Shown: positions 1-64,000 of the stretch, in pieces | Position numbering within the stretch: position 1 is the stretch's first letter | Layout: each line of letters begins with the position of its first letter | Assembly: GCA_037833965.1 (NCBI GenBank) | Contig: AP031355.1 | Span: 4,179,501-4,243,500, forward strand | Direction: 5' to 3' | Length of the DNA stretch: 64,000 bases | Source: Marchantia polymorpha subsp. ruderalis | Lineage: Eukaryota > Streptophyta > Marchantiopsida > Marchantiales > Marchantiaceae | Position numbers and translations under genes: made by a program | The notes under the pieces: generated by a model | What the model was told of the DNA's origin: nothing | Database searches by the model: none | Seen by the model: only the letters and a program-made list of their open reading frames with translations

Positions 1-2106
1 GTAGGGAGTGCTGGAAGTCACGGCCGGAAGTTTCCCTGTACTCGCGGTCGGAAGGGGTGTAGGGGGCCTAACTGCCTTCCGGTCGTCGGATGTCATTCCG
101 GCGCCCAGTGCTTCCTTGATGAGGTGACTCACCTCATCTTTGATGTCCGGAAGGTAATCTCGAGTCCGGAACTCTTCTGAATACCTGTCCGCCTTTTCTG
201 AGTTCTGCTCCGGCTGGTTGTTTCTCATAGCCGGAGGTGTACCCGGCCTTCTCCTCTGGCCTTCTCTAACTTCTTTAGACTTCCTCCTTTCTTCCCTACG
301 CTCGAGGCGGCGAGTGTCCTCGTGGCCTTCTCCTTTCCTCTTCGAACTTCGGGTTTCTACCCGACCGCACATTACTTCTTCCTCTGGCCATACTTCGTCT
401 CCTTCAGCTGGGTCCAGACTCAGTTCTACCTGGTTGACTTGCACTTCTTCCTTGCCCGGTGTTGATACGAAACGCACGGCTGGCCTAGGGATTTGGGGCT
501 GGTCACATTCAGCTGCTGTATGTCCGGACTTCTTGCAATTGCTGCACAATGGTGCATACCCCATTGGCTTCCTCGGGTGGGGACAACTTGGCGCGTAATG
601 CCCCATGTCTCCGCAGTTGTAGCAACCATCGAATTGTGGTCGAGGTCGGTTGTGATTGCCTGGAGGTGCCATGCGTCTTGGTGGGAGTGTACCCGCCATT
701 TCCCTCGGAACAAAGCGCGGTATATGCACCGGTGGGTTCGGAGTTGTAGCTGGAGCTGTCTGTACCGAGTAGGCGGTGTCCTCAACCTGCTCAGCATAAT
801 ACATAGGCGGCTCAGCATAATACATGGGGTTCTCCCACTGTGGTGCCCATTCGACCGCATTCACTGGGTAAGATGGCCTCGCGGACATGCACTCCGTGTT
901 GGCATGTCCCACCTGTCCGCACGTAGTACACCAGAGATTCGCTCGTTGTCTCGCAGGTGATTTACGTCGGTCTTGGCCTCCCACTACATGAACTTTCAGG
1001 TCCGCAAAATTCTTCACCAGGTTGTCTACCTTGGCTGCGATGTCCCCTTGAGTCTTCACTGGGATTCCCTTACCTCGATCCTTCTTCTTGATCGCACTGC
1101 GTTTCTTCTTCCGTCTTTCTTCTTCTGAAGATGACGAGTCCTCTTCCTCTTCCGAGGAAGAACTTGATTCGGAGGAACTTGATTCTTCTGTCGAGGAAGG
1201 CGAGTTCCTTCTCTTCCGACGTCCGCCTTGCGACTTCTTCTTCGTCGACCGTCGGTCGCGTCTTCGAGTGTCAAGGGTTGACGTCTCAAAGGTCTCCGCG
1301 GAAGCTATCACATCTTGGATTGTGTCAGTCTTGCCTCTCCTACAGAAGGTCTCCATTTCTCTTGAGAGCCCTGTCACATACCAATCCACTGCCTGTTGTA
1401 CCGAATACGGTTCTCCCGGGCCTGTCTTCGGAATTCGATCTAGGAGGTCTTGGAATCTCTCAGTGTAGTCTCGAAGATTCTCCTTCCGCTCGCGTCGAAG
1501 ATTTCGAAGCCGGGTCAGAACTCGACTGTCATATCCGAGTTCGCGGAACCGCTTCAGAAACTTTTCCTTGAGCTGAGCCCAGGTCCGGATGCCAGTGGGG
1601 TCGGTGCTCTCATGGTTGTACCAACTACGCGCTCGTTTGCGTAGCAGGCTAGGAAAGATTCGTAATCTGTCTTCATCACTGGTCTCACGATTGGCGATGG
1701 AGACAGACTCGAAGAGCTTTATGTATGAATCTGCATCATCGTCGTCGCCCGTTCCCGTGTATCTTGGATACGAATGTTTGGTGGTAGGTTGGGAAAACAC
1801 CTGGCGGAGATTGGCTTGATGTTCTGCCATCGGTGATCCTGTCGACGGACTGATCCTAGGTTGGCCAAACTCAGGAAGAGTTCCCGTCGGAGGGATGTCC
1901 AATAGAACTGTTAGCTCAATGCTCTCGGTAGGTGAACTGGAACGCCTTTGTCTTCCAGTAGTCGGTGATGGCGATCTTTCTGCAGAGTCCTCACCGGGAG
2001 TCTTCTTTTTAGTTCGCCGTTTTGTTTCCACGGCTTTTTCTGAATCTCGACGGAGTTTCCGTGTGGCTCTCGCACTCAGGTTTCCCACACTATCGCTTGT
2101 CGACAT
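1..2106 (-). CDS. Ty3/gypsy retrotransposon Gag polyprotein, 3' end outside window
   Basis: The minus-strand frame is open from an ATG at 2106 to the window edge (702 codons, no stop), directly after a TGA. Seen: a Retrotrans_gag-type region around residues 140-225 (RARSWYNHES, then LKEKFLKRFREL and YTERFQDLLDRI); a Ser/Glu-rich acidic stretch near 303-342 between Lys/Arg-rich segments; and three CCHC zinc knuckles (C-X2-C-X4-H-X4-C) starting near residues 393, 495 and 521 (CTTCGQVGHANTEC, CYNCGDMGHYAPSC, CSNCKKSGHTAAEC). In this family Gag forms the cytoplasmic particle and the knuckles bind the element's RNA. The PBS and LTR lie upstream at 2150-7053. Protease, RT and integrase would lie left of the window. 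No stop or frameshift is visible, so this copy may be young. Gag identity is secure; whether the element is complete is unknown. Confidence 0.9.
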   Translation of the reverse strand, partial: MSTSDSVGNLSARATRKLRRDSEKAVETKRRTKKKTPGEDSAERSPSPTTGRQRRSSSPTESIELTVLLDIPPTGTLPEFGQPRISPSTGSPMAEHQANLRQVFSQPTTKHSYPRYTGTGDDDDADSYIKLFESVSIANRETSDEDRLRIFPSLLRKRARSWYNHESTDPTGIRTWAQLKEKFLKRFRELGYDSRVLTRLRNLRRERKENLRDYTERFQDLLDRIPKTGPGEPYSVQQAVDWYVTGLSREMETFCRRGKTDTIQDVIASAETFETSTLDTRRRDRRSTKKKSQGGRRKRRNSPSSTEESSSSESSSSSEEEEDSSSSEEERRKKKRSAIKKKDRGKGIPVKTQGDIAAKVDNLVKNFADLKVHVVGGQDRRKSPARQRANLWCTTCGQVGHANTECMSARPSYPVNAVEWAPQWENPMYYAEPPMYYAEQVEDTAYSVQTAPATTPNPPVHIPRFVPREMAGTLPPRRMAPPGNHNRPRPQFDGCYNCGDMGHYAPSCPHPRKPMGYAPLCSNCKKSGHTAAECDQPQIPRPAVRFVSTPGKEEVQVNQVELSLDPAEGDEVWPEEEVMCGRVETRSSKRKGEGHEDTRRLERREERRKSKEVREGQRRRPGTPPAMRNNQPEQNSEKADRYSEEFRTRDYLPDIKDEVSHLIKEALGAGMTSDDRKAVRPPTPLPTASTGKLPAVTSSTPY

Positions 2107-2149
2107 TCACCGAGCATTGCTGCTCAAGGTTTCTGGTGTTGACGCACTG

Positions 2150-2167
2150 TCCCCGGCAGCGGCGCCA
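2150..2167 (-). promoter_or_regulatory. Primer binding site, tRNA-Asp type
   Basis: The minus strand reads TGGCGCCGCTGCCGGGGA. Plant tRNA-Asp ends in TCCCCGGCAACGGCGCCA, so 17 of 18 positions pair. This PBS type is typical of Athila/Tat-like Ty3/gypsy elements. It begins 22 nt after the LTR end (2190), which is further than usual, and lies 44 nt before the gag ATG. Confidence 0.85.
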
Positions 2168-3081
2168 AAAAGAAGTTGTCGGCTCCTTATGTAATAACCC
2201 ACCAAAGGCTAAAACTGCAGTATGGTGGTAAAAAGATCGAACCCACAGGGACAGAGGCAACACACAGAGTAAAAGTGTCACATTTAACAGACTTTTGGTA
2301 GAGTTTGAATTCTAGGCGACTGTCACTCCCAGAAATACTGCAGTGCTCGACTCGGAGGCTCGACTCGGAGGAGGATCTCAACTCGGAGGATGCTCGGAGG
2401 ATGCACGGTACAGCTTGGTCACTCAACACACACACACACACCTGAAACTGGCAAAAAGCACAACTCGGAGGTCGGTCAGGACCTCCGCTTCGGATTTCAG
2501 GAGGAAAGTGTCTCGCAAGTTCACTCAGAGGTTCTGCAGGAAGTGCCTCCCACTCCGGCTTTTACTGCCCTTCCGCCAGGAACTAGCGGGGGTACCCGGA
2601 CTGGACTTCTCACTTCGGAACGAAGCCTCTACGTACGCCGTGGACGTCACCCTCGACTATCACACAAAACGCAGGGAGTGCAGACCCGACTGAGAACTTA
2701 CTGAAAACACGATCCAGTAACACACACAACCTGAATTACAAACCAAGGTTTACACGAAGTAATGAAACTTCACATTGGCATTCAGGGGAAACTTCCCGTA
2801 GGAGTACAATCAGGATATGTCACTCGAAGGAGTAAGGGGGAACTGTTCAAGTATCTAACTCGCAGCCGGCTCTGAGTATCAGAAATCACCCGCAGGTGCA
2901 GATCCGCACTACTCAAGTCTCTAACCGGGTACTAGCTCTGAACATTCAGCCGAAGGCCTTCAACTACAACATACGGTAACTTCGCTATGCTGCAGCTTCT
3001 CTACGTGGTGCCAGGACCAAAATGCACAAACACGCCAAGAAAGTGAGTTCCTGATCTGCACTTCCGAAACTGGAAGAGTCC

Positions 3082-3110
3082 CAAGGCAAAACGCCTTGAT
3101 CTACTTTATA
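3082..3110 (-). promoter_or_regulatory. LTR core promoter A1: TATA box plus adjacent palindrome
   Basis: The minus strand has GAGTATAAAGTAG, with TATAAA at 3110-3105. A 6-bp inverted repeat CAAGGC-AAAAC-GCCTTG lies at 3082-3098, just upstream of the expected transcription start (~3080). Both elements are conserved in every LTR of the window, with a paired base change in family B. The promoter lies downstream of the LTR ORF, which places the ORF in U3. Confidence 0.65.
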
Positions 3111-3143
3111 CTCTCAAAAGATCCTAACTAGCACTACGCTATC

Positions 3144-5699
3144 CTATCTACCACTCGCAGCATCTGCGCGAAACCAAACTACTCTACTGCACTCAGCAGA
3201 TCCGGTGCTGCGCCTCCTGCGCGCCGGACTGCTCCGCTTACTGTCTCTACCTTGCCAGTCTTCCGACCGGCTGCGTAACCCCAGGCGTCGGAGCGCTGTG
3301 GTGACTTCCGACTGCAAGTGCGCCATAGTGTCGCGCGCACCCGACAAGAAGGTTTCTAATTTTCTCGCCACTCGCCGCCGACTCCGACTGTCACCTTCCG
3401 TCAATGCCGCCGCCCGAAGCTCGAACTCCCTGAGTGTAACCCTCTCTTGAGCTGCCACCTCCCAATGGGTGTATCCGTTTAGACAACGAGTCACCCGTGC
3501 CGCCAACTCTCCTCGTACCCTGCAGCTGCTCTCCACCTCTGCCAGCTGCATTTCTAAATCCGCACGTTGTGCCCTCCAATCCGAGCACTCGGTTTGCAAG
3601 TTGCACAACAACTCCTCATCCTCCTTGCGGGCTCGTTGACTTTCCTCTAAGGCGCGCGTCTGGCGCGCAAGCTCGGCTGCTAGGACTTTGTTCTGTCTCC
3701 GCTCCTCCTGCAGTTCCGACTCGATCTTTGCCTGTATTAGTTCGGCCTCCGCCTGACTCTTCGTCGCCGCATCCTCCTTCTGCTGCTGCAAGGCTTGGTA
3801 CAGCTTCTGGGTGACCGCCAGGTGTTGTCGGAGGGCGGTGTTCCTATCCACATATACTCCGCATCTAGAGGCCCACCTTGCCACCTTGCTCCTCGTCCTT
3901 CGCCTGATTGTCTCCACATAAGACTGCGGTTTTAAGGCACTTGCGTATTTGGATGTCTTGCGATCCAGATATCGCAGGAGTGGAACTATCTGTTCGCACA
4001 GCACCCCTGTTGGCGTTTTCTGCACTGAATCCTCTTCTTGCTCTTCCGAGCTCGTCTCATCCTCAGTCTCGAGGATCTCAGTCGCCACCGAATCCCTTGG
4101 CGACTCCCTGGGACTGTGGCGCGCAGCAGCTTCTGCTGCGACTGCTGCTCCACTGCCTGCTAAAATATCCAGGGCAGTGGGAGATCCCACTGCTTGAGCC
4201 CCTGTTCCGGCTTGATCTTCGGTTTGTGAAGGGGTCGACGCCGCAGCGACTTTTGTCACTCTTGCACCGCCCGCTTCTGCTGCTTGTCCTTCCGGCGCAA
4301 TCTGCGCGGAAGGTGTCCTTGCTGAAGGTGCGTCCGCCGAAGGCGTCCGCACACTGGTCGTTGACTCCATCCGTCTCGCAGTCGGCGAATCCGGCTGACT
4401 CTCTGTTGTCCGACTCGCAGTCGGCCGACCAGCAGTTGTCCGACTGGGAGTCGGATACACCCTACGCGTCTTGACTCCACTTGGCCTGTTTGCTGGTGGC
4501 GTTCTTCCAGAAGTGCCTTCCGCCGAAGACGACCCTCTAAGGATTGTTGGCTCGTCAGCCAAACTCTCTTCCGCTTCCGGCCTGCTGTCCGGTTCAACGC
4601 GCCGTTCAGTTGGCCTTCCTTCCGCTTGTCGACCTTCAGTCATCCGACTCGCAGTCGGACGATCGTCAGTCCGTCCATCTCCTCCCGAAGACCGTGGTGC
4701 CTTCTGTGCAGAGGTTTCTGCCGTCTTCCCTAGGACCTGAGCAATTATCTCTTCCTGTGTGAGATTCCGCCGGGTCAGAGTTCGCCTGGTCTCCTCAGTA
4801 ACAGTTGGCATTCTGCGTGCCCTCTGTTTTGGTCGACTGTGAGGCTCGGGGGTGGGCCGACCACGAGTCGGCGCAGCTGGTACTTCCGGCTGCCTGTCCT
4901 CAGGTCTCTCATCCCACTTCCGCTTGCGCGGAATGCGCTCACTTCGACGTTCTTCTGCTGCTCTGTCTGGAGCCGGAGCCGGAGGCGTACTGGCAGGTTC
5001 CTCGTCCGGATCCGTGTCTACTTCGGCCTCCCTCGAATATCTACCTGGATAAGACCGGCTCAGCTGCGGAAACCGAGTTTTCTCAGCATTCGTCAAACAT
5101 CCCATCGCCCGGTAAAACACGATTAAGTAAGGCGATAGATGATTGAGCGTTCCTCCCCTCTCTTCTTGCGCATGTTGGCGCGTCACCTTCCACAGGAGCC
5201 GTGCCCAATGCACCGGAGCTCCTGACAACACCAGCTCCACGAACTCTACCTGCCAACCATGCATGTAAGCGGTCTTGGTCGGCTGCAATATCTGCAGCAA
5301 TGCTGTCGCGACATTTCTCCGCAATCGATCCTTGTAATCCCGAGTCCGGAAACCGTTCTTGGGATGTCTAGCCACCTTGAAGAGCTCATTGTAAGAGACT
5401 TCTTCCTCCTGGGACACTTTCACGCTGTCGGCCTCGAAGAGGAGATCCCCTTCCTCGCCGGCACACCTGCCCAACACCTGCGCCCAATTGCAAATTTCCC
5501 ATCTCTCTGGGTGTGGGCGAAATCCACGGGAAGGCTTGTGTCTCTCTTGCAGGTACTCGCGCACCATCTCCGGACACGTCCAATTCCACCCCCAGAGGAG
5601 AAAATCGAGCTTCAGCCTCGTCAGCACATCTTGAAATGCGCGTAGACCGATCTGCGGCACCCTGAGTGGAGACACTCGCAGCTGGGGAACCTTCGACAT
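3144..5699 (-). CDS. U3-encoded protein of family A LTR (851 aa), unknown function
   Basis: Uninterrupted ORF wholly inside the LTR and in the element's sense. I chose the ATG at 5699 because it aligns with the start of the family B ORF (MSKVPQLR against MTRPGRLR, then PLR-PQ-GLRAF in both) and both share an AACGCAATG context. Residues ~5-240 form a conserved domain (LDFLLWGWNW, WAQVLGRCAG, KNGFRTRDYKDRLRRN, GGTLNHLSPYL). A Pro/Arg/Thr/Ser-rich linker (~245-545) carries repeated TPS-, SARTPSA- and PTASR-like motifs, then an acidic patch (EDETSSEEQEED). A long heptad-rich coiled coil (~600-740) and a basic Ser/Arg tail ending in FRADAAS follow. No RT, protease, zinc-finger or membrane segment is visible. 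The N-terminal domain faintly recalls plant mobile or transposon-protein domains, but I cannot assign it. This copy is the only intact one in the window. Confidence 0.75.
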   Translation of the reverse strand: MSKVPQLRVSPLRVPQIGLRAFQDVLTRLKLDFLLWGWNWTCPEMVREYLQERHKPSRGFRPHPERWEICNWAQVLGRCAGEEGDLLFEADSVKVSQEEEVSYNELFKVARHPKNGFRTRDYKDRLRRNVATALLQILQPTKTAYMHGWQVEFVELVLSGAPVHWARLLWKVTRQHAQEERGGTLNHLSPYLIVFYRAMGCLTNAEKTRFPQLSRSYPGRYSREAEVDTDPDEEPASTPPAPAPDRAAEERRSERIPRKRKWDERPEDRQPEVPAAPTRGRPTPEPHSRPKQRARRMPTVTEETRRTLTRRNLTQEEIIAQVLGKTAETSAQKAPRSSGGDGRTDDRPTASRMTEGRQAEGRPTERRVEPDSRPEAEESLADEPTILRGSSSAEGTSGRTPPANRPSGVKTRRVYPTPSRTTAGRPTASRTTESQPDSPTARRMESTTSVRTPSADAPSARTPSAQIAPEGQAAEAGGARVTKVAAASTPSQTEDQAGTGAQAVGSPTALDILAGSGAAVAAEAAARHSPRESPRDSVATEILETEDETSSEEQEEDSVQKTPTGVLCEQIVPLLRYLDRKTSKYASALKPQSYVETIRRRTRSKVARWASRCGVYVDRNTALRQHLAVTQKLYQALQQQKEDAATKSQAEAELIQAKIESELQEERRQNKVLAAELARQTRALEESQRARKEDEELLCNLQTECSDWRAQRADLEMQLAEVESSCRVRGELAARVTRCLNGYTHWEVAAQERVTLREFELRAAALTEGDSRSRRRVARKLETFLSGARDTMAHLQSEVTTALRRLGLRSRSEDWQGRDSKRSSPARRRRSTGSAECSRVVWFRADAASGR

Positions 5700-7053
5700 T
5701 GCGTTGCCTGCACACACAAACGTTCTCCCTTTCGCTCACTCTCTCACAATCGCCACTGCGCGTCGGCCACTCAAGCACTGACTGCTCACTCTCTCTGCGC
5801 TCGTTCAAGATCGCTACTCCCAATTCTTTCAAGGTCCGCCAAGATCCTTGCGCAACTCGTCTCCGCACTCTCTACTCTCACTGCAGGTCGCTCCGCCCTT
5901 GCGCGTAATCTTGGAACTGGAAATTGCAAAGTCAAGAATGAGAGAATGAGACTGGAGCGCAGTCTTTTCTTCTCCGATTTCAAGAACGTCCAACGTTCTT
6001 ACTGGTTGCAACGTACGCAGCCGGCTATACGGCTTAACGGTTCGCCCTTTGCATGCGCGAATTCACGTCTCCGCATTGCGCGCATTCGCATGCTGAAACG
6101 TTGAATTCTCCCGCCGCCGCCACCTTCCGGACTCGAGTCCGCTGCAGGGTATACGTCGGCCCTGTTATCTTTTCCTAACCCGCCCTTCTCCGGAGGCGTG
6201 TCGTCGCTGGTGCGTTCATTATCCGTCGGCGCCTTGCTGGAGGCGCACATCCAGCCGGAGCGAATTACGCCGGCGCGCAGTCGTACCGCCTATTTTGTCC
6301 TTTATGCCTCGTCCGTTGCTGCCAGCGCATATCCGTCAGCGCAACTCATGCCAGCGCATCCGGCCGTCAGCGCCACGTCGGAGGCGTACATCCGACCGGC
6401 GCTTTCCTTCCATGAACAGCCGCCAAGGGCGCTTCCGACTCTGAGTTGGTTTCCTCCTGTGAGCGCGTGATTCCGCCGAAGGCGCATCGCCGAGGGCGTA
6501 CGGGAATCCTTTCCGGCTGTGAACCCTAGCGCGAACGGCGCATGTCCGGCTACGAGTTTTCCGACGCTCATAACTTCTCCATTCCTGATCCATCTCCGGC
6601 GCTCTTGGACTCGTTAGAACGAGCGTCCCGAGCTCTTTCTAATGCAACTTCAACCAACTGGATCTACCGTGTATCCCGATTGTTATGAAGGTTTTCCCTT
6701 TCCGCGCTAGCGGCGCTTCGCCGAAGGCGCACTCATGGTCGGATGCCTTTAGAGGTCCGGGCCCTTCTCCTGACGTCTTTAGCAAAACCTTCTCCTGAGG
6801 TGTCTGCGCCGGAAGCGTAGCTTCCTTATACGCTAGAGGCGCGTGAGTAGAGACACCTTAAAAAGGAGCCTTTGCCGAGGGCGCCGAAGACGTGGGCGTT
6901 GGTACATCCGACTACGTGATTCTTGGTGCCCTCGTGACGATCTCATCAATCCACTCTATTTAGCGTACCCTTCTCTAGCTACAAACACTGCTTTGGTACT
7001 AGTTTTCTAAAATTGTTTAAATTCTGCAAAAAAACAAAAAGTGTGTTACCACA

Positions 7054-8447
7054 CGCAGCAACGGAATCACCTGCTCAGAGAGCGCCGCCGCCGGCGCTCC
7101 AACAATTTCCTCCTCCTCCTCCTCGGTGTCTCCTGCTCCTGACATTTCTTCCGTGGAGCCTCCGTCGTCATCATCCGAGTGGAGAATTTCAGTCGCCATT
7201 GAATGCGTCGGCGACTGCCCCGAGTGGGGCTGCACGTCCTCGACGTGTGCTGCCTGCGAAGGCACGGCTGCGGCCTCGCTGCTCGTCGCCAAAATGTCTA
7301 AGGCGGAAGGCGAATGTACCCGCGCGGCATCCCCGTCGCTTACTTGTTGATTGCCTCCCGCATTCTCTCTGTCGCCGTCGTCCGTCGCCGAAGGCGATCG
7401 AGCGGAGGGTGGCTGCGCGGGGTTGGATTGCGCATCGCGCATCGAGATGTCGTCCCGCGGACAGTCACTCCGCTCTTCCGTCTGCTGCTCCCTCGATCGG
7501 TCCGTGGGGGCTGTGCCCGGCCCGTGCGCAGGCGCATTTGCCGGCGCCTTGTCCGCCGCAGGCGTAGCGCCGCGGACATCTATCGCCGAAGGCGACATGG
7601 CCGGGGGCCGCACGCCCGATGTTCCTCGGCCTATAGGCCCTACCGCCGAAGGCGCATCTATCGGCGGACTTCCCGCCGATGGTGCGGCCTCCGCACGATC
7701 TCTGCTCGTATACCCTCGGCTCGAAGGCCCTGGCGCCGAAGGCGCGAATTGCGGCGCGTGGTGCGCCGGAGGGTCTGGCCCCGAGGGCCGGTGTCTCGTA
7801 GGCGGTTCTTCCGCCGGCTCCTTCCCCTTCCTACGTTGGAACGGGGGTGATTCTTGCCTGTGCACAGGCGGCACGTGCGGAGGTGTTCTGTGCACAGGTG
7901 ACCTGTGCACAGGCGACCTGTGCACAGGCGAGCGCCTGTGCACAGGCGGACTGCTCCTTCCCACGCGTAAGCGTAGATCCACGTCCACTTGTGTTCGCCG
8001 GTCCGCGGAGGCTCGTCCGTCCGCGGAGGTTCGCCTGTGCGCAAACGGAACCTCTGTCCGCATCGCACGTGGTAACTCCGGAGGCCCTTGGCCCGTAGGC
8101 GGCCTCTCTCCCGACGAGGTTGCAGCGTGGCCCGTCGCTCCTGCGGTCGTCCGCGCTTCCTCTCGCCTCTCCGGCGACGCACTTCCTATCTCCGTCGCAA
8201 TCGTCGCCGTGTCTGCACTGTCAGCTGGCAACACCAGTCTGCGTGCCTTCTGCTTCGGCCGGCTGTATGGCCGGCATAGGACAAAATTTGATTCCCCCTT
8301 CCGCGTAGGCGGAATTCGCGCCGGTGGCGAAATCCTTCCGCCGAAGGCGACCGCCTCCGTTTCTTCCAGTAGCGATAACTCCCTAAGTCCTCGTCCGTTC
8401 CAAGCGTTCTTGGGCTCGTTAGAATCAGCGCGTCGAGCTCTTTCCAA
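7054..8447 (-). pseudogene. Fragment of family B U3 protein, chimeric with upstream U3
   Basis: An open minus-strand frame that joins U3 leader sequence to the Pro/Arg-rich linker of the family B protein (from SRPKQKARRLVLP on) through the 1.85 kb deletion of copy B3. It lacks the conserved N-terminal domain and has no ATG at its beginning. The 3' part stops where A1 inserted, within LSEQVIPLLR, so the coiled coil is missing. The linker contains repeated PVHR units encoded by copies of the palindrome CTGTGCACAG (7858-7945). The open frame across the deletion is probably chance. Confidence 0.75.
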
Positions 8448-8765
8448 CGAGACCCTAACTTGGTCAAGGCGCCCGAGGGTTTACCTAATTACGGGGGGTT
8501 TCCCTACAGCCGCGGACGCAACCTCCGAAGGCGGATTTTGCGCCTTGCGCCGTAGAGATCCTAACTGCGGAACTCGCAGGGAGGGTGGTGCCTGTGCTTG
8601 CTGCGGCACCCCAAATCCCAGATTCTATAAGATCCCTCGAGAATCCCCGCGATCTTCCGGATTCACTCTGTTTTGATGTACCGAAGGCTATTTACAATGT
8701 TGCCAGGGTACAGTTTTCCAAAAATGTTTTAATTTCCTCAAAATTGCCAAAAGTGGGGTACCACA
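7054..8765 (-). mobile_element. Family B LTR, copy B3: truncated and internally deleted
   Basis: The right end (GTGGGGTACCACA at 8753-8765) is the 5' terminus of a family B LTR as in copies B1 and B2. The left end is cut at 7054 by element A1; the sequence there (GCAGCAACGGAATCACC) continues in B1 near 19650. Compared with B1, about 1.85 kb is missing between a site near 8267-8275 and the ATAGGACAAAA segment, removing the start and conserved N-terminal domain of the LTR ORF. The remainder of this LTR would lie left of A1, outside the window. Confidence 0.85.
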
Positions 8766-9774
8766 CACTTGTCAAACCTAATTTGAATTTGACATTTTAT
8801 ATCAAAATTTTTTGAGCTCACAACTAAGAATTGATTTAATCTTCTCATCATGACAGGAGTGTTGTTGTCAATATGTAATTTCATAATTTTATTGCAGTTT
8901 TCCACAAGGCTGTCACAATCTAGTATCAACTTTGTTCCATGATGACAAATTATGAGTTTTATACCATACAATTTTGATTATTGTTTCTAAATATGTATTG
9001 GCATGACTCATTTTCCATGATTTTCCCTACTTTTAAGTTCATTGTTAGTCTAACACTGTCAATGCTAGCTTACACATTGTTAAATTTCAACTTTTCCAAC
9101 TCTTCCTTGTAGTTCACTTTAAGTTTATCACATTCATATCGTCAAGTGTCAATACTAAATAAATATCCATTTTGTTACAAAAACAGCAATGAAAATGGGT
9201 TCACGTATCTACCTAACCTACTTAAATTCAACTATATTTACTTCATGCAGATTGATAACATATTCTGATGATCGCGTTACCATCCAAATTTTTAAAACTG
9301 GTACATGATGCTATGACAATCTATGATACTTGTGCATTGTATTGCTTCTATGTATTTCAGCCATAATTTAAATAACATTGCTGAAAGTGTAGATGAATTT
9401 GCCATTTTCTTATTCCACACAAGTGATATACCTTCGTACAAAGTATGAATTTTTAAAGTAAGATTGTGGATATTTTGTTTGAATTTACAGAAGGCCAGAT
9501 AGATCATAGGTTTGGAGCTTGCAAGCTACCTTGTTATTGATATTCAATTTCATATCTTCACATAAATATAGGGCATTTGAAGGCGACTAAAAAGTTTAAG
9601 GTCAGCACTAATGGAACTCAGTATATGGCCGCTATGAGATCCGTTTGTTTCATTTCAATAAACTCTTCGAGAATATTAAAAATTAGACAATCTAACTTTC
9701 ATGTATGAATCTGGCAAAATGATTTAAAAAGATGACATGACAGGAAATGACAATGAACACCATGTCACATTCTG
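8766..9774. other. AT-rich intergenic DNA, no gene seen
   Basis: Sequence between the B3 LTR end and the duplicated GLP unit. Only short ORFs without recognisable motifs occur, with oligo-A/T runs. It is not similar to the LTR sequences. Confidence 0.6.
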
Positions 9775-10641
9775 GTGAGAAAAGAAATATTCAGTGACAA
9801 GTTCAAAAAAAAAAACTCGCCAAAGTTTTGAAGGTATTTAGTATATTTTCTGTATGATTTAATTTTGATGTGAATTTTTACGGATCAGATCCAGAATCTC
9901 CACGCATACACCATGTTAACAGGAACGCAAATCTACACACTCATATATTTTGACCTCCACATCTTCAGAATAGTCCTTCTCAAGATTGTGGCACAAGTTT
10001 CCAGTGCAATCGCTACCACACGTGATCATGCGTTGTTCATGTGCAAGACAAAGTGGGCTCCTCCCCCAGAGGCCATCGAGATTCGTTACAGGTTTCTTCC
10101 TGTAGCTATGGGTCATATGCATGGACTAACAATTCAACCATAACAACCAGTTGCCTTCACTTATTCGATCTTGCAGAAACACCGCCTACTACAAGAGGGG
10201 TTCATGCTTGCCTTTCTGGTACGGGAAAAGGTTTTGGTTTCCATGCACCCCACTCTAGATGGGGTCCTTGGATTATCTTGATTTCATTACAGCTCTTCAT
10301 ATAGACTAGAATTCATGAGAAGTTAGAAAAATTACACACAAACTCTAGCCAGGGTTATCGATACCAAGGCTCACAGCACAACTTGAAGTTCCTGGAATAT
10401 ACCATCTGATTCAAGTGGATTTGGACCGCCTCGTACGGTCTTCGAGTCCTCCATCCAGGTGGACCTGGACTTGCGTGACATCCTTCTGCAAAAGGCTTAC
10501 TTGGCACTGGAGATTCCTGTATGAGATAGCCCTTCTCCTCAAGCTTGATTTGTGGACGCGGATCCGGTCTAGGTCACTGCAGGTGCGATGACTTCTTCAA
10601 AATCGCCGCCCTGACTTCTACCCAAACTGAGAAACATGGTG

Positions 10642-10648
10642 TATAAAT
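10642..10648 (+). promoter_or_regulatory. Probable TATA box of GLP1
   Basis: TATAAAT within GGTGTATAAATTC, 241 bp before the ATG, in a block conserved between the two GLP copies. The corresponding site of GLP2 is where the LTR nest inserted. Confidence 0.5.
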
Positions 10649-10888
10649 TCTCAAGTCTTTAAGCTCATAATCACAGCTCCAGTTTACCTATAGGACTGCC
10701 ATTAGCATTCATAACAAAGTCTGATCAATCTCCCAAAAAAAAAATTCTAAATGTCATATTGAAGTCTACTTTTTGTGTTTTTCAATCCCAATCTTGCCTC
10801 GCACTAGAATTTTGTGTTGCATCTTTTATTAGCTTAGAGTTTGCGACAGTTTTCTTGTTCAAATCTTAGGAAACCATCGGATTCAGCG

Positions 10889-11605
10889 ATGGGGTTTGTG
10901 CGAATCATGGGACCTGCATTTTGCCATTTGGTTTTATTGACTATGTTCATACTGGTGGCAAGTCCTGTCCAAGCAGCTGATCCAGACCCCCTCCAGGATT
11001 TCTGTATCGCAGATCTTAGTCAGAAGTCGTTTCTTAATGGCTACCCGTGCAAGGATCCCACAACAGCCAAGGCAGAAGACTTCATCTTCAAGGGCTTGAA
11101 AGATGCCAGCATCATATCAGATGAAAATCCCTGGGGCGCAGCGGCAACTCTCGCCTTCGCCCGTCATTGGCCCGCTTTGAACACGCTCGGAGTCGCGTTG
11201 GTGCGCCTTGATTTGATACCAGGTGGTGTCATTGCGCCACACACTCACAACCTGGCCACTGAGATTGTGTTCGTCACAGCGGGAGAGCTGTACATCGGAT
11301 TCGTGGCCAACAGTGACGACGTCAGCGCTCCGAACAAGCTGTTCGCTGGGATGGTGAAGGCCGGAGAGGCGTTCGTTATCCCCAGAGGCCTGGTGCATTT
11401 CCAGATGAACAAAGGAACGATCAATGCTTCGACAATCAACTTTCTGAACTCTCACAATCCAGGAATCTCATTTCTCCCTCTCACTCTGTTTGGAGCCCAG
11501 CCAGCTGTGGATCCCGCTCTGCTGGCGAGGTCTTTCGCAGTCGATCAAACCTCACTAACTGATCTGGCGGTTTTCTGGTCGGCATTCAGCAATGTGTTTG
11601 TGTAA
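10889..11605 (+). CDS. Germin-like protein 1 (cupin), 238 aa, intronless
   Basis: Secreted cupin of the apoplast. Family members are Mn-dependent and have oxalate oxidase or superoxide dismutase activity; which applies here cannot be read from sequence. Residues 1-29 form a signal peptide (hydrophobic LVLLTMFILVA, probable cut after PVQA). Cys39 and Cys54 (CIADL, CKDP) match the conserved disulfide. Germin box 1 is PGGVIAPHTHNLATE with metal ligands His118, His120 and Glu125; box 2 is GEAFVIPRGLVHFQMN with His170. Length matches the family. An upstream in-frame TTG is ignored; the ATG at 10889 matches GLP2. GLP2 at 33653 is ~94% identical at protein level. A TATA-like box lies 241 bp upstream and an AATAAA 233 bp after the stop. 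Intact, probably functional. Confidence 0.93.
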   Translation: MGFVRIMGPAFCHLVLLTMFILVASPVQAADPDPLQDFCIADLSQKSFLNGYPCKDPTTAKAEDFIFKGLKDASIISDENPWGAAATLAFARHWPALNTLGVALVRLDLIPGGVIAPHTHNLATEIVFVTAGELYIGFVANSDDVSAPNKLFAGMVKAGEAFVIPRGLVHFQMNKGTINASTINFLNSHNPGISFLPLTLFGAQPAVDPALLARSFAVDQTSLTDLAVFWSAFSNVFV

Positions 11606-11837
11606 GGCTTAGAAGCAGTATGGGCATCTATAAACTTTGCTAGACTGCGCTTGTACGAGGACATGACTGTGATTGTCAAGGTACCTGAGTGTCCATATTG
11701 CAACGATAACATAAAGTAGCTTGGATCTCCGATGCCACGAATTGAGTTGAAAGATAGAAAGATGGACGTGTGAAATGGGTTGTTTTGACGGAAAAGACTT
11801 CAAGTGGAAATGGCATTGTTTAAATACGGAGCGAAGA

Positions 11838-11843
11838 AATAAA
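11838..11843 (+). promoter_or_regulatory. Possible polyadenylation signal of GLP1
   Basis: AATAAA 233 bp after the GLP1 stop; the same motif is conserved 240 bp after the GLP2 stop (34609-34614). Confidence 0.4.
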
Positions 11844-12150
11844 TCAGCTGAAGCTATATCTTCGAGCTACTTATTCTCAGTCTGTGTATTTGATGGTCAG
11901 CAGGTAAACAGATTAACAAGATGGGCTTGAAGTTGAGAGTCATACTCTTCACTCTTCACTGGCCTAACACAATAGGGGAGCCAACCAATGATAGATAGCT
12001 CACAAGCCAGTGTGACCTCTGCCGTAACTCCCTCAGATCTTCCGAATCCCTCTAATATTGCTTTCGAGGCGGTAAAACTAGAGGCACATGATAACCCAGC
12101 GACTCCCAAGGACATGTCCAAGGCTCGTCCGTGGAATAAAACCCTTCTAC

Positions 12151-14994
12151 GCATCACAGAAGCCATCTTGCTACTACTAGATTGATCGTTGAGTGGAGAT
12201 CGTCTCTAGGCCATTCAGACCATCTAGACGATACGCATTGAGGTTTTGGTGCCTGCGTCGGTTGGGGGTGAGCACCCATAAGCTGAATACTGTAGTGAAT
12301 GACGATCAATTGGGGAAGCTATGGGCTGAGAATTCATTGGCTTGATTCATTTCCAATTTGTTGCAGGAATCTAGTCATTAAGCAACGTAATACTCCGAAT
12401 GCAAAAGAGATACAGAGATGGGTGTTGGGTCAGAGCGTCAGTTTGCCTAGAGGTCCCTTGCAAGCAACCAATGTGCATCTGGAGTACGGATGTCGGTGAT
12501 AAGATGGAACTATTAAATCATGCGTGTCAATACACGAATACGATTAGTCAATGATATTTTTTCAAGCATCGACATCATAAACGTGCGCTGAAATAAGAAT
12601 CAATCCTTGGATATTTTTAAGGTATCACGAAATCATGTTACCTCACTAGTATTGAGCTTACATAAACAAAACACTCGCAAAGGAGAACAGACCGAACTAA
12701 AATTCTTACTCGTACTTATAGATCGAATACTACCAGTAACCTGCCTTTTTGGTAATACGTGCCTATCACATGTTGCAGCCCTATTACAGGTTGCATGTGA
12801 TAAACATAGGCCAAGATATCGTCACGATGAGATTTTTTTCGAAATCTTTAGTAAGGTATATTTTTTATAACAGATTTAAGGTGATGTCACATGAACATAA
12901 CATTCACGATATGTCAAATACAAGTCTACCGAATATTAGTATTTAATCAGAACATGTCCACGATGACATTGCCCATGAATACAGCATAATGTTCGACTGC
13001 AGTCGCTAGTACTTGTGATATGCGTTGATAATGTGGAAGAGAAATTAAGCTCTGTTCTTCAAAACACAAACGACCCGCGTTCAGGCTCGCAGCTCTAGTG
13101 ACGGGGATTTTACAGTAATGTCTTTTAATAGTGTCCAAGCACTCCACTCTACTTTGAAGTACACCGTTTAGCTTTGTTTTATTCCAAGTCCTCATACGGC
13201 CTATAATTCAGGAGAGGTTTTCATTTACTTATTTAATTTCAAATTTTGTTATTTTAAATCATTATCTTCGTGATTTTAGATGTAATTTGATGGTTGATTG
13301 AGGGTGAGAATTAAGATTTTGTTATATTAAATCATATTATATTATATTTATATTTTAGGTCAGTTTTTATAACTTAAGATTATATATATAATCTATAGAT
13401 ATTTTTATAGTTTATTAAGAAAAAAATTTCATTGAATTTGATTCAGAATGTTGGGCCAAAACCCTAACAAGAAAAATTCTGAATGATAGTCAATAGAAGA
13501 AATGATTATAAGATATAGAAGATAGACTCAAATATAACTATCAATAAAAATTTACGCTTTAAAGAGAGATGGTCAAGAATCTCAAAGGTAGGATAAGCTC
13601 ATCCACAAGAAAAAAAATAATTTATTCACGTACAGTGAAAAAGAGAATCCAATTGTTAGATCAGAGTGCGGAAATTATATCAGAAGATATCGTAGCTTTA
13701 AATTGAGCCCAAGTCTCATCTGCAAGATTGCGATTAGTCGTCAGAATTTGGAATAAAAATTTGAAGCTTAATAGCATATTTGAATCATTTGAAAACTCCG
13801 TAAGATTTGTGAATAGTTTGATTTCATCATCAAAAAGCTTACAATCAATGCTTTTTTCAAAATAATAAATAAAATCTCTCATTAACGTCAATTTTTTAGT
13901 GAAAATATATTTTGCATTATGAATCATACGATTTAAAGAGTTTGACATACTCGTTTTTTTTTTAAGTGTGTTATGATTATTATAACAAAGTCGATATCTT
14001 TTTACATCTTCATCTCGCGCTTTTTAGAGTCTCATTCCAAACTAGCCACTGTTCTTTAGTAGTTCGTTAAAAAATAGTCCAGGTAGGAAAAAGTCAACAT
14101 AGCACTTGAATCATTCTCCCAACTGAAATTACGCGTGTTTAAATTTAAAAGAAACCTATCTTTACAAGATCAATTTCATGCTTTAGATACCATTCTATGG
14201 CAGATATTAAAAAGCACTATGTTGGATGACAATGAACCTTCTTTGTGTTCGTTGAGCCGAGAGAAGGTTAGCAACACCCTTGACAAGGACGGGAATTGGC
14301 TTCGGCCATGAGGCTAAGGCTTCCTGCCCTCCGGGGCGGATCTAAACCAAACCAAATTTTCTTGTCTCATACGTTGTTTCATCTCGTAGACATACTTGGT
14401 ATAGATCTCATCCAAATTCTCAAGCATGTGTCAATGCACAAAGCTATCCACTATTCATATGTTTTGTACAATCACATGTACATTATGGATCACAATCAGC
14501 TAAGAGTAAGTGCTAAATTATGTCTTGATATGTCCATCATGACTTTTGACTGATTATCTAACCTTTGATTTTCTTCACCTTGTGAGAGATGTTTCATTTT
14601 GATGGGTCCATATTGAAACATGTATGCAGAAGTGAACCATGCTAATCTATACTTTCTTCCTAACCTTTGAACTTTAGATTCATAAACTTGGCCCACATCC
14701 GTGTATAACTTCTTAATCTAGCTCGAATTTCTCCAACAATAAACATTCTTCTAAAGTTGACATCTTTGCACAACTAGGAGTAGTCTTAATCCCATCATCA
14801 TGCGAGGAATGTTGGTCTATTGTTTCAGTACCAAGTTATATCTGCAGCGACCAGGAGACTACCACATTTTACGATCAACTAGTCTCCATTCTCTCTAATT
14901 ATAAGTTTCATTCTATACAACCTTTATACATCAAGCCCGCTTCTCATAATGCACAAGCAAAGATAACATTACGGAACTTACAAAGTACACCATT
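12151..14994. other. AT-rich spacer between the two GLP units, no supported gene
   Basis: Single-copy looking DNA. A 95-codon minus-strand ORF at 13661-13948 has no motif I recognise and lies in very AT-rich sequence, so I do not call it a gene. A small GC-rich patch at 14290-14345 is unexplained. Confidence 0.5.
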
Positions 14995-15887
14995 CATGTG
15001 AGAAAAGAAATATTCAATATAATGTTTTTTAAAAAAACTCGCCAAAGATATGAAGGTTTGATTTAAATTTATTGAGTTTCAATATCAATGTCACTCTTTA
15101 AGTTAATGTCAAATCAAATACTCATTACACATGCACCATGTTTAGATAAACGCAAATCTACACAGTGACATAATAAAATCTCCACATCTCCACATCTCCA
15201 CATTTACCCTTCTCAATATTGTAGCCTGAATTCCGGTGCAGTCGTTAGTACATGCGACCATGCGTTAGTACATATCCCCAGAGGCCATCTAGATTCGCTA
15301 CAGGTTTCTTCCTGTAGCTATGTGTCATATGCATGGATTAACAATACAACTATAACAACCAGTTGCCTTCAATTATTCCATCTTGCAGAAAAGCCCGCAC
15401 ATACAAGTGGGGTTTAGGCTTACAGCTCTAGTGGATTTGACCCTTCCAACTCGGTCAAATGACCTTAATGTTTTTCCATATGTTTCAATGCACAGCACTC
15501 TATATGGTCTCCTTCTACTACCTTGGTCTGATTCAAGCTCTTTATGTGGCCTAGTAATCACAAATAGTCCGAAATATTTCACACAAACTCTAGCCAGGGT
15601 TATGTATACCAAGGCTCAGAAGACAACTTGAATTTCCTGGAATATACCATCTGACTCCAGTGGATTTGGGTTGTCTCGTACGGTCTTCGAGTCGTATATG
15701 CAGGCAGGACTCAAATTGCGTGACATCCTTCAGCAAAAGGCTTACTTGGCAATGGGGATTCCTGTCTGAAATAGCCTTTCTCTTCAAGCTTCATTTGTGG
15801 ACCCGGATCCGGTCCAGCTCAATGCAGGTGCAATGACCTCTTCACTATCGCTGCCCTGACTTCTACCCAAACTCAGAAACACGGTGT

Positions 15888-15892
15888 ATAAA
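15888..15892. repeat. Target site duplication ATAAA, left
   Basis: ATAAA directly before the LTR nest; repeated at 33413-33417. The empty site reads GTGTATAAATTC in the paralogous GLP1 promoter. Confidence 0.9.
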
Positions 15893-16789
15893 TGTAATAA
15901 CCCACCAAAGGCTAAAACTGCAGTATGGTGGTAAAAAGATCGAACCCACAGGGACAGAGGCAACACACAGAGTAAAAGTGTCACGTTTAACAGACTTTTG
16001 TAGAGTTTGAATTCTAGGCGACTGTCACTCCCAGAAATACTGCAGTGCTCGACTCGGAGGCTCGACTCGGAGGAGGATCTCGACTCGGAGGATGCTCGGA
16101 GGATGCACGGTACAGCGTGGTCACTCAACACACACACACACACACCTGAAACTGGCAAAAAGCACAACTCGGAGGTCGGTCAGGACCTCCGCTTCGGATT
16201 TCAGGAGGAAAGTGTCTCACAAGTTCACTCAGAGGTTCTGCAGGTAGTGCCTCCCACTCCGGCTTTTACTGCCCTTCCGCCAGGAACTAGCGGGGGTACC
16301 CGGACTGGACTTCCCACTTCGGAACGAAGCCTCTACATACGCCGTGGACGTCACCCTCGACTATCACACCGAACGCAGGGAGTGCAGACCCATCTGAGAA
16401 CTTACTGAAAACACGATCCAGTAACACACACACACAACCTGAATTACGAACCAAGGTTTACACGAAGTAATGAAACTTCACATTGGCATTCAGGGGAAAC
16501 TTCCCGTAGGAGTACAATCAGGATATGTCACTCGAAGGAGTAAGGGGGAACTGTTCAAGTATCTAACTCGCAGCCGGCTCTGAGCATCAGAAATCACCCG
16601 CAGGTGCAGATCCGCACTACTCAAGTCTCTAACCGGGTACTAGCTCTAAACATTCATCCGAAGGCCTTCAACTACAACATACGGTAACTTCGCTATGCTG
16701 CAGCTTCTCTACGTGGTGCCAGGACCAAAATGCACAAACACGCCAAGAAAGTGAGTTCCTGATCTGCACTTCTGAAACTGAAAGAGTCC

Positions 16790-16818
16790 CAAGGCAAAAC
16801 GCCTTGATCTACTTTATA
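16790..16818 (-). promoter_or_regulatory. LTR core promoter A2
   Basis: TATAAA at 16818-16813 on the minus strand with the palindrome CAAGGC-AAAAC-GCCTTG at 16790-16806, as in A1. Confidence 0.55.
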
Positions 16819-16851
16819 CCCTCAAAAGATCCTAACTAGCACTACGCTATC

Positions 16852-17796
16852 CTATCTACTACTCGCAGCATCTGCGCGAAACCAAACTACTCTACTGCAC
16901 TCGGCTGATCCGGTGCTGCGCCTCCTGCGCGCCGGACTGCTCCGCTTACTGTCTCTACCTTGCCAGTCTTCCGACCGGCTGCGTAACCCCAGGCGTCGGA
17001 GCGCTGTGGTGACTTCCGACTGCAAGTGCGCCATAGTGTCGCGCGCATCCGACAAGAAGGTTTCTAATTTTCTCGCCACTCGCCGCCGACTCCGACTGTC
17101 ACCCTCCGTCAATGCCGCCGCCCGAAGCTCGAACTCCCTGAGTGTGATCCTCTCTTGAGCTGCCACCTCCCAATGGGCGTATCCTTTTAGACAACGAGTC
17201 ACCTGTGTCGCCAACTCTCCTCGCGCCCTGCAGCTGCTCTCCACCTCTGCTAGCTGCATTTCTGCTTCCACACGTTGTGCCCTCAAATCCGAGCACTCGG
17301 ATTGCAAGTTGCGCAACAACTCCTCATCCTCCTTGCGGGCTCTTTGACTTTCTTCTAAGGCGCGCGTCTGGCGCGTAAGCTCGGCTGCTAGGACTTGGTT
17401 CTGTCTCCGCTCCTCCTGCAATTCCGACTCGATCTTTGCCCGTATTAGCTCGGCATCCGCCTGACTTTTCGTCGCCGCATCCTCCCTCTGCTGCTGCAAG
17501 GCTTGGTATAGCTTCTGTGTGAACGCCAGGTGTTGTCGGAGGGCGGTGTTCCTATCCACATATACTCCGCACCTAGAGGCCCACTTTGCCACCTTGCTCC
17601 TCGTCCTTCGCTTGATAGTCTCCACATAAGACTGCGGTTTTAAAGCATTTGCGTATTTGGATGTCTTGCGATCCAGATATCGCAGGAGTGGAACTATCTG
17701 TTCGCACAGCACCCCTGTTGGCGTTTTCTATACCGAATCCGCTTCCTGTTCTTCCGAGCTCGTCTCATCCTCAGTCTCGAGGATTTCAGTCGCCAC
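16852..17796 (-). pseudogene. C-terminal fragment of family A U3 protein (copy A2)
   Basis: Encodes the region from the acidic patch through the coiled coil to the C-terminal FRADAAS. The stop lies at 16852. A premature TAG occurs at the codon before KTPTG (GTACAG in A3, GTATAG here). The N-terminal two thirds are missing at 17796. Nonfunctional as a full protein. Confidence 0.85.
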
Positions 17797-17799
17797 TGT
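17795..17799. repeat. Target site duplication ACTGT of solo LTR B1, left
   Basis: ACTGT before B1 is repeated at 23199-23203 after it. The right copy is AC from the A2 side plus TGT, the first three bases of LTR A3. Confidence 0.85.
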
Positions 17800-18745
17800 T
17801 GTAATAACCCACTAAAGGCTAAAACTGCAATATAGTGGTAGAAAGGTCGAACCCACAGGGACAGAGGAACACACAGGGTACAAAGTGTCACGTTTTAACA
17901 GACTATTGAGGAGTTTGAATTCTCAGGCAACTGTCACTCCCAGAAATACTGCAAGTGTCCACTCGGAGCGCACTCGGAGGTCGCACAGTGCAGCGTAACA
18001 CACACACACACACACACACCTGAAACTACAGAAACACAACTCAGAGATCCGTTAGGACCTCTACTCAAGATTTCAGGGGGGAAAGTCTCTCGCGAGCACA
18101 CTCGGCAAAGCTGCGGGCAGTGACTTCCAACTCCGGCTTTTACAACACTTCCACTAGCTTGCTGCTAGTGTAGGAAACCCGGTTTGGACTGCCTACTTCG
18201 GATCGAAGTCACTCCTACGCGGTGAACAACACTCTCAACTCACAAAACGCGCAGAGAACACAGGTCCGCACTGAAGGACTCACTGAGAAACATTCCAGTA
18301 ACACAACAACAGTCTATTGAAGAGTTTGAATTCTCAGGCACTTGTCATTCCCAGAAATACTACAGGGGTTACCCTCAAGGCACCTGCTGCAGCGTAACCT
18401 GAATTTACAACCAAGGCTTACACGAAGTAACAAAACTTCACTTTGGCATTCAGGGGAAAAATCCCAAGGAGTACAATCAGAAAGAAACACTCGAAGGGGT
18501 AGGGGCGAAACTGTTCAAGTATCTAACTAGTCACTAGCTCTGAGCATCGGCAGTCACCCGCAGGTGCAGATCCGAACTACTCAAGTCTCTAACCAATGTA
18601 CTAGCTCTGAACATTCGGCCGCAGGCCTTCAGCTACAAAATGCGGAACGCTAAGTTGTAACTCCTCGTGCGTGGTGACAGAACTCAAGGACACAAACACG
18701 CAAAGGAAATGGGTTCCTGATCTGCACTTCTGATGGGAAAGAACC

Positions 18746-18774
18746 CCAGGCAAAACGCCTGGAACTATTTTATA
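18746..18774 (-). promoter_or_regulatory. LTR core promoter B1
   Basis: TATAAAA at 18774-18768 (minus) with the palindrome CCAGGC-AAAAC-GCCTGG at 18746-18762. Relative to family A one base pair of the stem has changed on both sides (A/T to C/G). Confidence 0.6.
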
Positions 18775-18810
18775 CCTTCTAAGTCCTACCTAACACTACA
18801 CTGCACTACG

Positions 18811-21698
18811 CTACACGCCTGCACGGAACCACGCTACACTACACTCCGCGGAACCTGTACTACGTCTCCTGCGCGGCCGACTGCCGCGCACTAACTCCCT
18901 ACCCTGCCAATCTTCCGCTCGACTGCGCAGTCCCAAACGCTGCAACGCCGCGGACACCTCCACTTCGAGGGCGGACATGGTATCCTGTGCCTTCGACAGA
19001 AAGGCATCGAGCTTCTTTGCTACCTTCCGTGGACTCCTACTGTCGCCTGACAACAACCCGGCTGCGCGCAATTCAAACTCACGCAGTGTGAGTTTCTCCT
19101 GCGCCTTCACTTCCCAGTGGGCGTAGCCCTTGAGACAGTGGGCGACTCGCCTCGCCGTCTCCACCTTCGTGCGATCCGCCTCCTTCCTGCGATCCTCTTC
19201 AATTATCACTAATTGCGATTCGGCTTCAGCACGTTGCGCTCTCAATTCGCCACACTCTGACTGTAACCTGCGGATTAACTCTTCATCCGTCTGCCGTGCG
19301 AGCTGACATTGTTCCAACAACCGCGTCTGTCGCACGAGCTCCTCTGACAAAATCCGATTCTGGGCCTGCTCAGAAATGAGTGCTTCCTTGACCTTCACCT
19401 GCTCCTTGGTGAGCTCGTCCAGTTTCTCATCCTTCATCTTCTCGGAGTGCTTGTAGAATTTCTGATTAAGTTTGTACTGACCCCACAAGCATGCATGCTT
19501 CTCCTTCAATTCCCTCAACTCCTGGTCCACTCTAGCTAATAGCTTGCTGGTGTGGACTTTAGTGTGAGTCCGCCTGCGCACTAACTCGATGTAAGATCCC
19601 GGCTGGAGTGGGTCGGCGTATTTATCGACCTTGCGATCCAAGTACCTCAGCAACGGAATCACCTGCTCAGAGAGCGCCGCCGCCGGCGCTTCAACAATTT
19701 CCTCCTCCTCCTCCTCGGTGTCTTCTGCTCCTGACATTTCTTCCGTGGAGCCTCCGTCGTCATCATCCGAGTGGAGAATTTCAGTCGCCATTGATTGCGT
19801 CGGCGACTGCCCCGAGTGGGGCTGCACGTCATCGACGTGTGCTGCCTGCGAAGGCACGGCTGCAGCCTCGCTGCTCGTCGCCAAAATGTCTAAGGCGGAA
19901 GGCGAATGTACTCGTGCGGCATCCCCGTCTCTCGCTTGTTGGTTGTCTATCGCGTCCTCTCTGCCGCCGTCGCCCGCCGCCGAAGGCGATCGAGCGGAGG
20001 GTGGCTGCGCGGGGTTTGATTGCGCATCGCGCACTGAAATTTCATCCCGCGGACAGTCACTCCGCTCCTCCGTCTGTTGCTGCTCCCTTGATCGGTCCGT
20101 GGGGGCTGTGCCCGGCCCGTGTGCAGGCGCAATTGCCGGCGCCTTGTCCGCCGCAGGCGTAGCGCCGCGGACATCCATCGCCGAAGGCGACATGGCCGGG
20201 GGCCGCTCGCCCGTTGTCCCTTGGCCTATAGGCCCTACTGCCGAAGGCGCATCTATCGGCGGACTTCCCGCCGATGGTGCGGCCTCCGCACGCTCCCTGC
20301 TCGTATCTCCTCGGCTCGAAGGCCCTGGCGCCGAAGGCGCAAAGTGCGGCGCGTGGTGCGCCGGAGGGTCTGGCCCCGAGGGCCGGTGTCTCGTAGGCGG
20401 TTCTTCCGCCGGCTCCTTCCCCTTCCTACGTTGGAACGGGGGTGATTCTTGCCTGTGCACAGGCGACACGTGTGGAGGTGTCCTGTGCACAGACGACCTG
20501 TGCACAGGTGAGCGCCTGTGCACAGGCGGACTGCTCCTTCCCACGCGTAAGCGTAGATCCACGTCCACTTGTGAACGCCTGTCCGCGGAGGCTCGTCCGT
20601 CCGCGGAGGCTCGTCTGTGCGCAAACGGAACATCTGTCCGCGTCGCACGTGGTAACTCCGGAGGCCCTTGGCCCGTAGGCGGCCTCTCTCCCGTCGAGGT
20701 TGCAGCGTGGCCCGTTGCTCCTGCGGTCGTTCGCGCTTCCTCATGCTTCTCTGGCGACGCACTTCCTTTCTCCGTCGCAATCGTCGCCGTGTCCGCACTG
20801 TCGGCTGGTAACACCAGTCGGCGTGCCTTCTGCTTCGGCCGGCTGTATGGCTCGCACAGCGGCCGCGGTCGAATGGGAGCAGAGGGTTCTTGATGCTGCT
20901 CCTCTTCAGACTCTTCCCTCCATCGCCGCTTCCGCGGCACTCGTGCTGCAGGAGTGTGTCTCCCTTCGTCCCTCCGCCTTGATGGGGTAGAAGTCGGTGA
21001 CTCCTCTGCATCAGTGTCGACCTCATTCTCCCGCACATACTTCCCGGGATGGTCGATGGACAATGGCGGAAAATGTTCAAGCTCCGCCGCTGTCAAACAA
21101 TTCCGCTGTCGATAAAAATTGATGAGGAAAGGAGAAAGATGGTTTAGAGTTCCCCCTTCTCCTCAAACGCGTGCTGTCGCATCATCCTGTGCAGGATGCT
21201 CGCCCAGTGAATTGGAGTTCCCTCGATGACGCACTCCACAAAAGAGACCTGCCATAATGTGATGTAGCAGGCGCGGTGCGGCTGCAGTAATTGCATCAGC
21301 GCCGCGGACAAAGTCCGGCGAAATCGATCCTTGTAATCACGGGTCCTGTACCCATTCTTGGTAGACCTCCCGGTCTTGAACAGCTCCACAAATTGCGCCT
21401 CTTCCTGCTTGGTCACCTTGATGCTCTCACTGTCGAAAAGGAGATGCCCTGGCATGCCCGCACATCTTCCCAACGCCTACGCCCAATCTTGGACTGTCCA
21501 CCGATCAACATGCGGACGCAATCCGCGCGAGGGTGGTCCCTGTGGCTCTAGCCACTCGCGCACCATATTCGCACAGATGTAGTTCCATCCCCATAGCAAG
21601 AAATCGAGCTTTCTTGCTATTAAGCGCTCCTCGAAGGCGCGCAGCCCGTTCTGTGGTAGGCGAAGTGGCACCATCCGCAATCGGCTCGGTCTCGTCAT
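18811..21698 (-). pseudogene. U3 protein of family B, copy B1 (about 960 codons, broken)
   Basis: Homologue of the family A U3 protein. Conserved N-terminal domain (PLRLPQNGLRAFEERL, LDFLLWGWNY, GYRTRDYKDRFRR, HLSPFLINFYR), a linker with SRPKQKARRLVLP, PVHR repeats and EGERPP-like blocks, an acidic patch (DDDDGGSTEEMSG), then a coiled coil (ALISEQAQNRILSEELVRQTR) and a basic tail ending WFRAGV. Start by alignment with family A and an AACGCAATG context at 21698. Broken by a TAG in place of CAG at ~21476 and by one missing C in a C-run at ~21152 (five here, six in B2). The frame is otherwise open over 760 codons, so decay is recent. Confidence 0.85.
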
Positions 21699-23198
21699 TG
21701 CGTTCCTGGGGTTCGCTCGCCCGCTCATTCTACTTCCGCACCGCCCGAGCCTCTTTCTCTCTCGGCAAACTCTAATCGCCCTCAATTCCAACTCACGCGC
21801 ATTCACTTCTCCCTCAATCAACAAGAAATCTCCTGTGCGACGACGTCGAGAATGTTCAGCAGCCAGCAGATGGATGCGCGCAGCGCGCACAAGAGATTGG
21901 AATCGCGAATTCAAGAATGGGACGTTCTCCGCCGCCCGGTCGAAGGTCATGGTCGGCTCTTGCTCGTGAAGAACGTCTCACTTGATGGCCGCGCCGGCTG
22001 TACGCTGGAACGGTCTTCGCTCTCACGCGCGGCTTCACGCTCCGCCGTCGTCGATTAAACTCTCACGCTCGAATTGGCGGATTTGAACTCCGCGAGCGTA
22101 TTACCCCGCGGACATGCGGGCGTAGCGCCGAAGGCGAGTTTTCCGCCTTGCGCGGTACACTTGTTCGTACCGCCCCTCGGCCAATCCTCCTCTGCCTTGA
22201 CGCGTGTGTCCGCATGTCGGACAAAAGTTCAACTCCTGCCTGTGCGCAGGCAGGAGCCTCGGCGGATTCTCCGCCGGCGCGGAACTTGAACATCCTCCTG
22301 TGCACAGGCGTTCGCCTGTGCGCAGGCGAATTCCGTGCGCGGCGTCGCGCTGGCGCGGAAGGCGTTGACCGTGGTCAGCCGTCTCCGTCCAGTCTGTCCG
22401 TTCCTTGTCTCTCCGTCGGCGCTTCCGCCGCCGCAACTCCGTCCGTCCAAGAGCGCATCCACCCGTCCCGTCCACATGGTCCGTACCGATTTGATTACTC
22501 TGGCGGCTCTTCCGCCGTACGCGGCGCTGCGCTGGCGCGGAAGGCGTCGTACACTTTCTACCTCACAAGGCGCATTTCTAGGGCCCAAGGCGGATTTCCC
22601 GCCGACGCCGAAGCGCCTGTGCACAGGCGGTCGCCTGTGCGTAGGCGGACTTCGCGCCTCCCCTAACCCTACTTCGCCTGTGCACAGGCGAATTCCTTCG
22701 TCCGCGCATAGGACAAAACTTGATTCCCCCTTCCGCGCAGGCGGAATTCGCGCCGGTGGCGAACTCTTTCCGCCGTAGGCAACCGCCTCCGTTTCTTCCA
22801 ATAGTGATAACTCCCTAAGTCCTCATCCGTTCCAAGCGTTCTTGGACTCGTTGGAATCAGTGCGTCGAGCTCTTTCCAACGGGACCCTAACTTGGTCAAG
22901 GCGCCCGAGGGTTGACCTAATTATGGAGGATTTCCCTACAGCCGCGGACGCAACCTCCGAAGGCGGGTTTTGCGCCTTGCGTCGTAGGGGTCCTAACTGC
23001 AGAGCTCGCAGGGAGGGTGGTGTCTGTTTTTTACTGCTGCACCCCAAATCCCAAATTCTACAAGATCCCTTGAGAATCCCCGCGATCTTCCGGATTCACT
23101 CCGTTTTGTTGTACCGAAGGCTATTCACAATGCTGCCAGGGTACAGTTTTTCAAAAATGTTTTAATTTCCTCAAAATTGCCAAAAGTGGGGTACCACA

Positions 23199-23203
23199 AC
23201 TGT
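23199..23203. repeat. Target site duplication ACTGT of B1, right
   Basis: Matches 17795-17799. It overlaps the first three bases of LTR A3, so B1 landed 3 bp inside that LTR end. Confidence 0.85.
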
Positions 23204-24097
23204 AATAACCCACCAAAGGCTAAAACTGTAGTATGGTGGTAAACAGATCGAACCCACAGGGACAGAGGCAACACACAGAGTAAAAGTGTCACGTTTAACA
23301 GACTTTTGTAGAGTTTGAATTCTAGGCGACTGTCACTCCTAGAAATACTGCAGTGCTCGACTCGGAGGCTCGACTCGGAGGAGGATCTCAACTCGGAGGA
23401 TGCTCGGAGGATGCACGGTACAGCGTGGTCACTCAACACACACACACACACACCTGAAACTGGCAAAAAGCACAACTCGGAGGTCGGTCAGGACCTCCGC
23501 TTCGGATTTCAGGAGGAAAGTGTCTCACAAGTTCACTCAGAGGTTCTGCAGGTAGTGCCTCCCACTCCGGCTTTTACTGCCCTTCCGCCAGGAACTAGCG
23601 GGGGTACCCGGACTGGACTTCCCACTTCGGAACGAAGCCTCTACATACGCCGTGGACGTCACCCTCGACTATCACACCGAACGCAGGGAGTGCAGACCCA
23701 TCTGAGAACTTACTGAAAACACGATCCAGTAACACACACACACAACCTGAATTACGAACCAAGGTTTACACGAAGTAATGAAACTTCACATTGGCATTCA
23801 GGGGAAACTTCCCGTAGGAGTACAATCAGGATATGTCACTCGAAGGAGTAAGGGGGAACTGTTCAAGTATCTAACTCGCAGCCGGCTCTGAGCATCAGAA
23901 ATCACCCGCAGGTGCAGATCCGCACTACTCAAGTCTCTAACCGGGTACTAGCTCTAAACATTCAGCCGAAGGCCTTCAACTACAACATACGGTAACTTCG
24001 CTATGCTGCAGCTTCTCTACGTGGTGCCAGGACCAAAATGCACAAACACGCCAAGAAAGTGAGTTCCTGATCTGCACTTCTGAAACTGAAAGAGTCC

Positions 24098-24126
24098 CAA
24101 GGCAAAACGCCTTGATCTACTTTATA
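24098..24126 (-). promoter_or_regulatory. LTR core promoter A3
   Basis: TATAAA at 24126-24121 (minus) and the palindrome CAAGGC-AAAAC-GCCTTG at 24098-24114. Confidence 0.55.
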
Positions 24127-24159
24127 CCCTCAAAAGATCCTAACTAGCACTACGCTATC

Positions 24160-24537
24160 CTATCTACTACTCGCAGCATCTGCGCGAAACCAAACTACTC
24201 TACTGCACTCGGCTGATCCGGTGCTGCGCCTCCTGCGCGCCGGACTGCTCCGCTTACTGTCTCTACCTTGCCAGTCTTCCGACCGGCTGCGTAACCCCAG
24301 GCGTCGGAGCGCTGTGGTGACTTCCGACTGCAAGTGCGCCATAGTGTCGCGCGCATCCGACAAGAAGGTTTCTAATTTTCTCGCCACTCGCCGCCGACTC
24401 CGACTGTCACCCTCCGTCAATGCCGCCGCCCGAAGCTCGAACTCCCTGAGTGTGATCCTCTCTTGAGCTGCCACCTCCCAATGGGCGTATCCTTTTAGAC
24501 AACGAGTCACCTGTGTCGCCAACTCTCCTCGCGCCCT
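24160..24537 (-). pseudogene. C-terminal piece of family A U3 protein (copy A3)
   Basis: Encodes the end of the coiled coil and the basic tail (GYAHWEVAAQER to FRADAAS). Separated from the rest of the ORF (29875-32052) by solo LTR B2. Confidence 0.85.
24533..24537. repeat. Target site duplication GCCCT of solo LTR B2, left
   Basis: GCCCT precedes B2 and is repeated at 29870-29874. The uninterrupted site in A2 reads CTCGCGCCCTGCAGC. Confidence 0.95.
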
Positions 24538-25474
24538 TGTAATAACCCACTAAAGGCTAAAACTGCAATATAGTGGTAGAAAGGTCAAACCCACAGGGAC
24601 AGAGGAACACACAGGGTACAAAGTGTCACGTTTAACAGACTATTGATGAGTTTGAATTCTCAGGCGACTGTCACTCCCAGAAATACTGCAAGTGTCCACT
24701 CGGAGCGCACTCGGAGGTCGCACAGTGCAGCGTAACACACACACACACCTGAAACTACAGAAACACAACCCAGAGACCCGTTAGGACCTCTACTCAAGAT
24801 TTCAGGGGGGAAGTCTCTCAAGAGTACACTCAGCGAAGCTGCGGGTAGTGACTTCCAACTCCGGCTTTTACAACGCTTCCACTAGCTTGCTGCTAGCGTA
24901 GGAAACCCGGTTTGGACTGCCTACTTCGGATCGAAGTCACTCATACGCGGTGAACAACACTCTCAACTCACAAAACGCGCAGAGAACACAGGTCCGCACT
25001 GAAGGACTCACTATGAAACATTCCAGTAACACAACAACAGTCTATTGAAGAGTTTGAATTCTCAGGCACTTGTCATTCCCAGAAATACTACAGGGGTTAC
25101 CCTCAAAGCACCTGCTGCAGCGTAACCTGAATTTACAACCAAGGCTTACACGAAGTAGCAAAACTTCACTTTGGCATTTAGGGGAAAAATCCCAAGGGAG
25201 TACAATCAGAAAGAAACACTCGAAGGTGTAGGGGCGAAACTGTTCAAGTATCTAACTAGTCACTGGCTCTGAGCATCGGCAGTCACCCGCAGGTGCAGTT
25301 CCGAACTACTCAAGTCTCTAACCAATGGACTAGCTCTGAACATTCGGCCGAAGGCCTTCAGTTACAAAATGCGGAACGCTAAGTTGTAACTCCTCGTGCG
25401 TGGTGACAGAACTCAAGGACACAAACACGCAAAGGAAATGGGTTCCTGATCTGCACTTCTGATGGGAAAGAACC

Positions 25475-25503
25475 CCAGGCAAAACGCCTGGAACTATTTT
25501 ATA
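25475..25503 (-). promoter_or_regulatory. LTR core promoter B2
   Basis: TATAAAA at 25503-25497 (minus) and the palindrome CCAGGC-AAAAC-GCCTGG at 25475-25491, as in B1. Confidence 0.55.
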
Positions 25504-25539
25504 CCTTCTAAGTCCTACCTAGCACTACACTGCACTACG

Positions 25540-28395
25540 CTACACGCCTGCACGGAACCACGCTACACTACACTCCGCGGAACCTGTGCTACGTCTCCTG
25601 CGCGACGGACTGCCGCGCACTTGCTCCCTACCCTGCCAGTCTTCCGCTCGACTGCGCAGTCCCAATCGCTGCAACGCCGCGGACACCTCCACTTCGAGGG
25701 CGGACATGGTATCCTGCGCCTTCGACAGAAAAGCATCGAGCTTCTTTGCTACCTTCCGCCGACTCCTACTGTCGCCTGACAACAACCCGGCTGCGCGAAG
25801 TTCAAACTCACGCAGGGTGAGTTTCTCCTGCGCCGCCACTTCCCAGTGGGCGTAGCCCTTGAGACAGTGGGCGACACGCCTCGCCGTCTTCACCTTTGTG
25901 CGATCTGCCTCCTTCCTGCGATCCTCTTCAGCTATCACTAATTGCGATTCGGCCTCAGCACGTTGCGCTCTCAATTCGCCACATTCTGACTGTAGCCTGC
26001 GGATTACCTCCTCATCCGCCTGCCGTGCGAGCTGACACTGTTCTAACAACCGCGTCTGTCGCACGAGCTCCTCTGACAAAATCCGATTCTGGGCCTGCTC
26101 AGAAATTAGTGCTTCTGTGACCTTCACCTGCTCCTTAGTGAGCTCTTCCAATTTTCCATCCCTCACCTTCTCGGAGTACTTGTAGAATTTCTAATTAAGT
26201 TTATACTGACCCCACAAGCATTCATGCTTCTCCTTCAATTTCCTCAACTCCTGGTCCACTCTAGCGAGCAGCTTGCTGGTGTGGACTTTAGTGCGAGTCC
26301 GTCTGCGCACTAACTCGATGTAAGATCCCGGCTGAAGTGGGTCGGCGTATTTATCGACTTTGCGATCCAAGTACCTCAGCAACGGAATCACCTGCTCAGA
26401 GAGCGCCGCCGCCGGCGCTCCAACAATTTCCTCCTCCTCCTCCTCGGTGTCCCCTGCTCCTGACATTTCTTCGGTGGAGCCTTCGTCGTCATCATCCGAG
26501 TGGAGAATTTCAGTCGCCATTGATTGCGTCGGCGACTGACCCGAGTGGGGCTGCACGTCGTCGACGTGTGCTGCCTGCGAAGGCACGGCTGCAGCCTCGC
26601 TGCTCTTCGCCAAAATGTCTAAGGCGGTAGGCGAATGTGCCCGTGCTGCATCCCCGCCGCCCGCTCGTTGGTCGTCGACCGCGTCCTCTCTGCCGCCGAC
26701 GTCCGCCGCCGAAGGCGATCGAGCGGAGGGTGGCTGCGCGGGGTTTGATCGCGCATCGCGCATCGAAATTTCATCCCGCGGACAGTCACTCCGCTCCTCC
26801 GTCTATTGCTGCTCCCTTGATCGGTCCGCGGGGGCTGTGCTTGGCCTGTGCGCAGGCGCAAATGCCGGCGCCTTGTCCGCCGCAGGCGTAGCGCCGCGGA
26901 CGTCCATCACCAAAGGCGACATGGCCGGGGGCCGCTCGCCCGATGTCCCTTGGCCCGTAGGCCCTACTGCCGAAGGCGCATCTACCTGCGGATTACCCGC
27001 CGATAGTGTGGCCTCCGCACACTCCCTGCTCGTATCTCCTCGGCTCGAAGGCCCTGGCGCCGAAGGCGCAGATCGCGGCGCGTGGTGCGCCGGAGGGTCT
27101 GGCCCCGAAGGCCGGTGTCTCGTAGGCGGCTCTTCCGCCGGCTCCTTCCCCTTCCTACGTTGGAACGGGGGTGATTCCTGCCTGTGCACAGGCGGCACGT
27201 GTGGAGGTGACCTGTGCACAGGCGGACTGCTCCTTCCCACGCGTAAGCGTAGATCTACGTCCACTTGTGATCGTCTGTCCGCGGAGGCTCGTCCGTCCGC
27301 CGAGTCTCGTCTGTGCGCAAACGGAACACCTGTCCGCAACGCACGTGGTAACTCCGGAGGCCCTTGGCCCGTAGGCGGCCTCTCGCCCGTCGAGGCTGCA
27401 GCGTGGTCCGTTGCTCCTGTGGACGTCCGCGCTTCCTCATGCTTCTCTGGCGACGCACTTCCTTTCTCCGTCGCAATCGTCGCCGTGTCCGCACTGTTGG
27501 CTGGTAACACCAGTCTGCGTGCCTTCTGCTTCGGCCGGCTGTATGACTCGTACAACGGCCGCGGTCGAATGGGAGCAGAGGGTTCTTGATGCTGCTCCTC
27601 TTCGGACTCTTCTCTCCATCGCCGCTTCCGTGGCACTCGTGCTGCAGGAGTGTTTCTCCCTTCGTCCCTCCGCCTTGATGGAGTAGAAGTCGGTGACTCC
27701 TCTGCATCAGTGTCGACCTCGTTCTCCCGCACATACTTCCCGGGATGGTCGACGGACAACGGCGGAAAATGCTCAAGCTCCGCCGCTGTCAAACAATTCC
27801 GCTGTCGATAAAAATTGATGAGGAAAGGAGAGAGATGGTTTAGAGTTCCCCCCTTCTCCTCAAAAGCGTGCTGTCGCATCACCCTGTGCAGGATGCTCGC
27901 CCAATGAATTGGAGTTCCCTCGATGACGCACTCCACAAAAGAGACCTGCCACAATGTGATGTAGCAGGCGCGGTGTGGCTGCAGTAATTGCATCAGCGCC
28001 GCGGACAAAGTCCGGCGAAATCGATCCTTGTAATCACGGGTCCTGTACCCATTCTTGGTAGACCTCCCGGTCTTGAACAGCTCCACAAATTGCGCCTCTT
28101 CCTGCTTGGTCACCTTGATGCTCTCACTGTCGAAGAGGAGATGCCCTGGCATGCCGGCACATCTTCCCAATGCCTGCGCCCAATCTTGGACTGTCCACCG
28201 ATCAACATGCGGACGCAATCCGCGCGAGGGTGGTCCCTGTGGCTCTAGCCACTCGCGCACCATATCCGCACAGATGTAGTTCCATCCCCATAGCAAGAAA
28301 TCGAGCTTTCTTGCTATCAAGCGCTCCTCGAAGGCGCGCAGCCCGTTCTGTGGTAGACGAAGCGGCAGCATCCGCAATCTGCCCGGTCTCGTCAT
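25540..28395 (-). pseudogene. U3 protein of family B, copy B2 (about 950 codons, broken)
   Basis: Colinear with the B1 protein from MTRPGRLR to WFRAGV. The N-terminal domain and linker are open from 28395 to ~26806. Two TAG codons replace CAG found in B1: one after SREQQ (~26804) and one in YKLNQKF (~26192). The N-terminal 500 codons are fully open and repair the nonsense and frameshift seen in B1, so the two copies broke independently. An upstream in-frame ATG at 28647 could extend the protein, but homology with family A supports 28395. Confidence 0.85.
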
Positions 28396-29869
28396 TGCGT
28401 TCCTGGAGTTCGCTCGCCCGCTCATTCTACTTCCGCACCGCTCGAGCTCCTTTCTCTCTCGGCAAACTCTAATCGCCCTCAATTCCAAATCACGCGCACT
28501 CACTTCCCCCTCAACCACCAAGAAATCCCCTGTGCGGCGACGTCGAGAATGTTTAGCAGCCAGCAGATGGACGCGCGCAGCTCGCACAAGAGATTGGAAT
28601 CGCGAATTCAAGAATGGGACGCTCTCCGCCGCTCGGTCGAAGGTCATGGTCGGCTCTTGCTCGTGGAGGACGTCTCACTTGATGGCCGCGCCGGCTCTAT
28701 GCTGGAACGGTCTCCGCTCTCACGCGCGGCTTCACGCTCCGCCGTCGCCGATTAAACTCTCACGCTCGAATTGGCGGATTTGAACTCCGCGAGCGTACAA
28801 CCCCGCGGACATGGGAGCGCAGCGCCGAAGGCGAGTTTTCCGCCTTGCGCGGTACACTTGTTCGTACCGCCCCTCAGCCAATCCCCTTCTGCCTCGACGC
28901 GTGTGTCCGCATGTCGGACAAAAGTTCAACTCCTGCCTGTGCGCAGGCAGACTCCTCGGCGGATTCTCCGCCGGCGCGGAACTTCATCCTCCTGTGCACA
29001 AGCGCTCGCCTGTGCGCAGGCGAATTCCGTCCGCGGCGACGCGCTGGCGCGGAAGGCGTTGACCGTGGTCAGCCGTCTCCGTCCAGACTGTCCGTTCCTT
29101 GTCTCTTCGTCGGCGCTTCCGCCGCCGCAACTCCGTCCGTCCAAGAGCGTATCCACCCGTCCCGTCCGCATGGTCCGTACGGATTTGATTATTCTGGCGG
29201 CTCCTTGCTCGTCCGCGGTGCTGTGCTGGCGCAGAAGGCGCCGTACACTTTCTACCTCACAAGGCGCATTTCTATGGCCCAAGGCGGATTTCCCGCCGAC
29301 GCCGAAGCGCTTGTGCACAGGTGACCTCCTCTGCGTAGGCGGACTTCGCGCCTCCTCAAACCCTACTTCGCCTGTGCACAGGCGAACTTCCTTCGTCCGC
29401 GCATAGGGCAAAACTTGATCCCCCTTCCGCGTAGGCGTAATTCCCGCCGGTGGCGAACTCCTTCCGCCTAAGGCGAACGTCTACGTATCTTCCAATAGTG
29501 ATAACTCCCTAAGTCCTCATCCGTTCCAAGCGTTCTTGGACTCGTTGGAATCAGTGCGTCGAGCTCTTTCCAACGAGACCCTAACTCGGTCAAGGCGCCC
29601 GAGGGTTGACCTAAATATGAAGGATTTCCCTACCGCCGCGGACGCAATCTTCCGTAGGGATCCTAACTGCAGAGCTCGCAGGGAGGGTGGTGCCCATCCT
29701 TACTGCTGCACCCCAAATCCTAGGTTCTACAAGATCCCTCGAGAATCCCCGCGATCTTCCGGATTCACTCTGTTTTGATGCACCGAAGGCTATTTACATT
29801 GCTGCCAGGGTACAGTTTTTTCCAAAAATGTTTTAATTTCCGCAAAATTACCAAAAGTGGGGTACCACA

Positions 29870-29874
29870 GCCCT
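29870..29874. repeat. Target site duplication GCCCT of B2, right
   Basis: Matches 24533-24537. Confidence 0.95.
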
Positions 29875-32052
29875 GCAGCTGCTCTCCACCTCTGCCAGCT
29901 GCATTTCTGCTTCCGCACGTTGTGCCCTCAAATCCGAGCACTCGGATTGCAAGTTGCGCAACTACTCCTCATCCTCCTTGCGGGCTCTTTGACTTTCTTC
30001 TAAGGCGCGCGTCTGGCGCGTAAGCTCGGCTGCTAGGACTTGGTTTTGTCTCCGCTCTTCCTGCAATTCCGACTCGATCTTTGCCCGTATTAGCTCGGCA
30101 TCCGCCTGACTTTTCGTCGCCGCATCCTCCCTCTGCTGCTGCAAGGCTTGGTATAGCTTCTGTGTGACCGCCAGGTGTTGTCGGAGGGCGGTGTTCCTAT
30201 CCACATATACTCCGCACCTAGAGGCCCACTTTGCCACCTTGCTCCTCGTCCTTCGCCTGATAGTCTCCACATAAGACTGCGGTTTTAAAGCACTTGCGTA
30301 TTTGGATGTCTTGCGATCCAGATATCGCAGGAGTGGAACTATCTGTTCGCACAGCACCCCTGTTGGCGTTTTCTGTACCGAATCCGCTTCCTGTTCTTCC
30401 GAGCTCGTCTCATCCTCAGTCTCGAGGATTTCAGTCGCCACCGAATCCCTTGGCGACTCCCTGGAACTGTGGCGCGCAGCAGCTTCCGCTGCGACTGTTG
30501 CTCCACTGCCTGCTAAAATATCCAGGGCAGTGGGAGATCCCACTGCTTGAGCCCCTGTTCCGGCTCGATCTTCGGTTTCTGAAGGGGTCGACGCCGTAGT
30601 GACTCTTGTCACTCTTGCACCGCCCGCTTCTGCTGCCTGTCCTTCCGGCGCAATCTGCGCGGAAGGTGTCCTCGCTGAAGGTGCGTCCGCCGAAGGCGTC
30701 CGCACACTTGTCGTTGGCCCCATCCGTCTCGCAGTCGGCGAATCCGGCCGACTCTCTGTTGTCCGACTCGCAGTCGGCCGACCAGCAGTTGTCCGACTGG
30801 GAGTCGGATACACCCTGCGCGTCTTGACTCCACTTGGCCTGCTTGCTGGTGGCGTTTTCCCAGAAGTGCCTTCCGCCGAAGACGACCCTCTGAGGGTTGT
30901 TGGCTCGTCAGCCAAACTCTCTTCTGCTTCCGGCCTTCTGTCTGGTTCAACGCGCCGTTCAGTTGGCCTTCCTTCCGCCTGTCGGCCTTCAGTCATCCGA
31001 CTCGCAGTCGGCCGACTGCAAGTCCGTCCATCTCCTCCCGAAGGCCGTGGTGCCTTCTGTGCAGAGGTATCTGCTGTCTTCCCTAGAATCTGAGCGATTA
31101 TCTCCTCCTGTGTGAGATTCCGCCGGGTCGGAGTTCGCCCGGTCTCCTCAGTACCAGTTGGCATTTTGCGTGCCCTCTGTTTTGGTCGACTGTGAGGCTC
31201 GGGGGTGGGCCGACCACGAGTCGGCGCAGCTAGCACTTCCGGCTGCCTGTCCTCAGGTCTCTCATCCCACTTCCGCTTTCGCGGAATGCGCTCACTTCGA
31301 CGTTCTTCTGCTGCTCTTGCTGGAGCCGGAGCCGGAGGCGTACTGGCAGGTTCCTCGTCCGGATCCGTGTCTACTTCGGCGTCCCTCGAATATCTACCTG
31401 GATAGTTCCGGGTCAGCTGCGGAAACCGTGTTTTCTCAGCATTTGTCAAACATCCCATCGCCCGATAAAACACGATCAAGTAAGGCGAGAGATGATTGAG
31501 GGTTCCTCCTTTCTCTTCTTGCGCATGTTGGCGCGTCACCTTCCACAGGAGCCGTGCCCAATGCACTGGAGCTCCTGACAACACTAGCTCCACAAATTCT
31601 ACCTGCCAACCATGCATGTAAGCGGTCTTGGTCGGCTGCAATATCTGCAGCAATGCAGTCGCGACATTTCTCCGCAATCGATCTTTGTAATCCCGTGTCC
31701 GGAACCCGTTCTTGGGATGCCGGGCAACTTTGAAGAGCTCATTGTAAGAGACTTCTTCCTCCTGGGACACCTTCACGCTATCGGCCTCGAAGAGGAGATC
31801 CCCTTCCTCGCCGGCACACCTGCCCAACACCTGCGCCCAGTTGCAAATGTCCCATCTGTCTGGGTGTGGGCGGAATCCGCGAGAGGGCTTGTGTCTCTCC
31901 TGCAGATACTCGCGCACCATCTCCGGACATGTCCAGTTCCACCCCCATAGGAGAAAATCGAGCTTCAGCCTCAGCAGCACATCTTGAAATGCGCGTAGAC
32001 CGATCTGCGGCACCCTGAGTGGAGACACTCGCAGCTGGGGAACCTTCGACAT
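29875..32052 (-). pseudogene. N-terminal and central part of family A U3 protein (copy A3)
   Basis: Open from ATG 32052 (MSKVPQLRVSPLR) through the conserved domain, linker, acidic patch and first part of the coiled coil. It ends in a TAG within EDEELLRN (TTG to TAG, near 29964) close to the point where B2 cut the ORF. The linker differs from A1 by scattered substitutions without frameshift. Confidence 0.85.
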
Positions 32053-33412
32053 TGCGTTGCCTGCACACACAAACGTTCTCCCTTTCGCTCGCTCTCTCAC
32101 AATCGCCACTGTTCGTCGGTCGCTCAAGCACTGACTGCTCACTCTCTCTGCGCTCAAGCTCAAGATCGCTACTCGCAATTCTCTCCAAGGTCTGCCAAGA
32201 TCCTTGCGCAACTCGTCTCCGCACTCTCTCCCCTCACTGCAGTTCGCTCCGCTCTTGCGCGTAATCTTGGAAACTGGAAATCGCAAAATCAGGAATGAGA
32301 GAATGAGACTGGAACGCAGTCTTTTCTTCTCCGATTTCAAGAACGTCCAACGTTCTTACTGGTTACAACGTACGCAGCCGGCTATACGGCCTAACGGTTC
32401 GCCCTTTGCATGCGCGAATTCACGTCTCCGCACTGCGCGCATTCGCATGCGTAAATGTTGAATTCTCCCGCCGCCGCCACCTTCCGGACTCGAGTCCGCC
32501 GCAGGGTATACGTCGGCCATGTTGTTCTTTCCTAATCCGCCCCTCACCGGAGGCGTGTCGCCGCTGGTGCGGTCATTATCCGTCGGCGCCTTGCTGGAGG
32601 CGCACATCTAGTCGGAGCGAATTACGCCGGCGCGCAGTCGTGCCGCTTATTTTGTCCTTTATGCCTCGTCCGTTGCTGCCGGCGCATATCCGCCAGCGCA
32701 ACTCATGCCAGCGCATCCGGCCGTCAGTGCCACGTCGGAGGCGTACATCCGACCAGCGCTTTCCTTCCATGAACAGCCGCCAAAGGCGCTTCCGACTCTG
32801 AGTTGGTTTCCTCCTATGAGCGCGTGATTCCGCCGAAGGCGCATCGCCGAGGGCGTACGGGAATCCTTTCCGGCTGTGAACCCTAGCGCGAACGGCGCAT
32901 GTCCGGCTACGAGTTTTTCCGACGCTCATAACTTCTCCGTCCCTGATCCATCTCCGACGCTCTTGGGCTCGTTAGAACAAGCGTCTCGAGCTCTTTCTAA
33001 TGCAACTTCAACCAACTGGATCTACCGTGTATCCCGATCGTTATGAAGGTTTTCCCTTTCCGCGCTAGCTGCGCTTCGCCGAAGGCGCACTCATGGTCGG
33101 ACGCCTTTAGAGGTCCGGACCCTTCTCCTGACGTCTTTAGCAAAACCTACTCCTGAGGTGTCTGCGCCGGAAGCGTAGCTTCCTTATACGCTGGAGGCGC
33201 GTGAGTAGAGACACCTCAGAAAAGGAGCTTTTGCCGAAGGCGCCGAAGACATTGGCGTTGGTACATCCGACTACGTGATTCTTTGTGTCCTCGTGACGAT
33301 CTTATCAATCCACTCTATTTAACGTACCCTTTTCTAACTACAAACACTGCTTCGGTACTAGTTTTCTAAAATTGTTTAAATTCTGCAAAAAAACAAAAAG
33401 TGTGTTACCACA
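29875..33412 (-). mobile_element. Family A LTR A3, right part
   Basis: Continuation of A3 after solo LTR B2, through most of the ORF and the GC-rich U3 to the terminus at 33412, which is followed by ATAAA. Confidence 0.9.
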
Positions 33413-33417
33413 ATAAA
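33413..33417. repeat. Target site duplication ATAAA, right
   Basis: Matches 15888-15892. Together they restore the GTGTATAAATTC sequence found upstream of GLP1. Confidence 0.9.
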
Positions 33418-33652
33418 TTCTGAAGTCCTGCAGCTCATACTCACAGCTCCAGTTTACCTATAGGACTGCCGTCATCATTCAAAAGTCTGATCCATCTTTT
33501 AAAAAAAACCCCTCAGTATCATATTGAAGTCCAGTTTATGTGTTTTTCAATCCCAATCTTGCCTCCAACTTGAATTGTGTGCTGTATCTTTGATAAGCTT
33601 GGAGTTTGCGACTGTCCTCTAGTTCAAATCTTCGAAATCATCGGACTCAGCG

Positions 33653-34369
33653 ATGGGGCTTGTGCGTATCATGGGACCTGCGTGTTGCCATTTGGTTTTA
33701 TTGACGATATTCATACTGGTGGCAAGTCCTGTCCAAGCAGCTGATCCAGACCCCCTCCAGGATTTCTGTATCGCAGATCTTAGTCAGAAGTCGTTTTTCA
33801 ATGGCTACCCGTGCAAGGATCCCACAACAGCCGTGGTAGAAGACTTCATCTTCAAGGGCTTGAAAGATGCCAGCATCATATCAGATGAAAGTCCCTGGGG
33901 CGCAGCGGCAACTCTCGCCTTCGCCCGTCATTGGCCCGCTTTGAACACGCTCGGAGTTTCATTGGTGCGCCTTGATTTGATTCCAGGTGGTGTCATTGCG
34001 CCACACACTCACAACCTGGCCACTGAGCTTGTGTTCGTCACAGCGGGAGAGCTGTACATCGGATTCGTGGCCAACAGTGACGACGTCAGCGCTCCGAACA
34101 AGCTGTTCGCTGGGATGGTGAAGGCCGGAGAGGCGTTCGTTATCCCCAGAGGCCTGGTGCATTTCCAGATGAACAAAGGAACGATCAATGCTTCGACAAT
34201 CAACTTCCTCAACTCTCACAATCTGGGAATCTCATTTCTCCCTCTCACTCTGTTTGGAGCCCAGCCAGCTGTGGATCCGGCTCTGCTGGCGAGATCTTTC
34301 GCAGTCGATCAAACCGCACTGTCTGATCTGGCAGTTTTCTGGTCGCCATTCAGCAATGTGTTTGTGTAA
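33653..34369 (+). CDS. Germin-like protein 2 (cupin), 238 aa, intronless
   Basis: Close paralogue of GLP1 (about 14 replacements in 238 residues, most conservative). Signal peptide 1-29, Cys39 and Cys54, and metal ligands His118, His120, Glu125 and His170 are all conserved (PHTHNLATE; PRGLVHFQMN). Secreted Mn-cupin with possible SOD or oxalate oxidase activity, as known for the family. The coding region is intact. The native promoter upstream of the TATA-like box has been moved 17.5 kb away by the LTR nest; 240 bp of conserved 5' sequence remain. The nearest LTR end is the 5' end of U3 and its known TATA box reads away from the gene, so expression may be reduced or rewired. An AATAAA lies at 34609. 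Confidence 0.93.
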   Translation: MGLVRIMGPACCHLVLLTIFILVASPVQAADPDPLQDFCIADLSQKSFFNGYPCKDPTTAVVEDFIFKGLKDASIISDESPWGAAATLAFARHWPALNTLGVSLVRLDLIPGGVIAPHTHNLATELVFVTAGELYIGFVANSDDVSAPNKLFAGMVKAGEAFVIPRGLVHFQMNKGTINASTINFLNSHNLGISFLPLTLFGAQPAVDPALLARSFAVDQTALSDLAVFWSPFSNVFV

Positions 34370-34608
34370 GAGTTAGAAGCAGTATGGGCATCCATAAACT
34401 TTGCTAGACTGCGCTTGTACGAGGACATGGACATGACTGTAATTGTCAACGCACCTGAGTGTCCAGATTGCAACGATAACAAAGAGTAGCTTGGATTTCT
34501 GTTGGCCACCAAAATAATTGAAAGATAGAAAGATGGACGTGTAAATTGGGTTGTTTTCACGGAAAAGACTTCAAGAGGAAAGGGCATTGTTTAAATACAT
34601 AGCGAGGA

Positions 34609-34614
34609 AATAAA
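34609..34614 (+). promoter_or_regulatory. Possible polyadenylation signal of GLP2
   Basis: AATAAA conserved with the site after GLP1. Confidence 0.4.
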
Positions 34615-34900
34615 TCAGCTGCAGCTATATCTTCGAGCTACTTATTCTTACTCTACGCATTTTATGATCTGCATATCATATAAACACTTGATCGGCTTGA
34701 AATCTGGAGTCATATTGCTCACTGGCGAACAAAATGGAGCAGCCAACAAATGATCGATAGTTTTACACGTGAGTGCGAACTCTCCCTTCGCAGTAGCAGA
34801 TCTTCCGATTTCTTCTAATATTGCTAAAGTTCATGCTTCCGAATCGGTATAACTAGGGATCCACGATACTCCCAGAGACATGTCCACGGCAAATCCTTGT

Positions 34901-37900
34901 GACAAATCCTTTCTACGCTGCCCACAAGCCGTGAGTTCGGAGTTCATTTTAGGACTTGGTGAGCTTCTCATCCTTTTGGCTCTGTCCGAAAGTTAAGAGA
35001 ATAAATAGTTGCAGTTTAAAGGTCTCAGAACTCCCAAAGAGTCATGAACTGGAAAGTAAACAAAAAATGACCTGGAGAAGAACGGGGAATTCATGCAGTT
35101 CTCATGCGTGTCGTCAACGAACATCCATAATTGTACAAAACTACCTGAGCTTTGATCAGCATGAGAAGAAGACAAATATGCGGCCTAGATTTCCCATAGA
35201 CGATCTTCTTAACAAATTCAAGCATCCTAAAGAAAAAGAGCGATACATATGATGCTCTGTCGTTCTTAGAGATAAATCACTTAGTCTAGCGTTCCTCGTT
35301 GCAATGGACCAGTCAATAAGTTCACTGTCTGGGTTGTGAGATTATTGAAAATTCTTACACTTGAAAAACCGAACCCATACATTGAGTGCATATTACCACA
35401 TATCTATGATGTCTAGTAATACTCATCCATAATATTCTTTGTGAATCGCATATACGATATATTTCCTCCCACTGCTATCATAGGTAGGAAAAGGTGATCC
35501 TCAAAATTTTGATTTGAAGAACTACGGAATATATGGAACTATTCTGATACTATGAAGAGATGGGAGTAATCATTTCGAGTATGATTTTACATAATGATTT
35601 CTTCGCAAAACGTTATGAAATGGTGAGGATGAGATGCGGTAAAAGTAGGTGTATATGTATTTTTATCTCATCTCGGTAGGACTAAATAGATGATGTATTG
35701 GTCAGTGTCTTTCACCTAGCATGAGCATGTCCTGCCTACGGAAAGTTCCTCATGAATACATTTCATGCGTTTATAAAATGCACTGTGGTAAAAAAAATAT
35801 GGTAGATAAAACCATTGTTTTTTTCATTCTGAAGGTAGTACTAAGATTTTCAATGTGCTGTAAAGATTCACAAATTTTCAAAAACTTTTTAAGAATAATC
35901 CACCAGAACGAGAAGAATTAGCATGTACACTGAGAAAATTGACACTTGATATGATTACAGCTGGTGAATATGCAAGTCATCAAAAGAAGTCTGACTACGT
36001 GTAATCTTGACCTTGACGTCCCACAATCTCAAAAGAAGAATGTAATCCTCCTCATACCATAACTGCTGAGTTCTCAAGTGTGTGACATAGTCTAGCATTC
36101 ACGAGAGAATTGGCTAAAACCTTAGATGGATACAGAAATATTATTTTCTCCTCAATCCATGAGTTGAATTCCTTACATCCTCTTGATTACTCCGACTAGA
36201 ACATGCAGTGATTTGCATGTTTTCTGATTCTGTGTTCATCAAACCGGTTTTCCAAACAATTCTCCAGTCTCGAGTATTGTTTGCAGAACATTGACTTGTC
36301 ACCTTACAACTGGCATTCACTTTCAACTGTCAAAACTACATTATACCAATTATGTTCTCAATATGTACACATATCTGAAGACCATGCCATCCAAGGCACT
36401 TCGGGCATGTCAGCTGCAAATATCTACTTCAATAATCAGTTGTGCTTCTACTCGAACTTGTAATAAGTTCTTCAATGCTATATGCAGCCTCGTTACTTTG
36501 ATCATATATTTAATTGAACGAGTCTCAAGTCTGAACTACTAATAACTATAGATATCAATACATATTCGTGCCAAACTGGATGCTAAAATTTGAAACTCTA
36601 CATAATCGTCATGATAAGTCCATTCAGGAAAATGGAACATCAGCATTTCTGATCACTGTCACATGCACTTATCGAAATAGCACATCACAACTTGAAGTAT
36701 TACAATGAACATCAAACATTCGTAGCGTAGTCCGAGTGTTGGAGTTGATCTTGAAGTTTCCAATTTCACGGCTCGGTGGCATAATCTCTAATATTAAAGA
36801 TGATGTGGGTAATTGTGTTACAGCGTTAATTTTTTCACCAGCTCAATCCCACTGGTTCATATGAGCAGATATGTTCTTTTCAGTGTGCGATTGTAGTGAT
36901 TTGAAATTCGATACAGTATATTAAATTAAATTAAAAAGCTCCTAATTATGCAATATCAAGCCGATAATTAAATGATTCCCATGCTGTTTGAAGATTTTAG
37001 TGTTTATCTGATGTTATTAGCTTTCGCTCAACGAACATAACATACTCTGCAATCAACACAATCCACAAAAATATTCCAAAGCATGCATTTTCTTCTTCTC
37101 TTTGATACTAGTGAAATATATGGTAAATTAAAGATTGATGACCAGCACTTCCAGTATCCTTTCACATAACGCAAACGCCGTTAAGTGTGCTGGTTACTTA
37201 ACTATTTTCAGTCTCCACGTTAGAGAATATGCTATTATTGAATGACATCTATTGTGCCTCTAGAAAGAGTGGAATAACAAGGAAGCAGGCAACAGTTCCA
37301 ACGGATAAAGGAAAATCAGCAATGCCTAAGTGAATCTGATGCGCTTGTTGTGATAAAAGTGGAGTCTTCGTTCGCCCTTGATGCCACTATATCATAGAGA
37401 ATATCTGATCGGACCCAACGAGGTAGACAATGGCTACTTGATTCGAAGAAGAAGAAGATGCAGCAGCCTCGAATTTCAATTTTTTCAAACTTTGCACACG
37501 AGGCCAGGAACTAAGTCTCTTGTCGGCAGTCAAGAACCAGGGTAAGTGATTCTGTCCTCCACAACACGTGAATTCGGATTGGACTCCAGAAGCGTACGCA
37601 ATGTCACCAATATTGCAGATTCCTCTGGAGATAGCATCATGCTCTGGTTTCATCCGTTCTCACTGTGAGTTGAGCTTCGACAGATTTTCCTGAATCTTCC
37701 GGATGATGGACACAGTATACGAAGATGCGGAGTGATTTGGAGAAATCTTCTCTAGATTTCCCATGAACAAGAAGCTCTGACTTTACCCCATCTTCCATGG
37801 ATGAAGGCCAAAGTCAAAAGTCAGGAGAAGGGATGTACGACAGAATATACAGGAATTTGTGAAGAGAAAATTAGTAATGAGGAGCAGACATGTGCTACCA

Positions 37901-40900
37901 AATCATTGTGATGATGTCTCCCTCTAAAACTTAATATCATAATCAGCGAGATTTTCTTTGTTGATATAAATGATCCTGAAGTGTCTATATGTATTGAAGT
38001 ATGATGAGATTTCGGTGACGAATGAGGTTGTGAATGAGGTTGTCGCGTGAAACCTTCGAGAAATTCTTCGATGCATAACAAACCAATACAGAATGAAGCA
38101 ACAGCATGACGCGTGATCCAAAAACGGTCTTCGCTCATTTCTGCTTATGCCTCCTAGGTGCTGGAAAGGATGAAGATACTTCAGGGGACTAACTTCTTCT
38201 GAGAAGTAGCCAAAAGTCCTTGCAACTCTCTCCGACAACTCTTTTTAACCATCTTCTCTAAGACCCAACATCCGAGGCTGATGGATTGATAAGATCCATC
38301 TAGTAGATCAGCAACGAAAAAAAAGGAATCACTACTTCGAGCAGAATCACGCACAAGGTCTCTGAGTCGATCAGTCTCTGCTCTTCGGTCGCACCAAAGA
38401 TGAAGCAACCGCCATCGATTTAGTAGGTCTCACGATCGTCATCGGGGCACCCTTAAGACTTCTCGATAATCTACGCCAAGCTCCAATATTCAGTATCCTG
38501 ACATACCAAAACGATCGATCAGTCGGATCGAGAACCTGGGCGTCTTGTCCAATGATCTACCTCGAGCTGTAAGATTGTGATTTGTACCACTGAGCACTCA
38601 CAAACTGAAGGTGACAAGTTGCCCTGGCCATGGATCCAGGGCAACAGTCAGGGCTGAGCAGGCGACGATGAGCTTGTTCAGAGGACTTGACATGCGCAGG
38701 CCCACTGGGGCCATTGGGCGTGCGCATGACGAGGCTTCCGAAACTCATGGACAAATGTATGAATCTGCTCATGAAGGGGACGGGAAGAAGGGCTTGATGT
38801 TGACTCGGGCATGGCTCCTAGCAGCTGCGCATGAGCCCCACCCTCAAATTCAGCTGGACTTGTGTGCCATCGCCATCTCCATGACCTGCCTGGTTTGTCC
38901 TGCCGATTTAAGCCAGATCCCCTCATGCACGAGGATAGTCGATGTATTTCGCGTTAATTTCTGATGAGAGATAGGGATTGGAGATTAGTAGGCAAAAGGA
39001 ATGGACACAACTGCAATCCACCTCCTCCCACTCGATGACGTCTGTGCACCTCTAATAATCCACTTTGATTCACCATAGCTGGATACTGGCATTTCTAGTT
39101 TAAATGAAGCTCTGTTTACTGCATTTGTATGCACATTAGAAAGTATTTGTGCTAGATGGGATACAACCTAGGCTCTTGTGAACTATAACCTCATTATTTC
39201 TGAGTTCTGACGTCTACAAGGAACTAAGGTACACAGTTAGGGTAAGAAATATGGGGCTCATGCATGTGAAACACATTTGGGTACATGGCTCACAATGTAC
39301 TTTGGCCATAAAGTGAACAAACTCATTTAAGATGGCCTAAATATTAGATCAAATATTTTTATAATGAGGCATGCAGACAAAGATACTTAAAATATCTACT
39401 GTCGTACACAAATTTCAAAACCCTTTCAAATGATGATCAAAGAGAGAAACGAGATTCAGTTGTAAAAACATAGTTTTGAAAATTAAAGTCCATAACTTGA
39501 CATGATTTACTAGTCTTTCTATAGATAAATATAAATGTGTGATTACCAAGAGATTGTCAACTACCAACTAAATCCGGATTGATTCCAATCCGGACTTATA
39601 TTAAAAAATATTCTAATGTAAAATGATAGCATCGGCAAAGTCAAACTATCATAGGTACAATATTTGGCTTTAAATTTGAACCCCAAAACAAAATTCATAT
39701 TAAAATATTTTTATGTATTCATCGTTGCTTTGATATTTCAAATTTTCTCACTAAATCTAATGAAACTATGATTTCATTTAAATAATAGAAGATATTTATA
39801 AATTTGGGAAAAAAAATATTCTTATTTCAGAAAAGAAAATTAATAATAAAAAATGTAAAATTCACAACATGTAACAAGTAATCATGTGACAAAATACAAC
39901 TATATATATCATATACTTAAAATCAAACCAATTGAGAGAAAATCTATAATGAACATTGGATCATTCAAAATGCATTTAACTTTTTACATCTGAGTCTGTG
40001 AATTTAAATCAGTATTATTTCTTTAATAAAATAATTTTTTTACAAGTCTTTTATGAATAATTTAAATAATTTATAATAATACATATTTATACAAAAATGA
40101 TACCCTCACAAAAAAAATGGATCAAATTTATATTAATGTTTAATGTATACACATTATGAATCTTAATGTAAACATAAAATATCACATATTTTATAATAGA
40201 GATATTAATTAGGATTTGATTATGTGATTGGATTTTACAAGATTCAATAGAGCAAAAAATCTTATGATAAAATGCTAATTTGCATCAAAATTCAAAAGTT
40301 TATCTGTTGAAACTTTATGATCACTTAGATGCTCCAATTACTGAAAGATAATTCATCACCATCTTTCACTCAAAGCATCAAGATCATATCAATGGACAAT
40401 AACAGTATTCTTGTCAAAACGTTTAATTAATTGTGTGAAATGATTACAATGTGTACATAGACATTTGGTGTTAAAATTCGATTAGAATGTCAATCATTTT
40501 GATATGGATAACGTGATAGTTATGTAACGGATCGTTATATGCACAGTTCAAATGATGAAGCTTTTATGTGTAGGAATTTTTTCAAAGTTGAATAGTTATT
40601 TAATGAATTAATGAATCCAAAACATACTAGACATGAAAAATATTTTTTACTAGCAACATTACTTTTATATGTACAATGGAATGATTTTCATTATAAATTT
40701 ATTATCACTTCGTTAAACACAAAGAAATGGAAATGAATCTGTTCTAAATATCCAATTAAAGATGATTTGTGATTTATATGCAGTACCTTAAATAAAGATT
40801 GAGAAATTGGTAATCAATCAAGTACTCAATGGAATCTACTGTCTGCTATAAACCAGATTGCTCATAATCCTTCACACCACTTCTACCTTGACTTAGATTG

Positions 40901-41100
40901 TCAAGCAACCAAATACACAACTCTTCGATGTACAACATAAGATTATTGTTGTAGGTATTTATAATGCTCGAATTTAACTAGTTTGAAGTCGGTTCCAAGA
41001 ATCATACCAAATGAACAATATAAATCCACATATCATACATCTGGTTTTAAATCAAATCGATTCCTGTAGAGCGTTGTATTAATCCTGGTGTGAAAAATAG
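34901..41100. other. AT-rich gene-poor DNA
   Basis: No ORF here shows a motif I recognise. A more GC-rich part (38400-38960) has overlapping ORFs on both strands, which suggests composition rather than coding. 39300-40900 is very AT-rich and looks like long-decayed sequence. Confidence 0.5.
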
Positions 41101-41146
41101 TAATCATTATAGGGGAATGCTAGTTATCACTCACTTAACGGCTAAC

Positions 41147-41176
41147 TAACGTGAGGGCTAATTATCCCTCACGTTA
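41147..41176. repeat. Short inverted repeat (11-bp arms, 8-nt loop)
   Basis: TAACGTGAGGG and CCCTCACGTTA around an 8-nt centre. A related CCCTAAGTGAGGG segment follows at 41281-41293, so this may be part of a small MITE. Confidence 0.6.
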
Positions 41177-44100
41177 GTATACGCGATCGAATACCTACCC
41201 TGATTGTTGCTCATCCAACGAACTTATAAACCCGCATCTACCCATGAGAGAATAGTTTGGAATAGAATGATTACTAATTAGCCCTAAGTGAGGGATAATT
41301 GGCCACTCCACTTTTATAATGCTCATATTAAACTGAGAATATGGCATCTTCACATGCTGCATTGCAATGGTTTGTGACGAAGATGACTGGCCAATTGTGT
41401 CGACCACTCCAGTGCAAAGTTCATGAATCACAGTCGACAAACCGTGGCCCTCATGAAGCTCGTTGGAGTCATGAATCCCTGGAAGATTGATCTTCTGTAG
41501 ACTTCCTTTTCGATCGCACTCATGCCGAAACCTTCAACTTGTCCAACTTCTAAAAAGTAAACCGGTCCACTCCACCACAGCGAACAAGAAAGCGAAATGC
41601 TCGAAAAGAATGACACGATGACGTTCTCAGCTGCTTGTATCGCCCGTGAGAGGAGGATCTTCCAATAGAATCAAAGCAGAAGAAAAGCGACGGAAGGGAC
41701 GGGGTAGACACGGCTGATGCGGACGCATCCATGAGAAGAAAGGAATTTCACAGAGCGAGAAGAAAGGAATTTCGCAGTTCGAGCGAGACGAGAATGTTCG
41801 GCCCCTCGACGTCCTTCCTTGCTTGGGCATGGCGTCGGCAGTTAGTCACTAGGGGGCGATTCAAACAATCCTCGAGCGGGCCTCGTGGCGACTATCCCTG
41901 AGGCTGACGCTGAGTCGCGTCCTCTGGTCCGTCCGGTGGCTTCCTGGTCCTCACGATGATCCACGGGCCGCTCAGTTGCCGACAGCAGCTCCATCTCTGC
42001 AGTCGGTAGCTCGAAGGGAATCTCGATTCCTCGCCCCTCGGATAAAGCAGACTCATGCCGCGAAACGACCCGTTCTTCCCCTTGTTTGTGCATGACACGT
42101 GGTAGGACCCAGTGAGTCATGGCTCTGACCGGTGCCCCAGGGGCCAGGCCGAGTTTTTCTCACAGCCCTCTCTGCTTGTTAAGGACAGCCGCACAAATCA
42201 TGGTCTCGTCTCTCCTACGAACAGAATTCCACTCGTTAATATGTTTATGCTTTAAACTCCCTTTGTCGAGAAATCTCGCAGATACTTTTATTCCTGAATG
42301 GAAACTTAACTTCAGATTATTTCCTTAGTATGTTCGGTTCTTGCTCGTGTTGGTGAACGAACGTCATTGTGCACATCGAATTTGGAAAATATTTCCCTAT
42401 CACAGAAAATCATCGTGAAAGTCCTTCCAGCTGCTTAAAAGAATGAAGTTATATATCAGGATATGCTGAAATGACATATATCAGGAAGTCTCAGGTCATT
42501 CCCCTGCACCGAGAAAGATGATAGCGGAATGCAATCTGCACAATTTGGATGTTATCGTTTAATTTGTGCACATGCGCCCGACGAAAAAATGCACTGGACA
42601 AACTTTAAGATTCTTACCGTAACGTGACATCGAGTGAATTTTGAACTCACACTCTTTCAGTACGGTAAAGCCATTCGACTTGGCATGTTCGTTGCACAGA
42701 AACGGACCTGATATTCGTGTCAATATCCCGGTGCGGTTTTATTTTATATATTTTCCAACTTCGACTTGATCTATGGGCGAGGAGAAGAGCCGCTTTTACC
42801 TCGAGAAAATGCCATTCCCATCATCGTGGAGAGGTCTATAGTTAGATGTCTCTTTCCTCGGCCTGGGCAAAAGTGACGTTAATTGTACCATCCTGGAGCG
42901 TGGGCTTTTTTCTAGCGTTTCTTGTTCTCATCTGAAGTTAATATTCGGAGTCCTGCGTTTCGTACTCCTCCGGACACGTTGCTCCATCGCTCTGCCCAGG
43001 GCCTGACACGTGGAGAGATTGACTCGGCACCCCTGGGACTTTGACAGTCTACATTGTAAGGTAGGGTACCTTCCTTAACTCAGGGGTTGGGAGGGATGGT
43101 CACCGGAGCCTGTTTTATGGCCATCCCTTGAGTTTTGTCTGCTTCTTTGGCATCACATCGCACGGTGGGCGTTTTTCTGTGTCGTTTTGTTGCTTATGTA
43201 TTGTATAATATCATGGGGACATCTTTGACGCAGGAGGAGGAAGGATGAGTCTTCATCGATGTCAACCTGGACAAGACGCTAATAATCTGATCTGGAAACG
43301 ATTAATAGCTTTAATCAAACGAGAAATATGATGTTGGCATTCAGCTGGACTAGCTGGCAGACAAAAGTAGAAGAAGAGACCATCATGTTAAATTCTATTC
43401 ACAGATGCAAATGTGGAAGAATCAAGATACAATAGAATGAGTGCCAATCTAGTACTACTATCCACGCGATTGGAGGAAACAGACTTGCAGAGAAAATGGC
43501 AGATTGCGTACCGTCAATCACGTCATCATGGAAGCCATCTGATTTTGAGTTGCAAGATGAGCAAGCCCAAGTTGAACAGAATAGAGCAGGGAAGAAATAT
43601 GTACGTGCTGCAATTATTGTGCCTCTACCCTCCCATATTCATGCCGTCAGTGTCAAAGTAAGATCTGAAAATAACTAGACGATCAAAATTAACTCGCAGC
43701 TTCGATCTGGTTGAAACTTTAAAAGGTAAAGCTTGACTAAGTACAAGAGTGAGTTATATACATGCTATGTGCAAACATCAAATGTAAACTAATTTTTTTT
43801 TCTTTTACGGGTGCAGGAGATCTACACAAATTTAATCGAACGAATATCATTTTGATATGTTTTGAAACAAGATCAAAACATTGCGTTCAATTTGAGTCAG
43901 CAAGAAAAATATTGACGATTTTTTGTGTTTTATCTTTGTTCAAGGAACTCATTCAGAATTGTAATTTTTGAGTTGAGAAATTAGTTTTATTAATTCTGTG
44001 GAACCTAGAGTATCGTCGTCATCTTTCTAAAATGATGAAAAATCATTCTTGAATGTTACATGCATCCATTGGATATGAGAGTAGAAAGCTTACTCATATG
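41177..44100. other. Intergenic region, no supported gene
   Basis: GC-richer stretches (41440-42200, 42860-43100) contain short ORFs on both strands without recognisable domains. A 25-bp unit (AGAAAGGAATTTC) is duplicated near 41737-41780. Confidence 0.45.
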
Positions 44101-44152
44101 GATGTCTTATCATAGCGGCTATGATAAGACATCAGGCTATGACATAGCCTGA
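44101..44152. repeat. Two adjacent perfect palindromes
   Basis: GATGTCTTATCATAG at 44101-44115 and its complement at 44119-44133 enclose a 3-nt loop. Directly adjoining, TCAGGCTATG (44132-44141) and CATAGCCTGA (44143-44152) enclose one base. Confidence 0.85.
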
Positions 44153-44702
44153 TACTTTTGCTCATTCATATACGCCATTCCCAGTTCATGGAGCTTCTAG
44201 TACACGCCTTAGGCCTACTTGTCATCCATGTATTGCCAGCTAGGATCCAAGTGCAGTCATTCTATCGGTAAGTACATCCTCCACACGTTGCTTTTGCACC
44301 TCCAATTTCATGGCAGGCTTACATAGGTCTTTATCCCACATCATAAAACAGTAGCAACACTTGGCAACTGCACTGAATAGTGTCATGCATAATCTCACCG
44401 TCCAGGAATTTTACTTTGAACTTGTGCCTCCCATGAATATTACTCTCATCTCCTTCTCTATGTGGAAAAACTGTGTCCTTGTGCTGAGCAAGTAATGAAC
44501 GATCCATCTGTAGGACAATGATGGCACATGATTTGTAGAGAACTTTCTACCATATCACACACCCGCAACCATGATCTGTAGTGGCCCCCTTGTCAAGGAG
44601 AGAGCACAACTTGAAAGAAGGTGCGAACAAGAGGCGTACAGCGGAAGTGGGTGGACAAATTCGAGCTAGAAGAAACAAAACCATGCCCCAAAAACAAAAC
44701 GT

Positions 44703-45214
44703 ATGATAATGAATTTCAATACTGCAAATCGATGAAAACCGTCGAAGAAAAATCAGATTTAGATTGTATTAAATAGAGCTTTTCGTAGAACGGCTTGCAT
44801 CTCACAGAAGATAACACCACCCACCGTCATGTAATGATAACGAATTACATTAAAAATTCAGCATTTCTATCAATGAATGAATAAGCACAAGCTTGAATGA
44901 AAAGAATGATTTGATGCAAATCGATGAAATCGTCGAAGAAAAAATTTGGAGGATTAGATAGCATTTTTTCATAGAACGGTTTGCATCTGACACAAGAAAA
45001 TACCACCCACCGTCATGGAATGAAAACGATTTACATTAAAGATTCAGCTTTTCTATCAATGGATGAATAAGCAGAAGCTTGAATGAAGAGAATGATTTAA
45101 TGCAAACCGATGAAAATCGTGGAAGAAAAAATTGGAGGATTATTGGAGGAAAAAATTGGAGGAAAAAATTAAGAGAACGGCTTGCATCTCACATGAGAAA
45201 ATACCACCCACCGT
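44703..45214. repeat. Tandem repeat, ~190 bp unit, about 2.7 copies
   Basis: Marked by GATGAAAACCGTCGAAG at 44731 and variants at 44923 and 45109, and by AACGGCTTGCATCTCAC-like and ACCACCCACCGT segments. The third copy is shortened and carries a small GGAGGAAAAAATT repeat. Its end grades into single-copy DNA. Confidence 0.8.
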
Positions 45215-45895
45215 GAACGAGTGGAAAACTGTCGACACCACGCAAAAGAACAAGAATCTGTCCTGTTGGCGTGTCTTTCACCGGCTGCTTGCAAGAGTGA
45301 ACATGATGCCCAAGTCCAATCATCGACAAACCGTGGACCGCGGCTCCCGTCCTCACCATCGACCAGACAGACCATGGTTAAGTATGGTGGGGCCAGCGGT
45401 GAGTCCAGCATGGCCAAAGCGACAAGCATTCCCGCCAATTGTATCCTTGTTGTCCTTACGAACAGTGACACATCCCTCGCGACATGGGCCGTCGGATGGC
45501 CTCGAGCGCAGCGACCACCCTCGATCCCAGAACATCCTAACTTTAGTCTTCTCAGGTTCGCCCAAAAGGTCCGCGAGCTCAGGCAAGTAACCCCAGTAAC
45601 CCCCTCGGGAACCCGAGTTAGCGTCGGAACCGTGGCGCCCACTGAAGTGCATAAATGCGTACGAGAGTTGCGGTTCTCCTTCGTCACTCACAGCCTTCCT
45701 CCTTGGGTAGGGTTGTAGTACCGGTGTACCGTTGTGAGTAAGAAAGACACATCGATCGACGCTTAGAAGAATCAGGAGGGAGGGATTTGGGCCCAGTACT
45801 CATCAGATCAGATCGCACAATTACTCGGTTGGTCGAGGCACCCAGTCTCGCGAGAGGGAGGGAGAGAGCAGGGAGGGCAGGCAGTTGACAGATCG

Positions 45896-45897
<2 letters not shown>

Positions 45898-45929
<32 letters not shown>
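45898..45929 (+). repeat. GA microsatellite upstream of the DUF3537 gene
   Basis: About 16 GA units inside a purine-rich tract (45850-45990), 1.2 kb before the start codon. GA tracts near plant promoters or 5' UTRs can bind GAGA-type factors (BPC proteins). The region 45930-47121 is probably promoter and 5' UTR. Confidence 0.6.
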
Positions 45930-45932
<3 letters not shown>

Positions 45933-47121
45933 TCTGAGAAACGAGTCGAAGAGAGAGGAGGGAGGTAGGAGGAAGGAGGACGAGGGGGGAGGAGAGAAGA
46001 TTTGAAATGGGAAGGTTACTGCAAGGGGTGGCGACGCTGATCCAGGGGTTTAGGATGTTGAGGATGCACATGCCACATATTGCGCACTTTTTGCTCAGGC
46101 GATATCTTCTGCTTTCTCTGTGAAATCGGGCCCTTCCGTCGTTGCGGTGCAGCGAGGTCCAATTGGAGTCCAGGAGGAGTAGTTCGGGTTTAGGATAGTT
46201 CGGTCGTGCTGCGCCGCGTCGGGTGCGGGTTTACAGAAGTTCCGGGTTCTCTCCGGGAAAAAAATTTAGTGGGATACGGGGTTCTCTCTCTTTCTAGGCT
46301 AGGCTAGGTGGCCCTCTTTGTCACTGGCATGTTCGAACTTATGCCAGGTCCGATTCTCGAATTCTCTCATCCCCTCGGGCGTAAGAAACTTGTCGGTAAG
46401 ACGCGAAGCGACGGACTCAGATCAGGTGGATCTGCGCGGCTCATGTGTATAGTCCAGTCGGACAGCGGCGAGTACAACGTGAGGTCCTCTGATCTTTTTG
46501 ACCTGCTTGAAGCCTCGGGCTAAATGCATGGCGTGAAGCTAGTCATCTGCCATGTGCGCTTCAAGCTTAAGCTTCGGCGACTGCAATTCGGTGGCGGCGT
46601 TTGACTCTCCCAACGACGATTGTACACACAATTGTACACCTTTTCTTTCTCTAGTGGCAGTTTCTTACCAAAATATTTCCGCGGTCCGAGAATTCAGACT
46701 TGGCTTTCTTGCCCGCCCACCAATTTAACAGGTCGTTTTACTGACATTTGCTTGCCTTTCGAGCTGGAACTGGACCTTTAACAATTTTGCGTAGTTTGCA
46801 GAGGCCTGTCTGCTGGCCAACTTACCCTTTCTAGTCCCTGCTCTTTAGCCTCCAGAGACATCACTCGAAGAATGGGATTGCGCTGCTTCTCGACAGTACA
46901 GAGGAATTCGATGATTGCAGCGTCGTCCGTGATCAGTGCTTATTCGCCTTTCGTCGGTCCCATACATCTCCCTCGGAGGTTGATGCTCGTTCCAGCTGCA
47001 GTGGGAGAGTTTTCCGCCGAACCTTCGTGACAATCGGTCCGAGTTCCTCTCATGCATACAATTCTAGTCTGCACAGAGTGCTGGATTTGATCGGCGAGGA
47101 GGGTCTCTCCGCGCCGAGAAT

Positions 47122-50100
47122 ATGGGTTCTCTAGCTGATCCCCTACTGCCGAAGGATGAGAATCGTGAGAATTGGAAGGAAGCCGATACAGCACAAGAGG
47201 CGCTTCGTGGCTTCAGCGTGCCAGACTTATCGACGGTAGCCCATCATGGATACAGAGAGCCAGAACCTTCAGCCGGATCAGCTCCTGCAAGGCTTCAAGG
47301 ACATGGAGTGTCAGGATCTCCCAGCGTACCAGATTTGACGGTGTATCATGGAAACAATATGTATGGATCTCCGAGCGTGCCAGATTTACGAGTGGTTTTG
47401 CAACGTGAGCGCAGAATTGCTCGATCTTCAAGGCCTTCGACGGCGTCCGGGTTTCGCGAGCACAGACCAAGCGGTCATCAGCACAGAAACAAATATCCAG
47501 GATCCCCAAGGCCAGATAATAGATTGCAGGACCTCACAAAGGCGCTTGAGAATCATGAGCTCACAAGAGCGATCGTGAACCACGAGAGCAGTCTGCCAGA
47601 AAGCACCTTGCCCGATCCTACGCTGCCTGTGAATAATGAAAAACTCAAAGTTCTCGATCACACGAGGCACTCCAAGAATCATGAAACCGCAATACCCATC
47701 GCGCCCAGGCCGTCTCAGCATCATTCCGCGCACCGTCCTCCTCTCCCACGTAAGACACGGCTTGGATCGCTTCCAAAGATTCTCAAAGCGCGGAGGGTTT
47801 ATCGAAGGCTTCTTTCTCATCCAGGAGATGAGCTGCAGCGATTCCGCGCGAGTCTCCTGTTTCTGGGACTCGACCAATCCACATCGACTCGGATGGCTTT
47901 TTCCTGGCTCTTCTTCCTTCTCTTTACCCTGGTGGTGCCTGCTGTCAACGCCTTCTTCGTTTCGTGTCAAAAGTGCGACGACGATCACAGTCATCCGTTC
48001 CAACTTCTCGTCGATTATTCGGAATCTGCCCTAGCAGCTGTTTCCTTTCTATGTCTCTCCAGCATATTACGGAAATTCGGTCTGCGGAAGGTTCTGCTGT
48101 TGGATAAAGTGTGCGATGATTCGATGGACGTTCGAAACAACTACGAAACGGAGCTTCAGGTGAGAGTTCCGTCTCTTCCTCATCACACTCACTTTAGCTG
48201 CATTGACTAGCGGTAGCGTCTGAGAATAAACCCTTGAACACTGAATAGCAAGATACTCATAGGTCAAAATATTTATGCGGAGCCAATTCTTCAAAAATAC
48301 AATGCCGTTTAAGATTTTTAACCTGTCATCCCAAACATTCAGATTTTCTGCTTTTGCACTCTTGGTGTGAAAAAACTTGTTGACTATGGTGGCGATTCCA
48401 GTGCCTAAAGCACTATCGTAATTACGAAATTGAGCATCGCGGTGGCCAAGGTCAACCTGTATGTTGGTGCGCAGCTCACATACTAATTATGGAAGGAGGT
48501 GAAGATCTGATTTGTTTCCCTCCTGTTTTACAGAATGCCTTCAAGTTGCTGGCATGGATTCTCCTCCCCTGTATCATTGTTGAGCTCATTCACAAAGGAT
48601 GGTGGTACTTATACGTCTCAGTGGAGTTGCCTTTTCTTGCAAAGGACCCTATTCTCAACGTCTTCTTGTGCATCGGGAGTATCGTGGCATGGCTGTACAA
48701 GTCGATGGTGTTTCTCTTCGTATGCGTACTCTTCAGGTTAATGTGTTCTCTTCAAATATTCCGGCTCCAAGGATATATCAAACTTCTGGAAGAAACAACT
48801 GACGTGGGTGTTATTCTTCAAGAGCACATGCGTATACGGGATCAGCTTTCGACTATAAGTCACAGATTCAGGGTGTTTGTTGTCCTCTCCATGCTGACGA
48901 TCACTCTCAGCCAACTGTATTCCCTCTTTGTCATTTCTGATGCACAGAACAATATCAACTTTTTTAGAGCGGGTGACTTGGTGGTAAGAGGACTTCACTT
49001 CTCTTTACTTCGTAATATTAAGATCGTGATCTTTTCATCGTTCTTTCCAGTCTGTAGTGACATCAACTACATGACTTCACCTGGTTCTCTTGAAGCCACA
49101 AACTGTCAGTCTGTCCTGGTCAAGTTTCTGTATGCATGCCTCCAGAAGAGCGTCCCATTGGTACTCGTGTAATGGCTTGCACCATCTGATATCTTGTTGT
49201 CTTTCATTCACAGGTGTGCTCAATTGTGCAGCTAAGCGGTTTTGTGATATGTCTCCATGGAGCAGCAAAAATAACTCACAGAGCGCAAAAGATCATGTCT
49301 ATAGTGACACAGTGGCATGCGGTCGTGACTTGCAGTCCTAATGCTATGCTTGTATCTACGATGGACTTGAACGCATCAAGTCGTTCTCTCGGCCCCGCAC
49401 ATCCACTTCTGTACAATGAAGCCACAGGAGATTTAGAAGCATCCATCAATGTGACAACCAGACCACCAGTGCAACCTACACATGACTCGGAGGAATATCA
49501 CAAACGGCAGGCTCTCGGTATGTACGCTCATTAAAACCTCCAGAGTTTTGCTGTATGGGATGTTCTTAACGAAGTAGCTAATTAATGGGAATTTTATGAA
49601 TGAATTTGATAATGGAGGATGTGGAGGAAATTTCAAAGAAGCAATACCTAGGACTCATTTAAAATGTGCGTTGATGAGGCTGGTTCTAATTCGGGAGGTC
49701 TACAATTACTTTCAATGAATCAAACATCAATTCGAATCCCCATTCTGAGTCAGAGCAGATGCGTACATACCAACCGTGAAGTCCACTGTAGGAAACTGAT
49801 TTTGTTTACATGTTGTCATTGTTTTTTTCTTGCAGTGAACTATCTCCAGTTTTCCAATGCAGGCATCTCTCTCTATGGTTTTAGCTTAGACCGGAGTTTT
49901 CTGTATGCTGCGTTTGGCATTCAGGTCACTCTCACTTTGTTTGTTCTCTGATTAGGCTAGATGACTGATGGTGGGTGGTGCTTGGTGCTATTGGTTTATG
50001 CTGCAGCAAATTACATGCAGTTTTCCAATGCAGGCATTTCGCTCTTTGGTTTTGTACTGGACCGAGGTTTCCTCTTCTCTGCGTTTTGCATTGAGTTAAA

Positions 50101-50140
50101 CCTCATGTTGTATATTCTCGGACGCCTTCTACTAACTTAA
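47122..50140 (+). CDS. DUF3537 seven-helix protein, plant gustatory-receptor-like (GRL)
   Basis: Exons: 47122-48159, 48534-48983, 49214-49517, then a last exon at either 49836-49951 or 50007-50140, giving 635 or 641 aa. Donors GTGAGA, GTAAGA and GTATGT and all acceptors keep the frame. Residues 1-~235 are a disordered extension with three SVPDL motifs (32-36, 68-72, 85-89). The DUF3537 domain follows: LDQSTSTRMAFSWLFFLL, CDDDHSHPF, FLCLSSILRKFGLRKVLLLDKVCDD, IRDQLSTISHRFRVF, HGAAKITHRAQ, and NAGISLYGFSLDR in the last helix. About seven membrane segments. DUF3537 proteins are distant plant relatives of insect odorant/gustatory receptors; their function and ligand are unknown. The domain is normal in length, the N-terminus unusually long. 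No stop or frameshift in exons 1-3. Confidence 0.88.
49836..49951 (+). other. Alternative last exon 4a of the DUF3537 gene
   Basis: Follows an acceptor (TTTTTTTCTTGCAG) in the phase needed after exon 3. Encodes VNYLQFSNAGISLYGFSLD and on to FGIQ, then VTLTLFVL and a TGA. It lacks about six residues found at the end of 4b. Confidence 0.75.
50007..50140 (+). other. Alternative last exon 4b of the DUF3537 gene
   Basis: A second acceptor (TTTATGCTGCAG) in the same phase. Encodes ANYMQFSNAGISLFGFVLD and on to FCIELNLMLYILGRLLLT, then TAA. This end is like the usual C-terminus of the family (FGIEL..LG pattern), so 4b is probably the ancestral or default exon. Confidence 0.75.
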
Positions 50141-51999
50141 TGCACTGCACAATGGCAGTTGTTTCATCACCTCTTCTCAAGAGCAATCTTTACCAATATG
50201 TTTGACAAGTGTACGAGTCAGGTTGAAAGAAATCAGTAGGTGATGTACTGTTATCAGCCTGCATCTGTAGATTGCCGCTCTTTCTTACAAGCACTTAGTC
50301 TAGCTCAGTGGCAAATACATGATGTACAGTTAAGTCCGTTTCGTAGTACTTGGAAGGATTGTATTGTGATTGTCCTCCACAAATTATACGTCCAGTTACC
50401 TAGTAAGGAAGGAATTTGTCGAGAAGTCGAAGCGTGTTAGGAAAGATGGTGATTTATCTTGGTCTAAGGTGATCGCAGCTCAGTGTACTTACAACTGTTT
50501 TAGAATTAACAGCAGGGAGGTCTTGGGAGTGAAGAGCATATGTGTATCTTCTCAATCTTCTTCTGTGAGTCTGCTCTTTTCAAGTTGGAAGGCTTTTACT
50601 GCTGTGGTTCTCAATGAGTTTTCTGCTAGCGATGAGATTCTGTGATGGCCCAGAAGGTTTCGTGTCTTTCATCCTCAAGGAAAAGAAGAGGATAGATAAA
50701 AGGAAGTGAAAGAGTGGGTGGGACCAGAGTTATAATACCGGATTTAGGACATTTACTTTCTCACGGACGTCAGGAACTGGGAACGTGGGTTCCCAGTAGG
50801 GTGTGAACTGTATAATTTTCACCGTTCTCAACGTAGCAAATAGAACTGGCGGTCCATGGTTTATTAATTAACACTCACATGGCCGATATGTCTTCATTGT
50901 CGAATAATCTCACGAATCCGCAATCTTCAAATTTTATTTTCGTTTTTTAACTCGACCACAGTGATCTAAACTGTGAGCGAGTTGCATGTGGTGGATCTGT
51001 GGCCGATAAGAATGACATTCAGGACAATCTTCGAGTTCAGAGAATGTTCCTGCGTCAGCATGAGGTGATGTAGAAAAATAGCGAACATCTCAGCGCTTGG
51101 TTATCCTTCTTTAGGTCGATAGTTTCTTAATATCTGTGAACGCCATGCTGGCAGCTCCTTGGAATAAAGTTGATACAGGAGCTGCATCGATGCCTGATGG
51201 TGGACATGAAGAAACTCCTGGAATCATTGCTCGGCAGATTGAATGTCGAGTATGACGCAACGTTAAAGGGCATCAAAGATGATTCTGGAACTGAATAGAT
51301 CTTCAGAGTAATCTGCCCCTAGATGCAGGTCCGAAGAAAAGAAACACATGATCCATTATGGAGCGCCTAGTTGACCATTATTCATTATTGTATAAGAAAA
51401 GAAACAGATGATCCATTATGAATATGGAGCGCCTAGTTGACAATTATTCATTATTGTATATTGAGCTAAAGACGAGCAACAAAAGAATCATCAGAAAGTA
51501 ATTACCATCAACTCCCTGCCATACTAGCAGTTTAAAAATAACCTCCGGTCTCAGATTACAATCAGAAAAATGAGAACACTACTTTGCCATAATTCTCAAT
51601 ATTGTCATTGTTTTGTTCGGAATAGTGATTGATGTCATCACAATCCAAACCGTTGGAAAAACATGAACACTGATAAATGATGTAGTTATGTGAGTTGTCG
51701 CAGTCAAAATGCATCAGCAGCAAGAAGATCTAACGAATAAGACAAAAGCATCCTAGGTTCAGCCAAAATCTGTGATGAGATCTTAGAACTCTCAAAAATC
51801 ACGGACAAACAGTAATCTTCTCCATCCATGTATGTACATGTAATCAAACCTTTCAGAACCAAAAACAAAAATTGAAATGGCTTAAACTTTGTGGACACGT
51901 CACATTATACGATGTGTATCGAGAACCAGTTCCACATATAGCAGAGTATCTTACTATGTTTGCATACTCCTTCTATACAGTTTCTCTGGGGATAAATCC
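50141..51999. other. Region downstream of the DUF3537 gene, no gene seen
   Basis: Probably 3' UTR at first. An imperfect 60-66 bp tandem duplication lies at 51334-51460 (GATCCATTATGGAGCGCC). No recognisable ORF. Confidence 0.5.
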
Positions 52000-52000
52000 A

Positions 52001-52773
52001 TCGCTTAGGGCGCAGAGAGACGGATCACAGTCGATGAAGGTGATGGCTGACACCAACCTCCCCTTCCCTGAATCGAACATCAGCCAACTTGTCGTTAACC
52101 TTGCAGCGAAGGGGTTGAATGCAAGAGAAATGGCTACACTCTCAGGTCTGGGAATCGTCGCCATCGATGTTCTGACTTTTATGCCCTACTTTAAATTTTG
52201 ACCTCTGTTTGGACAAGCTTCCAGAAGAGTTTTCCTTTCTGGAATCTTGTCTTCACGTCTTCTTCAACTTCGTCTACATGCCTATATTGATAAACTGGTC
52301 GGTGCAATAACTTCCACTGTTTCGAGTAAGATTATCTCTCACTGGCGTGACAAGTTACATATTTTGCAGTTGCTCATACTATCGGTCGGGCTCACTGCAA
52401 CGGTGTACTCCCACATCTGTTGAACTTCACTAGAAGGGATGATGCAACGGACACCCACCCTGCCAAGAGTAAGAACTTCTCCACAATCCTCAAGAATCGT
52501 TGTAATTGGGTTAACAGGACTAACACAGTCTCAGTCGACTCCACAGCCAACACTTTTGGCCGTGAATACTACAAAAATCTGCTGCAAGGTAAGTGAATAA
52601 TCTTCACAGACTCTACCCTCGTCACCGAAAGCATGGGTAAGAAACTAGTTCGGTCTTTCTCCAACCCTGGTTCCAGCTTTTTCACATAATTTGCAGCGGC
52701 AATGGTGAAGATGGGAAAAGTTGGCATGCTCACTGGAACTCAAGGAGAATTCGGAAGAAGTGCCAATTCGTGA
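52001..52773 (+). pseudogene. Class III peroxidase, 5'-truncated pseudogene
   Basis: Secretory plant peroxidase (H2O2-dependent oxidation of phenolics in the cell wall, by family). Visible blocks: RDGSQSMKVMADTNLPFPES, SQLVVNLAAKGLNAREMATLS, then across a typical intron (52146-52369, GT...CAG) AHTIGRAHC with the proximal haem His, LKNRC, NTFGREYYKNLLQGK, DSTLVTESMGKKLVRSF and AAMVKMGKVGMLTGTQGEFGR. The N-terminal half, with the distal His and Arg, is absent. Two in-frame stops are present: TGA at 52594 after LLQGK and TAA at 52687 before FAAAM. The conserved exon/intron boundary shows it came from a genomic copy, not from a processed transcript. Confidence 0.88.
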
Positions 52774-52849
52774 GTTAGTCTGGATTCGTGAATAGATCAG
52801 CTTAGATTCGTTCAGATGCAGCAGCCGATTCTGCGTCCTCAGCTATATA

Positions 52850-53129
52850 ATAGCTCTTCTGGAGGGGCTTGAGCCGAAGACCCCTTAACAAGAAAGCTTT
52901 TGCCGAAGGCGCCAGAGGCGCTCCCCCTCAGTAGGAACCGTACGTTCCGGCCAGGGCGCCTGTCCCGGACATTGCGCCCAACTCGATGATTCTTGATGAT
53001 TCTCCGTGACCCGTGATCATCCATTTTTACTCTATTTTAGTGTACCGATTACTATTTACAGTTGCTGCTGCGGTACTGTTTTCCAAAAATGTTTCAATTC
53101 CGCACAAAAACAAAAAGTGGGTTACCACA
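52850..53129 (-). mobile_element. Terminal fragment of a third LTR subfamily
   Basis: Ends CAAAAAGTGGGTTACCACA at 53129, the same terminus as families A and B, preceded by TTTCCAAAAATGTTTCAATTC and TTTTGCCGAAGGCGCC. Internal sequence differs from both families. Only the 5' ~280 bp of the LTR remain; the left boundary is approximate and follows the peroxidase pseudogene. Confidence 0.75.
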
Positions 53130-53189
53130 CCAAGTCATTGATTTCTATTGCTGAAAAGCTTTTTCTTTTTTCCAATGTTGCATCAATAC

Positions 53190-54700
53190 CACGTTGTGAA
53201 GTAAATCTAGGCTTACTTTATGAAGTTGAAGTGATAATTCGACTCTGACAAATGATAAATGTGAGGATTTAGATGGTCTATCCATTGAACTTCTCAAGTG
53301 GGGAGGAGATACTATTGGGCCTATACTCACTGAAGTGTTAGAGAATGCTCCTACCATGGCTTTCCTTCAACTTGGTCTCTACGGAAGATTATTCCTATTC
53401 ACAAATATGAGAGCAAGGCCTTGATGACAAACTATCATACTATCATGGTGGGTAGTATTTTTGCCAAGTTACTTGGCAAATTGATGGAGTCAAAGTTGAG
53501 CACATGGGCTGAATCTTCTTAGAAGACAGCGAGGTTTCAAGCTAGTTTTTGTATAACATTCGACACTATAGATCATATCTTGGTTTTGCGTGTTTTATGG
53601 AAGAAATCCAAGGGCAATGGAAAAGCTTTGTTCTGTGCCTTCATTGATTTCAAAAAAGCTTTTGACATAGTAGTTTGTGAGATTTTATGGCAAAGATTGC
53701 AAACCATTGGAGTACCATCAGATCTCTTAGCAGCGGTGGCCACATTATACCACTCCGTTCGGACCAAGATCAACACTTCTCAAACCGAAGTTTCTTTGAG
53801 TACCATTGGAGTTATTCAAGGTTGTACTCTCTCTCCTACTCTCTTTGGAGTTTTCATAGATGATATAGGAAGATGGTTAGAGGATTGTGAATGTGTCAAA
53901 CTTGGACTCTTTGTTATCAAAACTCTTTTGTATGCAAATGATGTCATATTACTAGCACGTGATGCCATTAGTTTAAAGAAACACTTTGACACTTTGGCTA
54001 GCTTTTGCAGTCAAAATTAGATGGAGGTCAACTTGAAGAAGTCCAAAGTCATTCTTGTGGGCATTAGATCCAAGCTTTCTTTCTTTTACAAAGTATTAGA
54101 ATTGGAACAAATGAAGAGTTACAAATATTTAGGCATTGATTTTTACTCCAAATATAGTTGGGCACTTTGTGTGCAAAAGAGGATAGAAGCTGGTTTCAAA
54201 GCTCTATATTCATTGCTAAATAGATGTAGAGTAGCTCATCTAGTGTCAAAGAGTCTTAGGGAATTAGGAGTCTTAGGAGCTTAGTGTTTCCCGTTATCTT
54301 CCATGGAACACAAGTGTGGGGTCGTGGTTGTAAGAAGACAGGTTGACAGCGTTTGGAGAGGGTGCAAAAGATCTCCTTACAAGAAGAATTGGATGTGAGG
54401 ATCCAAACTTCATATGGTATTCTTCTTGCGGAAACAAGTTGTCTACCTCCTGAGGCTAATGCTCTTTTTTTTACTATCATTTACGTCCAAAGAGTGAGAT
54501 TTCTTGATGCTTCTCAACTTCCTCTTGAAGCTTTGCGTGCCACACATACCAAGGGGTGGTTTGTAGATGTTGTGACTTGGTCTTTGAGGTGTAATGTGAC
54601 AGAACTTGATTGAGATTTGCAACCTATTGCCCTGCGCGAACGTATCAAGGAGGAATTTCTCAACATTATTTGGAGCAAACGAATCACTAAAATGTAGTTT
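53190..54700 (+). mobile_element. Degenerate non-LTR retrotransposon (LINE), RT region
   Basis: Reverse transcriptase motifs in order: DLDGLSIELLKWGG (53270), FIDFKKAFD (53640; motif A), GVIQGCTLSPTLFGVFIDD (53810; motif B), LLYANDVILLA (53930; motif C, normally YADD), VNLKKSKVILVG (54030) and YKYLGIDF (54120). Several stops and frameshifts (54018, 54282, 54611) break the frame, and the first Asp of the YADD box is Asn. No endonuclease domain or poly-A tail is identified. Dead copy. Confidence 0.85.
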
Positions 54701-57069
54701 TATCAACTTTATGAATCTTATGCTTGTGAGCAAAGATACTTACTTGCTGAGATCTCTACCTCTTTACGTCTTTTTTCACAAATAAGAGTACAATGACGAA
54801 TAATCCTTGAGTCCAAGTATATAGAACGAACACCTGCATAAGTGAAAGAGCTGAAAATACCACTTACTTCGGAATCAATCTGTTCGTAACTTGATTGGCA
54901 TATGGAACGACGACATTTAACGTTGCGTGGCAAATGTCGACCAATATCAAACCCATCATCTCGATTTCTGGGATTAAAACTATATGTAATGCTCTGTCGT
55001 GCCAATATAAGATCACCTTTTATTGGCGCAAGAGAGTCACTTAAGGGTCTCCCAAACCCGAATCTTCGCATCAAGCATAAGACGATATCTTTACGTTTGT
55101 GAACTTTAGATGTTTTCGTGCATCTCCAACCTATCCATAAATAGCCTTAAATAACTTTGAGAGAGACGAATCATAAAATGTCGTACCTGCTGGCGACAGA
55201 AAGCTCGTGGAGTCTTGTCTGCTTCTGTAGGAACTAATCTCCTTCAAGTTAATCCACACAGATTAGCAGATATCGCAACACGTACCAAAAGCCTGGAGGC
55301 ATTTCAAGAGACAAAACTCTCGACAACGTTATCTGTGTTCTCGTTCCTGACTAACCAAGATAGATGTCTGGAATGTAGGTGCATATGCACAATTCTCGAG
55401 CAACTGTCCCTCGTTATGACTGATTTTCTCTGACGTAAGAGCTTGTCCGGATGCTCCTGTCCCTCGTTATGATTGATATTCTCTGACGTAAGAGCTTGTC
55501 CGGATGCTCCCATCCACGATCTGTTCTTATTAATTGACCTCAGCGTGAACATGCGATCCATGTCCGGATGCTCCCTTTCCATGACTTCAGCTTGAACATG
55601 AGAACCTGCTCTGAGCATGAGTTGATGTGGCTGCTCGGAACCGGTCGGAATGAGCTGTTCGTCATCGGCCTCTCGTTGCAGTGGTCAACAGTTTCTTGTG
55701 AGCTGGAAACGCCATGCTTGCAGTGCCAGCGTTTGACGCGAAAAGGTCTCATACAGCTGCGGCTCTCCCTCATAAAAGACATCTCTTGGATAGTGGTATT
55801 CAATCACAGTCACTGATTAATACGTCAAGGCCATGGAGTTCTGCACAGTGACAGTGCAAAATCTAGCACTAGTTACAAGTCGCTGAATACTGCGTTAAGG
55901 CAATGGGGCCTGCACAGTGACAGTGCAATAATCTAGCACTAGTTGCAGATGTGAAACAAATGAAATCGATTTCACTTGTGACAGAGAGAAGCTAGCCCAG
56001 GTTATCGATTTCGTTCACTTCAAGAATCTCTTGAAGTGAAGGACTAGTTATTGATAGATAGATGGTTTAGAAGGTACCAGATGAAAAGGAAGTTTATCTG
56101 GTCTATTAGTACATGCAGCTGAATAGGGATGAGAATCACGGCATCAGATAGCAAGTCCTGCGACTGAATCTTGTTTCGGAGTGGTACGGACATCAAACTA
56201 GAAAAGTCTTATCTTTAGGACAACACATGGCCTTAAATGAGGGCAGTTTGACTAAATAAGTTATATCACATTCTCGCATTAATTTGCGCGCACCATCCTG
56301 GAAATGTAATGTTAAAAGCATTGCCAATTGATATGCACACTGCAACCAAACAAGAAGGAAGAAGTTCCTTATGTCAATAATATGCAGCACTCACACGACT
56401 TGAGTTTGCAGTTGAGATTTAGACAGAGATTCGTAGTCCTGGTCTAAAGCCCGACTCAGAGCAAACGCTCTCAAACAGCACTTCGTCAGGTAAAGGATCA
56501 ACATTTCAATTTTTTGTGATTTGTGAAACTCACAGTTTTGCTCAACATTCTTGGTGAGATGGTGGTGAAGTCAGAGGTTGACGCTATCGCCTTCTCGTTT
56601 CAATGCACAGGTGACACTGCTTGCACCCTTTAATTCCTCCAAGGGCAAGACACCACGTCCTTTAAGCCATATGTGAAATGAAAATGTGAATAAATATGCA
56701 CTACAGGATTTTTAGTGTCGGAAACTGGTCTGGGAAGGTATAAATCCTTCCCATATTTCACCAGACCAGTCCATATATCAAAGCTCATAAGTGATGTATA
56801 TGTGCAAAGAAGGTCATGTATAACGGAAATGAAGAGATGAATATTTCTGTATGCGTCGAGAATCTCCAGTATCTTTTCTGTCTTGAAGAATTCAAGATTC
56901 GTTAATTTTTCCATGTCATGACCGGTCACAATGCATTCCAAATCAATTGACTCGACGGAGCTGACGCAAAGTCGTGTGTTTAATTGTGTGAATTTATGTT
57001 ACAACTGGAATGTAAAATGAATAGACGATGAACACCACGAATGAAATATATCTACACAGCTATATATGT
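54701..57069. other. Region between the LINE and the IleRS pseudogene
   Basis: No supported gene. Tandem duplications: 53 bp twice at 55404-55509 (CTGTCCCTCGTTATGA) and ~70 bp twice at 55809-55948 (CACAGTGACAGTGCAA). 54701-55100 may include decayed LINE 3' sequence. Confidence 0.45.
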
Positions 57070-58569
57070 TTATGGTGCAGGCCTCATTTTCACGACACCA
57101 TTACAGCGTTCACAAAGTGTGCAATGTTCAAGCGTTCCTACTGCTTTAGAATAATTCCAGCACCTCTCGCACTTGGTACCATCGGCACAAGATATCCCAT
57201 TGCACAGATCGCCATATCCTTCCATCACAGAGCTGCCTGAGTAAGGAAGGTCCATATCCTTCCATCACAGAGCTGCCTGAGTAAGGAAGGTCCATATCCT
57301 TCCATCACATAGCTGCCTGAGTAAGGATGGTTCATGCTCTCACCGTCGCTTTTAGAAACAGCTTCGACCTGAAACACATGACCAAATCGTTTGTTTGTCA
57401 GCCATACTGGTTTCCTTCGATTCTTCTATATGAACTTTTCAACTTAAGAGACATTATCTATTCTCCTAGTACTCTGAATCTATATGAAGGAATGAAGAAC
57501 CTCTTACTGCACTAAGATAAATATGTTGACATCCTTGATTTGTTTCACATGTTTGAACCAATCCTTCTATATTGAAAGAATGCATGCATTCTTCTAAGCC
57601 TCTCCTGAATTTTATATGTAAACTACGATTCATGCTAAAGAAAAAATCACCTGAGATGTTAAAAAGATTCTGTTGAAGCTATCCACTCCTTCTACTGATC
57701 GTGGAAAACCCTGCAGACGTTGATGTAGTTTCTGATGGGAGGAATGGACGTAGACTTTCGCTTCAAGGCTTGCCCCTACGAGCTTGCCAGTTCTCGCTTG
57801 TTTCAAAACTCTATTCACTTCTTCGCGAACCTGAACACAGATGAAAATATTCAGCGTGTGAAAATTTTCTGCTAAAACCGCCTCAGTCCTTCAGCCTTCT
57901 GCCTCAGACATCTACCTGTCCAAAGATTATAAAACTCAAGACGGATCAGATCTGAAGTACTTAGCCACTGCAAGAGTAAATCAAAGAGATGGCTCCAAAT
58001 TTATGAGACGTTTAGACACTCCTCATGTAACTCTACTTGACTTGCAATTTCGATTTTGTTTAAATGTCACTTTTGTGACTAGCGATTTGACTATAAAACT
58101 ATGAAGTAAGGTACCAAACTTGCAAAAGAGCTGCACAGAACTTCAAATCTGATTCTGGTACGGATTTCCAATATTCCTCCACTTTGGTCATGCGGCTTCA
58201 AAGACAGTTTCTGCTTTTGTATTCTTGCCATCGTAATAATCAAACGGAAATTTGCCACACATGTTCTGCCTTATGGGGCATCACAGGTGCAATCACTCGA
58301 ACTAAAGATAGAAGGAGAGCTGCAAGTGCGGTCTGGCAACTCCTCCGTGGCAAAGATAGCTCTCTGTGCCAGTGCAAAAACAAGGCTTGTTTCAAGTTTC
58401 TATTCACATTCACATGTAGAGCAGAGAAAGGTAAAGAGGCAAAATTTTAAAATAAAAAATCAGCTAGAAGAAGTACATTGTGCTTCGGAACGTACCCGGT
58501 GTAAAGTTGGTCTTTAGCGATATCAAAACAGAAATTGGACAAATCAACGACAGCAAAACGTTGCACCAG
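57070..58569 (-). pseudogene. Isoleucyl-tRNA synthetase C-terminal exons, organellar/bacterial type
   Basis: Four exon-like blocks with in-frame splice sites: 58569-58496 (LVQRFAVVDLSNFCFDIAKD), 58363-58120 (RRSCQTALAALLLSLVRVIA, then PVMPHKAEHVW), 57830-57651 (VREEVNRVLKQARTGKL, LEAKVYVH) and 57368-57070 ending in the zinc-binding module GTKCERCWNYS...CTLCERC. IleRS charges tRNA-Ile with isoleucine; these parts are the anticodon-binding domain and C-terminal zinc finger, and this finger type points to the organellar enzyme. Broken by frameshifts after HVWQ (~58235) and near FEAA (~58195), and by a 40-bp unit repeated three times (57212-57331) in the last exon. The catalytic domain (HIGH, KMSKS) is absent. 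A second, intact copy elsewhere is expected. Confidence 0.88.
57212..57331. repeat. 40-bp tandem repeat, three copies, in the IleRS remnant
   Basis: Unit CCATATCCTTCCATCACAGA followed by GCTGCCTGAGTAAGGAAGGT. Copies 1 and 2 are identical and copy 3 has three differences. Since 40 is not a multiple of 3, the two extra copies shift the exon frame. Confidence 0.95.
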
Positions 58570-58797
58570 CTGTACATCAGAGAGAGCAAACAGGTGAGAC
58601 ATGTAACATACTACGTGGAAAATTTTTTGAAAAGTTTTATGTACTAAGCGGTTTACAACCATACTTTCTTCCAACGACATCTACTGTTACAAGTGAGTTG
58701 TTGTGATAAACGATGCAGTTGTATTCTGAGGTGGAGCAGTGAATTAAACTTTTATTCCTAGTGGATAAAAAAATGAATAAAATTAATAGAACTCACC

Positions 58798-59726
58798 TCA
58801 TCGAGGCCCGTCATTGTATTTGAATGCGATTTCGTTTAAATACGATGTGAAGTCAAAGTCAGGCTGCTTATCTAAATTTTTGATGTCGGTATCTAATGGT
58901 GGAAGTTCTTCGCTTTTTTTCAATCCTTTGAGTTCTAAAGGTATGAAAGAATCTCGAATTGAATCAAAGTCAGTGTCTAGTGATGGAAGGTCGTTTATAG
59001 GAGTATCTTGGATCCATCTAGCATCGTTCGAATTCGAGCCTGTGTATAATGCTTCGAAATTTTCACTAAAATCTGTTTCAGTTTTCGACGGCTCAGTCTG
59101 TAACACAACCACATATCATGGCGAATAAGAATCATACCCCGATGACATAATAGTAGGAGAGTAATAGAACCATTCGGGTATTCAAATAAACTTTACCACA
59201 AACACAAAATCTATCACCAAAAAGATAAGACATGAACCAGGTTAACGGGATGATAACTCACAGGAATTTCAGAAACTTGAGGATGTGGATTTGTTTTTGA
59301 GAACAAATCAGAAACTTGAGGATGTGGATTTGTTTTTGAGAACAAATCAGAAACTTGAGGAAATGGATTTGTTTTTGAGAACAATGTTCGCGAAGGTACG
59401 GAGAACAATGGCGTAAATACGGTGTTCTGATTAGACTTAGTGGCGACGCGAGAGCTTTGCAAATTGAGGTGAGCAGTAGGACCGAAAAATTGTAAAGCTT
59501 TCCGGTCGTAAGCCGCTGCAGCTTCCTCCTTGGTGTTGAACGTCCCCAACCACACTCTACTTCTTCTCCCTGGATCCCGAATCTCAGCAACCCATTTGCC
59601 CCAAGTCCGCTGGCGCACTCCCTTGTACTCGCAGGAAAAGTTTTCGGGGCCTCCCTTGCCTCTCGAAGAAAATTTGCTCCACTTTTTGGTAAGACCCGTC
59701 TCACCTTTGCATGACCTTTTGTTCAT
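58798..59726 (-). CDS. AP2/ERF transcription factor, DREB-like, two exons (254 aa)
   Basis: Exons 59726-59262 and 59097-58798, joined in frame (donor GTGAGT after EIP, acceptor TTACAG before TEPSK). I chose the first ATG in frame (59726). A basic stretch [16 protein letters not shown] precedes one AP2 domain at residues 34-89 ([19 protein letters not shown], then [20 protein letters not shown]). Val at domain position 14 suggests the DREB side, whereas Asp at 19 is ERF-like; single-domain factors bind GCC-box or DRE/CRT DNA. After the domain come three 13-residue repeats ([13 protein letters not shown]). The C-terminal half (exon 2) is Asp/Glu-rich ([23 protein letters not shown]), a plausible activation region. 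No stop inside. A GAG|GTGAGT right after the stop could be a 3' UTR donor. The downstream neighbour is the IleRS remnant. Confidence 0.85.
59265..59382. repeat. 39-bp tandem repeat, three copies, inside the AP2/ERF gene
   Basis: Unit CAGAAACTTGAGGATGTGG followed by ATTTGTTTTTGAGAACAAAT. It keeps the reading frame and encodes the 13-residue [13 protein letters not shown] repeat. Confidence 0.95.
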
Positions 59727-59743
59727 TTTGCATGTATCAACGA

Positions 59744-59823
59744 TCGAGAACAATGGTCCAAAACAGTGGTCAAGGTCGAGAACAATGGTCCAAAACAGTG
59801 GTCAAGGTCGAGAACAATGGTCA
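59744..59823. repeat. 32-bp tandem repeat just upstream of the AP2/ERF start
   Basis: TCGAGAACAATGGTCCAAAA and the rest of the unit repeat at 59744, 59776 and (partly) 59808. It lies 18-100 bp 5' of the ATG, probably in the 5' UTR or core promoter. Confidence 0.9.
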
Positions 59824-60174
59824 ACAAGACTTTCTGCTCACGAGACTGATTTCAATGCTCTGCACACCTGTGTCGATCTATTTTCAGAGCTGACGAGTTT
59901 CTGCTATCTGCGTTTCACTTCTCACTTTTCCAGGGATGACGAAGTAACATCGGTATGAGTATCCTGTAAAAATTCCTGCATTTCACTCTTCCTATTCTTA
60001 ATACATGCTTGACCGCCTCCTCGCTCACTGTTCGATATCGTGAACACCTGTCAGCAAACCCGTCCTGACATGTGTTCACGAGAGATCAAGAGAAACCAAG
60101 GCTCTTGACTTTTTTCGGTAAGCTATCTCTTGACTTTAGATATTTCCATCGTCTGCTAAACTGTCTTTTATCAT

Positions 60175-60320
60175 GGGACGTCCGGGCTTTTGGTCAGCAC
60201 AATATAAATCCTACTTTCAAAAATAGTGACAAAAAAAATATCTCCATCATCTGCTAAACTGTCTTCTATCATGAAGATGTTCTGAACATCTTCAATGAGT
60301 GTTATTTCTAGCGCATTCGG
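60175..60320. repeat. Dispersed ~145-bp repeat, copy 1
   Basis: GGGACGTCCGGGCTTTTGG through TCTGCTAAACTGTCTTCTATC, recurring at 63398-63530. It runs into the hairpin at 60276-60369, so both may belong to one nonautonomous element. Confidence 0.8.
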
Positions 60321-60369
60321 CGGAATCCATGCGCTAGAAATAACACTCATTGAAGATGTTCAGAACATC
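60276..60369. repeat. Perfect 40-bp inverted repeat with 14-nt loop
   Basis: Left arm 60276-60315 (GATGTTCTGAACATCTTCAA...) is the exact reverse complement of the right arm 60330-60369. A diverged copy of the right arm lies at 61835-61870 (CTAGAAATAACATTCATTG) and one of the left at ~63500. Structure fits a foldback MITE or a small-RNA hairpin precursor. Confidence 0.95.
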
Positions 60370-61496
60370 GTCATCGCAGCAGGTCGGACGTCTCTTTCCC
60401 AGTTTCCGTGCTAACTTATCGCATGGTGTCTAAATGAATAGCGAGTTAACTCTCTACATATACTGCTATAAAGAGGTTGAGCTCTCGTAACTTTTCCCTA
60501 GTTCTTATGGATCCCTGTAACTTTAAACAGTGTCAGTCTATCGTATTTTGAGGATGCGACTTGCAAGTTCCGTGTGTCCTTTTCTTTCTTGGGGTTGAGG
60601 ACGAAAACAGGGTACACTTCGGATATAACGCAAAAAAACACTAAAATAGGAAATAGCAATACAGAGTTAAACCTTCCAATAGTGACACATAATCGTTCTA
60701 GGGTTTTATGTCACTATTCGGAGGTGTCAGTCACAAGAGATATCTCATCTTTTCCCACGTTATTTGCGGTGGGCGCTTCTTTCTCCCTCGCTGCAATCTG
60801 AAAAGTGAAGGCTTTTCTGCCGCCTTGGGCAGAAAAGGTCTTGACTTCTTCCGTAGCAAAAGATCTTCTCCAGTGTTATGTGACAACAGAAAATCAAAAG
60901 AAGTTCCCATCGACAAATATTGCGAAGCCATGAAAAAGGATCTGTACAACCTTAGTATGAAGAATTCTGTCCCATATAGTTTATCACAGTCCCAACAGGA
61001 AAGAGCCTTCGCCACAAACAAACCACTTGCAACTAAACATTAGACATCTTTTCGGAACTAACGTACGATAATCGCGAATTGGAGACTAGATAGAAGACAG
61101 TGCTTATAAATTTATCAGCAGCAGGACAACTCACTGTCCAGGGTGGTCTGAAATCTGTGTAAGTTGATGGCGGCCGAATGAGGATATGCCCTGGGCTGAC
61201 GGAACTCTCGAGGCCTCTACCAACTGGGGCTCTGCTCTGGGACGCTTGTCCTGCACGCGTGTCCTACTTTAGTGCCCGCGCCGCACTCCGGCAAACATTT
61301 GCATCTACTCAAACCACACTGCTGCACTAATAGACGAACGTTTGATGTGGCACTACGTGACATAATATGACGGGCCACTGTGTGATATACTCTACATTTA
61401 CGATCCCCATCTATATTAGACATCAGTACACAATAACGAGTGTGAGCACAGCTAAAGTTATTGGTTTCATTGTCTTGCGATATGAACTAGAACAAA
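60370..61496. other. Intergenic region, no supported gene
   Basis: A 111-codon ORF at 60708-61043 has no recognisable domain. An imperfect inverted repeat (CTTTTCTGCC / GGGCAGAAAAG) lies at 60814-60838. Confidence 0.45.
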
Positions 61497-62249
61497 ATTT
61501 TTCACATAGTTAAATTATGCTACAACTTGACTATTGCATATATACATTGTTGTAACACTTAGTTAAAAATCTGATACAGATAGATAGAATCATAATATTT
61601 TCTGCGGTAATAAAATAATAGAATTTACATAAAAACCTATGATTTTGAGAAATTATTTCAATAGATGTTGATGTGTAAAATGCTAAAATTACTATATAAA
61701 TTGAAATAAATTTCTAAACGATTAAATGTACACCTCATTGAGTTCAAGGAATCACAAAGACTTTTATGAAGTGTGTATGTTTCATTGTCTTGCGATGTCT
61801 ACACTACCTAACTTCTGGAAAGAACTCGAATTCGCTAGAAATAACATTCATTGAAGATGTTCAAAACATCGTCATCATAAAAAGACAGTTTAGCACATGA
61901 TGAAAATATTATTTTTTAAAGTAGATTGGTGATTAAAATTTCACAAAACAGAATGGTACGAACTACAAGAGTTTTTCACATAGACAAATTGTGCTACAAC
62001 TTGACTAATATATATATATTGCAATACTTAGTAAAACATCTGATATAGATAGATAAAATCATAATATTTTTCAACGGTAATAAAATAATAAAATTTCCAT
62101 AAAAATCCAATGATTTTGAGAAATAATTTCAATAGATGTTGATTTGTAAAATGCTAAAATTACTATATAAATTCAAAGGAAATCTAAACTATCAAATGTG
62201 CCCTTCATTGAGTTCATGGAACCACAAGGACTTTTATGAAGTGTGTAAA
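61497..62249. repeat. Direct duplication of ~280 bp (61497-61778 and 61972-62249)
   Basis: Copies share AGAAATTATTTCAATAGATG-type segments, TGCTAAAATTACTATATAAA and CTTTTATGAAGTGTGTA. They are AT-rich, diverged by substitutions and small indels, and separated by 193 bp that contains a copy of the hairpin arm. No coding capacity. Confidence 0.85.
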
Positions 62250-64000
62250 ATTTAAGCATATATGTGGGAAAAATGGATTATGAAAACTTAAATTTCATAA
62301 TGTTATTGGTATAAGACTACATGTTCATGTTGGTAGAATATTAATGTAAAGTAAAAAGTTGAATGTGCATTCAAAATGAAACATTTAGATAATGCTAAGA
62401 GTATATTAGGGATGTATTATATGGGAATTCGAAGAAAGAAACTTGTGTAGAAGGAAGGTACAAGGAAATTTGTGAATATAAAAGACTAGCATATGTGGTG
62501 GCATCAATATAAGCTTGTGTTACGGTGCCGAGATTAGAAAAGCAGAGCATCAATTCGAAGCCTATAATAATAATGACCGACCTACCTTGATGTACAAAAC
62601 TACGGTGTGAAAAAAATCTGAAACAATTTTGTTCTACAATAAAATTTTGAAATACAATCAGGAAATGAAATAATGATAGAAACGAGTATCGGACATCAAA
62701 TTATTTTAGAAACTATGAAAACAATTAAATTATCACAACCGTCGTTTGGGGATAGGGTATTCATTCATGAAGAAAAAAAACCGAAAATTTTGGTATTACC
62801 ATTACGAGTTTTTGAAATCTCGAAACTTTAAGTCAGCGGGTATGACTAGCAATTATTCTGAAATATCAACGTGGTGAAATCCTACCAGTACCCATGACAG
62901 GATTGATTTTAAAACTTTATGACTTTCATATCGAGTTGATGTTTTTTTATCAGATGTTCAACTGTGTTCAGCTAGGAAGGTATTTGACTCTCAACGGATG
63001 CTCCTCTAAATGTGATGACCTCGGTCCTGCCCCAGTGACTATCCATGGACTAGCTTTCGTATTGCTTCAAGAGGCGTTCTCGTCCTGGGACTGGATGGGA
63101 CTTGCGTCGGGTAATAGTTTAGGACTTCGACATGTTGTGAGGTGGCGAGATCTACTTTGCAAACGAAGAAGATGAGTACGCGTCTTTGAGTCGAATAGGA
63201 CAACTATTGTTCGCTGAACGACATACAAGTCGTAGTCATTTGGTTTTAGCTGCTGATAAATTATAGGCACTGTTTGGTTTTAGCTGCTGATAAATTATAG
63301 GCACTGCCTTCTATCTAGTCTCCAATTCCGATCGTTCCGAAAGTTGGCAACTTCCACCGAGACAAAGCACAAGCTCACGGATTCTGATTCTGGGAAAGGG
63401 ACGTCCGGGCTTTTCGTCAGCAGAATATAAATCCTACTTTCAAAAATAGTGACAAAAATAATATTTCCATCATCTGCTAAACTGTCTTTTATCATGACGA
63501 TGTTTGAGCATCTTCAATGAATCTTCGGCGGACCCCCACTAGTAATATCATCTTCCTTTGAAGAGATCCCGAAGGTAACTCCTATGGATAAAACTCTCCA
63601 CCAAAGATCACAACGCTAACCCCAATAGAAGCAAATTCTTCACGAATTATCGGGCTTGATCAAACATCTCATTACCATTGAAGATTGAATCTAGTGACGA
63701 CTCTCACGCACTCACTCTATATATATATATATATATGGAATCCTGTGCATAAATTGAATCCATTTAAGGGTCATCAAATCTTATAATTACTTCATGTTAA
63801 ATGGAATCAAATTGTCTATGTCGATCATGCATATTAAAACCCACAAATCCGACTACACATCATGTCTTTCTTGCCTCTCGAGACATCCGTCCGACATACT
63901 TATTTCTCTTACTTTACCCATCTACATTCTTAATTCCGTTGATTAAGGTTTTTCGGTTTAGCATTTATGATTGAAATAAGCTATCCAATGATTGGCGTAG
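62250..64000. other. AT-rich right end of the window, no supported gene
   Basis: Includes a 34-bp tandem duplication at 63239-63306 (TTTGGTTTTAGCTGCTGATA), the second copy of the dispersed repeat at 63398-63530, and a TA microsatellite at ~63718-63736. ORFs are short and without motifs. Confidence 0.5.

Follow-up and report, generated by a model that had tools for sequence, protein, structure and literature searches.

LTRs are ordinarily regarded as noncoding and as holding control signals. A gene in U3 is nevertheless a real precedent, as the first-pass annotation of this DNA had stated for MMTV: in the available excerpts of two accounts, the majority of sag lies in U3 and the gene is present in every LTR, U3 shows promoter activity (P2) in addition to that of the standard promoter, and the LTRs are more widely conserved owing to their coding role (PMC4667437, PMC9412291). 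Plant OTA elements carry extra ORFs of other kinds, among them the plant mobile domain of Ogre, TRP28/Transposase_28 of Retand and ORF-1 of Athila, and Grande carries gene23. According to extracts of three papers, these ORFs are thought to be regulatory, some of the elements have very long LTRs, and gene23, which is nuclear, possesses a promoter of its own (PMC7264820, PMC6317226, PMC11963269). In the extracts of one of these papers, the additional ORFs of plants are internal to the element and either precede or follow gag-pol (PMC7264820). In the rice elements Retrosat2, RIRE3 and RIRE8, whose LTRs measure about 3 kb or more, gag-pol is preceded by an ORF0, which its authors, in the part of their article available here, did not find outside the grasses (PMC3485330). 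No description of a plant gene inside an LTR was found in the open-access literature, covered mostly by titles and abstracts; such ORFs may stand uncommented in the tables of a plant survey available in part (PMC6317226).

The 64,000-nt stretch of Marchantia polymorpha subsp. ruderalis DNA analysed here (the window) contains a gag-bearing element whose 5' LTR, A1, encloses a long ORF (Table 1). The limits of this LTR proposed earlier are confirmed, with TG at 2190, CA at 7053 and ends shared with other copies in the window. On the plus strand, the end at 2190 reads TGTAATAACCC / TGTAATAACC, and the other end, finishing at 7053, reads TTACCACA. The second LTR, the second flank and pol of the element lie beyond the window. 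Because the second LTR lies outside, the anatomy of A1 was proven through relatives inside the window, and these are the copies compared below. Pfam assigns gag to Retrotrans_gag (PF03732, E 3.1e-14) and Ty3_capsid (PF19259, E 2.4e-7), with two stretches of zinc knuckle (PF00098).

Table 1. Features of the LTR gene, its element and related LTR copies in the window
Feature	Position	Strand	Basis or remarks
gag	1..2106	-	702 open codons from ATG at 2106 as far as the window edge; zinc knuckles, Retrotrans_gag
PBS-like site TGGCGCCGCTGCCGGGGA	2150..2167	-	TGG-initial; begins 22 nt after LTR A1 end
LTR A1, 5' LTR of gag-bearing element	2190..7053	-	4,864 bp; shared end sequences; gag and PBS-like site adjacent
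Predicted R-U5	2190..3080	-	predicted start about 30 nt past TATA box
TATAAA	3105..3110	-	34 bp past ORF stop codon
851-codon ORF inside LTR A1	5699-3144	-	sense with gag; translation, copy comparison
N-terminal domain, aa 1-235	4995..5699	-	most constrained part; omega 0.076 (A1/A3b); 58% identical to B2
Start-codon context AACGCAATG	5697..5705	-	identical in A1, A3, B1, B2
Conserved noncoding island upstream of ORF	6547..6642	-	candidate cis-element of second promoter
B3, partial family-B LTR	7054..8765	-	ORF interrupted by inserted element A1; one end kept at 8765
ATAAA, empty-site paralog of A2/A3 insertion	10643..10647	+	in duplicated cupin (presumably germin-like) locus
A2, truncated A-family LTR	15893..17796	-	ORF part aa 538-851; left duplication ATAAA 15888-15892
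B1, solo LTR, sister family B	17800..23198	-	damaged ORF; TSD ACTGT
A3 3' part, A-family LTR	23201..24537	-	ORF aa 727-851
B2, solo LTR, family B, inserted in A3	24538..29869	-	damaged ORF; TSD GCCCT
A3 5' part	29870..33412	-	ORF aa 1-727; right duplication ATAAA 33413-33417

As in Ty3/gypsy LTR retrotransposons, TG...CA ends are found in A1, B1, B2 and at the outer ends of A2 and A3, and gag of the A1 element contains a zinc knuckle. Target-site duplications of 5 bp, where 4-5 bp are usual for such elements, flank B1, B2 and the A2/A3 pair, the second flank of A1 lying outside the window. The gag gene, the TG...CA ends and the 5-bp duplications exclude a DNA-transposon reading of the element, as the first-pass annotation had argued. 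We take the PBS-like site of the A1 element to be of the tRNA-Asp type. In the segment 2150-2189, the 22-nt gap between the LTR end and this site is long for an LTR retrotransposon. A 9-nt self-complement to the LTR was sought in the first stretch and was not found. In the available part of a plant survey, a PBS is defined either by a perfect tRNA match within 50 bp or by an imperfect match with TGG at 0-5 bp (PMC6317226).

The window holds five further LTRs or LTR parts, which belong to two families: A2 and A3 to family A, and B1, B2 and B3 to family B. B1 and B2 are each flanked by perfect 5-bp target duplications around a single LTR and are therefore solo LTRs. Identity between A2 and A3 reaches 99.55% across 1,340 bp and 98.4% across another 572 bp, from which we infer that they are the two LTRs of one element whose internal part was lost. 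The B1 insertion (17795-23203) exactly spans the point where A2 is fused with the end of A3, an odd coincidence. The empty site of the A2/A3 insertion is supplied by duplicated cupin genes (10841-11605 and 33653-34369), which are 86% identical over about 1.5 kb and which we presume to be germin-like. Farther along the window, a third LTR type is represented at 52997-53130 by its outer 121-139 bp, which are 75-78% identical to the starts of the A and B LTRs, and a further short match to the A1 U3 lies nearby (52859-52913). This is probably a truncated third family; a tblastn search for a relative of the ORF at this place found none. The window also contains part of a DUF3537-type gene (47122-48210, Pfam E 1.5e-36) and, at 59214-59753, an ORF that we take to be ERF-like. 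The cupin genes and the DUF3537-type gene suit a land plant as the probable host.

The ORF lies wholly within LTR A1, in sense with gag, and encodes 851 aa from its ATG, in agreement with the earlier description; a mechanical ORF list gives 857 aa by counting from an upstream GTG. Under a simple base-composition model, the probability of 851 open codons arising by chance at the composition of the ORF is about 2.6e-15. In each LTR copy, of both families, the surviving part of the ORF occupies the same position in the LTR. The start context AACGCAATG is identical in the four copies listed in Table 1, and the sequence preceding it is not conserved between families A and B. An upstream N-terminal extension of the B ORF (28647-28396) found no support as coding sequence, with B1/B2 differences of 6, 4 and 6 over the three codon positions of 84 each. 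Family B also has long plus-strand ORFs antisense to the LTR gene in the GC-rich linker (7351-8676, 19631-20893 and 26615-27589), which are probably by-products of linker composition.

The ORF is under purifying selection, both within and between the families. Between A1 and A3b (A3a and A3b denote the parts of A3), differences at codon positions 1, 2 and 3 number 21, 26 and 73 (of 728, 728 and 727), that is, 73/727 at third positions versus 47/1,456 at positions 1 and 2 (Fisher p 2e-10). When the U3 upstream of the ORF is read in threes in the same register, the counts are 24, 17 and 26 (of 451, 451 and 452; chi-square p 0.35). The codon pattern is unchanged without CpG sites (15/632, 20/592 and 59/605). 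Furthermore, the aligned ORF (727 codons) contains no indels, versus five in the upstream U3, where a sixth, at position 1, is an edge artefact of the range compared. The overall omega of this pair is 0.23 (bootstrap 0.15-0.34). By part, the N-terminal domain (aa 1-235) has 0.076 (0.02-0.16), aa 236-555 have 0.46, and the C-terminal part, as far as available, has 0.27. Synonymous divergence is uneven along the ORF (dS 0.22 in aa 1-235 versus 0.09 in the linker), and the low N-terminal omega is in part due to this high local dS. The untranslated upstream U3 of A1 and A3 diverges by 5.0%, below the 10.0% of the third codon positions, which is odd.

The other pairs, which are not all strong evidence, gave omega values of 0.37 for A1/A2 (0.20-0.70, 313 codons), 0.54 for A1/A3a (0.20-1.88, 125 codons, not significant), 0.39, 0.45 and 0.21 for B2/B1 over three pieces of the ORF, and 0.51 (0.34-0.81) and 0.52 (0.26-1.14) for B2/B3. 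Between the families, the A1 and B2 proteins are 42% identical over 979 aligned columns in a single reading frame, with dN of 0.38 in the N-terminal and 0.42 in the C-terminal part and dS of 1.8 or saturated. We regard it as practically certain that a gene lies in the LTR and is under selection. Alternatively, an ancestral LTR might have captured a DNA transposon or foreign gene that is now a mere passenger, and the ORF has indeed no Pfam relative that links it to retroelement functions. Such a passenger would hardly show purifying selection within and between families (omega 0.23 in A) or an intact ORF where it is linked to gag, and no inverted repeats of at least 40 bp were found in positions 1-20000; we consider this origin very improbable.

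All five detached or interrupted copies of the ORF are damaged, and the sole intact copy is that of A1, joined to gag. A2 is truncated and has one in-frame stop (aa 560); A3 has one in-frame stop (aa 697, in A3b) in addition to the B2 insertion; B2 has two in-frame stops (aa 431 and 631); and B1 has an in-frame stop at aa 74 and a frameshift near aa 182. The ORF is thus kept while the elements copy themselves and decays once detached. Since the intact copy is the one linked to gag and the detached copies are broken, selection acts via the mobile element. The location of A2/A3, with B1 and B2 inside, in a duplicated host-type (cupin) locus would suit a host gene with the LTRs as its duplicated flanks, but the broken state of the five copies and the adjacency of the intact one to gag make this scarcely credible. 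The LTR ends, the duplications, gag and the decay of the detached copies led us to reject both the DNA-transposon and the host-gene readings. The same damage qualifies the suggestion of the first-pass annotation that solo LTRs become dispersed protein-coding units: the gene does sit within the LTRs, but the five detached or interrupted copies in this window are damaged.

The protein consists of the N-terminal domain (aa 1-235), a linker made up of 54% Pro/Ser/Thr/Ala/Gly, and a basic C-terminal part. The linker contains a basic cluster, RKRK in family A and RKRR in family B, at the same aligned place, and the C-terminal part ends in a RRRRSTGSAECS motif common to both families. Searches of the whole ORF against Pfam up to E 1 gave no significant match, and the three N-terminal domains matched 0 families up to E 10; the C-terminal parts gave weak matches below the cut-offs, the best being DUF1690 (A2, E 0.00078). 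Plant mobile domain, Transposase_28 and Athila ORF-1 were absent from these results (whole ORF to E 1, domains to E 10), as was sag, for which the library may hold no model. We considered whether the N-terminal domain distantly resembles domains of plant transposon proteins; this was not confirmed and is not claimed. A profile of aa 1-235 had 0 matches among PDB sequences, and a heptad scan of the 851 aa, in which one of 82 windows reached z 3.7, did not reveal a convincing coiled coil. No relative was found in IMG/VR with the whole protein and a three-row alignment of aa 1-235, or in GTDB genomes with the same alignment; these viral and prokaryote collections are little informative here. Because of the basic clusters and by analogy with the Grande gene23 and TRP28 proteins, the product could be a nuclear accessory factor, a reading to which we give an even chance.

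The TATA box reported earlier just past the ORF (TATAAA, 3110-3105) is confirmed and is the only TATAWA on the sense strand of LTR A1. Finding one TATAWA in 4.9 kb would not be unusual by itself, and the weight lies in its conservation: the box is present in 5/5 LTRs that retain the region (A1, A2, A3, B1 and B2). B2 has one extra TATAAA, inside its ORF. The block after the TATA box diverges by 2.0% in family A and 2.7% in family B, versus 5.0% and 6.8% in the upstream U3 (family A, Fisher p 0.0003, the figures coming from two separate parts of A3). Past the predicted start, A1 and B2 align with 59-92% identity per 60-nt step. Such a TATA box with a slowly changing block behind it would be expected of a promoter followed by R-U5. 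It is thus probable, judging from the LTR sequences, that the ORF lies in U3. The placement in U3 given by the first-pass annotation stands insofar as the end of the ORF is closely followed by a TATA box that both families have conserved; with a predicted start, U3 is the best inference.

Alternatively, the genomic RNA could start in the 1.35 kb before the ORF, which would then be the first cistron in a very long R or leader, and the TATA box at 3110 would have a secondary role or none. In that case the gene would be comparable to the ORF upstream of gag in other plant elements, within a longer LTR. Both the start context and the upstream island (see below) are conserved, and an ORF0 that precedes gag-pol is described in plant elements, as in the available text on Retrosat2 (PMC3485330). 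The sense strand of LTR A1 has, however, no other TATAWA, whereas the one after the stop codon is kept in 5/5 LTRs of two families and is followed by the slowly evolving block. Furthermore, R would have to exceed 2.6 kb, which would be an exceptional length. We regard this alternative as improbable.

Under the preferred placement in U3, the sequence upstream of the ORF may hold a second promoter. The U3 sequence that precedes the ORF (1.2 kb) is hardly alignable between A1 and B2 (47% identity versus 40-45% in ten shuffles), and the parts seen to align are the first LTR bases and the island at 6642-6547. The island is present in 5/5 LTRs retaining the region (A1, A3, B1, B2 and B3); the three B copies match it with E values from 3e-6 to 1e-5. 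As a coding exon it found no support, its translations containing stops and favouring no frame by eye; nor did it as an RNA structure, its folding being not above that of shuffles (z 0.92). In view of this lack of coding or folding signal, the island is likely a protein-binding site of a second promoter, which would be TATA-less, as the candidate region has no TATA box. An enhancer acting on the TATA promoter would fit equally well. On these sequence features, we lean slightly towards the gene having its own promoter in U3.

The ORF could also do without its own promoter if it were read from a 3' subgenomic mRNA spliced from a donor in the leader to an acceptor just before the ORF; this is compatible with a gene in U3 and concerns the expression route. 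The only GT[AG]AGT in LTR A1 is a GTAAGT in U5 (sense 4354), B1 and B2 have GTGAGT at the matching place, and TTTGTGTGTGCAG precedes the start codon in family A. For MMTV sag, transcripts from the 5' LTR are reported in the available excerpt (PMC4667437). The acceptor of this model is weak, since the sequence before the start codon in family B, GCGAACYCCAG, has no pyrimidine tract. In addition, B1 and B2 each have three additional GTGAGT sites, and solo LTRs could not use this route. We therefore consider splicing rather unlikely as the expression route.

Whatever the expression route, a conserved accessory gene in U3 is a likely explanation of the locus. The evidence base is one gag-bearing element, with family B seen as LTRs only. 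We propose that the U3 of the long LTR in a retrotransposon lineage of Ty3/gypsy type houses an accessory gene. The genomic RNA would start downstream of this gene, some 30 nt beyond the conserved TATA box, and the gene would pass to the next generation via the 3' end of this RNA; both steps are strongly suggested by the LTR layout. The gene's own TATA-less promoter would lie within the 1.35-kb part of U3 that precedes the ORF, and its mRNA would end at the ordinary LTR poly(A) site in R. More speculatively, the protein might help the family to transpose or to escape silencing, and it might be supplied in trans by the copies, solo LTRs included while they are intact. The full scheme, a two-promoter LTR that arose independently of betaretroviruses, yields both an mRNA for a trans-acting protein and the genomic RNA, and has intact solo LTRs continue to supply the factor, is put forward tentatively.

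We regard the feature as real, well bounded and unusual: a conserved LTR gene, most likely in U3, of a plant lineage that is probably of the Ty3/gypsy type. Solo LTR formation, the usual route by which genomes disarm such elements, would not remove a gene of this kind at once. Left in a solo LTR, it can survive and may work in trans or be co-opted by the host. If the two-promoter reading is true, each intact LTR is a self-contained gene that outlasts the rest of the element. Surveys that mask LTRs or look for extra ORFs in internal regions could overlook such genes.

The locus provides, beside MMTV, a second case for asking why genes sit in U3, now in plants. It resembles MMTV sag in having a protein gene that probably lies in U3, and the proposed two-promoter layout is parallel. 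Unlike sag, which belongs to an animal betaretrovirus and has only the majority of its length in U3, the 851-codon ORF is wholly within the LTR, and the element is probably of the Ty3/gypsy type and from a plant. The locus shares with the OTA elements and Grande a large ORF other than gag and pol in a big Ty3/gypsy-type element, and with Retrosat2, RIRE3 and RIRE8 the combination of long LTRs and an extra ORF before gag-pol. In contrast to the extra ORFs of the OTA elements and Grande, which are in the internal region, and to ORF0, which is upstream of the gag-pol ORF, the ORF described here lies inside the LTR itself.
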